Position numbers and translations under genes: made by a program
Source: Ruminococcus sp.
GTDB taxonomy: Bacteria > Bacillota_A > Clostridia > Oscillospirales > Ruminococcaceae
Length of the DNA: 64,000 bases
Assembly: GCF_016283395.1 (NCBI RefSeq)
Contig: NZ_JAEEMU010000041.1
Location: 67,436-131,435 of the forward strand
Reading direction: 5' to 3'
Notes under the pieces: generated by a model
The model's input: only the letters and a program-made list of their open reading frames with translations
Told to the model about the DNA's origin: nothing
The model's database searches: none
In this document: positions 1-64,000 of the stretch, in pieces
How the letters are laid out: each line of letters opens with the position of its first letter
Position numbering within the stretch: position 1 is the stretch's first letter

Positions 1-2
1 GC

Positions 3-599
3 AGCTCAGGCAAATTCGAGAGCGAGCTCTCAACAGTTGCAAACTTCTACGCTCAGCGTTATTCATATGCAGAGCGTACCACAAGATTGGCAATGAAGCT
101 GTCTTCCGAGCCTCACAAGCTCACAGTAATCAACTCAGGCGATAAGGGTACTATTGACCTTAATACTCTCAAGCTCGGAAACATAGACCAGTGGAGCGGC
201 AAATACCACTCCGATTACGACATCACTATCTCAGCAGATGCAAGCGGCGAAGAGGCTTTCACACGCTGGAACATTAAAGGCGCAGAGATAATAAGCGGAG
301 ACAAGACTTCGGCAACTATCACAGTAAGACTCAGCTCAGATGCAACAATTGAAGCAGTTTACGGAGACTCGGAGGGAACTATCTCCGAAGAACCCGATGA
401 AGAATACATTTTAGGCGACCTCAACAACGACGGAGTTGTGGACATCTATGATCTCAGCCAGATGAGAAAGGCAGTCGTTTCAGGCAGTGCTGAACACTTT
501 GCAGCTGCCGATATCAACGGCGATAAGGCTATCACCAGCGACGACCTTACACTTCTCAAGAAGTACCTCACAGGCGAGATAAAAGCATTTACAAACTAA
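3..599 (+). CDS. C-terminal part of a secreted CotH-like protein with a dockerin (partial)
   Basis: The reading frame is open from base 3, so the start lies outside the window. What remains is a helical tail (FYAQRYSYAERTTRLAMKL), then a beta-rich segment (about 110 residues) of the type that closes CotH-family and some BspA-like surface proteins, then a C-terminal type I dockerin. The dockerin has two calcium loops, DLNNDGVVDIYD and DINGDKAITSDD, separated by about 20 residues and followed by a helix ending KKYLTGEIKAF. In cellulosomes such a module docks the protein to a scaffoldin cohesin outside the cell. The CotH assignment rests on the helix-plus-beta tail only and is moderate; the dockerin is clear. 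A strong hairpin terminator follows at once. Confidence 0.8.
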   Translation, partial: SSGKFESELSTVANFYAQRYSYAERTTRLAMKLSSEPHKLTVINSGDKGTIDLNTLKLGNIDQWSGKYHSDYDITISADASGEEAFTRWNIKGAEIISGDKTSATITVRLSSDATIEAVYGDSEGTISEEPDEEYILGDLNNDGVVDIYDLSQMRKAVVSGSAEHFAAADINGDKAITSDDLTLLKKYLTGEIKAFTN

Positions 600-609
600 A
601 CTATAAAAG

Positions 610-650
610 CAGACCGTCTGTCATATGGCAGGCGGTCTGTTTACATTTTT
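610..650 (+). terminator. Rho-independent terminator after the CotH-like dockerin gene
   Basis: Eleven-base arms at 610-620 and 629-639 pair with one G-U, and are followed by a T-rich stretch at 640-650. The -35 box of the next promoter begins in this T tract. Confidence 0.8.
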
Positions 651-668
651 ATGCTTAGATGATATAAT
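640..668 (+). promoter_or_regulatory. Sigma-A promoter of the LACC1/PgeF-type gene
   Basis: TTTACA at 640-645, a 17-base spacer and TATAAT at 663-668. The start codon at 701 lies about 25 bases beyond the expected transcript start, which fits a short leader with a GAGGT ribosome site. Confidence 0.6.
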
Positions 669-700
669 AAAGTATCACATGATCCTATGAGGTAAAATAA

Positions 701-1438
701 ATGAAAAGCATAACTATAATTGATGATGAGTTCTCCTTCGGCGGATTTACTTCGGGAAATGAGGGCATATGGACAAGAAACGCTCCCACCGATCCGCCTA
801 CAGATGATTACATATCTCTAAGTGAAAGACTTGAAGCACCATTGTCACGTATCATACGCCCATATCAGGCAAGCGGTGATAAAGTTGAGATAGTCGGTGC
901 TGAACACGGCGGCATGGGAGTCATAAAGGATAACGTACTGAAAAAAGTGGACGGTATCGTTACTGCCGAAAAAGGCATTGTTCTCAGCGTTCTCGCGGCG
1001 GACTGCGTTCCCATATATCTTATTGACAAAAAGGCGGCAGTCATCGGACTCCTGCACTGCGGCTGGCATTCGGCAGCAGGTTCACTTCTCCATAATGCTG
1101 TTCAGCGCATGAAAGAGCTGGGAGCTTCTGCTGCTGAAATTCAGGTGATAACAGGACCTCATATCTGCCATGAATGCTATGAAGTGGGCGAAGATGTCCG
1201 CAAAGTTTACGCCGAAGCTTTCACAGAAAAGCAGCTCGATGCTATATTCACTACCATTGACGATAAGCTGTATCTCCACCTATCGGAAGCTGTACGGTCA
1301 AAAGCTGCGGCAGAAGATATTCCCGATGAAAATATCTCAGCAATAAACTGCTGCACTTTCAACGATGAGTCATTATACTCATACAGACGGGGCGACAGAA
1401 GCAGACAGAATGCAGCATTTATCATGATGAAAGCATAA
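701..1438 (+). CDS. pgeF: LACC1/YlmD/PgeF family enzyme (formerly polyphenol oxidase / laccase domain)
   Basis: The 245 residues carry the conserved motifs of the YfiH/YlmD/LACC1 family: EHGG with His69, ADCVP with Cys102, HCGW with His119, GPHICHECYEVG near 152 and a C-terminal YSYRR. The His-Cys-His set forms the zinc site. Members cleave purine nucleosides by phosphorolysis or deaminate adenosine; Escherichia coli PgeF is linked to editing of peptidoglycan precursors. The length is normal for the family. The protein has no signal peptide, so it acts in the cytoplasm. It is a single-gene unit with its own promoter and has no functional tie to the dockerin genes on either side. The family is certain; the exact substrate cannot be read from the sequence. 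Confidence 0.9.
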   Translation: MKSITIIDDEFSFGGFTSGNEGIWTRNAPTDPPTDDYISLSERLEAPLSRIIRPYQASGDKVEIVGAEHGGMGVIKDNVLKKVDGIVTAEKGIVLSVLAADCVPIYLIDKKAAVIGLLHCGWHSAAGSLLHNAVQRMKELGASAAEIQVITGPHICHECYEVGEDVRKVYAEAFTEKQLDAIFTTIDDKLYLHLSEAVRSKAAAEDIPDENISAINCCTFNDESLYSYRRGDRSRQNAAFIMMKA

Positions 1439-1504
1439 TATTGATTAAATTAGGAAAGTATTATCTTAATTCTCACTTATCATGGAACTCAGCCTTTAGC
1501 CCTT

Positions 1505-1581
1505 AGCTATTAGCCAAGGTGTCGCCTTCGGCGAATAATTTAAATAATGTGAGCGTAAGCGAACTCCTTCGGCTAATGGCT
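1505..1581 (+). repeat. 77-bp intergenic inverted-repeat element ending in a T run
   Basis: The imperfect terminal arms at 1505-1519 (AGCTATTAGCCAAGG) and 1566-1581 (CCTTCGGCTAATGGCT) are inverted copies. Inside lies a tight hairpin TCGCC-TTC-GGCGA at 1522-1534. T6 follows the right arm, so the element could also terminate pgeF transcription. Its shape resembles the small palindromic elements scattered through clostridial genomes. Only one copy was noticed here, so repeat status is inferred. Confidence 0.45.
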
Positions 1582-1632
1582 TTTTTACAAAGAATCTCTT
1601 CCCTAATTCAATCAATATTAATTTAAAAATTA

Positions 1633-1656
1633 AAGCGGATGTGCCGCTTCTTTTTT
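1633..1656 (+). terminator. Short hairpin terminator
   Basis: AAGCGG at 1633-1638 and CCGCTT at 1644-1649 flank a 5-base loop and are followed by C and six T. It probably backs up the preceding element in ending pgeF transcription. Confidence 0.6.
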
Positions 1657-1679
1657 AGTATTTTAACCTTCCGAATTCC

Positions 1680-1708
1680 TTGACTTTTCGGGAAATTTAC
1701 GGTAAAAT
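1680..1708 (+). promoter_or_regulatory. Sigma-A promoter of the dockerin esterase
   Basis: TTGACT at 1680-1685, a 17-base spacer and TAAAAT at 1703-1708. A GGGGG ribosome site (1734-1738) and an ATG at 1747 follow at suitable distances. Confidence 0.6.
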
Positions 1709-1746
1709 TAAACAGTCAATCAAGTATAAGACTCGGGGGTATTAAA

Positions 1747-2939
1747 ATGAATATTATCAAAAAACTGCTGCTTCATTTGCAGCTGCCGCAGCTATAGCTG
1801 TATCCTCTGCGCTGCCTGCATCAGCTGCTGTAAGAGGTGACCTTAACAACGACGGCACTATCGACTCATTCGATGTGGTATTATGCCGCAGGAATATCAT
1901 CACCATGTTCTCGGGCGGTCAGACTGACCTGCTGGCTGACATCGACGGCAACGGATCTATACAGATAAACGACCTTGTACTGCTGCAAAAATACGTGCTT
2001 GGCACTATAAAGGAATTTCCGCAGACTACAACTGCCGTCACAACTATGGCCACTACAACTTCTGTACCTGTTGTTACTACGACTGTTACAACGCCAAACG
2101 GTGACAGCTACATGAAGAAAATGGCAGCAGATATACACATTCATGAGGAATCGTCCTCAACTGAAAAAAAGGCAGGCGTTGACTACGGAACGATCGAGAA
2201 GAAAACTTACTTCTCAAAGGACGCTCAGCGCGAAAAGAACCTCAATATCCTGCTTCCGCCGGGATACGACAGCAGTCAGAAATACCCTGTAATATATGTT
2301 TTCCACGGTATATTCGGCTCTGAGGACTCCATGCTCGATGAAAGCATGAAGATACAGACAATGCTCGGAAACCTTGTAGCTTCGGGTGAAGCTGAGAAAA
2401 TGATAATCGTTTTTCCACAGATGTTCACCACAAAGGAGAACATCTTCCCTGCATTCACAAATGAGTCCTCCCGTGCATACGATGCTATCCGCGAGGATCT
2501 CGAAAACAGCATCATGCCGTTTATGAAAGAGAATTACCCTATAAAGGAAGGCAGAGAAAATACTGCTGTTACAGGTTTTTCAATGGGCGGCAGAGAGGCT
2601 CTCTATGTTGGAGTCACAAGACCTGATCTCTATGGCTATGTGGGCGGAGTATGCCCTGCTCCGGGTATATTCCCTACTGTTGACGGAAATATGACTCACG
2701 AAGGCTGTATATCTCCCAGTGAATTCTGCTTCGGCTCAGCTCCGAGCCCGTATGTTTTAATGATAACCTGCACAAGATTTGACGGTACTGTAGGAGATGC
2801 TCCCGACAGCTACCATGACACGCTCACTCAAAACGGCGTGGAACATATCTGGCATCAGCTTACTGACGGCGACCACGGTTCTATATCCGTAAGAGCGCAT
2901 ATGTATAATTTCCTAAGATATGTATTTAAAGCTAAATAA
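1747..2939 (+). CDS. Dockerin-bearing CE1-type carbohydrate esterase, frameshifted in its signal peptide
   Basis: The mature part has an N-terminal dockerin (loops DLNNDGTIDSFD and DIDGNGSIQIND), a Thr-rich linker and a CE1/esterase-D alpha/beta-hydrolase domain. That domain shows a nucleophile elbow GFSMGG (Ser codon 2581-2583) and a C-terminal catalytic His in DGDHG (codon 2874-2876). CE1 enzymes remove acetyl or feruloyl groups from xylan. The natural start is the ATG at 1747 after GGGGG, but that frame hits TAG after 16 codons. Adding one A to the six-A run at 1759-1764 would give MNIIKKTAASFAAAAIAV..., a textbook signal peptide reading straight into the dockerin. As written, the intact frame begins inside the signal peptide or at an internal start such as the GTG at 1875. 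This could be a sequencing slip, a programmed or variable slip, or a broken gene. Confidence 0.8.
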
Positions 2940-2961
2940 TGCCGTCGCTTATATAAAATCC

Positions 2962-2988
2962 AAGCCCCGAGACAATGCCTCGGGGCTT
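2962..2988 (+). terminator. Strong hairpin after the esterase
   Basis: Ten-base perfect GC-rich arms (AAGCCCCGAG / CTCGGGGCTT) with a 7-base loop, followed by GTTCAT. It lies between convergent genes and could serve both, although the T tract is weak. Confidence 0.65.
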
Positions 2989-3050
2989 GTTCATACTATT
3001 ATCATACTCGCCGAATTAATAACTCACTGTAAGTGCAGTAACTCCGCATC

Positions 3051-4106
3051 TCATTTGAGCGTACCGCTCAGAACGTCGTAATTCTTCTGCATAAGCGAGA
3101 TATAGCTTGCACCGTCCTTTATATCATTTTTGGATACAGACTGTAGCGAATTAAGTTCAGCTATCTTGACGCCGCTCTTTCCCGAGCTTGAAATAACTGC
3201 ATTTGCTATATCCTTGTTTGAGTTTTCAAGTGTATATACAGTATCGCAGCCTAACTCCTTAACTTTATCGGAAAGGAATTTGATAGTTTCAAAGCTTGCT
3301 TCGGATTCAGCTGAACAGCCGATAAATGCTGCAAAGTAATCAAGTCTGTAATCGTCTACAAAATAGCGGAATGGGAATCTGTCACCGAATATAAGAGTTT
3401 TTACGGAAGCACTGTCCACAAGTGCCTTGAAACTGCTGTCAAGCTCATCAAGCTCTGAAACATAGCTTGCAAGGTTAGATTTATAGTCAGCAGCATTTGC
3501 AGGATCTATCGCCTCAAGACTGCTTTCTATTTCTGTACAGAGGAGCTTTGCATTTTTCAGTGAGAGCCATACGTGTTCATCGTATTCGATCTCTTCCTCT
3601 TCATCTTCCTCTTCGGACTCCTCTTCTTCCTCGCCCTGCATACCTTCTTTCAGCTCCTCAGCCTTTGCAAAATCGCCGAGAGCGTCCATAAGGTTGATGA
3701 CCTTCATATCCTTGTTTACTGCATTTTCGAGTGCATCTTCCACCCACTCGTCAGACTCGCCGCCTACATACACGAACAGATCACAGGTCGATATCTTCAT
3801 AATATCATCAGCTGTGGGCTGATAATTATGCAGGTCTATACCGCTGTCAAGCAGATAGGATATATCAACGTTTTCGGCATGGCTGCCGAGTATCTCCTTT
3901 GTCCAGTCATACTCGGGAAATATAGTGCATACGACCTTCAATGGCTCTGCATCAGTCTTTGTTTCATTATTCTCTGTAGCTGTTACAGTTGCACCTGTCT
4001 CACTTTTTTCAGATGCTGCTTTACCATTAGCAGACGAACAGCCTGTTAATGCTGAAGTAGCCAGCATAAAACTCATAGCTGTTAAAACCGTACTTTTCTT
4101 TAACAT
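3051..4106 (-). CDS. Zinc/manganese ABC transporter substrate-binding lipoprotein (ZnuA/TroA family)
   Basis: A lipoprotein signal ends in a LTGC lipobox (Cys23). The TroA-fold body (to residue 351) has metal-ligand candidates His93 (DLHNYQP) and His178 (YDEHVW). Between them, at about 158-174, lies a run made almost only of Glu and Asp where ZnuA proteins usually have a His-rich loop. The usual third-His motif is replaced by FGDRFPFRYFVDDY, so an Asp may complete the site. It would capture Zn or Mn outside the membrane. No ATPase or permease gene is adjacent, so it must use a transporter encoded elsewhere. It is the second gene of a two-gene unit behind a Fur-type operator. The start ATG has a GGAGG site. 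Confidence 0.88.
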   Translation of the reverse strand: MLKKSTVLTAMSFMLATSALTGCSSANGKAASEKSETGATVTATENNETKTDAEPLKVVCTIFPEYDWTKEILGSHAENVDISYLLDSGIDLHNYQPTADDIMKISTCDLFVYVGGESDEWVEDALENAVNKDMKVINLMDALGDFAKAEELKEGMQGEEEEESEEEDEEEEIEYDEHVWLSLKNAKLLCTEIESSLEAIDPANAADYKSNLASYVSELDELDSSFKALVDSASVKTLIFGDRFPFRYFVDDYRLDYFAAFIGCSAESEASFETIKFLSDKVKELGCDTVYTLENSNKDIANAVISSSGKSGVKIAELNSLQSVSKNDIKDGASYISLMQKNYDVLSGTLK

Positions 4107-4193
4107 AAAAAATGACCTCCATTTTGAATAACTGACATAATTTTGTTAAGCTTTGCCACGAAAAGGCATAGCTCTCCTATAAACTGCCGTTTT

Positions 4194-4493
4194 TCAGCTT
4201 AGGAGCTCAACTTTCAGCGATACGAGGGTATCATGCTCTGAATATACTCTGATAACTGCTTTTATAAGTGCCGCCACCGTAATGAGCAGCAGCATAAGCT
4301 TTATAACACCTGCTGCCTCGGCATTTACCGTATGAAGAACGTGACTGCACTCAGCAAGTTCTATGCAGACGGAGCAGTTCTCTCCCGAACATACGTGATC
4401 GGTATGAACTGCTATATAGCAGGCGGAGCTGAAAATAACAAAGCTGAATATGATAAATATCATAAATGAAAGTATTCTGTTTTTGTTATTCAT
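4194..4493 (-). CDS. Small two-helix membrane protein with a Cys/His-rich loop, metal-regulated
   Basis: Ninety-nine residues from the ATG at 4493, chosen because GAGGTG sits 6 bases upstream; an overlapping GTG at 4502 and an ATG at 4496 are less well placed. Two hydrophobic segments (about 8-27 and 62-82) flank a short loop with four Cys and several His (HTDHVCSGENCSVC, then CSHVLH), which suggests metal binding or disulfides outside the membrane. I recall similar small proteins beside zinc-transport genes in Clostridia, but the function is unknown. It is the first gene after a perfect promoter plus Fur-type box and is followed after 87 bases by the metal-binding lipoprotein, so a role in metal uptake or sensing is inferred. 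Confidence 0.65.
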   Translation of the reverse strand: MNNKNRILSFMIFIIFSFVIFSSACYIAVHTDHVCSGENCSVCIELAECSHVLHTVNAEAAGVIKLMLLLITVAALIKAVIRVYSEHDTLVSLKVELLS

Positions 4494-4519
4494 CATGCTC
4501 ACCTCAGCTTATCAAATAT

Positions 4520-4542
4520 AATATGATAATGATTATCATATT
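4520..4542 (-). promoter_or_regulatory. Fur-family metal operator (7-1-7 box)
   Basis: A 23-base perfect palindrome with 11-base arms around one G. Its core TGATAATGATTATCA at 4524-4538 equals the Bacillus Fur 7-1-7 consensus TGATAATNATTATCA. It lies just downstream of the -10 box at 4553-4558, covering the expected transcript start, a position where bound repressor would block initiation. The regulator could be Fur, or a Zur or PerR paralogue. Confidence 0.85.
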
Positions 4543-4552
4543 CGCATTATTA

Positions 4553-4581
4553 ATTATAACGCTTATGACCGCTTATGTCAA
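4553..4581 (-). promoter_or_regulatory. Perfect-consensus sigma-A promoter of the metal-uptake operon
   Basis: On the minus strand TTGACA (4581-4576), a 17-base spacer and TATAAT (4558-4553), without a mismatch. Such a strong promoter next to a palindromic operator fits tight repression with high output on metal starvation. Confidence 0.8.
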
Positions 4582-4702
4582 TGCATGACTGAAATTTTCT
4601 ACGCCCTCTGCAAATTGATAATGTCTCTCATTTTTAAACTATTAAAAATGAACAATCCACCGCATTGAAAACTCCAGCACAATTTAGCTTAGAAGCGTAA
4701 AA

Positions 4703-4740
4703 AAGAGTCCCCACAGATCGTGAGGACTCTTCTTTTTTGT
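4703..4740 (-). terminator. Terminator of the giant LRR gene
   Basis: Arms AAGAGTCC (4703-4710) and GGACTCTT (4724-4731), extended inward past one mismatch. T runs lie on both sides, so it can work in both directions. It ends the long minus-strand gene that stops at 4758. Confidence 0.75.
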
Positions 4741-4757
4741 GTCATTCGCTGTAAGAC

Positions 4758-7700
4758 TTAATCAACTTTAGTTGTCTGTGGAACAGCGATCGTTGTTGTT
4801 GTAGTTGTTGTCTTGGGTTCAGCAGATGTTGCAGCCGTAGTTGTTGTAGTTGTAACAGGCTCGTCATCGCTTTGTGCATCTGCTTCAATCTCGATCGACT
4901 CGATCACGTTATTCTTAACGAATTTCTCAAGTGATACAGGCTCAGTTATTGTTGAATAGTAAACATAGTATCTGAGAATGATCGAAGCGTCAACAGAGTC
5001 TACAGAACCGTCATTGTTAACATCAGCAGCAGCAAGATTTTCTTCCTTGATGATACCATCCTGATGTGTAGCAACGAGTGCGTACTGACGAAGAACAACT
5101 GATGCGTCAACTGCATCTATTAATCCGTCTGCATTTACATCACCGTAGTTTACGACAACAGGAACTGTTGTTGTTACAGTTGATGTAGTTGTTGGCTCAG
5201 ATGTTGTTGTAGATGTTGAAGTTGAAGATGTAGTTGTTGGCTTAGATGTTGTTGTAGATGTTGATGTAGTAGATGTTGTGGTTGGCTTAGATGTTGTTGT
5301 AGATGTTGATGTAGTAGATGTTGTGGTTGGCTTTGATGTTGTTGTAGATGTTGATGTAGTAGATGTTGTGGTTGGCTTAGATGTTGTTGATGTAGATGTA
5401 GTAGATGTTGTAGTTGGCTTAGATGTTGTTGATGTAGATGTAGTAGATGTTGTAGTTGGCTTAGATGTTGTTGATGTAGATGTAGTAGATGTTGTAGTTG
5501 CCTTTGATGTTGTCGAAGATGTTGCAGTTGTTGTAGTTGTAGTTGTAGATGTTGTTGTAGTTGTTGTAGTAGTTGTTGCAACAAGTGGACCATTGCCTGT
5601 GAGGTTATACTCACGTCCGCTGAAGTCGTTTACCTTGCCCTTAGCTACAATCTTAGCACCGTTCTTTACAGTGATGTTTGTATCAGGAGCAATAAGAACA
5701 TCAACGTTCTCAGGGATAGTTATGTCAGATGCTATTGTAATATTACCGAAGAGTGAAAGCTCTGTCTTAGTGTCGAGCTGAGCAGCTTCCTCAACAGCTA
5801 CCTTGACATCAGCATAAGTATTCTTATTGCTGAGCATTGCAGTTGCCTTTGGATTGATAGTTATGCTGTCACATATCTCACCGCAGGTATCACATCTTCT
5901 TACTGCAAGACCTTCCTTGCCGTCCTTAGGAGCAGCTACAAGAGTGTAACCGCTTGTTGACTTGCACTCATGCTTTTCAACATTGCTGATCTTGATCTCT
6001 TCTGTTGTACCGTCTGAGTAATCAACGATGAGCTTACCGCTTGCACCGATCTGATCTGAACTTACTCTGATGATAGTATCGCCCTTTACAGTAAGTGAAC
6101 CGTCTTCATTGAGCTCTGTGCCGTTGATATCAGCAAGTGTGAACGAGTTCTCTGATGCAGCTGCCTTTACCTTGCTGTTTCCAAACGGAGCAAAGTTGCG
6201 GATTACGTCTGCTTCAATTCTGATATTTGTAGGAAGTTCTCCGTGTGAATGGAGGATAAGGTTCAGTTCATCAGTAAATGGTAAGAGATTTCTGTTATAT
6301 CTGTTGATATATTCATCGAAATCGTCGATGAAGAATGGTGAATCGGTAGTTACATACTGAATATAGTGGTTAGTGAAGTTTATATACTGATTTGTTGTCT
6401 TGTCTGCGTGCTTGTATGCTTCAAAGAACAGCTCGCTTACCAGCTGATTAGCTGTATTTGATGCTACTCTTCTTACAGGGATCCTCTGATCAGGAGTACG
6501 CTCCTTGACCTTGATCTCGCAGTCAATTGCGTTTGAACCGTAGAACTGTACGATAACGTCCTTAAGGATATGCTCTACAGGCATTTCACCTACAGCTGCC
6601 TCAAATACGCTGCGGATACCGTCTACGTTCATGAGTTCGGGACGCTCCTCCAATACCTGAAGTATCAGAGCTGTGTTCCTGTCAAAATCATAAGATGAGA
6701 CATATCTCTCAAATACTGAAGCCCATACATCAGGTACATTTACTGTATATGTTACAGCCTGATGAGGATTCAGATCAACTGGGAAATAATGAGTGCCTCT
6801 TCTTGTATAAAGTGTCTGTTCCTTAGTGATAGCACCAAGTGATGTAAGATTTCCGTCTGTATCAAGATTTGTGAAGTACAGTGTTGCCTTTGAACCCTGC
6901 TGCTTACCCTTTATAGTGGTTTCAAGGTTGTAAACAGGCTTGTCTGATACATTCTTGAGAGTTATCTTTATAGGATAATTTCTTCCGTAGTATGAAAGTG
7001 AAGGAACTTCAACTGTCATCTTGAGTGCATCGTATGCATATACGTGGAGATTTTCCTGTGATCTGTAAGTGAGTGCGAATGGATCGCTTCCGTTCATGCC
7101 GCTGAATACAGCTGAAAGTGAATAGTCGCCTTCCTTATCGCCGCGTACGCACCAGTTTCTTGTAGCTACCTGGTTAGGAGCAAGACTACCGATGTCTTCA
7201 ACGACACTGCCGTCAACAAGTGTAAGTCCGTTAGGTACGTTGAGCCTTGCAGTACAGTCTGTAAGAGTACCTGTGCCCTTATTTGTTACGATAAGCTGAA
7301 CGTCATAGAATTCCTTCAGCCACTTGCTTTCGCCGTAGATGATAAGGTACATATCCTCATCAACTGTTTCCTCATGGATAACGTGTGCGTGGATCTCATC
7401 TACATATACATAAGGTCTGTCAGTTATAAGCAGAGGCTTTTCACCGTCTACCTCAAGGTATACATAGTTAAGAGGTTCATAACCTTCGTCCCACTGAACT
7501 ATTCTGTTGAATACAACGCCTGCTGCCTCGAAATCAGCTTCGATAGAATACTGTACGCAGTTGAAGTTGTCAGGATTTCTGATGTCAATGCCTCTCTTGA
7601 TGATCTCATCTTCTGTCATTTCCTTAACGTGAAGTTCACCATCGACCCTGAGGATAGGCTGTGTAGTAGTTGTAGATGTTGTGCTTGTTGTCAGAGTTGT

Positions 7701-10700
7701 TGTTGAAGTTGTAGTAGGCTTCTTTGTTGTTGATGTAGTAGGTTTAGTTGCTGAAGTTATGTTAGGGGTAATTGTTGAAGTTGTAACAGGTTTCTTTGTT
7801 GTTGATGTAGTAGGTTTAACTGTTGTAGTTGTTGAAGTTGTAGTAGGCTTCTTTGTTGTTGATGTAGTAGGTTTAGTTGTTGTAGTTGTTGAAGTTGTAG
7901 TAAGCTTCTTTGTTGTTGATGTAGTAGGTTTAGTTGTTGTAGTTGTTGAAGTTGTAGTAGGCTTCTTTGTTGTTGATGTAGTAGGTTTAGTTGTTGTAGT
8001 CGTTGAAGTTGTAGTAGGCTTCTTTGTTGTTGATGTAGTAGGTTTAGTTGTTGTAGTTGTTGAAGTTGTAGTAGGTTTCTTTGTTGTTGATGTAGTAGCC
8101 TTAGTTGTTGAAGTTGTGGTCTTTGATGTAGTAGATGTTGAAGTCTTAGATGTAGTAGATGTTGAAGTCTTAGATGTAGTAGATGTTGTCTTAGCTGTTG
8201 TTGTAGTTGTAGATGTTGTTGAAGAAGTTGTCTTCTTAGTAGTTGTAGTTGTTGTCATTGAAGTAGGAACGTTGTATACTACTTCGCCTGCAGTGTCTGT
8301 AGACAATGTACCGCCCATTACAGCTGTGAAGTACTCTGAAGGAGCTGTGCCCTTATTGTACTTAGCATAGCCGTTTGTGATTGTACCTGTCTTGATAGCT
8401 TCGATACTTACCTTACCGCCTGTAAGCTTTTCGATAATGTCGATAGTCTTATCTGCCGGGATGTAAATGCCTGCAAGCGGGCTGCTGATGTCAAGCTTGC
8501 CGCTTATAGCTATCTTAGTATTGTTTGTGCAGTAGATACCATAGTTATCTGTACTTGATATCTTACCGCCTGTGATGTTGATCGTACCGTCATTTGAGCT
8601 TGAATAGATTCCGTAACCGTCATCTGCCTTTACAGTTGCACCACTGAGGTTGATAACACCTGAGTAAGATCTGTCAATGAAAATGCCTGCACGGTCATAA
8701 TAACGATTGTTATTAGCAATAGCCTTTGACTCAAGAGTACCGCTTATAAGGTTAGTTGTACCCTTGCTTGATCTGAGTGAGAGCGGATTAGCAGCGTTTG
8801 AAATAACAGTTGCACCGTTAAGAGTAAAGTTACCGTTGCTGTTTACTCCTACTGTTGCGTAATTGTTATTCTTATCATTTCCATAGAAAGTACCGCCAAG
8901 GAGTCTGAGTGTACCGTCTACATTGAACAGTTCATAGCTGCCGGTAGCGTTCATAGTACCTGTCTTTGCCTTGCTACTGTCTCTAACTGTAACTATACCG
9001 TTGCCGCCTATTCTTACTCTGTTGATGCTTACCTTATGACCGTTGAGGTCGAGATCCAGCATTGTATTGCTGTAAATATCGCCTTCAACAGTTACATCGC
9101 AGTCGAGCTTGTACTTACCATGTGTAGGAAGACTGTCCGTCTTGCTCCATGTCTTTGTGTCAGCTTCTACGAATTTAAGGTTGTTGTCAGCAGCGTACTT
9201 CTCTGCATATGTTTCCTTATATCCAACAATAGTATCTACCTTGCTGTTTCTGAGGAAGTTGCCGTTAATGCCTGAAGCATTTGCAACGCTTGCAGGGATA
9301 TAAACTGAAGTTACACCTGAATCGCTGAATACATCATTGCCGATGTATGTTACTGACTCAGGGATCTCAAAGGATTTGAGTAATGTACAGCCGCGGAATG
9401 TTTCACCGCTGAGTGATGTGAATGTAGCAGGAAGAACTGCTGATGTAAGGTTCTTACAATCTCTGAACAAGCCTGATGTATTTAAAGACTTAACTGTGTC
9501 AGGGATAATGATCGACTTGAGACCTGTGCCATAGAATGCACCGTTCTCTATTCTCTCAACAGAAGCAGGGATAACGAGCTCTGTGATAGCTGCATCATTG
9601 TAGAATGCATTATATCCGATTGTCTTTAAGGTATCAGGAAGCTTTATGCCTGTAAGGGCTGTACAGCCGTAGAATGCATTGCTTCCGATAGTTTCAAGTC
9701 CTGATGAGAACTTAACTGATTTAAGTGTTGTTAAATTCTGGAATGCGTTGTAATCGATAGTCTTTATATTTGCAGGTATCTCGATAGATTCAAGCTTTGT
9801 GTTCTGGAAGCAATATCTGCTGATAACTTCAAGCTTTGAAGGTATCTTGATAGATGTTATTCCTGTGCCTGCGAAAGGAGACTGTCCGAGACTTTCAAGT
9901 GACTCAGGAAGCTCGATGCTTGTGAGTGCTGAACAGCCGTTGAATGCATTGCTTCCGATAGTAGTTACAGAATCAGGAATATCAATTGATTTAATTGAAG
10001 TACAGCCGTGGAAAGCCATGTCTCCAATAACAGTTAACGACTCAGGAAGTGCAATTGTTTCAATTGAAGCACAGCCATTGAATGCATAATTTCCGATAGT
10101 AGTCAAAGACTCAGGAAGCTCTACGCCTGTAAGAGCTACACAGCCACTGAATGCATTGTTTCCGATAGTTTCAAGCTTTGAACCAAACTTAACAGTCTTT
10201 AAGTTCGTTGCACTGCCGAATGCATTATCACCGATAGCTGTCATGCTTTCAGGAAGCTCAACAGATTCAACTGCTGAATTATAGAATGCACTTCCTACAA
10301 TTGTTTCTACACTCTCAGGAAGCTTTATTTCCTTAAATGGACTGCCGTAGAATGCACATCTGTCAATTGTCTTAACACTGCTTGGGATACTGATCTCTGT
10401 AAGTGCGCTGCAATTATTGAAAGCATATTCAGGAATAGCTTCAAGCTTTGAAGGAAGCTTTACTGATGTCATCTTTGATGCACCTGCATAAGCATTCTTA
10501 GGAAGCTCTGTACGTGAATCAGAATAAATGATGCTTGTAATGTTTGTATTAGCGAATGAGTTATTAAGTGTCTTTACAGAATCAGGGATAGTGATCTCTG
10601 TTATACCTGTTCCTGTGAAAGGAGTATACCCGATAGTTTCAAGATTCTTAGGAAGTTCGATACTTGTGAGCTTGCTGCAGTTATTGAATGCATAGTTGCC

Positions 10701-13700
10701 AAGAGTTGTCAAAGACTCGGAAAGTGTCACACTTGTAAGTGCAGGACAATAAGAGAATGCATAAGTTCCGATAGTCTTTACAGAATCAGGTAATGTAATG
10801 CTTTCAAGACCTTCACAGTAAGTAAATGCATTATTTCCAATAGATTCAAGCTTTGAAGGGAACTTGATCTTCTTTAAGCTCTTACAATTATAGAAAGCAC
10901 TGTCAGGAATTGCCGTCATGCTGTCAGGAAGCTCGATCTCTTCGATAGATGAACCACTGAAAGCACTGTTGGAAAGTGTTTCGATATTGCTTTCAAGCTT
11001 CAGCTTCTTTATGCCGCTGCTTGTGAAAGCATTTGAACCGATCGATTTAACCGTACTCGGTATTGTAACGCTCTCAAGTGCTGTACAACCGCTGAATGCA
11101 TAGTTCGGAATAGCTGTAAGCTTAGAAGGAAGCTTTACAGATGTCATCTTTGAAGCACCTGCGTAAGCATATGCCGGAAGCTCTGTACGAGAATCAGAAT
11201 ATGTGATAGTCTCGATGTTTGAGCCTGAGAAGACATTATTATTCAAACTCTTTACCGAATCAGGTATCTTGATCTCCTTGATTCCTGTATTGGCAAATAC
11301 ACTATAAGCAATAGTTTCAAGATTCTCGGGAAGCTCAAGCTTTGTAAGCTTTGTACAACCATTGAACGCATAATAGTCTATTCTTGTAACAGAGCTTGGA
11401 AGCTTGATATCAGTAAGCGCAGTACAACCATTGAACGCAGAATATGGGATAGTTGCAATCTTTGAAGAAAGCTTTACTGATCCAAGTGAACTTGCATTTG
11501 CGAATGCATAGTTGCTTAATGAAGTAACAGTCTCAGGAAGCTCTATAGATTCAAGTCCTGAACTCTGGAATGCATAGCTTCCAATGCTTTCAACCGTCTC
11601 AGGGATATCTATGCTCTTGAGAGCTGTACAGCTTGTAAATGCTCCGTAAGGTATCGCTGTGAGCTTTGCAGGGAGCTTAACTGATGTGAGCTTCTTTGAA
11701 CCTGAGCATACATAATTTGGAAGTGTTGTGATATCATCAGCGAATACAACAGATTCAAGATTTGTATTTGCCAACGCATAATTGCTTATGGTCTCAACAG
11801 TAGCAGGTACAGTTAATTCCTTTACACCGCTCTCATAGAAAACATTTGAACCTAAAGATTTTACAGTGCTCGGTATTGTGAACTTTGTAAGACCTGTACA
11901 GCCGCTGAAAGCATTATTAGGAAGAGCTGTAAGCTTTGAAGGAAGCTTTACTGATGTCATCTTTACAGCACCTGCGTAAGCATTTGCAGGAAGTTCTGTA
12001 CGAGAATCAGAATATGTGATAGTCTCAATATTTGAACCAGAGAATGTACTGCTAAGGCTCTTTACTGAATCAGGGATAGTTATTGCCTTTATTCCCGTAC
12101 CTGAGAAAACATTTGAACTTATAGTCTCAAGTGATTCAGGAAGCTCCAGACTTGTAATGTTGCTGCAATTCTGGAAAGCATTGTAATTGATCGTTTTAAG
12201 AGCACTTGGCAGTTTGAGTTCCTTGAGTGAACTACAGCTCTGGAAAGCATATCCTTCTATTGCAGTAACAGTTTCAGGTATCTTCACATCAGTAAGTGAA
12301 GAACAACTTGTAAACATATTACTTGGGATAGATGTAAGCTTTGAAGGAAGCTTTACAGACTTGAGATTTTTAGAACTATTGAACAAACCATAATTGAGCG
12401 TAGTAAACTTATCATCTATCTCAGCAGACTCAAGGTTTGTATTTGCAAAAGCATAGCCAACTATCGTATCAACAGTTGAAGGAACCTTTATGCTCTTTAT
12501 GCTGCTTCCTGCTAAAGCATATGAACCAATAGTCTTTATGTTTGAAGGTATCTCAAAGCTTGTTATCTGAGTACAACCTCTGAATACATAGCTCGGCAAA
12601 GTTGCAAGCTTTGAAGGAAGCTTAGGATCCTTCATCTTTGCAGCACCGCCGTAAGCATAGTTAGGAATTGTTGTTGCGTCATCAGGATAAAGGATAGATT
12701 CAATATTTGAATCAGTGAATGTCTCGGAATTAACATTCTTTACAGAAGCAGGTATCTTGATCTCCTTTATTCCTGTGTTGCTAAAGCAATATGCTCCGAG
12801 TAATGTGATATTCTCAGGAATAGTAATCTTTTCAAGTGAAGTACAATTACTGAAGCAATAGTCAGGTATATTTGTAACCTTGCTTCCAAAATCTACTGAT
12901 GTAAGCTTTGAACAACTATTGAATACACCATAGTTCCAGTGTATTACATGATCAGGCATCTTAAAGCTTTCGATCTTCGTACCTGCAAGACAATATGAAC
13001 CAAGTGTAGTCATTGACTTAGGAATGTTTATTTCCTTTACTCCCGAACCATAGAATGCATTGCTGCCAATGCTTGTAACAGTATCAGGAAGTGTTACCTT
13101 TTCAAGAGCTGTACAGCCGTAGAAAGCACTTGAAGCTACCGTTGTAAGATCAGACGGGAATGTTACACTTTTAAGATTATAACAATCTCTGAATATATCG
13201 TTACCACAGCTGATAGATTTGTCAGGATATGTTACTGTCGTAAACTGTGTATTTCTGAAAGCACGTCCATTTATGTACTTCAGGTTCTTAGGATAATTAA
13301 ACTCTGTAAGACCTGAGGAATAGAATGCCTCGTAGCCGATAGTCTCAACAGTATCAGGAAGCTTAATGCTCTTAAGTGAAGTACAGCCTGAGAACATACC
13401 GCTTTCAATAATCTTGATGTTTGAAGGGAGCTTTACGGAAGCAAGACTTATACAACCGCCGAATGCGTTGGTTCCAATAGTTTCAACAGTATCAGGTATC
13501 TCAAGCTTTGTAAAGCCTGTACTGTTCAAAGCATTGTATTCAATTTTAGTTATATTGTCAAAATTGATACTTGCAAGTTTTGAACAGCCCTGACACATAT
13601 AAGCTGATAATGCAGTAACCTTGCTTGGGAGCTTCAACTCTGTCAGTGATGAACAGTACTGGAAAGCATACGCTCCGATATTTTCAACACTTTCAGGGAT

Positions 13701-15023
13701 ATCAATTGATGAGAGCGAAGAACAATTTGAGAAGAATCCATATGGGATAGCCTTCATATTGCTCGGGAGCTTTGCAGATTTGATGCTTCGGCTATTATAG
13801 AAGACATAGTTTCCCCAGGACTCAACTGTTGAAGGTACATCTATCGACTCAAGAGATGTATTATTGAAGGCATAGTCGCCAACATTTTTTACAGTCTCAG
13901 GGATAGAAACAGACTTTATCTTTGACCATGCAAAAGCATATGATTGTATATCTGTTACCTTCTTGCCGTTTATCTCTGACTGGATAACAGCCTTTGTTGC
14001 TTCATAGTCACAGTAAGCAACCTCAGCATGATCCTTATATACGTTGTAGTATATAAGATCCTTCATTACAACTTCATAATCCTTTGTTGAAGTAGCTGCT
14101 GTTGAAGAAGGATCGATGAGGACATATCCGTCAAAAGGAGTTCCCTTGAGGTAAGAGTCGCTGTCTGTATCAGCCATATGATAAACATTTGTAACATATT
14201 CAGTCTTTACTTTCGGACCTACAAAGCTGAAATATTGCTTATTATAGTTATTGTTTGTACAAATGTTTACGTAATATACATCTTTTGGCTTTGCATCGGC
14301 AGGTACTTCTAAATTCAAGGTTGCAAATGTACCATTTTTACCTTTTTTTACAGTACCGTCTGATGCAGTGCTGCTGCTTGCATATATACCGTAAGTTTTT
14401 CTGCTGCTTGTAGGAGAATAGCTTGAATAACTTACATACATACCTGCTGTTCCGTCTTCTTTTCCGCTTTCAACGCCTTTAAGTGTAAGACGGCTGTCCA
14501 GATCCACATATATCGTCGCATTGGAGTAATACTCATCATTAGCGGCGAAGTTAGCATCATTGACCTTTATAGTCAGAGCTACTGTCGAACCTGGCTTTGC
14601 AACTGTATGGCTTAATGATATTTCCGGATCAGGCTGAAGCCTTTGTGATTCGGGTATAGTAGAAACTGTAGTAGAACTAACTGTCGCTTTGGTTGTCGTA
14701 GTCGTTGTTGTCGTTGTTGCTGATGCAGCAGCTTTTGCAGGTGCGCTTGTAACAGCATCTGATGAAGCAGCTGCCTTTGGTGCAGGAGAAGTTGTTGCGA
14801 CAGGGCTTGTTGTGATTGTTGCGTTGTTTGTCTCCATAATTTTATCAGATGTTATATTGATAATATCTGAAGCGGATATGGAACCGGTCAGTGTTTTTTG
14901 TCCGATATCAGTGTTTGCTGCACCTGCTGAAAGGTTTGCAGGGATCTGCGTTGTGAGCATCGCAGACGCGGCAAGCACGGAAACGAACTTTTTGGTGATC
15001 TTCCCGGGATGTTTATGTCCCAT
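4758..15023 (-). CDS. Giant secreted BspA-like leucine-rich-repeat protein with cohesin-like domain, beta-helix, Thr-rich linkers and dockerin
   Basis: 3421 residues; ATG 8 bases after GGGAGG. Layout: signal peptide (1-36), Thr/Ala-rich spacer (to about 130), a beta-sandwich resembling a cohesin (about 131-310; GSTVALTIKV, then GTFATLNLEVPADAKP), roughly 70 LRR_5 repeats of about 23 residues (325-1955; IPxSVxxIGxxAFxxCxxL), and a right-handed beta-helix-like region (1960-2225). Then come a TTS/KKP linker (2251-2454), CARDB/Ig-like modules (2460-3140), a second TTS/SKP linker (3148-3284), a dockerin (3290-3365; DVNADGLIDAVD, DVNNDGSVDSVD) and a short Thr/Glu tail. BspA-like LRR proteins bind host or plant surfaces. 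The dockerin would fix this one to the cellulosome, so adhesion to substrate is inferred. Whether the N-terminal domain binds a dockerin is unknown. No transmembrane anchor or LPXTG was seen. Confidence 0.92.
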   Translation of the reverse strand: MGHKHPGKITKKFVSVLAASAMLTTQIPANLSAGAANTDIGQKTLTGSISASDIINITSDKIMETNNATITTSPVATTSPAPKAAASSDAVTSAPAKAAASATTTTTTTTTKATVSSTTVSTIPESQRLQPDPEISLSHTVAKPGSTVALTIKVNDANFAANDEYYSNATIYVDLDSRLTLKGVESGKEDGTAGMYVSYSSYSPTSSRKTYGIYASSSTASDGTVKKGKNGTFATLNLEVPADAKPKDVYYVNICTNNNYNKQYFSFVGPKVKTEYVTNVYHMADTDSDSYLKGTPFDGYVLIDPSSTAATSTKDYEVVMKDLIYYNVYKDHAEVAYCDYEATKAVIQSEINGKKVTDIQSYAFAWSKIKSVSIPETVKNVGDYAFNNTSLESIDVPSTVESWGNYVFYNSRSIKSAKLPSNMKAIPYGFFSNCSSLSSIDIPESVENIGAYAFQYCSSLTELKLPSKVTALSAYMCQGCSKLASINFDNITKIEYNALNSTGFTKLEIPDTVETIGTNAFGGCISLASVKLPSNIKIIESGMFSGCTSLKSIKLPDTVETIGYEAFYSSGLTEFNYPKNLKYINGRAFRNTQFTTVTYPDKSISCGNDIFRDCYNLKSVTFPSDLTTVASSAFYGCTALEKVTLPDTVTSIGSNAFYGSGVKEINIPKSMTTLGSYCLAGTKIESFKMPDHVIHWNYGVFNSCSKLTSVDFGSKVTNIPDYCFSNCTSLEKITIPENITLLGAYCFSNTGIKEIKIPASVKNVNSETFTDSNIESILYPDDATTIPNYAYGGAAKMKDPKLPSKLATLPSYVFRGCTQITSFEIPSNIKTIGSYALAGSSIKSIKVPSTVDTIVGYAFANTNLESAEIDDKFTTLNYGLFNSSKNLKSVKLPSKLTSIPSNMFTSCSSLTDVKIPETVTAIEGYAFQSCSSLKELKLPSALKTINYNAFQNCSNITSLELPESLETISSNVFSGTGIKAITIPDSVKSLSSTFSGSNIETITYSDSRTELPANAYAGAVKMTSVKLPSKLTALPNNAFSGCTGLTKFTIPSTVKSLGSNVFYESGVKELTVPATVETISNYALANTNLESVVFADDITTLPNYVCSGSKKLTSVKLPAKLTAIPYGAFTSCTALKSIDIPETVESIGSYAFQSSGLESIELPETVTSLSNYAFANASSLGSVKLSSKIATIPYSAFNGCTALTDIKLPSSVTRIDYYAFNGCTKLTKLELPENLETIAYSVFANTGIKEIKIPDSVKSLNNNVFSGSNIETITYSDSRTELPAYAYAGASKMTSVKLPSKLTAIPNYAFSGCTALESVTIPSTVKSIGSNAFTSSGIKKLKLESNIETLSNSAFSGSSIEEIELPDSMTAIPDSAFYNCKSLKKIKFPSKLESIGNNAFTYCEGLESITLPDSVKTIGTYAFSYCPALTSVTLSESLTTLGNYAFNNCSKLTSIELPKNLETIGYTPFTGTGITEITIPDSVKTLNNSFANTNITSIIYSDSRTELPKNAYAGASKMTSVKLPSKLEAIPEYAFNNCSALTEISIPSSVKTIDRCAFYGSPFKEIKLPESVETIVGSAFYNSAVESVELPESMTAIGDNAFGSATNLKTVKFGSKLETIGNNAFSGCVALTGVELPESLTTIGNYAFNGCASIETIALPESLTVIGDMAFHGCTSIKSIDIPDSVTTIGSNAFNGCSALTSIELPESLESLGQSPFAGTGITSIKIPSKLEVISRYCFQNTKLESIEIPANIKTIDYNAFQNLTTLKSVKFSSGLETIGSNAFYGCTALTGIKLPDTLKTIGYNAFYNDAAITELVIPASVERIENGAFYGTGLKSIIIPDTVKSLNTSGLFRDCKNLTSAVLPATFTSLSGETFRGCTLLKSFEIPESVTYIGNDVFSDSGVTSVYIPASVANASGINGNFLRNSKVDTIVGYKETYAEKYAADNNLKFVEADTKTWSKTDSLPTHGKYKLDCDVTVEGDIYSNTMLDLDLNGHKVSINRVRIGGNGIVTVRDSSKAKTGTMNATGSYELFNVDGTLRLLGGTFYGNDKNNNYATVGVNSNGNFTLNGATVISNAANPLSLRSSKGTTNLISGTLESKAIANNNRYYDRAGIFIDRSYSGVINLSGATVKADDGYGIYSSSNDGTINITGGKISSTDNYGIYCTNNTKIAISGKLDISSPLAGIYIPADKTIDIIEKLTGGKVSIEAIKTGTITNGYAKYNKGTAPSEYFTAVMGGTLSTDTAGEVVYNVPTSMTTTTTTKKTTSSTTSTTTTTAKTTSTTSKTSTSTTSKTSTSTTSKTTTSTTKATTSTTKKPTTTSTTTTTKPTTSTTKKPTTTSTTTTTKPTTSTTKKPTTTSTTTTTKPTTSTTKKLTTTSTTTTTKPTTSTTKKPTTTSTTTTVKPTTSTTKKPVTTSTITPNITSATKPTTSTTKKPTTTSTTTLTTSTTSTTTTQPILRVDGELHVKEMTEDEIIKRGIDIRNPDNFNCVQYSIEADFEAAGVVFNRIVQWDEGYEPLNYVYLEVDGEKPLLITDRPYVYVDEIHAHVIHEETVDEDMYLIIYGESKWLKEFYDVQLIVTNKGTGTLTDCTARLNVPNGLTLVDGSVVEDIGSLAPNQVATRNWCVRGDKEGDYSLSAVFSGMNGSDPFALTYRSQENLHVYAYDALKMTVEVPSLSYYGRNYPIKITLKNVSDKPVYNLETTIKGKQQGSKATLYFTNLDTDGNLTSLGAITKEQTLYTRRGTHYFPVDLNPHQAVTYTVNVPDVWASVFERYVSSYDFDRNTALILQVLEERPELMNVDGIRSVFEAAVGEMPVEHILKDVIVQFYGSNAIDCEIKVKERTPDQRIPVRRVASNTANQLVSELFFEAYKHADKTTNQYINFTNHYIQYVTTDSPFFIDDFDEYINRYNRNLLPFTDELNLILHSHGELPTNIRIEADVIRNFAPFGNSKVKAAASENSFTLADINGTELNEDGSLTVKGDTIIRVSSDQIGASGKLIVDYSDGTTEEIKISNVEKHECKSTSGYTLVAAPKDGKEGLAVRRCDTCGEICDSITINPKATAMLSNKNTYADVKVAVEEAAQLDTKTELSLFGNITIASDITIPENVDVLIAPDTNITVKNGAKIVAKGKVNDFSGREYNLTGNGPLVATTTTTTTTTSTTTTTTTATSSTTSKATTTSTTSTSTTSKPTTTSTTSTSTTSKPTTTSTTSTSTTSKPTTTSTTSTSTTTSKPTTTSTTSTSTTTSKPTTTSTTSTSTTTSKPTTTSSTSTSTTTSEPTTTSTVTTTVPVVVNYGDVNADGLIDAVDASVVLRQYALVATHQDGIIKEENLAAADVNNDGSVDSVDASIILRYYVYYSTITEPVSLEKFVKNNVIESIEIEADAQSDDEPVTTTTTTAATSAEPKTTTTTTTIAVPQTTKVD
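5174..5580 (-). repeat. Tandem coding repeat, Thr/Ser/Lys/Pro linker 2 of the LRR protein
   Basis: Seven or so near-identical 42-45 base units encode TTTSTTSTSTTSKP variants. The DNA copies differ by few bases, which indicates recent expansion or gene conversion. The array links the C-terminal Ig-like modules to the dockerin and is likely to be flexible and perhaps glycosylated. Confidence 0.85.
7665..8265 (-). repeat. Tandem coding repeat, Thr/Lys/Pro linker 1 of the LRR protein
   Basis: A 57-base unit encoding about 19 residues (PTTSTTKKPTTTSTTTTTK) is repeated about six times almost unchanged at DNA level. Degenerate SKTSTSTT units lie at its N-terminal side. It joins the beta-helix-like region to the Ig-like modules. 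Long valine-rich reading frames on the opposite strand are only its mirror image. Confidence 0.85.
10490..12720 (-). repeat. Higher-order repeat within the LRR domain
   Basis: A recognisable block recurs with its YSDSRTELP or YPDDATTIP segment near 12661, 11991, 11174 and 10501, each followed by YAGAxKMTSVKLPSKL. The spacings are about 670, 817 and 673 bases, that is about 223 residues, with the middle unit longer by about two LRRs. This points to duplication of whole groups of nine to ten LRRs. Confidence 0.6.
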
Positions 15024-15073
15024 TTCAATTACCTCCCTTATTAAAAATTAAATGAATGTAATTCACCACAATA

Positions 15074-15101
15074 ATTATACCATGATGAGGGGAAAGGTCA
15101 A
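15074..15101 (-). promoter_or_regulatory. Sigma-A promoter of the giant LRR gene
   Basis: Minus strand: TTGACC (15101-15096), a 16-base spacer, and an extended -10 TGGTATAAT with TATAAT at 15079-15074. The ATG at 15023 lies about 45 bases after the expected start. Confidence 0.65.
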
Positions 15102-15315
15102 TAGAAACGGAACTTTTGTAAACAAATTTTGGTAAAAGCTACCTAACTTGTAGCAATATTCAATGTCAAAACTACTAAAAGTAATAAAAATTGCAGATTT
15201 AGTTTGTTTAAAAATAGTAACATTTGTTTTAAAATATATGGCTATATAAGTTATATATCATGATTTATTAATGAATATCACAAAAAACGCAATCAGCAGT
15301 AACCTATCGCCTGTC

Positions 15316-15344
15316 TTGACATTAAAACTGTAATGTTGTATGAT
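15316..15344 (+). promoter_or_regulatory. Sigma-A promoter of the two-component system
   Basis: TTGACA at 15316-15321, a 17-base spacer and TATGAT at 15339-15344, one base from consensus. The leader to the ATG at 15419 is about 68 bases. The rest of 15024-15418 is A+T-rich and holds the divergent LRR promoter; nothing else is evident. Confidence 0.7.
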
Positions 15345-15418
15345 TTTAATATCTTATTTGCTGCAAAAAATGCGGCTAAAACTTCATTTCATACATTTTT
15401 TTAAACACGGAGGACAAC

Positions 15419-16102
15419 ATGAGAAACAGTATCCTTATTATAGATGATGATGCAGACCTTTCTTTCGTAATATCAGATATGCTTGAAGGCTACGGCTACG
15501 ACGTAACAGCTGCCGAAACTGCCGAAGAAGCCTTTGAGCTTCTGAGCAAAGCAAGCTTTGATCTCATTCTTCTTGACATAAATCTCCCCGATTCTACAGG
15601 ATTTGAGATATGCAGCGAGCTTCGCAGGGTATCAGATGTACCTGTTATCTTTGCAAGTGCCCGTACAAGCGAATCCGACAGGATAACAGGCTTTGACATA
15701 GGCGGAGACGACTACCTTCCAAAACCCTATTCTATGGCTGAGCTTTTCTCACGCATAAAAGCTCTCATGCGCAGAGCCTACGGAGACAGCGGCGAGAAAA
15801 AGTCAATATCTTTCGGCAATGTTAATGTTGATATCTCCGCACGTTCGGTCACTAAGAACGGAGCTGCCGTGGCACTTTCCCTAAAAGAGTTCGACCTCCT
15901 CGCTTATCTGTGCGAACATATGGGTACGGCTGTATCAAAGGAAGCTCTGCTTTCAGCGGTATGGGGAGCTTTTTCCGCTGTAGAAACGTCAACTCTTGCA
16001 GTACATATACGCTGGCTCCGCGAAAAGCTTGAGGACGATCCTGCGTCACCGCGATACATTAAAACAGTCTATAAAGTAGGCTATATACTGGAGGTCGAAT
16101 AA
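15419..16102 (+). CDS. OmpR-family response regulator
   Basis: A 227-residue two-domain regulator. The receiver has the acidic pocket at Asp9-Asp11, phospho-acceptor Asp53 (LLDINLP), Ser80 and Lys102 (LPKPY). A winged-helix DNA-binding domain follows from about 128 (SLKEFDLLAYL, then HIRWLREKLEDDP). The stop overlaps the ATG of the downstream kinase by one base, so the two are coupled. Its target is probably the adjacent exporter, because a direct repeat suited to an OmpR dimer lies just before that gene's -10 box. Confidence 0.95.
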   Translation: MRNSILIIDDDADLSFVISDMLEGYGYDVTAAETAEEAFELLSKASFDLILLDINLPDSTGFEICSELRRVSDVPVIFASARTSESDRITGFDIGGDDYLPKPYSMAELFSRIKALMRRAYGDSGEKKSISFGNVNVDISARSVTKNGAAVALSLKEFDLLAYLCEHMGTAVSKEALLSAVWGAFSAVETSTLAVHIRWLREKLEDDPASPRYIKTVYKVGYILEVE

Positions 16103-17253
16103 TGAAAAGCAGGATAATCGGCATTACACTTTTCTTCATAATGCTTATCGCAGGTGTTTCTGTATTTTTCGTGCATAACGAGAAAAAAAGTTACGACTCC
16201 GACTCAAACGGTGAACTGATAGTCTCGCTGAACGAAGTGGAGCAGCTCATACATATGGGTGAAACAGAGAAAGCTGCCGAAAAAGCAGCCCTGCTCAAAG
16301 ATACTATACGCCGTCAGGAAAAGCCTGTTCGTGAAAACTCAGATACATTTATTATATGTATCATAGGCTGTATTTTCGCGGTCACTGTTTTCGGATATGT
16401 GTATTTCTCCATACTCCGCCCCTTTGATAAGATGAAGGCTTTTGCCGAGAAAATAGCTCAGGGAAACTTTGATATCCCACTGAACTACGAACGTTCAAAC
16501 TATTTTGGCAGTTTCACATGGGCATTCGACAGTATGCGCCGTGAGATAACGAAAGCGCGAGCCTGTGAGCGCGAAGCCATAGACAATAACAAGACCGTTA
16601 TCGCTACGCTTTCGCATGATATTAAAACTCCTGTTTCTTCAATAAGAGCCTATGCAGAGGGACTTGACGCAAATCTTGACAGCTCTCCCGAAAAAAGGCG
16701 CAAATACTTATCGGTGATTATGCGCAAGTGCGATGAAGTATCCAAGCTCACAAACGATCTTTTCCTGCACACGCTCTCCGACCTTGACAAACTGAAAATA
16801 CACCCCGAACAGCTGGAGCTGACTGAGTTTATGGAAAACACCGTCAGGGAAATAGCTGCCGAGCATGATGATATCAGCTTTATCCGTCCGGACTTCACAG
16901 CCGAGGTAAGTGCAGACAGGAACAGGATCATGCAAATCACTGAGAACCTTATAAACAACGCAAGGAAATACGCTCATACGGATATAAATGTATCTATGGA
17001 GCTTGAACAGCACGATGTGCTCATACGCTTCCGCGACTTTGGCAGCGGTATCCCCGACTCGGATATGCCGTTCATATTCGGCAAGTTCTATCGCGGAAAG
17101 AATTCGGGCAATGAGCAGGGCTCAGGTCTCGGACTTTATATCGTAAAATACCTGACCGAAGCTCAGAACGGAGAGGTAAGCCTCAGAAACTGCCCCGATG
17201 GAGGTCTCGAAGTAACCATATCGCTCCCCTTGCTTAATTCGGGATTATCTTAA
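16102..17253 (+). CDS. Membrane sensor histidine kinase
   Basis: 383 residues with two transmembrane helices (about 5-24 and 83-104) around a short external segment of about 58 residues, then HAMP, a HisKA dimerisation domain with His172 (LSHDIKTPVSSIRAY), and an HATPase_c domain with N box NNARKYAH, G1 DFGSGIP and G2 GSGLGLYIVKYL. The small external region is typical of kinases that respond to membrane-active or transporter-linked signals rather than bind a large ligand. It is the cognate partner of the regulator encoded immediately upstream, with which it overlaps. Confidence 0.95.
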   Translation: MKSRIIGITLFFIMLIAGVSVFFVHNEKKSYDSDSNGELIVSLNEVEQLIHMGETEKAAEKAALLKDTIRRQEKPVRENSDTFIICIIGCIFAVTVFGYVYFSILRPFDKMKAFAEKIAQGNFDIPLNYERSNYFGSFTWAFDSMRREITKARACEREAIDNNKTVIATLSHDIKTPVSSIRAYAEGLDANLDSSPEKRRKYLSVIMRKCDEVSKLTNDLFLHTLSDLDKLKIHPEQLELTEFMENTVREIAAEHDDISFIRPDFTAEVSADRNRIMQITENLINNARKYAHTDINVSMELEQHDVLIRFRDFGSGIPDSDMPFIFGKFYRGKNSGNEQGSGLGLYIVKYLTEAQNGEVSLRNCPDGGLEVTISLPLLNSGLS

Positions 17254-17282
17254 ATACTTCTTAATAACTTTTGCTGTATAAT
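17250..17282 (+). promoter_or_regulatory. Candidate response-regulator direct repeat and -10 box before the ABC exporter
   Basis: TTAAATAC at 17250-17257 and TTAATAAC at 17261-17268 are 11 bases apart, one helical turn, and TATAAT follows at 17277-17282. There is no recognisable -35 box, as expected of an activator-dependent promoter. The link to the upstream regulator is inference. Confidence 0.4.
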
Positions 17283-17313
17283 CAAAACAGTAAAAGCGAA
17301 AGGAAAAACATAT

Positions 17314-18075
17314 ATGAAAAAATCTATTCTGACAGCAAAGTCACTTTCAAAGAGCTTTGCTCACAACGGCGAACAGGTACATATACTGTCAGGCGTTGAC
17401 CTGGATATATATGAAGGAGACTTCACCGTTATAATGGGAGCTTCGGGCTCGGGCAAATCCACCATGCTCTACGCTCTCAGCGGTATGGACAAGGCTACCG
17501 CAGGCTCTGTTATGTACGATGACAAAAACATCGTCCTCATGGGCGAGAAAGAGCTTGCAAAGCTGAGATACTCCGACTTCGGATTTATTTTCCAGCAGAT
17601 GCACCTTGTAAGCAATCTGTCACTCTATGAAAATGTTGTAGTATCAGGCTATCTCAACAAAAAGAATTCTCCTGCCGAGGTAAGAGAACGGGCTGACAAG
17701 CTTTTCAAAAGAATAGGCATAGACCACATAAAAACTCACCTTCCCTCACAGGTATCGGGCGGCGAACAGCAGAGATGTGCTATAGCAAGAGCTGTGATAA
17801 ATCAGCCCAAGCTCCTCTTTGCAGATGAGCCTACAGGCGCACTGAACCGCAAAAACACCACAGAAGTTCTCGACCTGCTCACAGACCTCAACAAAAACGG
17901 TCAGAGCATACTCATGGTAACACATGATATTCGCGCTGCTGTAAGAGCTTCAAGGCTGCTTTACCTCTCGGACGGCAATATCATAGGCGAGCTCAGTCTC
18001 AGTCCTTATGGTGAGACCGAAGAAAAAAGCCGCGAAGCTCAGGTAAACGCATGGCTCAATTCACTTGAATGGTGA
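17314..18075 (+). CDS. ABC transporter ATPase (MacB/LolD/BceA-like)
   Basis: 253 residues with Walker A GASGSGKST (42-50), a Q-loop near 94, signature VSGGEQQR (147-154), Walker B LLFADEP (167-173) and a switch His in MVTHD. It is closest to ATPases that work with FtsX-type permeases. The permease gene follows after 10 bases. With the two-component genes upstream this looks like a regulated exporter or antimicrobial-peptide resistance and sensing module, as in Bce/Vra-type loci, although the permease differs from BceB. Confidence 0.95.
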   Translation: MKKSILTAKSLSKSFAHNGEQVHILSGVDLDIYEGDFTVIMGASGSGKSTMLYALSGMDKATAGSVMYDDKNIVLMGEKELAKLRYSDFGFIFQQMHLVSNLSLYENVVVSGYLNKKNSPAEVRERADKLFKRIGIDHIKTHLPSQVSGGEQQRCAIARAVINQPKLLFADEPTGALNRKNTTEVLDLLTDLNKNGQSILMVTHDIRAAVRASRLLYLSDGNIIGELSLSPYGETEEKSREAQVNAWLNSLEW

Positions 18076-18085
18076 GGTGAGAACT

Positions 18086-20431
18086 ATGGAGATAATCACC
18101 CTGCTGAAAGCAAATATACGCCGCAGAAAGGGCACATTCATAAGCATCGTCATTCTAATGTTCATCATCTCAATGGCACTGACGCTTATATTCAGTATCA
18201 GAAAAAGCTGCGAAGATTCCTTGAATGATGCTTATTCCTGCGCAAAAAGTGCAGATGTCACCGTTATGCTCAAGGACGCACTCCTCACAGATGAAATGAG
18301 GCAGAAGCTTGATAACGAAGCGATAATAGACCATTACACCGTAACACCTACAGCTGTTATTTCCTACGGTATGGATTCAGATAAAGCAACCCATAAAAGT
18401 TCCTGTTTCTTTACTCCATTGACCGAGGGGATAAGGCTTGTAAACGAAGAATGTAACGGCTATGCCGAAAAGATACCGCCGCTATCAAAAGGCGAGATAT
18501 ACCTTAGCTACGGCTCAAAAGGCAAATTTAAGTGTGATATCGGAGACAAAGTCACCGCGCACACTATAAGCGGAGACTATGATTTCACTGTAAAGGGATT
18601 TGTTGTTGAGCCTATGTTTGGTGCTATGGTGGTAGGCTGGAAGTGGCAGTTCATATCGCAGGAAGATTTTGATATGATAATGGCTGCAAATTCCGCCGAA
18701 AACAGCAGTGATCACTGGGGCACGGGGTATATTGTGCAGATATACAAGTCAGACGGCTGTACACTTTCAGACGGCAAATTCCGCCGTCAGGTAAATCTGG
18801 ACACGGATATCATCTCAAATGCATGGGGTTCTACGACAAAAAGTGTATCAACACACTATACCAACATCTACTCGGATATCATAATGGGCATACTTCTTGT
18901 GTTCATACTTATACTTGCTACAGTCGTTCTTATAGTTATGGGGCACAGTATCTCAACAAGCATCGAAATGGATCATACCAATCTGGGAATACTGAAATCT
19001 CAGGGATTCAGCAACTCCAAGATACGTATCTCGATACTGCTTCAATACCTTATCGCGGAAGTCATAGGCGGTATCCTCGGAATATTCTGCGGACTCCCCC
19101 TCATAGGCATTATTACAAGTGTATTTGATACCATATCAGGCTGTATCACAGAAACACACCCTGCCCTGTGCAAAACACTTCTTTATCTGCTTGTTATCAT
19201 CGGGATAAGCGTAGTGTTTATTATCATCACAACCCACAAGGTTTGCAGGATATCCCCTATTCGTGCTATCTCGGGCGGCAGAAATGAAATATACTTCGAC
19301 AGCCGCATAAAGCTTCCCATAAGTGCAAAGCTGCTTTCTCCAACACTTGCTGTTCGTCAGTTCACATCTGCAAAAAGAAGATACGTTGCTTCTGTGATAA
19401 TTGCTGCAATACTTGTAAGCTTCATGCTCATGGTAAATGCTCTCAGCGCAGCTATAAATTCACGAAAAGCAGGAGAAACTATGGGAATTGAAGTCAAAGA
19501 TGTAATTATTAACTTCAATGAGATGACGGAAAAGGACAAAATAGATGACATCATGGAAACAGTCAAGGAATATGATCCTATCCACAGAAGATATGTCTCG
19601 TTAGGTACATATATTTCGTTGAACGGTGAGGAGATATACTGCCGTATGGATTTTTATCCCGAGGACATTATTACCACAAAAGGCAGAGCTCCTAAATATG
19701 ATAACGAGATAGTCATAACCGAATTAGTGGCTGATGAGTTTGATCTTAAACTCGGAGACACTGTAAACATAGCAAAATTTGAAAACCACAAAGAGTTCGT
19801 GATCTGCGGAATATTCTCATCAATGTCCGACGCAGGTATGTGTACTTCGATCACAGAAGAAGCAGGCGAAAGCCTCGGTCTCCATAAACGTACCGACTAT
19901 TGCAGTATCATGCTTGAAGATGAAACAAAAGCAGAAGAGATAAAAACTGCTCTTGAAAATAAATACGGAGACGCTATGAAAGCAACTCTCGGCAAATTCG
20001 ATGATGAAAACAAGCTTATAGAAACAGCAATAGAAATAATGAGGCTGATAATCTACTCATTCTCAATGTTCTTTGCTCTCGTAGTCGTTTCAATGGTAAG
20101 TTCAAAGGCTTTCACACAGGAAAAGACAGATATCGGAATATTCAAGTCACAGGGCTTCACTACAGGCAAGCTCAGGCTGCAATTTGCGGTAAGATTTCTT
20201 ATTGTATCTATTCTCGGCGCACTGCTCGGAACTTTAATGTGCGGCCTGTTCATGAATAAGCTGCTCACTGTTCTGCTTAAAGGCATAGGCGTAACGAACT
20301 TCTATACACCTCTTACTCCTGCAAGTATCCTTATACCTGCCGCTGCTATATGCATATGCTTCTTCCTTTTCGCACTTCTTGTTTCACGAAAGATAAAAAA
20401 AGTCGGCATAAGACAGCTCATAACCGAATAA
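18086..20431 (+). CDS. FtsX-family ABC transporter permease, two FtsX domains
   Basis: From the ATG at 18086 (781 residues), chosen because GAGGTGAG lies just ahead. An upstream in-frame TTG at 18065 would overlap the ATPase gene and has no ribosome site. There is an N-terminal transmembrane helix, an external MacB-PCD-like region, three helices around residues 265-385, a second external segment and three C-terminal helices, so two MacB/FtsX modules. With the ATPase it forms a mechanotransmission-type exporter acting on the outer face of the membrane. The substrate is unknown. Confidence 0.92.
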   Translation: MEIITLLKANIRRRKGTFISIVILMFIISMALTLIFSIRKSCEDSLNDAYSCAKSADVTVMLKDALLTDEMRQKLDNEAIIDHYTVTPTAVISYGMDSDKATHKSSCFFTPLTEGIRLVNEECNGYAEKIPPLSKGEIYLSYGSKGKFKCDIGDKVTAHTISGDYDFTVKGFVVEPMFGAMVVGWKWQFISQEDFDMIMAANSAENSSDHWGTGYIVQIYKSDGCTLSDGKFRRQVNLDTDIISNAWGSTTKSVSTHYTNIYSDIIMGILLVFILILATVVLIVMGHSISTSIEMDHTNLGILKSQGFSNSKIRISILLQYLIAEVIGGILGIFCGLPLIGIITSVFDTISGCITETHPALCKTLLYLLVIIGISVVFIIITTHKVCRISPIRAISGGRNEIYFDSRIKLPISAKLLSPTLAVRQFTSAKRRYVASVIIAAILVSFMLMVNALSAAINSRKAGETMGIEVKDVIINFNEMTEKDKIDDIMETVKEYDPIHRRYVSLGTYISLNGEEIYCRMDFYPEDIITTKGRAPKYDNEIVITELVADEFDLKLGDTVNIAKFENHKEFVICGIFSSMSDAGMCTSITEEAGESLGLHKRTDYCSIMLEDETKAEEIKTALENKYGDAMKATLGKFDDENKLIETAIEIMRLIIYSFSMFFALVVVSMVSSKAFTQEKTDIGIFKSQGFTTGKLRLQFAVRFLIVSILGALLGTLMCGLFMNKLLTVLLKGIGVTNFYTPLTPASILIPAAAICICFFLFALLVSRKIKKVGIRQLITE

Positions 20432-20480
20432 ACCAACATCAAAACGAACTATACATTCAAAATGCTTGGAGGCATAAAAT

Positions 20481-21146
20481 ATGGAAACTACAACGAAAAG
20501 CAGAAAATTAAAGATCACGTTACTGGTCTATATAATCATTTTCTATGGCATATGGACACTATATACATTCCTGGTTTCACCGTTCCTTGAAGACCATTTC
20601 CAAAATGCGGCAGTATGTCAGATCATCAAGGAGTGTATCAAGAACCTTGTGTGGACGCTTCCTGCCATGCTTCTGGTGCATCACTTCTCATCAGAGGTAC
20701 ATATACAGCTGAAGGAAATGTTTACAACGAAAGTAAAATGGTTACACTATCTTCCTATCTTTGCATTCTTCACTGTAGACGTACTGATAACTCGTTACAG
20801 AATGGATCATTCTCTGAAATTGATCCCCGATCTCAGCGCAGATAAGGTCATCATGCTCCTCTCGGTAGGAATTACGGAAGAAATGGTATTCCGCGGCTGG
20901 CTGCTCAATGCTACGGTAAGCAGTGACAAGAAAAAGCAATGGCAGGCTATAGCGTTAAATGCAGTCATGTTCATGCTGATACATTTCCCCACATGGATAA
21001 GACACGATACATTCGTTTCTGTGTTTACAGGATTTGGTTTTATAGAGATACTTGCTTTAGGCGTGATATTCAGTTTAAGCTTTCTCAAAAGCAGGAACAT
21101 TTTTGTTCCAATACTGCTTCATATGTACTGGGATCTGATCGTATGA
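20481..21146 (+). CDS. CPBP-family intramembrane metalloprotease (Abi/CAAX-like)
   Basis: 221 residues with several transmembrane helices and the family motifs EEMVFRGW (Glu133, Glu134, Arg138), IHFPTW (His168) and LLHMYWD (His214), which form the intramembrane zinc site. In Firmicutes such proteins often sit beside bacteriocin or peptide-export genes as immunity proteins or as processing proteases. Here it is 49 bases after the permease with its own GGAGG site and ends at a shared terminator, so it is probably the last gene of the exporter operon. The substrate is unknown. Confidence 0.9.
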   Translation: METTTKSRKLKITLLVYIIIFYGIWTLYTFLVSPFLEDHFQNAAVCQIIKECIKNLVWTLPAMLLVHHFSSEVHIQLKEMFTTKVKWLHYLPIFAFFTVDVLITRYRMDHSLKLIPDLSADKVIMLLSVGITEEMVFRGWLLNATVSSDKKKQWQAIALNAVMFMLIHFPTWIRHDTFVSVFTGFGFIEILALGVIFSLSFLKSRNIFVPILLHMYWDLIV

Positions 21147-21175
21147 TATTTTACAAAAAGGCAGAAAATGAAAAA

Positions 21176-21210
21176 CAGGAGAGCTCATCAAAGCTCTCCT
21201 GCTTTTTTAT
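21176..21210 (+). terminator. Bidirectional terminator between the exporter operon and the SAM-like fusion gene
   Basis: Perfect 10-base arms CAGGAGAGCT / AGCTCTCCTG with a 6-base loop, CTTTTTT on the plus strand and GTTTTTC on the minus strand. It ends transcription from both convergent units. Confidence 0.9.
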
Positions 21211-21218
21211 GTATATTA

Positions 21219-22841
21219 TTATGCATATTCCTGAACAGGAAGCGGTGCAATGAAGAACGTATCATCACGCTTGATATTGCCTTCTTCCGTAAATATAGCT
21301 GCGTTTGCGATCGGCGTACCGCCTAACCTTTCAACAATTACCTCCAAATCTCTAAGAGACTCGGGAGTACTGATAACGTTGTCGACAATGAGAACGCGCT
21401 TTCCGTCAAATGCTCTTGCTTCTTCTGCGGAAAGATAAAACTTTTTCTTTTTTTCCGACAGAAGCGATTTGACGGATACTTCTAAGGTATCATCCATATA
21501 AAGCTTTACGGACTTATGAGCAATGATACAATCCTTTCCGCTCTGTCTTGAAAGCTCATACGCAAGCGGAGTACCCTTTGTTTCAGCACTGAATATCAGA
21601 TCGAATTCAGGCATTCTTTCAAGAAGTCTCTTGGCGTTTTCTGCAATTATCTCAACCTCACCATAAAGTATAGAAGCTGCGATATCAAGCCTGTCAGCAG
21701 GAGCACATCTTTTAAGTTCATCATTGAGCTCTGCTATCTTGACCTCGTAGTATTCGGCAACAGCACCCTTCTTCAGTTCAAGATTTCTTGCACGGATAGC
21801 CTTTGCTTCTCTCAGAAGCTTAGGACTCTGTTCCAGGAACTCATATCCGCTTTCCAGAACGGTTTTCATTATATCACGTTCAATTTTCACAGGTATGCCA
21901 AGCTCGATGCATTTGTCAATGAGATCCTTGATCCATTCAAACCTAAGCGGATTAGCTCCGCCCACTTCTCCGCCGATTATGACCCATGTATAGTCCTTGC
22001 CGAATGTATTGACAATTTCATCAAGGTGGACCGGTTCTATATATTCAAGCACAGGCTGATATACGACACAGGCTGTAATCTTGTGATCCTTAGTTTTTTC
22101 AATAAGATCGGTAATACGGCCTGTACACGCATTACGGTCAACTGTACAGGAAATAATAACATTTCGCATATCAGTATCCACAGGTATTGGACTGAGGTCA
22201 ATTCCGCTCGGACGTTTTGTAACAAGCTGGAATGTATCAACAAATCTTCTCTGTCTGCGCTTTATATTACTTGCCGCAATGATCTGCTGAAGAACATTTT
22301 CCTGCCACTCGGGCTTCCAGCAGCCAAAATCAGACATATAAGTCAGGAACCAGTCGATAGGATTTTCATTTTCAATATTGAAGAGCTCAGGGATATCATT
22401 TCCCTCTTCGTCCTTTTTCATTTTATAGAAGCCGCGGAATATCTGCTTCTTGTAATCCTCAGTAATACCAAAATGATCTACTACGCATTTTGTAAAGCAG
22501 TACTTGCAGCCGATAGGACATCCGATAACGGGAGAATACACTTTCGTATTCAGGTGTGTGTCATAGTTGATATCTTTAAGTATACGTTTAAGCGCAAGTT
22601 GATGACCGTCATAATAAGCATGGAGCATCTGTATCTGGCTCAGATATTCCTGATGCATATTCCTATACTCTTCAAGTTCTTCCTGTACTGAGTACATATT
22701 CACCTTCAGCTTCGTATAATCAAAGCCGCCGAAATTGCAGATAAGTATATTCAACAGCCTGTTTACGACCTCAGGTCTTTCGAGCATTGTGATAATACCC
22801 GCTGACGGAGCGTCAGTATAATAGTCTTCAATTCTCAGCAT
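21219..22841 (-). CDS. Radical-SAM-like (DUF5131-type) domain fused to an adenine-phosphoribosyltransferase-like domain
   Basis: 540 residues. The N-terminal half has CPIGCKYCF (Cys108, Cys112, Cys115), the CxxxCxxC cluster motif of radical SAM proteins. Its surroundings (FQLVTKRPSGI, GGEVGGANPLRF, CVVYQPV) resemble the DUF5131/phage Gp37 group. After a helical stretch (about 330-400) comes a PRTase fold with an adenine-type region (FSAETKGTPLAYELS) and a PRPP loop VLIVDNVISTPES (483-495). The usual loop is VDDVxxTGxT, so the second acidic residue is Asn here and Gly-Thr is replaced. One protein may couple radical chemistry with base or nucleotide exchange; no pathway can be assigned. It is a single-gene unit, with GAGGGG 11 bases before the ATG. 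Confidence 0.8.
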   Translation of the reverse strand: MLRIEDYYTDAPSAGIITMLERPEVVNRLLNILICNFGGFDYTKLKVNMYSVQEELEEYRNMHQEYLSQIQMLHAYYDGHQLALKRILKDINYDTHLNTKVYSPVIGCPIGCKYCFTKCVVDHFGITEDYKKQIFRGFYKMKKDEEGNDIPELFNIENENPIDWFLTYMSDFGCWKPEWQENVLQQIIAASNIKRRQRRFVDTFQLVTKRPSGIDLSPIPVDTDMRNVIISCTVDRNACTGRITDLIEKTKDHKITACVVYQPVLEYIEPVHLDEIVNTFGKDYTWVIIGGEVGGANPLRFEWIKDLIDKCIELGIPVKIERDIMKTVLESGYEFLEQSPKLLREAKAIRARNLELKKGAVAEYYEVKIAELNDELKRCAPADRLDIAASILYGEVEIIAENAKRLLERMPEFDLIFSAETKGTPLAYELSRQSGKDCIIAHKSVKLYMDDTLEVSVKSLLSEKKKKFYLSAEEARAFDGKRVLIVDNVISTPESLRDLEVIVERLGGTPIANAAIFTEEGNIKRDDTFFIAPLPVQEYA

Positions 22842-23573
22842 AAAACATCTTGCCCCTCAATATTTATTTCTTTCCACGATTTTTGCCGAAAGCAGCATTA
22901 AACTGCATTCAGAGCGTGATCCCATCTGTCTTTTCCTATGCTGCGCGATATCTTTTATGCCGAAATGAATTAAAAAAGTAAATATGATATGCTCTGCACA
23001 TAAGATACTTCATAAGTCGCAGAGATATGCATAATACGATTATAATGGCTGCTTATCATAAAACGGCACATTAAAAGTAAACGCATACGACAGAAAAATT
23101 ATAATCAAACTTACGGTTTATTATTTTAGATCTGCCTGTAATTTAATATCATAAAATAACTGTTGATCATATCATGCTAAAAAGAATACCGATTAAATCA
23201 AAAACGATTAGTAAATATTCCCCACATTTATCCCTGTTTTAACGTAATAAAACAATGTGTGAGCTTTGAAAAAATAGTAAAATAACGGTATCAAAAAATA
23301 TTATTAAAAATAATAGTAAAAAAAGGTAAAAATTAAGCTTTTGAAGATTTTTTACGTATAAGGAAATACTATTTATATTATATACTATATACACATTTTC
23401 GTCAAGTATAATTTTGTCCTTATATTGATAAACAAATGCTGCTATTTTGCAAATTTTAAGCATTTTCTTATATTTTTTCTTCAGTATTATAAAATAAATA
23501 TATCAAACATGAATAATAATTATTATTTATTACCAATTCATTTAATTATATATATTTTATTATTTAAAATGTA
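22842..23573 (+). other. Long A+T-rich intergenic region without a supported gene
   Basis: About 730 bases very rich in A and T between two divergent genes. Short open frames, such as one on the minus strand at 23239-23463, are composed of Tyr, Ile, Leu and Phe codons expected from base composition and lack ribosome sites. No tRNA fold, riboswitch or repeat was recognised. Confidence 0.5.
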
Positions 23574-23602
23574 TTGACAACATAAGTTTTTAATGTTAAA
23601 AT
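23574..23602 (+). promoter_or_regulatory. Sigma-A promoter of glycerate kinase
   Basis: TTGACA at 23574-23579, a 17-base spacer and TAAAAT at 23597-23602. The ATG with GAGGTG ahead lies about 60 bases downstream of the expected start. Confidence 0.7.
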
Positions 23603-23668
23603 TTGGACTGAGTTGCAAAATATGCATATAATATAAACTATCAAATTAACAAATAGAGGTGAAATACC

Positions 23669-24808
23669 ATGCATAAAGCTGTTATTGCAATAGATTCATT
23701 CAAAGGAAGTCTAACTTCTCTTGAAGCAGGCAAAGCTGCAGCAGAAGGATTACACCGTATTTTTCCCGAAACAGATACCGTGATCATACCTGTTGCTGAC
23801 GGCGGAGAAGGCACTGTAGAAGCTCTTGTATCTGGTCTGAACGGAAAGTTCATCGAAACCGACGTGTGTGATCCTCTCGGAAGGTGTATCAAAGCCAAAT
23901 ACGGGGTACTTCCCGACAACACCGCTGTTATCGAAATGGCAGCTGCTTCGGGACTGACCCTGCTTTCGGAAAACGAACGCGATCCCATGTATACAACTAC
24001 ATACGGCACAGGCGAGATGATACTTGACGCTGTCAGACGAGGCTGCCGCAATTTTATCATCGGTATTGGCGGAAGTGCCACAAATGACGGCGGTATCGGC
24101 TGCTTGCAGGCTCTTGGCTTCGGTATGCTCGACAGCAATGGACAGCAGGTAAGCTATGGTGCAAATGGGCTTTCACAGCTTGCCCGTATCACCGACAGCA
24201 ATGCAGTAAAGGAACTGAAAGAGTGCAGCTTCCATGTTGCCTGTGATGTTAAAAATCCGCTTTGCGGCACTAACGGATGCAGCGAGGTATTTGCTCCGCA
24301 GAAAGGCGCGGATAAAGACAGTATCAGCCTTATGGACGGCTATCTCAGCAACTATGCAGAGCTTACTAAAACGTACTGCCCTTCTGCTTCGCCTTATACA
24401 GCAGGCTCAGGTGCGGCAGGAGGGCTTGGCTTTGCACTGATGTATTATCTGAACGCCGAGCTGCAATCAGGTGTTGACCTTGTTATACGCGAAACGAAGC
24501 TGGAAGATATCATAAAAGACGCTGATATCGTCATCACAGGTGAGGGCTGTCTCGACAGTCAGACCGCTATGGGAAAAGCTCCCATAGGTATTGCAAAAAT
24601 AGCAAAGAAGTACGGCAAGCCTGTCATTGCTTTCTGCGGCTCGGTACGCGAGGGAGCAGAGCTGTGCAACGCAAGCGGTATTGACGCATACTTCCCTGTT
24701 CTCCGCAGGATATGTACACTTGAACAGGCTATGAAAAAAGAGAATTCCTGCAAAAACCTCGCCGATACGGCAGAACAGGTTTTCAGAACTATAAAGCTTT
24801 TCTGCTGA
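23669..24808 (+). CDS. garK: Glycerate kinase (GarK/GlxK family)
   Basis: 379 residues, the normal length for the family, starting AVIAIDSFKGSLTS with PVADGGEGTVEAL near 54 and IGIGGSATNDGGIG near 131, both family signatures. It phosphorylates D-glycerate with ATP, giving 2- or 3-phosphoglycerate for lower glycolysis. It acts in the cytoplasm. It is monocistronic: own promoter upstream, terminator 26 bases after the stop. No glycerate-forming gene is nearby, so its carbon source is not evident here. Confidence 0.93.
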   Translation: MHKAVIAIDSFKGSLTSLEAGKAAAEGLHRIFPETDTVIIPVADGGEGTVEALVSGLNGKFIETDVCDPLGRCIKAKYGVLPDNTAVIEMAAASGLTLLSENERDPMYTTTYGTGEMILDAVRRGCRNFIIGIGGSATNDGGIGCLQALGFGMLDSNGQQVSYGANGLSQLARITDSNAVKELKECSFHVACDVKNPLCGTNGCSEVFAPQKGADKDSISLMDGYLSNYAELTKTYCPSASPYTAGSGAAGGLGFALMYYLNAELQSGVDLVIRETKLEDIIKDADIVITGEGCLDSQTAMGKAPIGIAKIAKKYGKPVIAFCGSVREGAELCNASGIDAYFPVLRRICTLEQAMKKENSCKNLADTAEQVFRTIKLFC

Positions 24809-24834
24809 CAACAATATTTTCCGTAATACATAAA

Positions 24835-24873
24835 AACAGTCACAAGATCACTTATGCTCCTGTGACTGTTTTA
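24835..24873 (+). terminator. Bidirectional terminator between glycerate kinase and xylanase
   Basis: AACAGTCACA (24835-24844) pairs perfectly with TGTGACTGTT (24861-24870), followed by TTA. A-rich and T-rich flanks allow use from both sides by the convergent genes. Confidence 0.75.
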
Positions 24874-24911
24874 TTATTATGATTTATAAGATCAGGCTTA
24901 ACATTTTGATC

Positions 24912-27626
24912 TTACTTTACAAGTGCCATTACCTTCTCATATGCAGGCTTTGGCTGATAGCCGTTAGAGAAGAGAAGTGGATTCTGCTCTCTTCTCCAGC
25001 TTACGCTGTCCTGAGTACCCCAGATTGTAAGTGCAGGGATCTTATCAGCATTCTGCATAGCGAGCTTGAATATCTTCTCATAGAGATTTGCCTGCTCCTG
25101 AGTATTTGAGCAAGTGATATCGAGCTCAGTGATCTGTACCTCAAGACCTGTGCTGAGGAACTTCTTGAGAGCTGTCTCATAAGTATTAGCATCAGGATAA
25201 TTTGTAGCAAGATGTGACTGCATACCGATACCATCGATGTAGCCAAGCTGCTTGAGCTTCATAGCCATATTATAGATATCGTTTGTCTTTGCAGGAATAT
25301 ACTCGTTATAGTCGTTGAGATAGAGCTTGCAGCCTGCAGGAGCATACTGTCTTGCATACTTGAATGCGTTGATAACAAAACTGTCATCACCGTAAACTCT
25401 TACCCAGTTAGAATTGTTTGCAGGTCTCATTCCGCCGCCGTCATTGAGGAAGAGCTCGTTACATACATCGTATGAGTAAACATCAAGATTTGGATACTGC
25501 TGCTTAAGAGCTGCAAATGTATTCTTGATCATGCTCTCAAGACGCTGGTTCATGATATCCTTTGATACGTATGCACCGTTCTGTGAGAAGTTCTCACGGA
25601 AGAACCAATCAGGAGTCTGGCTGTACCAAACAAATGTATGACCACGGAGTGAGATACCGTTCTGCTCACAGAACTTCAGAGTCTGAGCAGCTCTGTTGAG
25701 AGAGATCTGAGTATTTACATTGTTGCCTCTCTGCTGACAAGCTGACTGATCAAGAATGCTGTCAGGCTTGAGTTCGTTCTCAGGAGTAATAGAATTATAA
25801 TGCTTCTTAATGAAGTCAGCACCGCTGTTAAGCTCGTTAGGGCTTACAGATGTACCGATCTTGAAGTAATTTGCAAATGCACCCTTGAGGCTGTCCTTTG
25901 AACCTGCATTGTTGTTCTGCTGCTGGTTGTTATTGTTGTTGTTATTGTTGTTGTTATTATTCTGGTTCCACTGATTATTGTTGTTCCAGTCGTTGTTTAC
26001 AACGCCGTTCCACTGATTATTGTTCTGGTTATTCCAGTCCCAACCCTGGTTCTGGTTCTGATTCCACTGATTGTTGTTCTGGTTATTCCAGTCCCAACCC
26101 TGGTTCTGGTTCTGATTCCACTGGTTGTTGTTCTGATTATTCCAATCCCAACCCTGGTTCTGGTTCTGATTCCACTGGTTGTTGTTCTGGTTGTTCCAGT
26201 CCCAACCCTGGTTCTGATTCCACTGGTTGTTGTTCTGATTGTTCCAATCCCAACCCTGGTTCTGGTTCTGATTCCACTGGTTGTTGTTCTGGTTCCAGTT
26301 ATTATTCTGATTATTCCAATCGTTGTTTACAACGCCGTTCCACTGGTTGTTATTCTGGTTATTCCAGTCCCAACCCTGGTTCTGCTGTCCCCAGTTATTC
26401 CAGTTGTTGTTCTGGTTCCACTGGTTGTTATTCTGGTTGTTCCAGTCCCAACCGTTATTCTGCTGTCCCCAGTTGTTCCAGTCATTGTTCTGATTCCACT
26501 GGTTATTATTGTTCCAGTCATTGTTTGCAACGCCGTTCCACTGGTTGTTGTTCTGGTTGTTCCAGTCCCAGCCGTTATTCTGCTGTCCCCAGTTGTTCCA
26601 ATCGTTATTCTGGTTCTGCTGTCCCCAGTTATTCCAGTCGTTATTCTGGTTCTGCTGTCCCCAGTTGTTCCAGTCGTTGTTCTGGTTCTGCTGGCCCCAG
26701 TTATTCCAGTCATTGTTCTGGTTCCACTGGTTGTTATTCTGGTTATTCCAGTCCCAACCCTGGTTCTGGTTCTGCTGTCCCCAGTTGTTCCAGTCGTTGT
26801 TCTGGTTCTGCTGGCCCCAGTTGTTCCAATCGTTATTCTGGTTTTGCTGCTGATTATTATTCTGGTTCCAGTCGTTGTTCTGCTGGCCGCCACCGCCGCC
26901 TGCACCTTCTGTAACAGTTACGCTCTTTACGTTAGCAGAACCGTTTGATCTGTAACCTTCGATATTGAGTGATACTTCGTAAAGTGTACCAGACATATCG
27001 AGACCAGCCTTTTCCCAAGCCTCGAAGTGCTTGGATACGTCGATAGTACCCTTCATGTAGTTTGTCTGATTGTTAGCTGAACCACTCTGTTTACGAACAC
27101 TCCAGTACTGTGGGAATGTTGCTGTACCGTCAAGTGATGGCTGATTATAACGCATTGACTTGCGGATATCGTATGTATTGCCGTTAAGAGTTACTGTACC
27201 CTTATTTTCTCCGTCATTTCCGGGTGGTCTCCAGTCGCCCCAGCCTTCTACGATATAGTATTCCATAAGAGGATTTCTTGTCCATCCGTAAACGCACATA
27301 TAAGAATTTCCTCTTGGTGTGTATTCTACATCATATGTGAGAACGATATTTCCGAAAGCCTTATAATTCTTCTTCTGGCTGTCGTAGTTCTTACCCATAC
27401 GTGCGAGGAAGTTCTCAATGTTGCTCCATGAGCAGGTGAAAGAACCTGCACCGGGATTCATTGATGCCTGTCCCTGACCGTTCTGGTTCCACATCTCGTA
27501 GTCGTATCCGCCGATATTACCTCTTGTCTGCTGGTCAGCAGCTGAAGCAACAGCAGGGATAGCAGCTGCGATCATCATTGTGGAAGCACCTGCGCCGATG
27601 ATCTTTTTGATCTTGCTAAGCTTCAA
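24912..27626 (-). CDS. xynA: Bifunctional endo-1,4-beta-xylanase: GH11, Asn/Gln/Trp-rich linker, GH10 (XynA type)
   Basis: 904 residues from a TTG at 27626, chosen because AAGGAG lies 7 bases ahead; the in-frame GTG at 27635 overlaps that site. Signal peptide (MKLSKIKKIIGAG to VASA, about 30), then a GH11 xylanase (about 33-242) with catalytic Glu122 (PLMEYYIVE) and Glu223 (NIEGYRSNG). The linker (about 246-570) is nearly all Asn, Gln, Trp, Asp and Gly (NNDWNNWGQQ). Next is a GH10 xylanase (575-904) with acid/base Glu724 (YDVCNEL) and nucleophile Glu834 (QITELDI). This matches the known XynA architecture of R. flavefaciens 17. It is secreted and cuts xylan backbones with two folds of differing specificity. 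Unlike most hydrolases of this organism it has no dockerin, so it is probably free or held by the linker. Confidence 0.97.
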   Translation of the reverse strand: MKLSKIKKIIGAGASTMMIAAAIPAVASAADQQTRGNIGGYDYEMWNQNGQGQASMNPGAGSFTCSWSNIENFLARMGKNYDSQKKNYKAFGNIVLTYDVEYTPRGNSYMCVYGWTRNPLMEYYIVEGWGDWRPPGNDGENKGTVTLNGNTYDIRKSMRYNQPSLDGTATFPQYWSVRKQSGSANNQTNYMKGTIDVSKHFEAWEKAGLDMSGTLYEVSLNIEGYRSNGSANVKSVTVTEGAGGGGGQQNNDWNQNNNQQQNQNNDWNNWGQQNQNNDWNNWGQQNQNQGWDWNNQNNNQWNQNNDWNNWGQQNQNNDWNNWGQQNQNNDWNNWGQQNQNNDWNNWGQQNNGWDWNNQNNNQWNGVANNDWNNNNQWNQNNDWNNWGQQNNGWDWNNQNNNQWNQNNNWNNWGQQNQGWDWNNQNNNQWNGVVNNDWNNQNNNWNQNNNQWNQNQNQGWDWNNQNNNQWNQNQGWDWNNQNNNQWNQNQNQGWDWNNQNNNQWNQNQNQGWDWNNQNNNQWNQNQNQGWDWNNQNNNQWNGVVNNDWNNNNQWNQNNNNNNNNNNNNQQQNNNAGSKDSLKGAFANYFKIGTSVSPNELNSGADFIKKHYNSITPENELKPDSILDQSACQQRGNNVNTQISLNRAAQTLKFCEQNGISLRGHTFVWYSQTPDWFFRENFSQNGAYVSKDIMNQRLESMIKNTFAALKQQYPNLDVYSYDVCNELFLNDGGGMRPANNSNWVRVYGDDSFVINAFKYARQYAPAGCKLYLNDYNEYIPAKTNDIYNMAMKLKQLGYIDGIGMQSHLATNYPDANTYETALKKFLSTGLEVQITELDITCSNTQEQANLYEKIFKLAMQNADKIPALTIWGTQDSVSWRREQNPLLFSNGYQPKPAYEKVMALVK
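25905..26890 (-). repeat. Tandem coding repeats of the xylanase linker
   Basis: Units encoding QNNDWNNWGQQN, NNNQWNQNQ and GWDWNNQNNNQWN recur many times with near-identical DNA, interrupted twice by NGVxNNDWNN. Trp every 3 to 7 residues in an Asn/Gln background is unusual for a linker. Array length is likely to vary between strains. The Cys/Ser/Tyr-rich open frame on the opposite strand is a mirror effect. Confidence 0.9.
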
Positions 27627-27717
27627 ATAAATCACTCCTTTGACTTAGTAAAAAATGGATTAAGCAATTGGATTAGTAATACTCCCAGTATATTTTGCTG
27701 TTTTTATTTCTAACTTA

Positions 27718-27746
27718 ATTATATTCATTCATTTCACCAGTCACAA
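27718..27746 (-). promoter_or_regulatory. Probable sigma-A promoter of xynA
   Basis: Minus strand: TTGTGA (27746-27741), a 17-base spacer and TATAAT (27723-27718), leaving a leader of about 85 bases. The rest of 27627-27971 is A+T-rich with no other recognisable element. Confidence 0.5.
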
Positions 27747-27971
27747 GTCATTTTTTGCTCTTGTTTTTTAAATCAGTCAAATATTGCGAATTTTTAAAAA
27801 TCATATTTCCCTAAAAATAGCCGTAAAGCACCATATGCCTTTAAAACGACAGCAATTTATGGAGCCTGTCTTTATGCAAAAATTGTTGTATTTATTATAT
27901 GCAATATGTTATATATAAATTGCATAATGTTATATATCATATGCCATGTCAATCATTTTTGCTGTGAAAAC

Positions 27972-29453
27972 TTACTCATTTGCCGTTTCAACAACAGAGC
28001 CTTCGGGAATAGTCAGCAAAGCTCCGATAAACAGCGGGATACGTGTTTCTCTGTCATATATACAGTAAACGAAAGGTCTTGTAAGATATACCTCCTTAGG
28101 CGGCATACCGCTTCCTGCCAGACCACCCGTAACAGCAGCTGCTGTAGCCTTTGTTCCTTTTTCATTGACATCAAGCGTTGTCTTGTGCTTGACGTAGTGC
28201 AGCCATGTCGGCACAGGTGCTGATGTAAGACCTGTGAAATTGGCTGTTTCTTCAAATGCACCTTCCATTCCCATTGCTTTCAGTTCTTCTTTAAGGTCGT
28301 TTTCATATTCCAGAGTATATTTCGGCATTGATGTGAGCGCGACCTCACATTTATTCTCTCCCTGAGCAAGAAGTGCGTCAAGTTTTTCATTTGTCAGGCT
28401 CTTGATATAATCATGTATATCTATATCCTCATGCGGCAGAAGAGCTGCATATCCGATATTCTTGTCCTTATAGTCTTTTATAAATCCGTCCGTATCATCA
28501 TCACCTATATAATCAGCCCCGCACGTCATGAATTTACAGGTCTGGTCTGTTCCGAAAACATCTGTAAACTCCCAGTTGCTGACCTGATACCTCATATAAT
28601 CGTTCGCCCATTCCGCATCAAGAACTACGGCATTGATGATAAAAAATACTTCATTCGGATCTATTTCGTCAATTATTTCAGGGATATAGTGTCTTGTATT
28701 TTCGTCTACCCATTCATTTACATTTTTAAGGGTATTACCGTTAAATGGCGACAGATAGTAATCCGCATCGTAGTAATTCAAATTTGTCTGTATAAATTCG
28801 GGAACCGGTATGATCAAACTCGGATCATCTCTTACCCATACGGAATTTGCAGTTTCTATCACCGATCTATTGCTCGAACCGACCTTTTTCCTGAACAGAT
28901 ACAGATATTCATTCAGTTCTTCAATAGGAACTCCGCCGAGCACCTGCTCCATTTGCTCAAGTGTTTCGCCTCTTGCTCCATTTGTAGTCATTGCAAGAGA
29001 CTGCATTACGGAATAAGGTGATATAAATATATTTTCATTTTTGCCATCATCTATCGCTTTCAGAAGCTCAGTTGCGAATTTGCGCTGACCTGCTGCAAAT
29101 TTATCGTCCGCTGCCATTCCTTTGACCTCAGATTTTGCTATACCAGAGCAAAGGTTACGTGAAACAGACAGTTTTTGCTCAGGCGCATCTTTTATCAGCA
29201 TCTTTCTCATCTGACAGAGATCAAAGACATCATATGAACCGTCACCGTTTACATCTCCGTTGTCAGCGTTTTTAAGCTCGCCCTTTCCGCCCAGCCAACG
29301 CTGATACATTACAATATCAGAAATATTGAAAACTCTGTCATCATTTACATCTCCATTGCCGACTATATCCTGTGCGGAAATGCCTGCCGAGGCAAATGCC
29401 GGCAGCGTCATGCCTAATGCGAGTATAGCTGCAATTATTCTTGAACATCTCAT
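27972..29453 (-). CDS. Secreted serpin (serine protease inhibitor) with N-terminal dockerin
   Basis: 493 residues from the ATG at 29453 (AAGGAGG 8 bases upstream; the frame is open further up but without a ribosome site). Signal peptide ILALGMTLPAFASAG, then a dockerin (about 31-88; DVNDDRVFNISD and DVNGDGSYDVFD) and a full serpin fold (about 115-490) with NIFISPYSVMQSLAM and the C-terminal RPFVYCIYD. The reactive-centre hinge NEKGTKATAAAVTGG has the small residues needed for loop insertion, so it should inhibit. Counting from the hinge puts P1-P1' near Gly-Ser, which suggests elastase- or subtilisin-like targets. It would protect the cellulosome from proteases. A second dockerin serpin lies directly upstream. 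Confidence 0.95.
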   Translation of the reverse strand: MRCSRIIAAILALGMTLPAFASAGISAQDIVGNGDVNDDRVFNISDIVMYQRWLGGKGELKNADNGDVNGDGSYDVFDLCQMRKMLIKDAPEQKLSVSRNLCSGIAKSEVKGMAADDKFAAGQRKFATELLKAIDDGKNENIFISPYSVMQSLAMTTNGARGETLEQMEQVLGGVPIEELNEYLYLFRKKVGSSNRSVIETANSVWVRDDPSLIIPVPEFIQTNLNYYDADYYLSPFNGNTLKNVNEWVDENTRHYIPEIIDEIDPNEVFFIINAVVLDAEWANDYMRYQVSNWEFTDVFGTDQTCKFMTCGADYIGDDDTDGFIKDYKDKNIGYAALLPHEDIDIHDYIKSLTNEKLDALLAQGENKCEVALTSMPKYTLEYENDLKEELKAMGMEGAFEETANFTGLTSAPVPTWLHYVKHKTTLDVNEKGTKATAAAVTGGLAGSGMPPKEVYLTRPFVYCIYDRETRIPLFIGALLTIPEGSVVETANE

Positions 29454-29523
29454 TGGTTTTTCCTCCTTTATCAGTAAGCCGCCATTGTTGACGGCTTGTA
29501 TTACATCGGTCACTATAAGCATA

Positions 29524-29556
29524 AAAGCTCTCCTGCCATAAAGACAGAAGAGCTTT
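29524..29556 (-). terminator. Hairpin between the two serpin genes
   Basis: Thirteen paired positions (two G-U) around a TTTAT loop, followed on the minus strand by TTTTATGC. It would end the upstream serpin transcript, so the two serpins may be separate units or share a partly read-through mRNA. Confidence 0.65.
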
Positions 29557-29567
29557 CAGCAGTTGCA

Positions 29568-31493
29568 TTACTTTTCTTCAAGCTGTGTAGCCGCACCAAT
29601 AAACAGCGGTACATTGTTCTTATCAACTATCATATAAACAAAAGGTCTGTTAAGGTAGATATATACCTCTTTCTTCTGGATAGGAGCAGCTGCACCCAGT
29701 CCCATTATTACAGCTGTTGCAGCAGCAGCCTTTGTACCCTTTTCGGTAACTTCGATCTTTGTCTTATGGAGAACATCATCAATGTATAAAGGAAGTGCTC
29801 CTTCGACAGAGAGATCATTTATCTTTGAAAAGTCAGCCTTTGATGAATCGAATGCTGTTTCCATTCCAAGCTTCGGAAGTATATCCTTCAGCTTCTTTTC
29901 GTAATTATACTTGAACTTAGGTATCATTACATAAAGGTCTATAGTTGAAGGATCAGCGTATTCCTTTAATCCTTCGGCAAGTGCTTCACCGTCAAGGTCC
30001 TTCACGTAGCTTTCAAAATCAACGTCCTTATGAGGAAGTATGCCTACGAAGCTGTAATCACCATTCTGATAAGGCTTCTTGAAAGCATCGGCATTGCCGA
30101 GGTCATAATAAAAGCTTTCCATACTGTTCATTTCCTGAATAGGATGCTTGTCACCGTTCAGGTCGGTGAATTCGCCGTCTTGTGTGCTGAGATAGGGGCT
30201 CATCCATTCTGCTTCAAAATACAGGGTATTCAGCAGAAGCATAGCTGTATTTTCCTTTATGTTTTCCCTTTTGATAAGATTTGGTATCATGCCCTTTGTA
30301 TTCTTGTTTACCCAGCTGTTTATGTCCTTGACTATTTTGTCCTCATTTCCCTTAAACTTGCACTTGTACATCTCAGAGTTATAGTACTTGCTATTTGTTT
30401 CAAGGAACTCGTCATATACCTTGAATGTAGGATCGTCCCTGAACCATATAGAGTTTGCAAGGTATACCTTTTCCTTCTCCTCATCAGGCAATCCCTTGAC
30501 ATAATATGCCATATACTCGTTTATCTCATCAAGAGTAAGACCGTTTCCGAGCACCTTTTCCATTTCCTTCTTTGTTTCGCCCTCAGCTCCGTTTGCAGTC
30601 ATTGCCAGAGCTGTTGAAATGGAAAGCGGAGACAAAAGAAGATTTTCACTGTCATTCTCAGGGTCAAAGCACTTTTTCAGAAGATCAACACCGAATTTCA
30701 TTTCTGCAGCAGCAAATTTTTCGTCAGTCTTTACGCCCTCCTCAGCCTTTACGCTTACAGTATTGTCAAGGCGCACACTTCCGATATTTGAAGCTCCGTT
30801 GAACTCCTTTGCACTTCCGAGAACGAAATCCGTTACCTGTCTGAGGTCCTCTTCGGTTATCTCGGTATCCATGTCGATATCCGCATTAAGGAACTGCACT
30901 TCGCTCAGCTTATACGAAAGATTTCCTGCGATATACTTCTTGTATGTAACAATGTCAAATGAGTCTATAACTCCGTCATCGTTTATATCGCCGTAGATAT
31001 GCTCATTGGGATCCTTTATGGATACTATCTGGCTTACATAGTATTTATCGCTTCTTCCCCATGAACCATATCTGCTTGTATCTGTCATATCATCATATTT
31101 TTTCCTTGCAGCGAATTTGATGTTGACTCTGTCCTCACGTTTGAGCGTACTTGCCAATTCATGGTTATCAGCCTCATAAACCCTTGCAGACTCTTCATAA
31201 TCATCACTGTTCAGCACTATCTCTTTATGAAATGAATATTCATACCAGTTGCTTCCAGTTGAAGGTATAAGGTCAATGGTTATAATCCCGGAAAAATTAT
31301 GAACGTCATAGATATACGCATCAAGAAACTCATATTCATACATTTGAGTTTCCTCGTTGTAGCTAACGCTGGAGTAGCTTTCCTCTGCGTGTACAATCGG
31401 CGGCGGTGGGAACACCCCTCCCGAATAGCTTAACAGCAATGCAGTGCCAACAATGCCTGCTGCCAATCGTTTCATTTTTTTAGTTCTGCCCAT
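29568..31493 (-). CDS. Secreted serpin with an extra N-terminal module and internal dockerin
   Basis: 641 residues from the ATG at 31493 (GAGGAGTG 6 bases upstream; an in-frame ATG at 31529 lacks a site). Signal peptide (RLAAGIVGTALLLS to VHAEE), an unrecognised beta-rich module of about 115 residues (about 35-150), a dockerin (about 165-225; DINDDGVIDSFD, and a less regular DIDMDTEITEED), then a serpin domain (about 260-640). The hinge TEKGTKAAAATAVIMG is fully inhibitory in type; the predicted P1 region Leu-Gly-Ala again suggests small-residue or elastase-like proteases. The serpin parts of the two neighbours are clearly related, but their N-terminal halves differ, so duplication was followed by module shuffling. 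Confidence 0.95.
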   Translation of the reverse strand: MGRTKKMKRLAAGIVGTALLLSYSGGVFPPPPIVHAEESYSSVSYNEETQMYEYEFLDAYIYDVHNFSGIITIDLIPSTGSNWYEYSFHKEIVLNSDDYEESARVYEADNHELASTLKREDRVNIKFAARKKYDDMTDTSRYGSWGRSDKYYVSQIVSIKDPNEHIYGDINDDGVIDSFDIVTYKKYIAGNLSYKLSEVQFLNADIDMDTEITEEDLRQVTDFVLGSAKEFNGASNIGSVRLDNTVSVKAEEGVKTDEKFAAAEMKFGVDLLKKCFDPENDSENLLLSPLSISTALAMTANGAEGETKKEMEKVLGNGLTLDEINEYMAYYVKGLPDEEKEKVYLANSIWFRDDPTFKVYDEFLETNSKYYNSEMYKCKFKGNEDKIVKDINSWVNKNTKGMIPNLIKRENIKENTAMLLLNTLYFEAEWMSPYLSTQDGEFTDLNGDKHPIQEMNSMESFYYDLGNADAFKKPYQNGDYSFVGILPHKDVDFESYVKDLDGEALAEGLKEYADPSTIDLYVMIPKFKYNYEKKLKDILPKLGMETAFDSSKADFSKINDLSVEGALPLYIDDVLHKTKIEVTEKGTKAAAATAVIMGLGAAAPIQKKEVYIYLNRPFVYMIVDKNNVPLFIGAATQLEEK

Positions 31494-31595
31494 AATAAAC
31501 ACTCCTCTCATGTCGTATGGATATAACAATCCATGTTACAATTATAACATTATATACCATAAATGTCAACAATAAATGTGAATTTTAATACACAA

Positions 31596-31642
31596 AAACA
31601 GACCTGCAAACGAAGCATTAAGCTTCGTATTTACAGGTCTGT
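31596..31642 (-). terminator. Strong terminator of the sigma/anti-sigma/dockerin operon
   Basis: A long, slightly interrupted stem (AACAGACCTG..CGAAGC / GCTTCG..CAGGTCTGTT) with a 5-base loop, followed on the minus strand by TTTTTGTG. Confidence 0.85.
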
Positions 31643-31677
31643 TCATTATTAACTATATCATGTTTTATATTGCTGAC

Positions 31678-33282
31678 TTAACCACCAAGTCCGAGGAGCT
31701 CTTTCTGTACCTGAAGAGCATCGTTAACGGTTATTCCGTTGCCTGTCTCGTAAAGATCAGCATTAAACTTTCCTTTGTCTGTAAGTTCATATTTATCAGG
31801 GTTTGCCTGTGACTGCATTATATATACAACGTCGCCCATATCCATGCCGCCGTCGAGATTTGCGTCACCGTTTCTTTCAATGTCTATATCGTTGAGAAGT
31901 GCAAAGCTGCTTGTGTATTCCTGTGAGATATTGAATTCTTCATTGGCATTCTTGTTGAAGATATCATCGTTTTTGAGCATCATATAGCACTCCATAAGGA
32001 GCATATCATATGTATCGCCGTACTTGCCGTCGCCGTTTACATCGCACTTAGTCTTGAAATACTCATACTGTCTCTCTCTTAATTCATTTTCTTCATCAGT
32101 AAAGCCTTCTGTATCATGCCAGTCAGGGAGGAATGTACATCTTACTCTCCACATTGCGATGTCATAATCGTATATGTCAAGCTTTCCGTCAAAGTTGAGG
32201 TCAGGCTCTTCCATCTTGCCGTCCTCGATATCCTTACAGTACTTCTTGAAGTCATTACTGAACTTAGTCTTGTCGAAGTTGCCGAAGTACTCGATGTTTT
32301 CGCCTGTTCTTGCAGCAAATACAAATGCAGCATTTATATCATAATTTGAAGCACCCTCGTAGAACTTTTCATAGTATTCGGTAAGGAAGTATTCAGTGTC
32401 AAGAGGATTGTCAAGGAGATAGCTGTAAGCCATGTAGCGTCCGCTGAACTGTCCGCCGTAAGGTCCGAGCTTGCTGAATACATCAGCACATCTCTTTACT
32501 GTTGCCTCAGGAAGTTCTATGATATCAAAAGTACACGGTCTCCAGCTTTCGCCGCCCTGTATAGTTGGATTGCTTGCATAGAACTCGCCTTCATCGCCTT
32601 CTTTCCAGTTGATAACGCCGTCTACCAGATTCTGATATTTTGCGTAAAGCGCAGTATCATTAAAGAGCAGGTTTTCAAGGAATATCTCATAGTCTACGCA
32701 GTCCTTAATATCAAATACGCCGTCGCCGTTGACATCAGGTGAGATATCACCGTCCTTGACCATATCAGCAAAGAAGCCGTAGCCCGTTCCGTAGTATCTC
32801 ATGTATGTCTTTAAATTCATTGTAAAATAATATGAATTCGGGTGTACCTCATAGCCGTCTGCTATCGTTTGTTCATGGATTTTCTGAATTTCCTCGCTGG
32901 GCGGAAGTTCTTCATAGTTATCCATATTGAATACAGAAGTATCCAGAGGCTTTGTCATTAAATAATACTTTAACATGAGTAGTGCATCACTAAACCATGT
33001 TACAGATCCGTCATGGTCATAATCAGCATAACGCTCTATTCTTTCCTTTGTAGCATCATCTACGATATATCCGTCTGTATAAGCAAACAGCTTATAGCAG
33101 TCATCTATATCGAATTTACCGTCTCCGTTCAGATCTGTCTCGCCCTGTGCTACCTGAGCGATGATCTCCTTATCAAATGAGTTCTGTGAATACAGCCTGT
33201 AATTGTCATTAGCTGAAGCTTCCATAGGCATAGCTGATAATGCGGTAATAAATGATAATGCAAATGCAGATAGTTTTTTCAT
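31678..33282 (-). CDS. Secreted protein with many EF-hand/dockerin-like calcium loops, C-terminal dockerin
   Basis: 534 residues from the ATG at 33282, which has an ideal AAAGGAGC site 6 bases ahead and a signal peptide (MKKLSAFALSFITALSAM to EASA). At least five isolated dockerin-type loops are spread along the chain (DLNGDGKFDIDD, DYDHDGSVTW, DVNGDGVFDIKD, DLNFDGKLDIYD, DVNGDGKYGD). A proper C-terminal dockerin follows (DANLDGGMDMGD and the NGITVND loop, ending QVQKELLGLGG). No catalytic domain was recognised; a calcium-dependent structural or binding role is inferred. The frame is open upstream into the anti-sigma-like gene without a stop, so a fused form is possible. Confidence 0.75.
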   Translation of the reverse strand: MKKLSAFALSFITALSAMPMEASANDNYRLYSQNSFDKEIIAQVAQGETDLNGDGKFDIDDCYKLFAYTDGYIVDDATKERIERYADYDHDGSVTWFSDALLMLKYYLMTKPLDTSVFNMDNYEELPPSEEIQKIHEQTIADGYEVHPNSYYFTMNLKTYMRYYGTGYGFFADMVKDGDISPDVNGDGVFDIKDCVDYEIFLENLLFNDTALYAKYQNLVDGVINWKEGDEGEFYASNPTIQGGESWRPCTFDIIELPEATVKRCADVFSKLGPYGGQFSGRYMAYSYLLDNPLDTEYFLTEYYEKFYEGASNYDINAAFVFAARTGENIEYFGNFDKTKFSNDFKKYCKDIEDGKMEEPDLNFDGKLDIYDYDIAMWRVRCTFLPDWHDTEGFTDEENELRERQYEYFKTKCDVNGDGKYGDTYDMLLMECYMMLKNDDIFNKNANEEFNISQEYTSSFALLNDIDIERNGDANLDGGMDMGDVVYIMQSQANPDKYELTDKGKFNADLYETGNGITVNDALQVQKELLGLGG

Positions 33283-33789
33283 TTCTAAGCTCCTTTCGTC
33301 ACCGGGTGCGATAATTGAGGCATCCGAATTGGCATTTGGTTTTGAGCTGCCATTGTTAAGTGAAGGATCCTTTATTAGTACTGTTGAAACCTTAGCATTG
33401 GCAGATGAATTCTGTGAAGCTGCGGTAACAGTGGATTTGCCGCTGTCCTTTACAGCTGTATTTGTAGTTCCGGCTCCATTCTTTTCAGGTGAAGCTGTCG
33501 TATGGGGCGAACTCGTATGTATTGCAGTATCCTCTTCCACCGGCTGCGTTGTAGTGACCTGCTGATCTGTGACAGTTTCCGTCACTATTATCTCATCATC
33601 ATTCGGAAGGATAGGCTGATTATTTTTCATAAGATCATGAACTGCGAATACACAAATAATAATGGCTGCACAAAGACACGAAACAGTACATGATATGTTT
33701 TTGATACGACGAGCCCGCTTTCTTTTGCTTTCAATTATTGCATCGCCTTTTTCAAAGACACTTGCAATAGTTTCTTCATAGCTTTTCAT
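33283..33789 (-). CDS. Membrane anti-sigma-factor-like protein, in frame with the next gene
   Basis: 169 residues from the ATG at 33789 (AAGGAGGG 8 bases ahead). Its 5' end overlaps the 3' end of the ECF sigma gene by 14 bases, the usual sign of a sigma/anti-sigma pair. A basic cytoplasmic segment (1-31) leads into one transmembrane helix (about 32-50) and a Ser/Thr-rich outer part. There is no zinc-finger HxxxCxxC motif and no RsgI-type sequence I can name, so the role comes from context. No stop codon separates it from the secreted dockerin protein; residue 170 would be that protein's start Met. Either the two are translated as one membrane-anchored fusion or a frame change at the junction is missing from this copy. 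Confidence 0.65.
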
Positions 33790-34330
33790 ACACAAAGCCC
33801 TCCTTGATAAGTTCTGCTTTCAGGGTCTTTCTGGCATGATAAAGAATATCACGGACCTGTTTTTCTGTTTTTTTCATTATGCTTGCCGTTTCTCTGTTTG
33901 AAAAATCCTCGAAGTATGTCAGATACAGTGCCTGCTCATATTCGGGTTTAAGTTTTCGTATAGCCTTATGTATAACGCGTTTTTCCTCATTCTGAATGAT
34001 CCTGCCTTCGAGGTTTTCCTCGCTTACTTTTGACTCGGCATCATCAAGAGAAGTCTGCAAAACAGAAGAATTCTTTCTTATATAATCAACTGCCGTAAAT
34101 CTGGCAATGGAATAAAGCCATGTCTTGAATGAGCTTTTTCCTTTATATTTGGGCTTTTTGACATATAGTTTTACAAAAGTTTCTTCCATTAATTCTTCAG
34201 CGATATTTATATTACATACAAGGCTTGACAGGTATAAGACAAGACCGTCACGGTATATGCGCATAACTTCTGCGAGACCGTCCTTGTCACCTGATAGAAA
34301 ACGGCGGTAGCTACTTTCACCGTTATCCAT
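33776..34330 (-). CDS. ECF (sigma-70 family) RNA polymerase sigma factor
   Basis: 184 residues with region 2 (about 20-90; AEELMEETFVKLYVKKPKY and FKTWLYSIARFTAVDYIRK) and region 4 (about 120-175; EQALYLTYFEDFSNRETASIMKKT). The length and two-domain layout are those of ECF factors. It would direct polymerase to a set of genes when released from the anti-sigma protein encoded next. By analogy with SigI/RsgI of Clostridium thermocellum, the signal may be an extracellular polysaccharide or the state of the cellulosome, but that is inference. Confidence 0.93.
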   Translation of the reverse strand: MDNGESSYRRFLSGDKDGLAEVMRIYRDGLVLYLSSLVCNINIAEELMEETFVKLYVKKPKYKGKSSFKTWLYSIARFTAVDYIRKNSSVLQTSLDDAESKVSEENLEGRIIQNEEKRVIHKAIRKLKPEYEQALYLTYFEDFSNRETASIMKKTEKQVRDILYHARKTLKAELIKEGFVYEKL

Positions 34331-34426
34331 ATATACCTCCTTTCGGATAGTTCGTTGCCCATCTACTTATTAGTCGTAACTCGAACAGAAAATGTCGAAG
34401 TAGTTTTCAAAAAATTTTTCAGATTT

Positions 34427-34455
34427 ATTATATCACTATTTTTTCGACTATTCAA
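34427..34455 (-). promoter_or_regulatory. Sigma-A-type promoter of the sigma-factor operon
   Basis: Minus strand: TTGAAT (34455-34450), a 17-base spacer and TATAAT (34432-34427). About 90 bases of leader follow, with AAAGGAGG before the ATG. A perfect inverted repeat at 34473-34489 lies just upstream of the -35 box. Confidence 0.55.
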
Positions 34456-34472
34456 TGCCCAAAATCAGGTAT

Positions 34473-34489
34473 GATCTTCAATGAAGATC
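34473..34489 (-). promoter_or_regulatory. Perfect inverted repeat upstream of the sigma-operon promoter
   Basis: GATCTTCA-A-TGAAGATC, 8-base arms. The ATCTTCAAT half also forms the arms of a larger inverted repeat before the diguanylate cyclase gene (35861-35899). A protein-binding site is possible. Confidence 0.4.
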
Positions 34490-34574
34490 TTGAAATTGCT
34501 CAGAATTTGTCCGGAGCAGTTATATCATAAAAATCAACTGAAAATTATTAACACTTTCAGGAGATCATAAAGAA

Positions 34575-34600
34575 AAGGCAGCCAATAGGCTGCCTTTTTA
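34575..34600 (-). terminator. Terminator of the diguanylate cyclase gene
   Basis: Perfect 9-base arms AAGGCAGCC (34575-34583) and GGCTGCCTT (34588-34596) with a 4-base loop. T-rich flanks lie on both strands, and the right arm abuts the end of the gene at 34598. Confidence 0.85.
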
Positions 34601-35764
34601 TTCAGCATCTTCTGCTTTTCTTCTTCCGTGGAAAATTTCTTTCTGGATATACAGCTGCTCATCTGCCTGCGCGATAAGCTGTGTAGCTGTTATTGCTCCC
34701 GATCTGCACTCAGCACAGCCTGTACATACTGTGATAGCAGGGATAAGATCGGCACATTTCTGGCGCAGTACATTAACTTCATTCTGTATAGCCTCATCGA
34801 TATCTGTATCATCATTGATTATCAGCACAAATTCATCGCCGCCGTATCTTGCACAGAAGCCATGAAGCCTGTCCGAAACATTGTGGATCGCGTCAGCAAC
34901 AAGCTGGAGAGTCTTGTCTCCAACTATATGACCGAATTTATCATTGACAAGCTTGAAATCGTTGACATCTATCATATGTATCCTGAAAGAATTGCTTTCA
35001 GTAGCATTATGTATCATGTCCTGCAGGAATATCTCCATACGTCTGCGGTTATTAAGTCCTGTAAGCGCGTCGGAGTATATCTCGCTGTTCTGTATCTCAA
35101 GGAAGGAATAATGTATCGGAAGAAGTATTCCCATCGCAACTATGGGAGTAAGCGGCAGTATACCTTCAAGGACTGCTGTTGCCGAAGGAATGATTATAAA
35201 AAACAGCGGTAAGCGATATTCCTTTTTGAGCTTGACCTGCTGATTTGCAAAGCTTTTTCGGAAAGAGTATAATCCGCTTCCGAAAAGCTGTACGAAGGTC
35301 AATATGATATGTACGATATAACCGTCTGCAAACTGAAAAATACCATTTTTGTCAATATAGAAATAAAAGCCTGTAAAAACAGATGATATCGTAATTATAC
35401 AGTCCACAATAGTTACAGTATAGTGTATTACTCTTAATGTTATTGTTTCCTTCATGTTATTCTGGTCGATACGTAAAATAACGAATATGCACCAGGCGAG
35501 AGTCAGCAGAGATACTGACTCCAGTCCCACAGTATTTGTTGCTTTGTTAAGCGTAGTGTTGAACGGTATCAGACCGCCTTGTCCAAGTGCCCACCAGATA
35601 TCACTTATAAGGTAAATTATAAAAAACATAGCCATGCCTCTGAAATGACGCATCTGGATCTGTGTACCAACATTTTTGTTAGATTTTATAATAATACCTA
35701 TGGAAAATAAAATACAAAAGACCTCAGTTATCACATATGAAATATAAAGTGACGAATTATTCAT
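34598..35764 (-). CDS. Membrane-bound diguanylate cyclase (GGDEF)
   Basis: 388 residues from the ATG at 35764, which follows GGGGG by 5 bases; the frame is open upstream to 35854 but has no ribosome site there. Six or so transmembrane helices fill the first 210 residues and form a membrane sensor without a recognised ligand domain. A complete GGDEF domain follows with ARYGGDEFVLI near 304-314. It makes cyclic di-GMP from two GTP. The inhibitory I-site RxxD, normally placed a few residues before GGDEF, reads RLHG, so product inhibition is probably lost. Cyclic di-GMP would fit control of the polysaccharide locus next door or of adhesion. Confidence 0.9.
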   Translation of the reverse strand: MNNSSLYISYVITEVFCILFSIGIIIKSNKNVGTQIQMRHFRGMAMFFIIYLISDIWWALGQGGLIPFNTTLNKATNTVGLESVSLLTLAWCIFVILRIDQNNMKETITLRVIHYTVTIVDCIITISSVFTGFYFYIDKNGIFQFADGYIVHIILTFVQLFGSGLYSFRKSFANQQVKLKKEYRLPLFFIIIPSATAVLEGILPLTPIVAMGILLPIHYSFLEIQNSEIYSDALTGLNNRRRMEIFLQDMIHNATESNSFRIHMIDVNDFKLVNDKFGHIVGDKTLQLVADAIHNVSDRLHGFCARYGGDEFVLIINDDTDIDEAIQNEVNVLRQKCADLIPAITVCTGCAECRSGAITATQLIAQADEQLYIQKEIFHGRRKAEDAE

Positions 35765-35860
35765 GTGATCCCCCCATACAAAACACCAAAAACAGATAAC
35801 CATAAAAAACAAATAGCATAACGCTATGAACTCTCTGAGTATATAATAACACATTGATCA

Positions 35861-35899
35861 ATTGAAGATATTGTTTTTTTGTAAATAGTTATCTTCAAT
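35861..35899 (-). promoter_or_regulatory. Inverted repeat upstream of the diguanylate cyclase gene
   Basis: ATTGAAGATA at 35861-35870 and TATCTTCAAT at 35890-35899 are perfect 10-base arms 19 bases apart. The spacing of about two and three-quarter helical turns centre to centre, and the shared half-site with 34473-34489, suggest a common regulator. Confidence 0.4.
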
Positions 35900-35994
35900 C
35901 AAAATCTTTGTAACATTAAACAACATAACGTACTACGGTTTGTAGGAAATGATAAAGGGAGTGATACAATGTTTTCAAAAACAGACTACAAAAA

Positions 35995-36022
35995 ATGCAG
36001 CCCTTTTGTTACAGAGCTGCAT
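35995..36022 (-). terminator. Terminator of the polysaccharide/rhamnose operon
   Basis: ATGCAGC (35995-36001) and GCTGCAT (36016-36022) pair across a 14-base loop, followed on the minus strand by TTTTTTGTAG. It lies just after the last rhamnose gene. Confidence 0.7.
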
Positions 36023-36028
36023 ATAATA

Positions 36029-36637
36029 TCAAAATTTAAATGTATCTTTAAAACCAAGCCATTTCTGATCCTTATCAGAAAGATTTAGCTTAGTACCGTC
36101 TTCAAGCGTATAACCTTCAGCACTTGCTGTGCCATTATATTCGCCTACGAGCTCAGGCCACTTTATACCTATTTCAGGATCATTCCAAGCCATTCCTCCT
36201 TCATCATTAGCATGATAGAAGTCATCACACTTATAGCAGAACTCTGCAACGTCACTGAGAACAAGGAAACCGTGAGCAAATCCCTTAGGGATAAGGAACT
36301 GCTTCTTGTTCTCCTCAGAAAGCTCAACACCGAACCACTTACCGTATGTCTTGCTCTCTGTACGAAGATCAACAGCAACATCAAAAACTCTTCCCTTTAT
36401 AGCGCGTACAAGTTTAGTCTGAGGGAACTGCTTCTGGAAGTGAAGTCCACGAAGTACGCCTTTTGTAGAACAGGACTGATTATCCTGAACAAATTCAATA
36501 TTCAAACCTGCTTCTTCCATATCACGCTGTGAATAAGTCTCCATAAAATAACCGCGGCTGTCACCGTGAACAGCGGGAGTTATAACGCAAAGTCCCTCTA
36601 TGCCGCCGACATTTTTCTCAACTGTTATCTGTCCCAT
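36029..36637 (-). CDS. rfbC: dTDP-4-dehydrorhamnose 3,5-epimerase
   Basis: 202 residues with the RmlC cupin signatures GLCVITPAVHGDSRGYF, GVLRGLHFQ and PKGFAHGFLVLSD, including the active-site His in LRGLHFQ. It epimerises C3 and C5 of dTDP-4-keto-6-deoxyglucose, the third step of dTDP-L-rhamnose synthesis. It is the last gene of the long minus-strand polysaccharide operon, with AAAGGAG ahead of its ATG. The C-terminal end is about 15-20 residues longer than many RmlC proteins. Confidence 0.97.
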   Translation of the reverse strand: MGQITVEKNVGGIEGLCVITPAVHGDSRGYFMETYSQRDMEEAGLNIEFVQDNQSCSTKGVLRGLHFQKQFPQTKLVRAIKGRVFDVAVDLRTESKTYGKWFGVELSEENKKQFLIPKGFAHGFLVLSDVAEFCYKCDDFYHANDEGGMAWNDPEIGIKWPELVGEYNGTASAEGYTLEDGTKLNLSDKDQKWLGFKDTFKF

Positions 36638-36638
36638 T

Positions 36639-37526
36639 TTACTGTATCTCCTTTAAATAACGTGAAAGTGCATCCTGCCATGAAGGAAGCGGAGTAAAGC
36701 CGTTTTCAACAAGCTTTGACTTGTCAAGACGACTGTTGAAAGGTCTTGCTGCCTTTGAAAGTCCGTACTCTGCTGTAGTAACAGGATTTACCTTTGTGGA
36801 CATTCCTGCCTGCTTATATATCTCAACTGTAAAGTCGTACCATGAGATATATCCACCTTCGTTTGTAGCATGGTAGTAGCCATATTTCTCAGTCTCTGCC
36901 ATATCAACAAGAAGTCTTGAAAGATCAAAAGTATAAGTAGGTGTACCTATCTGATCAGATACAACACGTACTTCAGGATATTTCTGACCTACGTTCAGCA
37001 TAGTCTTGATGAAGTTCTTACCGTTTACTCCGAATACCCATGCGATACGCACGATGAAGTACTTATCAAGAGTATTAGATACTGCAAGCTCACCATCCAG
37101 CTTTGACTGTCCATATACATTCTGTGGAGCGTAATCCTTGCAGTCAGGCTGCCATGGTTCTGTTCCCTGTCCGTTGAATACATAGTCAGTGGAAATATAT
37201 ATCATCTTGCAGTCAAGCTTTTTACAGACATTGGCGATATTCTGTGTACCGTCAACGTTTATAGCCTTGACTTTCGGCTTGTTCTCTTCATCTTCGGCAG
37301 CGTCAACTGCTGTCCATGCTGCACAGTGGATAACAACATCAGGCTTTACTTCCGATATTGCCTTTTCTACTGCTGCCCCATCGGTTATATCAAGCTGTAC
37401 ATAAGGATATTTTATATCAACTGAGGGGATGATATCACTTCCTATGCCCTCATATCCGCGCTTTGCAAGCTCGTTCATAACATCATGTCCGAGCTGTCCG
37501 CCTACACCTGTTACAAATGCTTTCAT
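36639..37526 (-). CDS. rfbD: dTDP-4-dehydrorhamnose reductase
   Basis: 295 residues; a short-chain dehydrogenase with the nucleotide motif TGVGGQLGH near the N terminus, STDYVFNG near 112 and the catalytic YGQSKLDGE (Tyr and Lys). It reduces the 4-keto sugar with NADPH to dTDP-L-rhamnose, the final step. It lies between rfbB and rfbC with near-zero gaps, so the four genes are co-transcribed. Confidence 0.97.
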   Translation of the reverse strand: MKAFVTGVGGQLGHDVMNELAKRGYEGIGSDIIPSVDIKYPYVQLDITDGAAVEKAISEVKPDVVIHCAAWTAVDAAEDEENKPKVKAINVDGTQNIANVCKKLDCKMIYISTDYVFNGQGTEPWQPDCKDYAPQNVYGQSKLDGELAVSNTLDKYFIVRIAWVFGVNGKNFIKTMLNVGQKYPEVRVVSDQIGTPTYTFDLSRLLVDMAETEKYGYYHATNEGGYISWYDFTVEIYKQAGMSTKVNPVTTAEYGLSKAARPFNSRLDKSKLVENGFTPLPSWQDALSRYLKEIQ

Positions 37527-37529
37527 ATA

Positions 37530-38558
37530 TCACACCTCTGCACGATTTCCGTACATCTTCTCATAGTAGTTCTGATATTCACCGCTGATTATAGTTTCCC
37601 ACCACTCACGGTTCTCGAGATACCACTTGATAGTCTTTTTGATACCGTCCTCGAACTTTGTCTCAGGCAGCCAGCCAAGCTCGTTGTGGATCTTAGTCGG
37701 ATCGATAGCATAACGCATATCGTGTCCCTTTCTGTCTTCAACGTGTGTGATAAGGCTCTCAGGCTTGCCAAGTTCCTTACAGATGAGCTTAACGATGTCG
37801 ATGTTCTTCATCTCATTGTGACCGCCTACGTTGTACACTTCGCCGACCTTGCCCTTGTGTATGATAAGGTCGATAGCGCGGCAGTGATCCTCAACATAGA
37901 GCCAGTCACGTACATTAAGTCCTTGACCGTACACAGGAAGCGGCTTGTCTGCGAGAGCGTTAGCTATCATAAGAGGAATAAGCTTCTCGGGAAAGTGGTA
38001 AGGACCGTAGTTATTTGAACACCTTGAAATTGTCACAGGAAGCCCATATGTACGATTGTACGCCATAACAAGAAGATCTGCGCCTGCCTTGGATGAGCTG
38101 TAAGGGCTGCTTGTGTGGATAGGTGTAGTCTCTGTAAAGAAAAGGTCAGGTCTGTCAAGTGGGAGATCACCGTAAACCTCATCTGTTGACACCTGATGAT
38201 AACGCTGTATGCCGTACTTGCGGCAAGCGTCCATAAGTACCTGTGTACCGAGGATATTTGTCTGAAGGAATATCTCAGGGTTCTCGATAGAGCGGTCAAC
38301 ATGTGACTCTGCTGCGAAGTTAACTACAATATCAGGCTTTTCTTCCTCGAAAAGCTTGTAGATTGCTTCTCTGTCGCATATATCTATCTTCACGAAACGG
38401 AAGTTAGGATTCTTCATAACAGGCTCAAGTGTTGATAAATTGCCTGCGTATGTGAGCTTATCAAGACATACTATCCTGTAATCCGGATATGTATCAAGCA
38501 TATGGAATACGAAATTTGAGCCTATAAATCCGGCTCCGCCTGTAACAAATATGGTCAT
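37530..38558 (-). CDS. rfbB: dTDP-glucose 4,6-dehydratase
   Basis: 342 residues, extended SDR family: [10 protein letters not shown] (7-16), [13 protein letters not shown] near 80, STDEVYGDL near 122 and the catalytic [10 protein letters not shown] (Tyr, Lys). It converts dTDP-glucose to dTDP-4-keto-6-deoxyglucose with bound NAD. Second step of rhamnose synthesis. Confidence 0.98.
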
Positions 38559-38570
38559 GGTCTTTTCTCC

Positions 38571-39458
38571 TTAATACTTTATTTTGCCTTCAGCAACTTT
38601 TTTCAGATGCTGACCATATGGCGACTTTCCATATTTCTCAGCAGACTTCATCAGTCCGTCTTTATCTATCCAACCGTTGATGAAAGCGATCTCCTCAGGT
38701 GCCGAGATCTGGATTCCCTGACGATTCTGGACCATCTGAACGAAGTTTGTAGCTTCTGCAAGGCTGTCCATAGTACCTGTATCAAGCCATGCAAAACCGC
38801 GTCCGAGAAGCTGAACATCAAGGAGATTATCGTGAAGATACATCTCGTTGAGTGTTGTTATCTCAAGCTCTCCGCGGGCAGAAGGCTTTACCTGATTTGC
38901 TCTTGCGCTTACACCTGCGGGGTAGAAATAAAGTCCTGTAACTGCGTAATTGCTCTTTGGAACAGCAGGCTTTTCCTCGATAGAAAGAGCGTGTCCGTCC
39001 TTATCAAAGTCAACAACGCCAAAACGCTCTGGATCAGGAACATAGTAGCCGAATACGGTTGCTCTGTTGTTCTCCTCAGCATTCTTCTTTGCAGCACGAA
39101 GAATTGTTCCGAAGCCGTTTCCGTAGAAAATATTATCTCCAAGCACCATTGCACAAGCGTCATCGCCTATAAACTCTTCTCCGAGTATGAATGCCTGTGC
39201 AAGTCCGTCGGGACTTGGCTGTACCTTATAGCTGAGGCTGATGCCATACTGTGAACCATCTCCGAGAAGTCTCTCAAAATTAGGCAGGTCAGTAGGCGTG
39301 GATATTATAAGAATATCCTTAATGCCTGCCAGCATAAGTGTGGACAGCGGATAATAAACCATTGGTTTGTCATATACAGGAAGCAGCTGCTTCGATGTAA
39401 CCATTGTTAATGGGTAAAGTCTTGTTCCGGATCCTCCGGCGAGAATAATACCTTTCAT
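38571..39458 (-). CDS. rfbA: Glucose-1-phosphate thymidylyltransferase
   Basis: 295 residues with the nucleotidyltransferase start [32 protein letters not shown] and [10 protein letters not shown], all typical of RmlA. It joins dTTP and glucose 1-phosphate to give dTDP-glucose, the entry point of rhamnose synthesis, and is usually feedback-inhibited by the end product. First of the four rhamnose genes in the direction of transcription. Confidence 0.98.
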
Positions 39459-39467
39459 TTCATCACC

Positions 39468-40700
39468 TCAATCTCTTCTAAATAAATCTCTTGTATAAAC
39501 TTTATCCTGAACATCGTCAAGGCAAGCATCATATCTGTTGGCAATAACCGCGTTACTCATTGATTTGAACTTATCAAGATCATTTACAACGTAGCTGCCA
39601 AAGAATGTATCACCGTCATTAAGTGTCGGCTCATAGATAATTACCTTTGCACCTTTTGCCTTTATTCGCTTCATAACGCCCTGGATCGAGCTCTGACGGA
39701 AATTATCGCTATTAGACTTCATTGTAAGTCTATACACACCTATCGTAACTTCCTTTTCCTTGCTCTTATCATAATTTGAGTTTGCATCATAATACCCTGC
39801 AAGCTGGAGCACTCTGTCAGCAATATAATCCTTACGAGTTCTGTTGGAAGCAACAATAGCAGACATCATATTCTGTGGAACATCGGCATAGTTTGCAAGT
39901 AACTGTTTTGTATCCTTAGGGAGACAATATCCGCCATAGCCAAATGAAGGATTGTTATAATGAGTACCGATACGCGGATCAAGACATACACCGTTGATGA
40001 TCTGCTGTGTATCAAGGCCTTTCATTTCAGCATATGTATCAAGTTCATTGAAATAGCTTACACGAAGTGCAAGGTATGTATTCGCAAAAAGCTTAACTGC
40101 TTCGGCTTCGGTAAAGCCCATAAACAGAGTATCAATATCTTCCTTTATAGCCCCCTGCTGAAGAAGTTCCGCAAATGTATGTGCAGCTTCAACAAGTCTT
40201 GCATCATTCATATCTGTTCCAACTATTATACGGCTCGGATACAGATTATCATAAAGTGCCTTGGACTCACGAAGGAACTCTGGGCTGAAAATGATATTCT
40301 TGCTGCCGGTCTTCTCCCTGATCGACTTTGTATATCCAACAGGGATAGTCGACTTGATGACCATGATAGCATTTGGATTATACTTAATAACAAGATCAAT
40401 AACAGCTTCAACTGCACTTGTATCAAAAAAGTTCTTTTTGCTGTCATAATTAGTAGGAGCAGCTATAACTACAAAATCTGCATCTTTATAAGCTGATTCT
40501 GCATCAAGTGTAGCTGTAAGATCAAGTTCCTTTTCAGCAAGATACTTTTCGATGTAATCATCCTGTATAGGTGACTTCTTATTATTTATAAGCTCAACCT
40601 TTTCGGGAATGATATCAACTGCCGTTACAGTATTATGCTGAGAAAGCAAAGTTGCTATTGAAAGTCCAACATAGCCTGTTCCTGCTACCGCAATTTTCAT
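39468..40700 (-). CDS. ugd: UDP-glucose 6-dehydrogenase
   Basis: 410 residues from the ATG at 40700 (GGAGG 8 bases ahead; an in-frame start at 40715 overlaps that site). N-terminal NAD domain [14 protein letters not shown], a central domain and a C-terminal UDP-binding domain. The catalytic Cys259 lies in GGYCLPKDT. It oxidises UDP-glucose to UDP-glucuronate, so the polymer probably contains a uronic acid. Placed between a glycosyltransferase and the rhamnose genes in one operon. Confidence 0.93.
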
Positions 40701-40810
40701 TCCAACAACCTCCATTTATTATCATTATTTTTCATACTTTATTATTTTTCGCACGTTCTGCAATAGCATGATATAAACTTTTTATTATTGCAGCGATTCG
40801 TTTTCAGCCG

Positions 40811-41689
40811 TTATGAATCCTGGTGTTTCAAATAAAGCTTCATTGTACCGGTTATACACATCAGCCAGCTTGCAAATGTCTTCATCTTTCTAACAAGACA
40901 AAAACTCTGAAAATAAAACTTTGCTGCTTTTTTCAAACTTACCTCACGTTCTGCATCAGCTCGTGACTTCAGCCACTGGGCAAGCATTTTCTGATTACCG
41001 GGTTCGATATCTGAATAGTGTTTATTTAATATATAACAAATTGCACTATATGTTTTCTGGTTATTTGTTATACTGTCTTCCTGCACATAAACATCAACAA
41101 GAGTTTCTTTTAACGAACCGACACGAAAATTTATTGCTGCCTGCAATCCCAGCTCCCAATCCTGAAATCTCTTAACGTTAGGATCAAATTGAATTTTTTC
41201 AAAACAATAACGGTAACATAGAATAGTCTGTGTCGAAACCCAGTTTCCGTTTACGAGCTGACACCATAAATCCTGAGCATTCTTTGGGCAATCCACCATA
41301 CCGATTTTTTCCTGCTTGCCATTACGATATCGGATAAAACCACAAGTCATAAACTCCAGCTGTTTTTTCTTTAAATACGCAATTTGTTTTTCAAGCTTGT
41401 CCGAATGCCATATATCATCGCTGTCGTGCAGTGCGACATACTTTCCTTTTGCTTTTGATATTCCATAATTTCTGGCATAGCACGCTCCTGAATTCTTATC
41501 AAGAACATAATAGTGCAAGCGAGGATCTTCATATTGTTTGAGTATTTCAACAGTATTATCTTTAGAACAGTCATCTACGACAATAACTTCAATATTATCG
41601 TATGTTTGTTTTAAAACACTGTCAACCGCTTTAGCAATTGTTTTTTCTCTATTATAGGATGGAATAACGACAGATATCAATTCTTCCAT
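40811..41689 (-). CDS. Family 2 glycosyltransferase
   Basis: 292 residues from the ATG at 41689, which has GGAGG 6 bases ahead; the frame is open to 41734 without a ribosome site. GT-A fold: VVIPSYNREKTIAKAVDSV, VVDDCSKDNT and HDSDDIWH, the last being the DxD-type metal motif. A cytoplasmic enzyme that adds one sugar to the lipid-linked repeat unit. Donor and linkage cannot be predicted. The region is more A+T-rich than the flanking rhamnose genes, as is common for variable polysaccharide genes. Confidence 0.93.
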   Translation of the reverse strand: MEELISVVIPSYNREKTIAKAVDSVLKQTYDNIEVIVVDDCSKDNTVEILKQYEDPRLHYYVLDKNSGACYARNYGISKAKGKYVALHDSDDIWHSDKLEKQIAYLKKKQLEFMTCGFIRYRNGKQEKIGMVDCPKNAQDLWCQLVNGNWVSTQTILCYRYCFEKIQFDPNVKRFQDWELGLQAAINFRVGSLKETLVDVYVQEDSITNNQKTYSAICYILNKHYSDIEPGNQKMLAQWLKSRADAEREVSLKKAAKFYFQSFCLVRKMKTFASWLMCITGTMKLYLKHQDS

Positions 41690-41789
41690 ATGAAACCTCC
41701 ATATGTTTAATGCTGCCAATCTGTGCTTCAGCACATTGGCATTTATCTAAAAAAGCTTATCTCTTATTAAAGTAACCTTTATCTTTGTA

Positions 41790-42698
41790 TTATGCCTTAT
41801 TCAACAAGATCAAAAATTTATAAACAATATTGCGGCGTGAATTCGGAGCTTTAATAGTTTTATCGAAAAGCAGGCTCATTTTATCTTTTATACTGCGCTG
41901 ATAGTTCGCTAATTTACTCAGCTCACGCTTTTCCTTTTCAGACAGCATATCACGGTAGCAATTCAGGAACTCTTTTGAGAGCATCTTTCGCGGCTGAACA
42001 CTATTATCAAACAAACGTGTGAATTTGTCTTTAACAGTATCAAAATCCAGCTTACTTGCCCCCACAACATTGTCCTCATGCTGACGATAACTGATATGTG
42101 GTCGTTTATCATAATAAACATTTCCAAAAAATGCACACACCAAATGAATCCATGCATCATGCATCAAGCAATACTCAGGTATTTTTCTTACTGCAAGTTC
42201 TGCCGCTTTTCTGTTAAAAACCATTGTACAGCCTGCCGCCATATTATCTATGAGTATATTGTATTTATTCTCGCCTTCAAAGCTTGATGAGTGAAACGAT
42301 CTGATCGTCTTCAAATTACTATCTACAACCCGAAGATTGGAATAGTACATATTGGGCTTATCAGCAGGATAACCCTTGATATGTTTTAAAGCAACATACA
42401 GCTTATCCTCATCCCAGATATCGTCCTGATCACTGAATGCATAATACTCATTTTCAGGAGCACATTGAACAAGATTAAGAAACGATTTTGCTGATCTCAG
42501 GTTCTCACCTTCGTATACTTTGATTTTAGGCTGCTTCGAAGCAATCTCCTGAATATATTGATATGTATCATCAGGTGAACCGTCCACACGGATCAATATT
42601 TCAACATCAACTTTTTTTTGATTTAGAATACTGTTGAGCTGATCATTAATATACTTCTTACCTTTGTAAGCAGACATCAAAACAATTATTTTATCCAT
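41790..42698 (-). CDS. Family 2 glycosyltransferase, rhamnosyltransferase-like
   Basis: 302 residues from the ATG at 42698 (GGG a short distance ahead). N-terminal GT-A domain with VLMSAYKGKKYINDQLNSI, VDGSPDDTYQY and SDQDDIWDEDKL. The SDQDDIW signature is frequent in rhamnosyltransferases of this family, which would suit the dTDP-rhamnose genes downstream. Residues 130-240 include MVFNRKAAELA and HDAWIHL typical of the group. Acceptor unknown. Confidence 0.92.
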   Translation of the reverse strand: MDKIIVLMSAYKGKKYINDQLNSILNQKKVDVEILIRVDGSPDDTYQYIQEIASKQPKIKVYEGENLRSAKSFLNLVQCAPENEYYAFSDQDDIWDEDKLYVALKHIKGYPADKPNMYYSNLRVVDSNLKTIRSFHSSSFEGENKYNILIDNMAAGCTMVFNRKAAELAVRKIPEYCLMHDAWIHLVCAFFGNVYYDKRPHISYRQHEDNVVGASKLDFDTVKDKFTRLFDNSVQPRKMLSKEFLNCYRDMLSEKEKRELSKLANYQRSIKDKMSLLFDKTIKAPNSRRNIVYKFLILLNKA

Positions 42699-42718
42699 CA
42701 CTATTCCCCATAACTATC

Positions 42719-43855
42719 TTAATTAACACTAAAAATCGTACGATATGGCAAAGCACCATGATTTCCGCTTGTTGTAACCAAGTAACTATAAACTATAAAG
42801 CAAAAGACAATTGCACCCATTACTAATATTCTTAATGGCTGTATTTTAATTCGTTTTATAGCAAGCGGTATCAATATAATTGCCGGAAATCCAAATAAAT
42901 ATCTAAATCTGTCTATCAGCGCAATACGCCCGCTAAACAGAGCGATCCACAAATTTATTACCTGTGCTGTATAATATAACTTATACTTTCTATCATCTTC
43001 TTCCTCCCATTTTAAAAATGGGAACATTTTTTCAAGCTTTTTTCTTATACCCTTAGATACATTTATCTTCAAATGATTATTATCATGGCTGCTATTAAAG
43101 CTTAATGACGCAAGCATCAACACCGCAAACTGAACTAACAGATATACATAGCCTACAACACTACTATCATACTCAGAACCGATATACCATGCCAGTTTTG
43201 TATGCATGATTATCATCATGATAATTCTCGCCATAACTCCGGCTAATGCGAATATAACTCCACTTAAAGCCACGGCAATACCTGGTGTAAGCTTTATTTT
43301 ATCATACCAATAAAGTATAATGAACAGAGCGCAGCTGAAATGGAATCCGGCAGCGAGCAATATACATATTACAAATTTTATTAACTCTTTTTTCTGTACA
43401 TAACGCAAGCCATACATTACAATTGCGCCGCCTATCATCTGTCTAACTATATTTTGATAGGCAAAATAATGAGTCATTCCTACAATAAGAAAAATACTTA
43501 ATGCAGGATAAGGTGATTCATCAAAAATATGTTTAAATACAACAAGAAAAAAAATCGCTGAACAAACAACTAAGACCCATTGATATTCAAGTCCCATTTT
43601 GCCTACGATCCTGTTTACAAGATAGTATAGAAACTCTTTTTGCCGAACACCTCGCAAAGCTAATTTATAATGTTTGATATAATTAAAGTAATCCGTTCCT
43701 ACACCATATCTAATAGAAGCAAGAATAAACAATGGCATTGATGACACAATTATTGCCATTGTGCGAAATATTCCCTTTTTTCTGCTTTCACTTATTCGTT
43801 CAAAAGCAGACGCAAAAAGAACGGATATAGCGCATGTCAGATAATATATAGCCAT
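42719..43855 (-). CDS. EpsG-family polysaccharide polymerase (Wzy-like)
   Basis: 378 residues, about ten transmembrane helices and almost no soluble domain, with the EpsG signature near the N terminus (SIRYGVGTDYFNYI) and FAYQNIVRQMIGGAIV near 130. Such proteins join lipid-linked repeat units on the outer face of the membrane. A typical AAGGAG site precedes the ATG. One polymerase, one flippase and one initiating transferase in the locus make a complete Wzx/Wzy pathway. Confidence 0.85.
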   Translation of the reverse strand: MAIYYLTCAISVLFASAFERISESRKKGIFRTMAIIVSSMPLFILASIRYGVGTDYFNYIKHYKLALRGVRQKEFLYYLVNRIVGKMGLEYQWVLVVCSAIFFLVVFKHIFDESPYPALSIFLIVGMTHYFAYQNIVRQMIGGAIVMYGLRYVQKKELIKFVICILLAAGFHFSCALFIILYWYDKIKLTPGIAVALSGVIFALAGVMARIIMMIIMHTKLAWYIGSEYDSSVVGYVYLLVQFAVLMLASLSFNSSHDNNHLKINVSKGIRKKLEKMFPFLKWEEEDDRKYKLYYTAQVINLWIALFSGRIALIDRFRYLFGFPAIILIPLAIKRIKIQPLRILVMGAIVFCFIVYSYLVTTSGNHGALPYRTIFSVN

Positions 43856-43876
43856 TTGTTCTCCTTATACAATAAA

Positions 43877-44908
43877 TCAGCATAATCGTAATACACGCAA
43901 AACTTTTTCAAACTTACGAACGAGCTTATATCCCCAAAAACAATTGTGATCAATTGTACTTTTTTTAATTTTCTCCTTGAATGATAGCGATGCCGCTTTT
44001 ACCTTTTTTACAGCAGCAAAACCTATATCCTTCTTCGCGCGAATAAGAAAATCATTTATTTCATCAGATTTACATCCATTTGCTATTAATTCATCCAAAA
44101 CGCAATAAATATATTCATATTTTCTTAATGCACACTGTTCTGAGGAAGCATTTAATCTTTTCATGATCTCAACCTCATGCTTATACCAATTAAAAATGCC
44201 AAGCCAACGGTTTTCATATGCTTTTTTACCGCTCTTACATGATGTACTTCCATTTTCTCTCTGCTTCCAAATATACAAAACATCTGGTACAAAAACAATT
44301 TTAGATGCATTTCCGTTTACTCTTGAAACAAAAATATGATCTTCATACCCATAACGAACAGTCTCATCAAAGTTTATATCATACTTATTTAAAAATGAAC
44401 GAAGATAAATTCCCGCCCATACACCATATCCACACTTTTTTATACTAAGAAGATAATCTTCCCATTTTTGCGGCTTTATGGTAAATTTCTTAAACGGTGC
44501 ATAATCAGCCCCTATTTTTCCAAAACGAGTTGATAATTCATGTCGTCTACGGAAACGCACACAGTCTGAATTCGTTTTTTCAGCTGCATTGACACTTTTC
44601 TCCAAGCATGAAATGACCATCTCATCATCATTATCACAAAAAGTAACATACTTTCCTCGTGCAGCAGCCAAACCGCGATTTCTCGCTCCACATATGCCTT
44701 TATTCTGCTGGTGGATCACAACTACTCTGCTGTCTTCTTTAGATAATTCATCGCAAATACTTGGACTTGAATCACTTGAACCATCATCAACCAAAATCAG
44801 TTCAAAATCGCGGTACGTTTGACGCAGAATAGTCTGGCATGTACCTTTCAAGTATTTTTCAGAATTATACACCGGCATAATTACGCTTATCATTGGATTA
44901 TTATTCAT
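43877..44908 (-). CDS. Family 2 glycosyltransferase
   Basis: 343 residues from the ATG at 44908 (AAAGGA 8 bases ahead; an upstream ATG at 44935 lacks a site). GT-A domain with SVIMPVYNSEKYLKGT, LVDDGSSDSSPSICDE, GICGARNRGL and FCDNDDEM in place of the usual DxDD. The C-terminal half (about 200-340) is basic and helical. A cytoplasmic sugar transferase of the repeat-unit assembly; donor unknown. Confidence 0.93.
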   Translation of the reverse strand: MNNNPMISVIMPVYNSEKYLKGTCQTILRQTYRDFELILVDDGSSDSSPSICDELSKEDSRVVVIHQQNKGICGARNRGLAAARGKYVTFCDNDDEMVISCLEKSVNAAEKTNSDCVRFRRRHELSTRFGKIGADYAPFKKFTIKPQKWEDYLLSIKKCGYGVWAGIYLRSFLNKYDINFDETVRYGYEDHIFVSRVNGNASKIVFVPDVLYIWKQRENGSTSCKSGKKAYENRWLGIFNWYKHEVEIMKRLNASSEQCALRKYEYIYCVLDELIANGCKSDEINDFLIRAKKDIGFAAVKKVKAASLSFKEKIKKSTIDHNCFWGYKLVRKFEKVLRVLRLC

Positions 44909-45096
44909 ATCTATTATCCTTTTACCTAATTGCATAAATCATTTGCGTATACATATTTAGAAAGTATACCATATGACTTTAATCGAGTGTTATTTATTTT
45001 CAAATAAATGACCGAGATATTCTTTTGCATCAATTTACTTGATCATACCTGTATTCTTGACACTTGTAACATTCCCCGAAGCTGCAATTGTTATAT

Positions 45097-46452
45097 TTAT
45101 GGCTGAATAATATTCAACCTGTCTGTTCCTTGATAGAATGATTCTATCATTTTTACTATTGCACCGGAACATTCTTGTGAAATTACATTGTAACGTCCTT
45201 TGTTCTGGATCGACTTAATAAACGCTACTATCTCATAACGAATCCCTTCGCCGTCCAATTGATAAAAATAACGTTTATTCTGTGTCGCATTCTCAAAGCG
45301 GACCTCAAAATAATCTGTAAGCCACCAAGGAGCCGGAACGTATACATAACCCTTTGTTCCTGAGATCACAAGTTCTCCCTCAGATTTTACACCTTTGCCA
45401 ACACGAAGTGAAGCTACTGCATTAGAATAAATCAAATCTATTTTTGAGAAAACATCAAAATTAGAATCAGTACCAATTGTTTTTGATACAATTGTTTTCT
45501 TAAGATAATTTGTACCAAGAATTTGAAAAATCGGAAGAAGTGCAGTCGGTCCCCAACCACAAATACTATTCCAGCGTTCATCGAGTTCTAATCGTTGTAT
45601 TGCATCAATATCGCGCATACTTGTACATACTGCGTCAACAGATACTACATCACCGATCGCACCGCTTTTTACCAATACAAGCAATCTGGAATAAGCAGTT
45701 GCATAAGCTGTTTTTATACCATCCATCAACACACAACCGTTTTGTTCTGCAATAGACCATAACTCAGTGCATTGATCCGTTGATAATGCGATAGGTGATT
45801 CACACAGAACGTGTTTCCGTTTCAAAAGAGCGTTTTTTATATGTGAATAATGCTCTGCCGGATGAGTGACAATATACACAGCATCCATTTGATCCAGAAA
45901 TTCCTCATATTGAGCAATTGAATATACAGGAACACCTTCGGGAAAATTAAGTTCTTTATTCAGATCATCAGTACAAATTCCTGATATCTTAGCTCCATTA
46001 ACATAATCACATTCGCGAATAAATTTGGATAATACCATATTACTTCCAACAATTCCAATGTGTACCAGTCTTTTTTCTTCTCGAAGATCTGTACTTGAAA
46101 TGCCTTCTGTTCTTGGTAAATAAACTACTTCGCAGTACTCCTGCAAATAATCAAATTTTCCTACCCAATCAGAACCTACCGTGAAGATATCGACCTGATA
46201 ACGTTTGATATCATCTATCTTCTGACCTTCATATTCCTCAATGATTATCTCATCAGCAAGACCTGTGGCTTTTACTGCTTCAACTCTTTCCATTAAGGAT
46301 TGCTGAAGATTGATCTTACCTCTTGTCTTGTCATAGTCGTCAGAGGTAATGCCAACTATCAAATAATCTCCAAGAGCTTTGGCACGCTCTAACAATCGAA
46401 TATGTCCGTAATGGAGCATATCATATGTTCCGTATGTAATTACCTTTACCAA
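45097..46452 (-). CDS. Glycerol-3-phosphate cytidylyltransferase (TagD-like) fused to a degenerate Gfo/Idh/MocA oxidoreductase domain
   Basis: 451 residues from a TTG at 46452 with GGAGATG ahead. Residues 1-125 are a complete cytidylyltransferase: TYGTYDMLHYGH with HxGH at 14-17, a KTRGK loop near 42 and RTEGISST (114-121). This part would make CDP-glycerol or a similar CDP-polyol. Residues 131-451 have a Rossmann start (HIGIVGSNMV) and the Gfo/Idh layout, but the catalytic EKP motif reads ESP (218-220) and the usual downstream Asp/His motif is replaced by GWGPTALLPIF. The oxidoreductase part is therefore probably inactive or altered, perhaps regulatory or sugar-binding. The CDP product would feed the glycerophosphotransferase encoded upstream. 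Confidence 0.85.
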   Translation of the reverse strand: MVKVITYGTYDMLHYGHIRLLERAKALGDYLIVGITSDDYDKTRGKINLQQSLMERVEAVKATGLADEIIIEEYEGQKIDDIKRYQVDIFTVGSDWVGKFDYLQEYCEVVYLPRTEGISSTDLREEKRLVHIGIVGSNMVLSKFIRECDYVNGAKISGICTDDLNKELNFPEGVPVYSIAQYEEFLDQMDAVYIVTHPAEHYSHIKNALLKRKHVLCESPIALSTDQCTELWSIAEQNGCVLMDGIKTAYATAYSRLLVLVKSGAIGDVVSVDAVCTSMRDIDAIQRLELDERWNSICGWGPTALLPIFQILGTNYLKKTIVSKTIGTDSNFDVFSKIDLIYSNAVASLRVGKGVKSEGELVISGTKGYVYVPAPWWLTDYFEVRFENATQNKRYFYQLDGEGIRYEIVAFIKSIQNKGRYNVISQECSGAIVKMIESFYQGTDRLNIIQP

Positions 46453-46481
46453 TATATCATCTCCATTACAAGCATTATCCC

Positions 46482-47555
46482 TTAAAGTTTTCCCTTGCTC
46501 TGCATATCCTTCAGAGCATTAATAAGTGTTGTATTATCATCATGTGTCAAATGTCCTATATGACCTACACGGAAAATAGTGCTCTTCATATCGCCGCCGT
46601 TCGGGCAAATCCAGATACCGTAGTTATCCTTGAGCTCTGTAAATATCTCATATGCATCTGCATTGAGCGGATGAACAGGTGTAACACCATTTGCAGGTGA
46701 CTCAGAAACAAATTCAAACGGAAGTTCGCTGATCTTATCCCTGAAATCCTTTGCCTGTGCTGCAACACGAGCTATCTCTGCGTCTGCACCGCCTGCTGCT
46801 TCTATTTCTTTCAGTCTTGTATTGATCTGTCTAAGGATTCCCACCGCAGGTGTGAACGGAGTCTGTCCGCGTTCCATATTTTTAAGTACATCTGCAAGAT
46901 CAAAGTACATTGACTTCACTTTTGCATTTGTCACACGCTCAACAGCTCTCGGAGCGAGAACTATCATTGATACACCCGGAGGGCAGGCAAGAACCTTTTG
47001 TGAACCTGTTATCATCACATCTGCGCCGCAATGTGCCATATCAAATGGATCGGCAAGAAATGCTGAAACGCAGTCACATACATAGAACATATCGTTCTTC
47101 TTACAGAATTCTCCGATCATTTCCGAATCATAGAGAACACCTGTAGAAGTTTCATCTATATTTACCAGCAGACCTGTATAACCTTTTCCATCATACTCAT
47201 AAAGTCTCTCTTTTGTCAGCTTTTGTCCGTGATTAAGTTTCAGGACATCGTGAGGAACATCATGTATCTCACAAAGTTCACAAAATCGCTGTCCAAAGCT
47301 TCCGCCGTTGATGACCAGCACTTTATCATTATCCGTAAAACAATTCATGACAGTTGCTTCCATTGAACCCGTGGAAGAATTTGTCATGAAAGCTACTCTT
47401 GAGTCCTTGGGTGCTTTTGAAAATTTCAGCATAAGCTGCTCATTTTCAAACATCAATTCAGAAAATTCAGGTGTACGAAAATAAGGCACCTGTTCTCCGC
47501 CAACAGCGCAAACCTCATCGCTGCACATAACCGGTCCTACTGTAAAATTAAGCAA
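46482..47555 (-). CDS. Class V PLP-dependent aminotransferase
   Basis: 357 residues from a TTG with GGAGGAG upstream. The fold and motifs ([51 protein letters not shown], and [14 protein letters not shown] with the PLP Lys in SQK) place it with the serine-glyoxylate / 2-aminoethylphosphonate transaminase group. It may supply an amino component for the phosphodiester decoration made by its neighbours, but no phosphonate genes (pepM, ppd) are present, so the true substrate is unknown. Confidence 0.87.
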
Positions 47556-47557
47556 TA

Positions 47558-48778
47558 TTACTCCTCCTCACTTCTATGTCTGAGATTCCATAAAAATACT
47601 TTTTGTCTGTTTCCCCAGACATACTTTTGAAATAGCAGTTTTTTTGTAGGTGCATCTGCCCATTTTTTACAAATCTCAGTATAATCCATACTTGTGTCCA
47701 TCAGATCACGCATACAATCATCACGCTGCGGATTTCCGTCAATATGCTTTCGCATAGGGCTCTGATACTTCAATGCAGTCTCGAAATCAAGCTCATGTCC
47801 GACAAATCGTTTTGCAGCCTTATTCCAGAGTTCTTTTCCCTTTTCGGTATTGCATACGATCAGTGATGCTCCGCCGTTTTTGCCATAAAGCTCGGGACAA
47901 TACAGATGCACTCCCCAAAGATCGCCAAGCGTGATATCAGCCTGACGTTCTGTAGTTGTAAAAGGACATTGATAGCATGACGGACGGCTCATCAGGTGTT
48001 TGAGCCAAATGGACCAATATGGATTGAACCAGCGATCCTTGTCAAGGATCGTTCCGTTTTTCAGTTCCAAACACATTCTCTGAAAATCCCATTTGAATGA
48101 AGAGGGCGCAGACTTAAATCCCTTGCTTCGATAATCCAGTTTTTTGATACGCGCACCGTATTTGCGTTCAACATGGTCATCAAGCTTTCTAATGTAATGC
48201 GGACTTGGCACACCTTCGCATATTACTTCCACTAAAAGCAAGTTAGTGGTATCAGCATTCTGCAAAAATGTTTTTAAACCTGTCACCTGACAAGGAGTAC
48301 CTGAAAAAAGCACTTTCTTTCCTGCTTTAAGATCATCTCTTATCTTGATAAAGGTATTGCCAATACGGCTCTGTGAGTATTTTGATTTACATATAACAGG
48401 CAGCTTTTTAATATCATCGATACCATAATGAAAAACATCAAGTCCTTTTGATGCTGCACCGTATACGACATAATTCTCATCACACCAAGCTTGTGCAATT
48501 GCGGTAAATGCACCGCCTGATGTGCTGAAACGACGAACATTATTGCTTTTGTGATATCCGCCATATGCATATTTAGAATCCTTTGATGCTTCCGGCATAT
48601 TATTTGCAGGACATACCTTATGGCACAACCCGCAATTTATACAAAGCTCCTCATTAATGAAAGGGTAACGGAAACCTTCTTCATCCTCACTGATGCTTAC
48701 AGCACTTTTGGGACATATCTGCGCACAAGCTTCACAGCCGAAACACTCACCTTTAACTTTTGTAGTCAAGAAATCCAT
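47558..48778 (-). CDS. Ferredoxin-domain FrhB-like protein (coenzyme F420 hydrogenase/dehydrogenase beta-subunit family)
   Basis: 406 residues from the ATG at 48778 (AAAGGAG 8 bases ahead). An N-terminal double [4Fe-4S] ferredoxin (Cys12, 15, 18, 22 and Cys46, 49, 52, 56) precedes FrhB N and C domains ([39 protein letters not shown]). Such proteins commonly lie next to polysaccharide pyruvyl transferases in surface-polymer loci, as here, where the start abuts that gene. The role may be a flavin- or iron-sulfur-dependent reduction of a sugar or pyruvyl group; this is unproven. Confidence 0.9.
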
Positions 48779-48780
48779 TT

Positions 48781-49905
48781 TTACTGCTCCTTTACGGGAC
48801 ACATATCCAGCTCTGACTTCAAAAAGCGTATTGATTCCTGACGAGCGGCATCTATGTTTTGATGCACTGTATCATAATTGATCGTATCACGGAATGATTC
48901 TGTTCCATTGACCAACATACGATCAGACAAGCCAAACAGAGCAAGCAATTCTTCTATTTTAGTATCACACTGTTCACGAGAAAACACAACAAATGGTCTT
49001 CGATACTGTACACTGAAGATCATACCGTGAAACGAATTTGTTACTACGTATTCTGCGTGCTTGACAAGCGAAAGGAATTCTTCAACTCCTGCTTCATAGA
49101 ACATCTGATGTCCACGCTCCGCATTGGTTGCACGCAGACTAATGTCTATTATCTTCCAACCATGTTCTTTTGCAAGCTTCTCAGCATACTCGGTCATAGT
49201 TGGATTATAGCGGCGTGCATACAGCAGCAGATATTTCTCTGGAACAATGCGTTTCTCAGCTATACGATCATAATCCTCAGAAGTCAGCAGCAAAGTCGGA
49301 TCAACAACCTTTTGTACAGGTACAGAAGTATGCTCACTAACATAAGGAATCATCAAATTCTCACGCAGACCGAATGCCTTAAAGTTTTGAAGCCTTGCAT
49401 TAAGGATCTGATATGTCTCATCAGTAAAATGCGGATCACCAAAACTTGCAGCATAAGCAGCTGCAAAACCGTTTTTCATGCAATCATAGTTTGCATAATA
49501 ACCGTCATCAAAACCGAATTCATCAGGACAGAAAATTGTATCACTTCCGCAAACAAAACCGTTGATTTTCTCGTCTTCAATGATGTCATTAAAATTTGCA
49601 GAAGTATATTTCTTCTCAGTCTTATTAAAACGTTCATGATAAAATTTATCGAACTTTTCATAATTAATACGAATTGCAGGCATTGTCAGCTCACACATTC
49701 TGCGTGATTCTTCATCCTTATCCCACATATTCTCAAACGGGTTCAATGGATCTTTGTCTGCAAGGATATCAGGGCAATAGTCAACCAACTTTGCGTGATG
49801 TCCGAGTTTGCCTATTGCTTGTGTTAATGCCCATGACTGAAGGGCGGATCCGTAATTTGTAAAGTTGCAATATATATTATAGCTTACAACGCCGAAAACC
49901 TTCAT
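48781..49905 (-). CDS. Polysaccharide pyruvyl transferase family protein
   Basis: 374 residues with the family pattern: N-terminal GVVSYNIYCNFTNYGSALQS, a central GSDTIFCPDEFG and DPTLLLTSEDYD, and the C-terminal NSFHGMIFSVQYRRPFVVF. Members transfer pyruvate from phosphoenolpyruvate onto a sugar as a ketal, adding negative charge. It starts right after the stop of the CDP-glycerol transferase gene and is followed directly by the FrhB-like gene, so the two probably act together. Confidence 0.9.
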   Translation of the reverse strand: MKVFGVVSYNIYCNFTNYGSALQSWALTQAIGKLGHHAKLVDYCPDILADKDPLNPFENMWDKDEESRRMCELTMPAIRINYEKFDKFYHERFNKTEKKYTSANFNDIIEDEKINGFVCGSDTIFCPDEFGFDDGYYANYDCMKNGFAAAYAASFGDPHFTDETYQILNARLQNFKAFGLRENLMIPYVSEHTSVPVQKVVDPTLLLTSEDYDRIAEKRIVPEKYLLLYARRYNPTMTEYAEKLAKEHGWKIIDISLRATNAERGHQMFYEAGVEEFLSLVKHAEYVVTNSFHGMIFSVQYRRPFVVFSREQCDTKIEELLALFGLSDRMLVNGTESFRDTINYDTVHQNIDAARQESIRFLKSELDMCPVKEQ

Positions 49906-49906
49906 A

Positions 49907-51205
49907 CTATCTTATCAACTCCTGTGCGTCTTGATATACAGCCTCTGCGATACGAAGTCCAGCCTTACCGTCAACTTGAAATACTTGTTTTATTATTTCG
50001 TTTCGCTCATTTAATCCGGGGTCATTACCAGAAGAAAGAAGATCAAGTTGTTTGACAAGCTGCTCTTTATCCTTCACAGAGTAGAACTGATCAGCCATTT
50101 TCACTCCATCTGTAGTGAAATCACGTATCTCTCCACAAAACACTATCGGTTTTCCTGTAATGAAGTATTCTAAAAGCAGCGAAGAAATATCCGAAACTAA
50201 GAATGTGCTTTTTCTAAAGCTTATATTATAGTCCAAGTTTTCATCAAAGGAAATATTAGGCTCATTCGCTACACGTTTTTTTATTTCTGATACATCCTGT
50301 TCACTAAGAACTTTCTTTTCTACAAAATTAGTAAACATTAATGGATGCGGACGAATTACTAAATTCAGTTCACGATGATTCTTAAAGTAATCCATCATAG
50401 TTTCATAATAATCTAAAAAGTAACTTCTGTCGTTGGAGTCATCAGCTGACCATCTTGGAGTCCACAATACATTGATCTGATTTTGCTCTGGCTGTTCACC
50501 AAGTCTTTTTATCAAATCAAACCGTGGAAATCCAAATTCAAAAATTTTACGAGTCTTAGAAGACAATTCTTTGCCGCTTCTTAAACGTACATACTCTGCG
50601 GTATGAGAACTATCTGCAAAAAACAAATATAAATATCGAAGCAATATATGATTGAATTCTATTTTCAAATGCACTCCCTGTGTTATATGACCACTGTAAG
50701 GTATATAACACAACAAACCGTGTTTCATTAGCTTTGACATTTCGTATTCATCCGGCATACATTCATCATAGGGACGCTGCAAAAAAATGTAATCTGATTT
50801 CATTGAACTCAAATCAAGCCATTTACCATTACTGAATGCATTTATTGCAGATATCCCCTCTTTTTTACAGTAATCCAATGCTTCGTTTTTCGATTCAAAA
50901 CTCTTAATCTTAGGATTTACACCGCCGCTTTTGGGAATCGCCAGTATTTCAACTTGAAAACGGTTGTCTTCTTTCATAGTCTCATATACTGTTCGTTCTG
51001 AACCCCACATCTCAGGATACTGCATTATAAACAAAACTCTGATCTTTTTGTCTTTTTTAATGTTTTCTTTGGATATTTCTTTCCGAATTGAGATCTGTTT
51101 TTTGGAATAGAGGAACCATTTCATTTTACGTGCATTCCATACTAACGGACGAAACGTTGCGTGATATACTGGTTTTACTATCTTATCAACAATCTTATTC
51201 TTCAT
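49907..51205 (-). CDS. CDP-glycerol:polymer glycerophosphotransferase (TagB/TagF family)
   Basis: 432 residues; the ATG follows AGGAG and overlaps the end of the flippase gene by 11 bases. The basic amphipathic N terminus would hold it to the membrane. GT-B fold motifs of the family: WTPRWSADD, VIRPHPLM near 285 and SDISSLLLEYFITGKPIVF near 340. It transfers a glycerol-phosphate (or related polyol-phosphate) group from a CDP donor, as in teichoic acid synthesis. The TagD-like fusion protein in this operon could provide the donor. Confidence 0.88.
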   Translation of the reverse strand: MKNKIVDKIVKPVYHATFRPLVWNARKMKWFLYSKKQISIRKEISKENIKKDKKIRVLFIMQYPEMWGSERTVYETMKEDNRFQVEILAIPKSGGVNPKIKSFESKNEALDYCKKEGISAINAFSNGKWLDLSSMKSDYIFLQRPYDECMPDEYEMSKLMKHGLLCYIPYSGHITQGVHLKIEFNHILLRYLYLFFADSSHTAEYVRLRSGKELSSKTRKIFEFGFPRFDLIKRLGEQPEQNQINVLWTPRWSADDSNDRSYFLDYYETMMDYFKNHRELNLVIRPHPLMFTNFVEKKVLSEQDVSEIKKRVANEPNISFDENLDYNISFRKSTFLVSDISSLLLEYFITGKPIVFCGEIRDFTTDGVKMADQFYSVKDKEQLVKQLDLLSSGNDPGLNERNEIIKQVFQVDGKAGLRIAEAVYQDAQELIR

Positions 51206-52658
51206 TTTTATCTCCTCTTATTGTCTTCTTAATTATTGAAAAAGATTTTGTAAAACCTTCAGGTTTAACAACAAAAGATAACATTAAATATATAAGCGCA
51301 CCACTTACTATCTGTAAACAAAGTAAAACGATACGGTTTATAACTATATAATTCATCATGTATATAGAAACACCCATTATTAACGCTATAATAAAGTTTG
51401 GCATTATATCTAATAACTGAGTCTTGATATCATATCCGATCAGCTTTTTATTTGGATAAGTATTGACTAATAATGCAATAACACTGTTCACGATACTTGC
51501 ATATGCAAAAAATACAGGTGTCTTTGCAACAAAAAGAAATGCAATGATCACAATAAGGAAAGATACTTTCTTTATAATTTCAAGTATCAGATGAATATCG
51601 CTTCTTCCTATCGCTTTAATTACTTGCAGGTTTCCTTTTGTAAGTATATTAAACATATAGCTCAGACAGAAAATGCGAATATAATCAGCAGCAGGCAGCC
51701 AATGCTTTCCCAACAGGATGGCAATGAAACTGTCGGAAACTGCAAAGAATCCAAATAATACAGGAAAGATCATATATGATGCTACCTTTATATACATTCT
51801 TGTATATTGCAGAAGACGCTGCTTATCATCTTGTATCTTTGACATGACGGGAAAAAGAACTGCCGCAAATGTATCTGAAATTGATGAATTCAGAATACTT
51901 GGGAAACTTCTTCCCTTTGTATAAAATGAGAGATCACTTGGCTTATACTTCAATCCGATGATCAGTGGATTGATCTCGTCATAGACCGTATTGATAAGGT
52001 CGCTGAGGAATATTTTCCAGCCATATGAGTATAATGCTTTTAAACGTTCAGGAACTACTTTAAAACTTATACGATAATGTGTTGTTAAGAACAGAATAGC
52101 GGTATCAATAAAGCTATTTGTCATCTGTTGAGCAACAAGTGCCCAAGCTCCCATGCCATGTTTTGCCATTGTTATTCCAACAACAGCTGACACAAGCGTT
52201 CCGCCTATAGTCGAAAAGAAAAACTTTTTAAACTCCAGGCGAACTGAAATATACGCACACAAAACTGATTTGACTGCATTTATCAGCAGTACGATACCCA
52301 TTATTCGAAATATAGGTATTAATAATGGCTGTTTATACAAGTCTGCGATCAACGGAGCAGATAAAAACAATATCAAATACAGTACGATCGCAATTGCAAT
52401 ACTAACACTTAATACAGTTGAATAGTCTTCCGGATCACTTTTTTTCTTTTGAATAAGTGCAGTATTCAGACCACTTGTTATCAATACATTTGAAAATGTA
52501 AAAAAAATCGTAACAATACCAACAACACTATAATCATCAGGAGTTAAAATTCGCGCAAGAATAATGGAAACGACTAAAGAAACCATCTGAGCTATAAAAC
52601 GCTCTCCAAATTTCCAGATCATTCCCGATGCGGTCTTTTTGCCATAGTTTTCTCCCAC
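51195..52658 (-). CDS. Polysaccharide flippase (Wzx/MOP family)
   Basis: 487 residues from a GTG, with 12-14 transmembrane helices and the start GMIWKFGERFIAQMVSLVV typical of the WzxC/lipopolysaccharide-flippase branch. It moves the undecaprenyl-linked repeat unit to the outer face for polymerisation. Overlaps the next gene. The 139 bases before it are A+T-rich with no recognised element. Confidence 0.93.
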   Translation of the reverse strand: MGENYGKKTASGMIWKFGERFIAQMVSLVVSIILARILTPDDYSVVGIVTIFFTFSNVLITSGLNTALIQKKKSDPEDYSTVLSVSIAIAIVLYLILFLSAPLIADLYKQPLLIPIFRIMGIVLLINAVKSVLCAYISVRLEFKKFFFSTIGGTLVSAVVGITMAKHGMGAWALVAQQMTNSFIDTAILFLTTHYRISFKVVPERLKALYSYGWKIFLSDLINTVYDEINPLIIGLKYKPSDLSFYTKGRSFPSILNSSISDTFAAVLFPVMSKIQDDKQRLLQYTRMYIKVASYMIFPVLFGFFAVSDSFIAILLGKHWLPAADYIRIFCLSYMFNILTKGNLQVIKAIGRSDIHLILEIIKKVSFLIVIIAFLFVAKTPVFFAYASIVNSVIALLVNTYPNKKLIGYDIKTQLLDIMPNFIIALIMGVSIYMMNYIVINRIVLLCLQIVSGALIYLMLSFVVKPEGFTKSFSIIKKTIRGDKNEE

Positions 52659-52797
52659 AATTTACCCTTCTTCCTAAACAATGAACCTATAATAAAAATT
52701 CCTACTTCTGCTATAAGTTAGGCAACTAAATCTCAAATATTTTCAAAATAATTTACTGACATAATTATTTATCATCAGATAAGAAATGATTATCATT

Positions 52798-53832
52798 TTA
52801 TCTCATTACAGCAATCATTCGCTTATACATATCAGCAAGTGTCCCCTGCGGCTTCCAGCCGAGTTTTGTGATCTTATCAATGCTTAAATTCAGGCAGCTT
52901 GCCGGCGGATACTTTCTGTTAGCATCAGATTCTTCAATTCTAACGCTTATCTTACCATCTGCAATAGTATCCGCTACCATTTTGCCCATCTCATAAATTG
53001 AGCAATATGTATCCGGATTTGCAGCATTATATGTCTCGCCTTTTTCACCTTTGAGCAAAACACAAAGAATAGCGGTAACTGCTTGCGCAGAATAAAGATA
53101 AGGGTGACGTCCGTTTCCCTTTGTCAAAAGGACGATATCTTTTCCCTCTCTTGCACAATTCGCCATCATTGCAAAAACTCTTTTGTCACTTGACGGTATA
53201 CCCGGACCAAATGTTTGAGCAAGTCTAAGACTCATCGTTCTTATATCATATTCAGTTGAATAAGAATAGCACAGCAATTCACAAAGTCGTTTAGCTTCGG
53301 GATAACAGCTTCTGACATTTGAAAGATCAACATGACCTAACTGATCTTCAGTCAATACTCTGTCATCATGAATAACTCCGTATGCTTCCATACTTGATAA
53401 AAACAGAAATCCTGAAACTTTATCTTCAACAGCACGTTTTAGAAGAGTTCGAGTTCCTAAAACAACAGATTCTATTGTCTCTACCGGATTTTGGACCAAA
53501 AACTGACTGGCTGTCGGTGAAGCACCATGTATGATGTAATCAAAATGAACATCCGAGAATTCAAACGCTTCTAATGTACCTATAACATAACGCACCACAT
53601 CGTTAGTCTCACCGAATAATGCCTTTGCCTTATTTTCATCTCTTACAAGGCAATAAATCTTCATATTTAACGAGAAACGTTTATTTGCATTTATCAATGT
53701 TTTAACAAGCAGCGAACCAATCAATCCAGTTGCTCCGGTAACAAATATATTCGTATTTTCAAACGATTTCCAAGGAATACAGTCACATCCCAGAATGTAC
53801 TCCATATCTTCTTTTTCAACACTGGTATCCAT
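52798..53832 (-). CDS. NAD-dependent epimerase/dehydratase (extended SDR)
   Basis: 344 residues with the coenzyme motif NIFVTGATGLIGSLLV near 28 and a downstream IIHGASPTASQF and FLSSMEAYG. The usual catalytic YxxxK appears as YPEAKR near 182. The substrate is unknown. It is encoded directly after an IspD/TarI-like cytidylyltransferase and LicD, an arrangement seen in other Firmicute surface-polymer loci, so a nucleotide-activated sugar or sugar alcohol is plausible. Confidence 0.88.
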   Translation of the reverse strand: MDTSVEKEDMEYILGCDCIPWKSFENTNIFVTGATGLIGSLLVKTLINANKRFSLNMKIYCLVRDENKAKALFGETNDVVRYVIGTLEAFEFSDVHFDYIIHGASPTASQFLVQNPVETIESVVLGTRTLLKRAVEDKVSGFLFLSSMEAYGVIHDDRVLTEDQLGHVDLSNVRSCYPEAKRLCELLCYSYSTEYDIRTMSLRLAQTFGPGIPSSDKRVFAMMANCAREGKDIVLLTKGNGRHPYLYSAQAVTAILCVLLKGEKGETYNAANPDTYCSIYEMGKMVADTIADGKISVRIEESDANRKYPPASCLNLSIDKITKLGWKPQGTLADMYKRMIAVMR

Positions 53833-53848
53833 TAAGTTAACTCCTTAT

Positions 53849-54565
53849 TCAACCAAATATTTGCGAACCTTCCCTTGCATCTACAATTGCCCTGAAAATG
53901 TAAAAATCAGACGGTGTCGTGATCTTAATGTTCTCGATTGCACCTTCTACAGTATACAATTCATAACCGTAGTAACGCATCATACTTGCAGAATCAATAA
54001 ATTCCTTTTTCTCCTCGATTGCTTTGCGGTGAGAATCAATAAGCTCAGAAAGCCTAAAACACTGAGGAGCTCTTGCCATAAAGCACTGTGATCTTTCCAT
54101 TATGTTTACTATCTTGCCATTTTCATCAGTCATAGAAACGGTTTCAATAGCAGATGTGACTGTAATTGCATTTCCATGTAATTTAACACAATCCAACGCA
54201 TTTGTGATAGTTTGTTCATCGATCAGCGGACGTACACCATCATGTATCAGAACTGTAACGTTTTCTTTACCATACAGTCTCTCGACCTCAGAAAGTCCAT
54301 TGTATATCGACTCCTGTCCTGTTGCTCCGCCTTTAACAACAGCCTTAACTTTAGTCAAACGAAAAGTCTCAATCAACTCCTGACAATACTCGATCCAGCT
54401 CTCCAAGATAACAAGAACAACGCCGTCAATCGCCTTATGACGCTGGAAATGCTCTATTGTATACACAAGGATCGGTTTACCATGCAACTCCAGAAACTGT
54501 TTCGGTTTCGTTTTTGCTTTCATTCTCTGTCCCGTTCCGCCAGCAAAAATAACCGCTATATTCAT
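53849..54565 (-). CDS. IspD/TarI-family cytidylyltransferase
   Basis: 238 residues with the nucleotidyltransferase start IAVIFAGGTGQRMKAKTKPKQF, ILVYTIEHFQ, VHDGVRP-type segment LIHDGVRPLID near 107, and TSAIETVSM. It activates a sugar or polyol phosphate with CTP. In this setting TarI-like activity (ribitol 5-phosphate) or a related substrate is more likely than the isoprenoid step of IspD, because it is flanked by LicD and an SDR rather than isoprenoid genes. Confidence 0.9.
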   Translation of the reverse strand: MNIAVIFAGGTGQRMKAKTKPKQFLELHGKPILVYTIEHFQRHKAIDGVVLVILESWIEYCQELIETFRLTKVKAVVKGGATGQESIYNGLSEVERLYGKENVTVLIHDGVRPLIDEQTITNALDCVKLHGNAITVTSAIETVSMTDENGKIVNIMERSQCFMARAPQCFRLSELIDSHRKAIEEKKEFIDSASMMRYYGYELYTVEGAIENIKITTPSDFYIFRAIVDAREGSQIFG

Positions 54566-54566
54566 C

Positions 54567-55445
54567 TTACTTCTCCTTCACACAATAATACTTGCCTTTA
54601 AACTGTTTATATGGCTCTGTTGTGCTCAAATAAACCGCATCATGCTTTGCAACGCGCTTCTCTACTGGCGGCAGCTGCATATAGTCGCCCCATATCTCAG
54701 TCAGATATCGTTCATAACCGGCCATAACCGGTACTTTATGTCCTTCAAAGTCCAGATAGACAACATTATCGAAATCCTTTTTCGGATGTCTGAGCAGCAT
54801 TCCCTTTATAGAACCGATCAACTCTGTAACTTCGTCACAATCGTCCCAATTGAATTTTGTCATTTTTCTCTGACATTTCTTCCAGATCTTATATCTTGAT
54901 TCCGGAGATCTTACTATCTTATATATGATATTTGAAAATGCACGAATCAATCCGCCCTTATTATCAGGAAGTCTCTGAACATTGAAAAGGCTGAACATAA
55001 ATGCATTATAAAGCTGACTTGCTCGCTTTATTTTTGACTTTGGACAGCCGTCTATAGGCATTATCTCCAGTGCGATGCCGTGACAAATATCTTCATTTAT
55101 ACTATGACGATTGATCTCTGTTGTGCGGATATCACGAACCGATGCGCCGCCGTCATGGTAGACCTTATTTCTTGTTGTTCGGCAATAAATATACTTGCTC
55201 GTATCCGCCTCCTGATTCCATATCTTTGCTAATTTTTCATAATCAGGGCGCGGCATGAAGAGGTCGATGTCATCGTCCCAAGGGATAAATCCCTTATGCC
55301 TTACAGCACCGATAAGGCAACCTCCGCAAAGGTAATACATTAAGTTGTTTTTTTTGCAGAACTCATCAAAATACAACAGCATTTCAAGCATTTTCTCTTG
55401 AAGTTCTCGTGTTGTAGCGTGGATTATACTATTTTTTTCAGTCAT
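54567..55445 (-). CDS. LicD-family phosphotransferase
   Basis: 292 residues with the LicD/fukutin signature: YLCGGCLIGAVRHKGFIPW and the metal motif WDDDIDLFMPRPDY (Asp57-59, Asp61). LicD proteins transfer phosphocholine or other CDP-activated groups to sugars. No choline kinase or CCT gene is near, so the CDP donor probably comes from the cytidylyltransferase encoded just downstream. Its ATG overlaps the end of the initiating sugar transferase gene. Confidence 0.92.
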   Translation of the reverse strand: MTEKNSIIHATTRELQEKMLEMLLYFDEFCKKNNLMYYLCGGCLIGAVRHKGFIPWDDDIDLFMPRPDYEKLAKIWNQEADTSKYIYCRTTRNKVYHDGGASVRDIRTTEINRHSINEDICHGIALEIMPIDGCPKSKIKRASQLYNAFMFSLFNVQRLPDNKGGLIRAFSNIIYKIVRSPESRYKIWKKCQRKMTKFNWDDCDEVTELIGSIKGMLLRHPKKDFDNVVYLDFEGHKVPVMAGYERYLTEIWGDYMQLPPVEKRVAKHDAVYLSTTEPYKQFKGKYYCVKEK

Positions 55446-56136
55446 AATTTTTCCCCATTACAGCTGCAGCTGTTCTAAACATCGTTAATATTTCTCTAAG
55501 GAATCTGAATCGTCTTATGCTTTCGAGATTCCATACCATCTTACCGGGAAGGACCTGTTCAATATACACCTTATCAACATCATCAGCTGCATCAAGCAAA
55601 CGTGCTTCATCTTTATAGCGAATAGACGCTTCTGATGTAATACCTGCCGGAAGCAGTAATGTTGCCAGCATTTCGGGTGTATAACCCTTTACGTACTTCA
55701 TTACCTCGGGACGAGTGCCTACAAAACTCATTTCGCCCTTGAGGACATTTATAAGCTGTCCGATCTCATCGAGCCTATAATCACGTATTTTTGAACCAAC
55801 TCGGGTGATACGGCTGTCATTGCCTACTGTAACCGCTGCCCCGACCTTATCAGCATTATTCACCATTGTACGGAACTTGTATATCTTGAATTTCTTTCCA
55901 TACTGAGTTACTCTTTCCTGCTTATAAAAAACAGGTCCCGGTGAATCAAGCTTGATCGCTACTGCAAGTATTACAAAAACAGGCAACAAAATAACAAGCA
56001 TTATCGCTGAGAGCACAACATCGAATATTCTTTTGCACTTCAGACTGAAACGTTTTTTGCTCAGAATATCGTAATACTCGCGAACTTCCTTACGCCGCAT
56101 GAACTTCGGAAGCTCTTCCCATTTTCTTAATGTCAT
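55438..56136 (-). CDS. Initiating undecaprenyl-phosphate sugar phosphotransferase
   Basis: 232 residues from the ATG at 56136 (AGGTG 6 bases ahead; a GTG at 56145 overlaps that site). One hydrophobic hairpin (about 37-62) and the catalytic domain of bacterial sugar transferases: DSPGPVFYKQERV, FKIYKFRTM and LDEIGQLINVLKGEMSFVGTR. It puts the first sugar phosphate on the lipid carrier and so starts the repeat unit. The short form lacking the extra N-terminal membrane helices is PglC-like. Confidence 0.95.
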   Translation of the reverse strand: MTLRKWEELPKFMRRKEVREYYDILSKKRFSLKCKRIFDVVLSAIMLVILLPVFVILAVAIKLDSPGPVFYKQERVTQYGKKFKIYKFRTMVNNADKVGAAVTVGNDSRITRVGSKIRDYRLDEIGQLINVLKGEMSFVGTRPEVMKYVKGYTPEMLATLLLPAGITSEASIRYKDEARLLDAADDVDKVYIEQVLPGKMVWNLESIRRFRFLREILTMFRTAAAVMGKNYD

Positions 56137-56153
56137 CAACTGCACCTACTGTA

Positions 56154-57371
56154 TTATAAACTCCTTATGATACTTGAATACTTTTCAAGTACATACTCAA
56201 CATCTTCATCTGTAAGACAGGTATGAAGCGGAAGAGTGATCTCATTCGCAAATCTGTTATATGCATTCGGGAAATCCTTGATATCAAATCCCATGTTCTT
56301 ATATGCTGTATGCATAGGAAGGGGCTTGTAATGAACATTGCAGGCAACTCCCTGCTCAGCCATTTCGATTATGATATCAGAACGCTTTTCAGGGCTGATA
56401 CCGGGGATCCTTGTAATATAAAGGTGTCCCGAAGAGATATGATCCTCTGTATAGTGCTTTAATGTTTCAACTCCAAGAGGAACGAGAACAGAATCATATT
56501 TTTCGATTATCTGCTTACGTCTTGCAAGCATACCGGGATAACGCTTCATCTGAGCAAGTCCCATAGCAGCTGCAACATCTGTCATATTGCACTTATACCA
56601 TGCTCCGACGATATCATACTCCCACGCGCCGAGCTGAGTCTTTGCAAGAGCGTCCTTGCTCTGACCGTGAAGGCTGAAGAGCTGAACATTATGATATATC
56701 TCCTCATTATCTATACCATCGATATTTCTCCACGAAAGAGCACCGCCCTCAGCAGTCGTAAAGTTCTTTACTGCATGGAACGAGAAAGAAGAGAAATCCG
56801 CAATAGAGCCTGCCATTCTGCCGTGCCATGAAGCACCGAATGCATGGGCTGTATCAGCACAGACAGCAATTCTTCCCATAGCCTCCTGTATCTTGTTTGA
56901 AGGCTTGAAAAGATTCTTTTTAGCTTCAACTATAGCAAATATCCTGTCATAGTCACAGGGTATACCTGCAAGATCAACAGGTATGATAGCCTTTGTTCTT
57001 TCTGTTATAGCGTTCTCAAGTGCATCATAATCCATTTCAAGGCTGTCCTTCTGAACATCAACAAGGACGATCTTTGCGCCAACATGATATACAACGGAAG
57101 CAGAAGCTGTATATGTATACGCAGGAACGATGACCTCGTCACCTTCTCCGATACCAAGGATACGAAGTGCCATTTCAGCACAGGCTGTCTGTGAATTAAG
57201 ACAAACCGCACGGTCAGTGCCTACATATTCAGCGACCTCTTTTTCAAGCTGCTTTGTTTTCGGACCTGTAGTTATCCAACCCGAACGAAGTGCTTCACAG
57301 ACTTCATTTATCTCAGCTTCGCTGATATCCGGTGGGCTGAAAGGGATCGATCTCTTTTGTGTTGAACTCAT
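56154..57371 (-). CDS. DegT/DnrJ/EryC1 aminotransferase
   Basis: 405 residues; fold type I PLP enzyme with IPFSPPDISEAEINEV, SGWITTGPKTKQLE and the PLP Lys202 in FHAVKNFTTAEGGAL. It aminates a keto-sugar nucleotide, usually the UDP-4-keto-6-deoxy-HexNAc made by a dehydratase. Followed closely by a PglC-like transferase, as in pathways where the first sugar is a diamino- or amino-trideoxy hexose. The dehydratase and acetyltransferase are not next to it. It is the first protein gene of the operon. Confidence 0.93.
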   Translation of the reverse strand: MSSTQKRSIPFSPPDISEAEINEVCEALRSGWITTGPKTKQLEKEVAEYVGTDRAVCLNSQTACAEMALRILGIGEGDEVIVPAYTYTASASVVYHVGAKIVLVDVQKDSLEMDYDALENAITERTKAIIPVDLAGIPCDYDRIFAIVEAKKNLFKPSNKIQEAMGRIAVCADTAHAFGASWHGRMAGSIADFSSFSFHAVKNFTTAEGGALSWRNIDGIDNEEIYHNVQLFSLHGQSKDALAKTQLGAWEYDIVGAWYKCNMTDVAAAMGLAQMKRYPGMLARRKQIIEKYDSVLVPLGVETLKHYTEDHISSGHLYITRIPGISPEKRSDIIIEMAEQGVACNVHYKPLPMHTAYKNMGFDIKDFPNAYNRFANEITLPLHTCLTDEDVEYVLEKYSSIIRSL

Positions 57372-57653
57372 TAAATTTACATCTCCTAATTATTACTATC
57401 TTAGAAAAAGTTTTTTCAACAAGATGAATGTTTCTGATCTGTTCTCTCATAAAACGCGCATTGTACCAAATGCGAACCGATACTTGCCAAATATCTGTTC
57501 ATACAAAACTTTGTCGTCCACGTACTCAACTTCATTTTCGCCGAATATGCAAACGACACGTACTTTTAAATATGAAATATATATGCCATAGCACTCTTTA
57601 ATAAGCTTATACCAGCTTATGTGAATAATCCTGTTTTACGTCATATAGTCACG
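57372..57653 (-). other. Leader region of the polysaccharide operon, possible gene remnant
   Basis: No complete gene. On the minus strand a frame is open from 57635 to the TGA at 57447 (62 codons) and reads like protein (IFGENEVEYVDDKVLYEQI) but has no ATG, GTG or TTG near its beginning and no ribosome site. It may be a decayed gene end or chance. Confidence 0.35.
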
Positions 57654-57756
57654 ATACGCTCCGAATGCTATATCCTGACCTTGTAAAACGATATTTTTAG
57701 CAAGCCGCAGTATACAAAACGCCTGTTATTATGAAAACTTATTCGGAGCACCGTAT
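57654..57756 (-). ncRNA. Candidate structured leader RNA of the polysaccharide operon
   Basis: On the minus strand a closing stem pairs ATACGGTGCTCCGAAT (57756-57741) with ATTCGGAGCGTAT (57666-57654), 13 pairs with one bulge. Inside, CTTGCTAAAA and TTTTACAAG pair with one bulge over a 6-base loop. A closed multi-helix RNA of about 100 bases some 280 bases before the first gene looks like a cis-regulatory leader. The family is not recognised. Confidence 0.35.
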
Positions 57757-58596
57757 TCACGTTAAAACTACTCTGCATAAGTCAATATGATCAGACAGAT
57801 CATTCAAATCGTTGTGTTATATAATAAACCTTCGCAAGCTGATAACATGAGATCACATATCATTGCCGACCTCTTATGTCTTTCAAAGGCTTTATCTATA
57901 TCAAGAGTTTGTGAGCAGGCAGTATAATTATAATGGTATCACACTGCCGGCAATCTGATGCTGCTTTTTTTATAACATTTTCGGTTTTCGCAAAAAAACA
58001 TTCCGCGAAAACACTGTATTCTATTAATAGTATTAAACGAACAAAACCCGTACGTTTCAATTATACCCGTTGGCAAAAAAAAAAGCAAGTGAAAAAATAA
58101 GGTAAATCATATCTGTCTTTGATTTTTGGCATTTTCAACAAATTAACTATACTATCTTCCGTTTAAATTGCACTATAGATTATACTAATTGTTTATTAAG
58201 TAAGCTTATTAAAATGCTGTATAACTCGTTGTACAGCTGTCATCAGGGATAATGCTTGCCGATTATTCCCTATCTTCAGTATAAATTATCATGCACTATA
58301 CTCAAAAAACTAAAAAAACACTATAAAACTGTCAGGAAACTAATAATATAACTAAATGTAAAAACAATAGTCTAATGAATATCTTTATTTTTTCTCGAAT
58401 AAAACCTCAAAATCAATTCAAAAGAATCATATTCCCAGCAACTCAAAGAGTTAAAATTTTTTCTGTATAATCATAAAAAATTGCTTTATACTGGTTTTTT
58501 ACCACAGATTTTTATTTCCATTTTGTATATTTTGCACTAACTCTCACTCGTTATTATTTACAAATCGTAATACTCCACATTGTTCAAGGCTACGAA
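57757..58596 (+). other. A+T-rich intergenic region between the polysaccharide operon and the prepilin gene
   Basis: No supported gene on either strand. A TATAAT on the minus strand near 57935 could be the operon's -10 box but has a poorly spaced -35 (TTGCCG, 15 bases). No repeat, tRNA or transposase remnant was recognised. Confidence 0.45.
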
Positions 58597-58618
58597 ATTC
58601 CGGCGTTATAGTGCATTG

Positions 58619-58649
58619 TTCACAAATTATACATCTATTTTGTTATAAT
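58619..58649 (+). promoter_or_regulatory. Extended -10 promoter of the prepilin gene
   Basis: TTCACA at 58619-58624 and TGTTATAAT ending at 58649; the 19-base spacer is long, but the TGn extension can compensate. The leader to the ATG is about 107 bases. Confidence 0.5.
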
Positions 58650-58696
58650 TCGTGGTATCATATATATAAAGAAAGGATAAATCCGGATAGAGTTTT

Positions 58697-58721
58697 CAGG
58701 TGCATATTCGATATGCACCTG
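58697..58721 (+). promoter_or_regulatory. Hairpin in the prepilin leader
   Basis: Perfect 10-base arms CAGGTGCATA / TATGCACCTG around a TTCGA loop, without a T run, 41 bases before the start codon. It is not a terminator by shape; it may stabilise the mRNA or bind a regulator. Confidence 0.5.
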
Positions 58722-58762
58722 GAAGTTCAAAACAAATATCCAATTAAGTCGAGGTGACATTT

Positions 58763-59473
58763 ATGAGGAAAAACAAGGGCTTCACATTGATGGAATTGAT
58801 AATCGTTCTTGCTATAATCGCCGTGCTCGGTACTATAATCGTTCCTTCAATACTCGGATATGTTGAGCTTTCAAAGAAAAAAGCTACCGTTGAAAACGGC
58901 AGAACTATCTATATGTCAGCAATGCTTGCACTTGCAGACGAAGATGCCTATGAGTCGTTCTACACTCCTCAGAGTTCATGGGTGGCTTATGAAGCAACTG
59001 CTGACGGTCGTGTAATAAATACGACCACCAAATACAAAGGCGTATCAAGCACCTATTCCGAGAGAGTAGGCAACGTTAATTCTCCTCTTAAAGCCGAAGG
59101 CAACTACCGTTTTACAGTAGTTGCAAGAGTTGACGGATACGCACACAGCACAGGAAGCGACTGGAAAAATCCTTCACATATCACACACGTTTTCAGAACA
59201 TGGGACTACTCAGACAAGAGATATACCACGTTCGTAAAAAGACTGTGTGCTGAGCTCGATATGAAAGTCGGACAACAGAAGGGCGATAATTTCCAGGTCA
59301 AAATGCCTTATACCAAGCGTGATGACGGCGGTACTCTGCCGCTGGTACGCTGGCTGATATGTTATCGTCTCGATGATCCTTCTCAGGTTGAGATCTGGGC
59401 AGGCGACGGCTATAAGTGTGAAAATGGTCCTGCATACCGTGTGTATCCAAATCCTGCAAGTAATTACACCTGA
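58763..59473 (+). CDS. Type IV prepilin-like protein
   Basis: 236 residues from the ATG at 58763 (GAGGTGA 6 bases ahead; an in-frame GTG at 58754 overlaps it). The short basic leader MRKNKG is followed by the class III prepilin signature GFTLMELIIVLAIIAVLGT, with the peptidase site after Gly6 and Glu at +5 of the mature chain. The rest is a soluble domain (about 35-236) with few Cys and no hit I can name. It is orphaned: no pilus ATPase, platform or peptidase gene is adjacent. In Ruminococcus albus a Pil-type protein (CbpC) is linked to cellulose adhesion, so an adhesive role is possible. Confidence 0.88.
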   Translation: MRKNKGFTLMELIIVLAIIAVLGTIIVPSILGYVELSKKKATVENGRTIYMSAMLALADEDAYESFYTPQSSWVAYEATADGRVINTTTKYKGVSSTYSERVGNVNSPLKAEGNYRFTVVARVDGYAHSTGSDWKNPSHITHVFRTWDYSDKRYTTFVKRLCAELDMKVGQQKGDNFQVKMPYTKRDDGGTLPLVRWLICYRLDDPSQVEIWAGDGYKCENGPAYRVYPNPASNYT

Positions 59474-59507
59474 TTCTTGGGGATTTGACATAAGTGTAAA
59501 ACCTAAA

Positions 59508-59544
59508 GAACGCTTCCGAGAGATTGGAAGCGTTCGCCTTTTTA
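59508..59544 (+). terminator. Terminator between the prepilin gene and the dockerin/SAM operon
   Basis: Perfect 10-base arms GAACGCTTCC / GGAAGCGTTC with an 8-base loop, GCCTTTTTA on the plus strand and TTTAGGTTTT on the minus strand, so it can serve both convergent units. Confidence 0.85.
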
Positions 59545-59593
59545 TGCATATGAGCCGCAATGCTTAAATGCTGCTAAGCTCAGGAGCTTTGTA

Positions 59594-60286
59594 TTAATTA
59601 AGACCAAGAAGCTTCTCCTGGATAGCAAGTGCATCACTTACAGTCAGACCGTCGCCGTTCATATCAGCATTGCGTTCGCCTTCGGAAGTAAGATGATTAT
59701 CAGATGTACCGTTCAAGCCATACTTATTCGGATTTGCAAGAGCCTGCATTACAATAACAGCATCAGACATATCAACATCTCCGTCGCAGTTTGCATCACC
59801 ATTTGCCGGTCCAAGCACTCCCATAAGAGGCGGAAACTCCTCTGTAGTTGTTGTTTCAGTTGTTTCTTTTGTTGCTACTGTAGTACCTATCATTGAAGGA
59901 GTTATTGTTGGTGCAGCAGTAGTAGTTATTTTGGCAGGGGCGACTGTAGTACCAACCATTGACGGAACTGTCGTTGTTGTTTCTATCTTCGCAGTAGTTG
60001 TACCTATAAGCCCTGTAGTAGTTGTTGTAGTTGTTGTGGTGGGCTTTTTGGTAACTGTAGTGCCTACCATTGAAGGAACTTCAGTAGTAGTTGTAGTTAT
60101 CGGCAGCTCATCGTCAGGCAGCATAACTACACCTGCGGTAGGAGCAAGCTCGTCAATGTAATCGGGATCAGTCGCCTGACCGGTCATTTTCCAAACTTCT
60201 TCCGAAGCTGCTGAACCTGCGTTCGCAGAAAGCCCCACAGTAACAGTTGCTAAAAGCGATGCTATCTCTTTTGTAAATTTCCTCAT
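59594..60286 (-). CDS. Secreted dockerin protein with PSMVG-type repeats, candidate substrate of the adjacent radical SAM enzyme
   Basis: 230 residues. Signal peptide (1-26; SLLATVTVGLSANAGSA), a short acidic stretch, then a Thr-rich region (62-150) holding five spaced copies of a small motif: PSMVGTTV (71), GLIGTTT (92), PSMVGTTV (108), PSMIGTTV (130) and PPLMGVLG (152). A dockerin closes the protein (163-230; DANCDGDVDMSD and DMNGDGLTVSD). There is no enzymatic or binding domain. The only Cys is in the dockerin loop. Its ATG overlaps the stop of the radical SAM gene by 4 bases, so the two are made together. The repeats are the likely modification sites. It would be exported by Sec and held on the cellulosome. 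The coding region is certain, the function inferred. Confidence 0.88.
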   Translation of the reverse strand: MRKFTKEIASLLATVTVGLSANAGSAASEEVWKMTGQATDPDYIDELAPTAGVVMLPDDELPITTTTTEVPSMVGTTVTKKPTTTTTTTTTGLIGTTTAKIETTTTVPSMVGTTVAPAKITTTAAPTITPSMIGTTVATKETTETTTTEEFPPLMGVLGPANGDANCDGDVDMSDAVIVMQALANPNKYGLNGTSDNHLTSEGERNADMNGDGLTVSDALAIQEKLLGLN

Positions 60287-61266
60287 TGTTTATTCCCTCC
60301 GTTTTCCTTAGATAATATTTCAAGTGCAGTAAGTATCTGCACCTGTTCCTCCATACAAGCGGCTTCCGAGATATCTCTTACAGTGCCTGTTGTAGCCATT
60401 TTTCTGCACGCGCAGGAGTTGCGGCAATACATAGCTATCTCGCAGCCTTTACATCTTTCCGAAAGCATTGAATAATCTGGGTGGGCTTTTCTTGCCTTTT
60501 CAGCCTCTATACCAACAAAAACATCGCCGCAGCGGTATTCGGCTATATTCTGGAACTGAACACAGGGATAAAACTTCCCGTCCCAATTGATAAAGACCTT
60601 CTTTCTGCATATCTCGCAGGTACTTGGTTTGTGTTCCTTGATACTGTTCTTTTTGGCAGTGAGCTCATACATAAAAAGGTCCTTTATTTCGCCTATTTTT
60701 CGCCACTGTTCTCTCATAATATCGCCGAAGCTGTCAAGATCCTCGGGCATCAGGAATGCGTCCATTGTTGCCGAGACTTTTTTAACGCCAAGCCCTTTCA
60801 GATACATGATATTATCATATAATTTCGGAAGCGTCTGCTCTGTGTACACAAGCTGGACAAGTGTTTCGGGCTGATATTTCAGTAATATTTTCAGATTTGC
60901 ATCAAGAACTGCCATATCTACGCCGCGCTCCGTACATTCTTTACCGTCATGGGACATATTGATAACAACATTCTTTCTGTCCATACACCACTTTATGAAT
61001 TCTTCATCGAGCAGCGTACCATTGGTGGTAATAACGATCTGTTCCGCATCTATATTCTCACAGTAGTACTTTACGGTATCCTTGTAAAGCAGCGGTTCAC
61101 CGCCAAAAAGATAAACTGTCTCTGCATTTCCCTGCTTCTTTATGTACTCTGCGATCTTATCTCTCATTTCATCGGTGATGCAGCCGTATTCAGTGTTAAG
61201 ATGCCTTTCATAACAATAACTGCACTTCAGATTGCATTTGTTGGTTATGCTGATAGTATAGTCCAA
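60283..61266 (-). CDS. Radical SAM/SPASM-domain enzyme (peptide or protein maturase type)
   Basis: 327 residues from a TTG at 61266 (ribosome site weak). The radical SAM cluster motif is at Cys11, Cys15, Cys18 (CNLKCSYCY), followed by YLFGGEPLL (GGEP 55-58). A Cys-rich C-terminal SPASM/twitch region (Cys217, 220, 235, 246, 272, 275, 281, 285, 287; CKGCEIAMYCRNSCAC) binds extra [4Fe-4S] clusters. Such enzymes modify peptides or proteins (sactipeptides, epimerised peptides, anaerobic sulfatases). The only coupled gene encodes the PSMVG-repeat dockerin protein; no sulfatase, peptidase or RiPP transporter is adjacent. The N terminus may be short: an upstream frame reading ..SLNGSEMIF ends close to this start and one extra T would join them. 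Confidence 0.9.
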   Translation of the reverse strand: MDYTISITNKCNLKCSYCYERHLNTEYGCITDEMRDKIAEYIKKQGNAETVYLFGGEPLLYKDTVKYYCENIDAEQIVITTNGTLLDEEFIKWCMDRKNVVINMSHDGKECTERGVDMAVLDANLKILLKYQPETLVQLVYTEQTLPKLYDNIMYLKGLGVKKVSATMDAFLMPEDLDSFGDIMREQWRKIGEIKDLFMYELTAKKNSIKEHKPSTCEICRKKVFINWDGKFYPCVQFQNIAEYRCGDVFVGIEAEKARKAHPDYSMLSERCKGCEIAMYCRNSCACRKMATTGTVRDISEAACMEEQVQILTALEILSKENGGNKQ

Positions 61267-61406
61267 AATATCATCTCGCTTCCGTTTAAAGACTCGCAGA
61301 TCTCATTAAGATCGTTACTGTAAAAGAATACGTATTATTTACTGTTCACTTATTAGACGAAGGATTATATAAAAACTCTCACCTGTTTTAAAAATTTTTT
61401 TCTGCC

Positions 61407-61973
61407 TCAGCTGTGATTGTAAAGTGTCACTGTCTTTATACTTGTATCTGCGGTAATTTTCATTATCTCGGTGAGCAGCTCAGAAATATGCTTCCCTACG
61501 TTCTCAATGGTACTGTGACTTCCGTGTACTCTGACGACCTGCTCCGACAGCTTTACGCAGGTTGGATAATTATCAGGAAGAACAGTATCACCGTCACTGC
61601 ACAGGGTATATGCACGTTCATTCTTCTCATGTGCCGACATATCACGATACTGCTCAATAAACTCAGCAGGTATCCCCGAAGCTGTAATAAGCTCCAGTTC
61701 ATGGGGATAATAGCATGGATTTGTAAGTATACACGAACGTTTGAACCTGCGGCTCAGCTTATCAGCGTACCAGCCGCCCAAGCTCTGTCCCACAAATATA
61801 AAGTCATCAGTATCCGCATACGCTGCAAGCTGCTCAAGCAGTTCTATCGGCGAAGTTTCAATATATTTAAGCTGCGGAGAAATAATATCTTCCGCAGGGA
61901 ACATTCCGCAAAGTGCCTTGTAATTCTTGTTATCAGCTTCACCCATGAAGCCGTGTAAATTAAGTATCTTCAT
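61407..61973 (-). CDS. Alpha/beta-hydrolase, YqiA/RBBP9-like
   Basis: 188 residues from the ATG at 61973 (AGGAG 8 bases ahead; the frame is open further up, inside the fluoride channel gene). Compact hydrolase fold: ILNLHGFMGEADNKNY, the nucleophile elbow GQSLGGWYADKL and a C-terminal VRVHGSHSTIENVG with the catalytic His candidates. An esterase of unknown substrate in the cytoplasm. Follows the fluoride channel by 16 bases, so the two share a transcript. Confidence 0.85.
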   Translation of the reverse strand: MKILNLHGFMGEADNKNYKALCGMFPAEDIISPQLKYIETSPIELLEQLAAYADTDDFIFVGQSLGGWYADKLSRRFKRSCILTNPCYYPHELELITASGIPAEFIEQYRDMSAHEKNERAYTLCSDGDTVLPDNYPTCVKLSEQVVRVHGSHSTIENVGKHISELLTEIMKITADTSIKTVTLYNHS

Positions 61974-61989
61974 ATTTCTGCTCCTGTGT

Positions 61990-62364
61990 TCAAAAGATCT
62001 TTTCCGCAAGGAACTGCGCTGCAAATACAGCGGCAACTCCTAGCACGACACTCAATACAACATATGCGGCTGCTGTCAGATACGAGCCTTTTTCAATAAG
62101 TCCGCTCGTTTCAAGGGCAAAGGACGAAAACGTTGTAAATCCGCCGCAGATGCCGACTTTAAGAAACATAACAAGTTTCGGCGACTCCGATAATTGCTTC
62201 AATGCCAACGCAGCCGCAAGTCCTATGATAAAACAGCCAATAATATTTATAAGGAAGGTTTTTATGGGAAAGCCTTCATTGCTGCCTACGGGGAGCTTTC
62301 CTATCAAAAATCTGCAAACTGCTCCTATAGCACCTCCGAAAGCAACTATCAAACAATCTGTCAT
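61990..62364 (-). CDS. crcB: Fluoride ion channel CrcB/FluC
   Basis: 124 residues, four transmembrane helices, with GGAIGAVCRFLIG, TFLINIIGCFIIG and GGFTTFSSFALE, all diagnostic of the Fluc family. Dimers export fluoride. A single gene copy is present here. The leader was inspected for the fluoride riboswitch and no convincing match was seen. Confidence 0.95.
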   Translation of the reverse strand: MTDCLIVAFGGAIGAVCRFLIGKLPVGSNEGFPIKTFLINIIGCFIIGLAAALALKQLSESPKLVMFLKVGICGGFTTFSSFALETSGLIEKGSYLTAAAYVVLSVVLGVAAVFAAQFLAEKIF

Positions 62365-62415
62365 TTCTTCACCTCATTCAAATCTGTTAGCCGCAGCGTA
62401 TGCTTTTTCACTTCA

Positions 62416-62444
62416 ATTATACATCACTAAAGCCTGAAATGCAA
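62416..62444 (-). promoter_or_regulatory. Sigma-A promoter of the fluoride channel operon
   Basis: Minus strand: TTGCAT (62444-62439), a 17-base spacer and TATAAT (62421-62416). The start codon is about 45 bases beyond the expected transcript start. Confidence 0.65.
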
Positions 62445-62473
62445 TAAAAATCTGTCTCATCAGCATGATATAT

Positions 62474-62510
62474 CAAAAAAGCCTGCGGAGTGCATTTTAC
62501 TCCACAGGCT
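62474..62510 (-). terminator. Second terminator after the GH114-like gene
   Basis: Arms of 12 bases (AGCCTGCGGAGT / ACTCCACAGGCT, one mismatch) with a 7-base loop, followed on the minus strand by TTTTTTGATA. Confidence 0.85.
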
Positions 62511-62531
62511 CATTTAGATTTATCCCAAGAA

Positions 62532-62557
62532 AAAAATCGAAGGGGCAAAGCCCCTTC
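62532..62557 (-). terminator. First terminator after the GH114-like gene
   Basis: GAAGGGGC / GCCCCTTC, perfect 8-base arms with a 3-base loop; on the minus strand GATTTTTTT follows. Together with the next hairpin it makes a tandem terminator. Confidence 0.8.
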
Positions 62558-62590
62558 AAAATATATATAAATTTGGTCAAGAAACTTGTG

Positions 62591-63727
62591 TTATTTTACG
62601 GGAAGCGAAGGTATAAGTCCGAGAAGATACTTCTGTATAACCAAAGCATCATTGACTGTCATACCGTCTCCGCCTTCAACGTCTGCATTTGCAGTTCCCT
62701 GCTCGGTGATGTGATTTTCATCAGTACCTTTAAGTCCGTATTTATCGGGATTTGCCAGCGACTGCATTATAAGGACGGCATCTGACAGATCAACTGTTCC
62801 GTCCATATTGGCATCGCCTGCCAAAGTTTGCTTTTTCGGTGTTTCTTCATTTTTTATAAGCGGCTGTGAGCCTGCTTCCTGCCCGGGAGTTTTAAGGTCA
62901 AGTGTACTTGAAGCATAATATGTATACCCTTTCTCCTTGCAGTACTTCTTTATCGAGTCGATCACCTTGCTGTCCTTGGTATATTCAAGCAGATAAACAT
63001 CTTTGCCGTAGTCGGCTACAAGCTTGCAGTAGTCCTGAAAATACTCTCTGTCCTCATCGCTGTTCTTGGTAAAAGTATCATGGTCCCAGTCGATGGCACT
63101 GAAAACCGATTCCTGATTTACAGCGTCCATAACAGCGTCAAGGCTCTTGTTCTTCTTTGCATACTCTGTTACATAGGTATCACCGCCGTTGATGATAACA
63201 TATGTGCCGTATTTTTTGAAGCCTTTGAGTATTTCCGTTACGCCATTGAATATTTCAGTTTTTTTGAAGTTATAGTACACATCGCAGTTGTCAACAAAAA
63301 GTCCGTCAACGCCCTTGTCGAGTATCTTCTTTGCAAGATCATCAACTACGAATTTCTGCCAGTCTTTCTGGGAAACATCTACCCATCTTTCATCTTCCCA
63401 GTTCTCGTATACACCGAGGAAGTAATCTTCATAATTCTTGAAATAAGAGCGGAATTCTTCAACAGAACCAAGGTTTATATAGCTGTAAACAGTGTGGCCT
63501 GAGTCCTTTAGTCTGGTGATCTCTTCCTTATCAAAATACTGAGCATCTATGACGATCTTTTTATAGCACTCCATATCGGAAACATCTTCGGGATCTGCGC
63601 CGAGAAAAACGCCGTACTCATATTTGATATCTGCTGCTTCTGCCTTTAAAATGCTGAAATTTGCTGTAAATACTGCCGAACACATTGCAATTGCCGTAAC
63701 TATACTTGATATTCTGTTGTTTTTCAT
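62591..63727 (-). CDS. Secreted GH114-like glycoside hydrolase with C-terminal dockerin
   Basis: 378 residues from the ATG at 63727 (GAGGG 6 bases ahead; an in-frame start at 63769 is less likely). Signal peptide (RISSIVTAIAMCSAVF to AEA), then a TIM-barrel domain (about 35-285) of the endo-alpha-1,4-polygalactosaminidase type: KKIVIDAQYFDKEEI, VYSYINLGSVE, RWVDVSQKDW and GVDGLFVDNCDVY. A dockerin ends the protein (about 305-370; DANMDGTVDLSD and the GGDGMTVND loop). GH114 enzymes cut galactosamine-containing polymers, so it may attack microbial biofilm or fungal wall polymer rather than plant wall. The substrate is inferred from the family. Confidence 0.9.
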   Translation of the reverse strand: MKNNRISSIVTAIAMCSAVFTANFSILKAEAADIKYEYGVFLGADPEDVSDMECYKKIVIDAQYFDKEEITRLKDSGHTVYSYINLGSVEEFRSYFKNYEDYFLGVYENWEDERWVDVSQKDWQKFVVDDLAKKILDKGVDGLFVDNCDVYYNFKKTEIFNGVTEILKGFKKYGTYVIINGGDTYVTEYAKKNKSLDAVMDAVNQESVFSAIDWDHDTFTKNSDEDREYFQDYCKLVADYGKDVYLLEYTKDSKVIDSIKKYCKEKGYTYYASSTLDLKTPGQEAGSQPLIKNEETPKKQTLAGDANMDGTVDLSDAVLIMQSLANPDKYGLKGTDENHITEQGTANADVEGGDGMTVNDALVIQKYLLGLIPSLPVK

Positions 63728-63878
63728 TCTAACCCTCTTTTCTAAGATCAGTATTTTAACGAATTTCATAAGGGAGCATTTCCCTTACATTAGTATATAC
63801 GAAACAAAGAAAAGATTTCAGACAAAAATTATTAAAAAGTAAAAAAGACCTGCACATAGGTTATATGCGTATATAGAT

Positions 63879-63910
63879 AGGGAACGCCTTCTCTTGCAAG
63901 GCGTTCCCTC
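63879..63910 (+). repeat. Strong GC hairpin in the right-edge intergenic region
   Basis: AGGGAACGCCTT and AAGGCGTTCCCT are perfect 12-base arms around a CTCTTGC loop. It sits directly beside a second hairpin; no gene follows in the window, so its role is unclear. Confidence 0.6.
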
Positions 63911-63941
63911 TTCAAAAACAGTCCACTGGACTGTTTTTGAA
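63911..63941 (+). repeat. Perfect 31-base palindrome beside the preceding hairpin
   Basis: Fifteen-base arms around a single C: TTCAAAAACAGTCCA on the left, and its inverse ending GGACTGTTTTTGAA on the right. The two adjacent hairpins look like a dispersed palindromic element or a tandem bidirectional terminator. Confidence 0.6.
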
Positions 63942-64000
63942 TTCACCCTTTGCGATGCGCCTTCGTATTATTTCGCTGTTCTCTGAAAACTTGGAACAGC

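Follow-up and report, generated by a model that had tools for sequence, protein, structure and literature searches.

A radical SAM/SPASM enzyme linked to a dockerin-bearing repeat protein in Ruminococcus: a predicted enzyme and substrate pair

A gene for a radical SAM/SPASM enzyme overlaps a gene for a secreted, Thr-rich repeat protein with a C-terminal dockerin in the DNA analysed here, a 64,000-nt stretch from Ruminococcus sp. (the window). The adjacency of the enzyme and such a neighbour recurs in 32 of 32 loci, which places the pair beyond chance, and the enzyme very probably modifies the adjoining protein. The first-pass annotation had described a SPASM-type maturase overlapping a secreted 230-residue dockerin protein by 4 bases. 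Both ORFs were found in this arrangement on the minus strand (Table 1); the observation is confirmed and extended, and its readings of coupling and of a likely substrate are supported. Cellulosomes are seen as scaffolds for carbohydrate enzymes and related modules. If the reading is true, a conserved radical-chemistry step on a docked, non-catalytic cellulosome component adds a function such as adhesion, protection, competition or spacing. The host is a fibre-degrading gut bacterium, the enzyme-substrate pairing is kept in its relatives, and no description of it was found in the literature searched.

Table 1. Features of the gene pair in the window.
Feature	Position	Strand	Basis
Radical SAM/SPASM enzyme, 327 aa, TTG start	60283-61266	-	Radical_SAM and SPASM domains, Cys pattern, AlphaFold2 model
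Predicted substrate, 230 aa, ATG start: Thr-rich secreted protein with repeats, dockerin at the C-terminus	59594-60286	-	Pfam and linkage
ATGA overlap of enzyme stop and substrate start	60283-60286	-	ORF coordinates; 4 nt also in relatives
Conserved N-terminal leader MRKFTKEIASLLA, codons 1-13, start of the signal peptide	60248-60286	-	Profile and codon comparison
Thr/Pro-rich core, residues 30-162, with Gly-centred motifs at G36, G52, G75, G95, G112, G134 and G156	59801-60199	-	Linker and alignment analyses
Type I dockerin, residues 163-226, resembling the group 1 signature published for R. flavefaciens FD-1	59609-59800	-	Pfam and PMC2930009
Promoter-like site 5´ of the enzyme gene, weak	61364-61392	-	Promoter scan
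Terminator-like hairpin 3´ of the substrate gene, listed for both strands	59508-59535	-	Terminator scan

Linkage of the two genes across genomes

The ATGA overlap suggests translational coupling of the enzyme and the substrate. It is exactly 4 bases long in 22 of the 32 sequences measured (the window and 31 loci; L004 left out). The promoter scan performed no better than chance: the region gave 7 promoter-like sites and its shuffled versions 7.5. The scan for related loci took one genome per species and gave 32 loci with the enzyme (57–95% identical). In every one of them, the next gene downstream encodes a secreted Thr- or Pro-rich protein, as expected of a dedicated RiPP precursor linked to its enzyme. 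These proteins begin with M[RK]KF[TI][KR][EDQ]I and, where the contig is long enough, end in a dockerin-like C-terminus. Sulfatases or unrelated peptides beside close homologues, the outcome named beforehand as counter-evidence, were not seen in the 32 loci.

The co-occurrence also holds genus-wide. The enzyme was detected in 34 of 125 Ruminococcus genomes at E≤1e-60, leaving 91 genomes without it at this threshold, and the leader of the downstream protein was detected in 35, namely the same 34 and G043. The match in G043, a genome without the enzyme, is weak (E 6.4e-5) and might be a remnant or have arisen by chance. All 125 of these genomes have dockerins and 119 have cohesins, and therefore the cellulosome alone does not bring the pair. 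A cohesin was matched in every enzyme-bearing genome except G037 (33 of 34). At E≤1e-30, 21 genomes gave a single enzyme each.

No other family was found in the flanks of at least five of 30 sequences (ORFs of at least 100 aa; L005, L018 and L023 excluded). A second count covered 33 sequences, took in ORFs down to 50 aa and used a looser threshold. The other families then present in at least five loci fall inside the two genes in other frames, as judged by representatives, with the exception of a sigma-factor-like family found a few kb or less from the pair in 6 of the 33 sequences (L001, L002, L006, L011, L012 and L021), with no fixed spacing or orientation. A similar ORF of the window (33776–34330) lies far from the pair. 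Neither a constant small neighbour (ORFs of at least 50 aa) nor a conserved transporter, peptidase or immunity gene was seen in the flanks of these 33 sequences, 10 of which are shorter than 10 kb, so that far neighbours can be missed. The two genes thus probably form a stand-alone modification cassette. A GH114-type glycoside hydrolase with a dockerin is encoded at 62591–63769 on the minus strand of the window; homologues of this gene occur close to the pair in 4 of the 30 sequences, one of them the window.

Leader, core and dockerin of the predicted substrate

By eye, the window protein opens with what looks like a signal peptide; a Thr/Pro-rich stretch and the dockerin follow. A profile of 45 positions of the N-terminus was run on 21 genomes and ranked the linked gene first in all of them; 19 of these genes had gone into building the profile. 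Only three further matches fell below E 0.001 and the next stood at 0.0065; therefore, other signal peptides do not match. L077, one of the three, is not linked to an enzyme gene and combines IPPLAGTIVAS repeats with a dockerin. It lies in the genome of L022 (R. flavefaciens XPD3002), where two such repeats are readable in a stretch that is partly N. The second, L078, has 79 aa, a single YEGGMM and no dockerin, and the third lies at a contig end in a broken frame. Lys3, Phe4 and Ile8 of the leader are unchanged in 33 sequences while their codons vary synonymously, and MRKFTKEIxxLLA is kept at the amino acid level rather than by codon. In the pairs with L004, the signal peptides of the GH114-dockerin proteins are 33% and 24% identical compared with 80% and 77% for the leader; in the close pair of the window and L001, the values are 79% and 97%. 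On these comparisons, MRKFTKEIxxLLA fits a recognition leader that would double as a signal peptide, because an ordinary signal peptide is not expected to be so tightly kept. A leader conserved across precursors in front of a variable core is also the arrangement found in RiPPs.

Glycines at 75, 95, 112, 134 and 156 were all located in the core. They had been described as five PSM(V/I)G-like motifs; this reading is literal at 75, 112 and 134, and the other two read GLIG and PPLMG. Two earlier glycines, at 36 (KMTG) and 52 (PTAG), look like members of the same series, and further glycines are present at 92 and 159. In a MAFFT alignment of 31 proteins, G36, G75, G112 and G134 are the only core columns conserved to at least 90%, in an alignment whose mean column identity is 15% and whose repeat register is uncertain. 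A set of 44 linkers (6238 residues with 427 glycines), left after the removal of 5 near-identical or truncated rows from 49, was compared by motif. When repeats were anchored on Pro-Pro, with the next residue not Asp, Glu or Pro, Gly occupied position +3 in 96 of 104 sites, a conserved Gly in the repeats so anchored. The flanks vary (+1 Leu 63; +2 Ala 44 and Met 27; +4 Thr 26, Asp 23 and Val 19). A leave-centre-out test of the repeats without the Pro-Pro anchor, in which a residue is predicted from its flanks inside the same protein, did not single out Gly (G 0.78, P 0.78 and T 0.71 at the strictest threshold). Ala is the commonest residue in front of Gly (112 of 426 sites), followed by Ile (59), Val (46), Met (39), Glu (38) and Gly (38), with Pro in few, and the residue after Gly varies among Thr, Val, Asp, Gly and Glu. 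TAGVP (10) and TAGVA (8) are the commonest Gly pentapeptides.

The repeat region has no Cys, as had been noted; the sole Cys of the window protein is residue 167, in the dockerin. The core Cys that serves as thioether donor in sactipeptides and ranthipeptides is thus missing from the window core. Across the family, 18 of 44 linkers contain Cys, with 33 in 6238 residues and no regular placement, and thioether chemistry, which had been called unlikely, is not favoured. Three-residue cyclophanes are likewise disfavoured, aromatic residues being scarce in the cores (Trp 32, Tyr 181 and Phe 95 in 6238 residues). Elsewhere in the window, 4758–15023 on the minus strand encodes a 3421-residue secreted protein with long repetitive blocks, a dockerin-like segment (by eye) and two long Thr-rich linkers of 164 and 146 residues. 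These two linkers contain no Gly; the search pattern excluded Gly, and the result shows only that such linkers exist.

The dockerin of the window protein matches Dockerin_1 at 2.5e-6 (28.0 bits, cutoff 22.9), and the module was detected in 23 of 31 proteins at E≤0.05. Gly163, Asp164, Asp175 and Asp218 are invariant in the 31 proteins. Its segments VIVMQALANP and ALAIQEKLL were compared by eye with the group 1 signature VxIMQxxxNP / ALxIQKxxL; dockerins of this group are reported to bind ScaA-type cohesins (both in PMC2930009). Other family members carry different dockerins at the same place (by eye); therefore, docking is kept and the partner may change. With ordinary R. flavefaciens dockerin proteins, the window protein shares a dockerin near the group 1 signature and a Thr-rich linker. 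It differs from them in the conserved leader, the Gly motif repeats and the constant radical SAM partner.

The enzyme and its lipoprotein-linked relatives

The enzyme matches Pfam Radical_SAM (2.9e-16) and SPASM (1.2e-4). Numbered without the start Met, it has the CxxxCxxC of radical SAM proteins near the N-terminus (Cys10, Cys14 and Cys17) and a SPASM set of Cys216, 219, 234, 271, 274, 280, 284 and 303. Cys10, Cys14, Cys17 and the pattern CX12GX4C-gap-CX2CX5CX3C-gap-C are invariant in 28 enzyme sequences, and one more Cys, Cys286, which does not belong to the standard SPASM set, is conserved to at least 90% in 58 relatives. The AlphaFold2 model (mean pLDDT 93) resembles CteB, ChlB and anSME in fold comparison, and EpeE structures also appear in the fold lists. 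Like the window enzyme, anSMEcpe combines this fold with a SPASM domain. ChlB has been solved with the ChlA leader (PDB 9gm3 and 9gmc); no paper on it was found in the literature search. The SCIFF maturase CteB (PDB 5wgg and 5why), which makes thioethers to Cys, aligns to the window enzyme only from about CteB residue 95. The N-terminal part of CteB, which contains an RRE according to PMC8326336, has no counterpart in the window enzyme. This alignment begins at chain residues 95–99, and an N-terminal RRE is absent from the enzyme. Fusion of an RRE to the N-terminus of a radical SAM RiPP enzyme is common, not universal. The second Cys of the C-E-I-C segment (Cys219) also has no counterpart in CteB; the pair Cys216/Cys219, of which CteB has only one, hints at an Aux I cluster that would be fully ligated.

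No NCBIfam cutoff was reached by the enzyme among the 25 matches listed. The best of them is the ranthipeptide maturase PapB (NF047865), of similar length, at 102.5 bits, well below the curated cutoff of 340. PapB joins Cys to Asp or Glu (PMC9413430), in contrast to a window core that offers no Cys. Three scanned lipoprotein-linked relatives score 186–202 against the same model. Two genomes, G225 and G418, hold a second, diverged enzyme copy (L074 and L075; 50% and 48% identical to the window enzyme). The sequence retrieved around each copy contains no leader protein; these copies may act in trans.

In the tree, which was built without eight rows (L084, L085, L088 and L092–L096), the dockerin-linked enzymes and the orphan paralogues L074 and L075 form one side of a 100/100 branch. 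Beyond it, enzyme relatives at about 30% identity adjoin lipoproteins. Those in the tree lie on long branches (2.6 and 3.2) that meet, and their group is unsupported (21/0). The lipoprotein partners of L071–L073, L081, L083 and L092–L096 carry LAGDV, LEGEA, LDGDV, LMGET and IAGGM, and the 98-residue partner of L081 consists mostly of such motifs, lined up behind its lipid anchor site. Twelve lipoproteins from 8 loci gave 39 core motif matches, where 1000 shuffles averaged 14 and never exceeded 28; both the set and the pattern had been chosen once the motif was seen. A class search gave 16 matches, two of which (L090 and L097) lie outside the partner analysis. Partners with repeated LxG were found in seven and other lipoproteins in five (L079, L080, L085, L091 and L089, the last with a single VLAGDA), and none was clear in L084 and L088; therefore, the shared motif could be convergent. 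The motif common to dockerin-linked and lipoprotein-linked partners is suggestive of a common chemistry. No Pfam dockerin was found in five scanned lipoproteins of distant relatives. Because some distant relatives adjoin LAGDV-like lipoproteins without a dockerin, the enzyme probably targets the Gly motif; the dockerin as a modification target is disfavoured. If the chemistry is shared, it is the Gly motif that the enzyme acts on, and one anchor can be exchanged for another.

The enzymes of L079, L080 and L085 adjoin lipoproteins with a different stretch, EHG.GR.S[FY]GC.SV..P.[FY]LSEEEA.QVI. No NCBIfam model matched the L079 and L085 lipoproteins at E≤0.01. These loci are possibly another undescribed enzyme-substrate pair.

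Predicted mechanism and alternative readings

The SPASM enzyme would be made first, and translation of the substrate would be coupled to its own. In the cytosol, the enzyme is predicted to recognise the leader MRKFTKEIxxLLA, which would also be the signal peptide, and to act repeatedly on the Gly-centred motifs (x-x-G-x, often 14–22 residues apart) of a disordered Thr/Pro-rich core. The modified protein would presumably leave by the Sec route, signal peptidase removing the signal peptide and leader together, after which the dockerin may attach the modified stalk to a cohesin, either in the cellulosome or on the cell surface. A lipid anchor would serve in place of the dockerin in some distant relatives. 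We judge this course of leader recognition, repeated action on Gly motifs, export and docking to be likely as a whole. Taken separately, the Gly motifs are the likely sites of modification, and abstraction of hydrogen from the Gly Cα is a tentative proposal. The Gly Cα is the first guess because the Gly flanks vary, the window core has no Cys and a Gly Cα is present at every site.

The idea of a modified ribosomal product stands in part. The leader, the repeated core and the SPASM enzyme support RiPP logic; the target is long, retained and anchored, not obviously a small released peptide. The dockerin of the window protein is not intrinsic to the system, as some distant partners are lipoproteins. 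For an anchored, non-catalytic stalk, a structural, adhesive or protective role seems more likely than that of a diffusible antibiotic. With some reserve, one can put forward a class of radical SAM products that stay on display instead of being released, with repeated Gly-centred modification on a disordered secreted stalk that is anchored by a dockerin or a lipid and has the signal peptide as its leader. If so, a bond at X-G formed without a Cys or aromatic partner would be new chemistry, and one enzyme acting many times on such repeats would offer a route to new peptide-modifying chemistry. The dockerin is a ready handle for purifying the product.

The nearest described parallel is the TVG pathway of Halomonas anticariensis (TvgA/TvgB; PMC9062424), which also pairs a radical SAM enzyme with a substrate of many short X-G repeats. 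TVG is a five-gene cluster with oxidase and transporter/peptidase genes, compared with two genes here. The window system further differs in its signal-peptide leader, repeats often 14–22 residues apart, variable pre-Gly residue and dockerin anchor. A TvgB-like reaction, in which the side chain of the residue before Gly is modified in V/I-G motifs (cyclopropylglycine from Val, possibly Ile) and the other X-G are spacers or non-sites, is unlikely. Because TvgB acts on the residue that precedes Gly in TVGG repeats (PMC9062424), its mode cannot apply to Ala, Glu or Gly sites, none of which can give cyclopropylglycine. Ala alone precedes Gly at more sites than any other residue, including those in the two commonest pentapeptides, and the Val or similar branched residue needed before Gly is not a consistent feature of the motifs.

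Epimerisation, by which D-residues beside the Gly motifs would harden a surface stalk against proteases, is rather improbable as the reaction, even though varied residues before Gly could be tolerated. According to PMC8326336, EpeE acts as an epimerase on Val and Ile, 18 sites have been proposed for PoyD, and epimerases use a critical Cys, a role for which the conserved Cys286 might be considered alongside the EpeE structures in the fold lists. Modification of the dockerin itself or of an unlinked protein, with the neighbour as a passenger, is very improbable. The paralogues without a linked leader protein and the unlinked leader protein L077 speak for it; the complete linkage with no other constant neighbour, the dockerin-free lipoproteins and the 91 genomes with dockerins and no enzyme at the threshold used speak against it. 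That an anaerobic sulfatase maturase or another housekeeping SPASM enzyme lies by chance beside an ordinary dockerin protein is hardly credible in view of the linkage to a repeat protein in all 32 loci, and a sulfatase maturase is ruled out by score (57 bits, cutoff 349), by gene context, with no sulfatase among close neighbours, and by the residue after the SPASM Cys, which is Val or Ile (YPCV/I) instead of the Asp of YPCD in anSMEcpe, which we take to be catalytic.

No paper tying a radical SAM maturase to a dockerin protein was found in a search that lay outside most subscription papers and preprints, a weak absence. Judged by titles and the starts of abstracts, the literature on radical SAM enzymes and Ruminococcus flavefaciens held nothing on the enzyme-dockerin pair; that naming radical SAM, dockerin and cellulosome together concerned, by title, C. 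thermocellum transcriptomes and a Klebsiella genome. Among the other secreted proteins of the window, two adjacent ones at 27972–31529 on the minus strand resemble dockerin-serpin fusions (by eye), and SIGN-Doc-SERPIN proteins are listed for FD-1 in PMC2930009.
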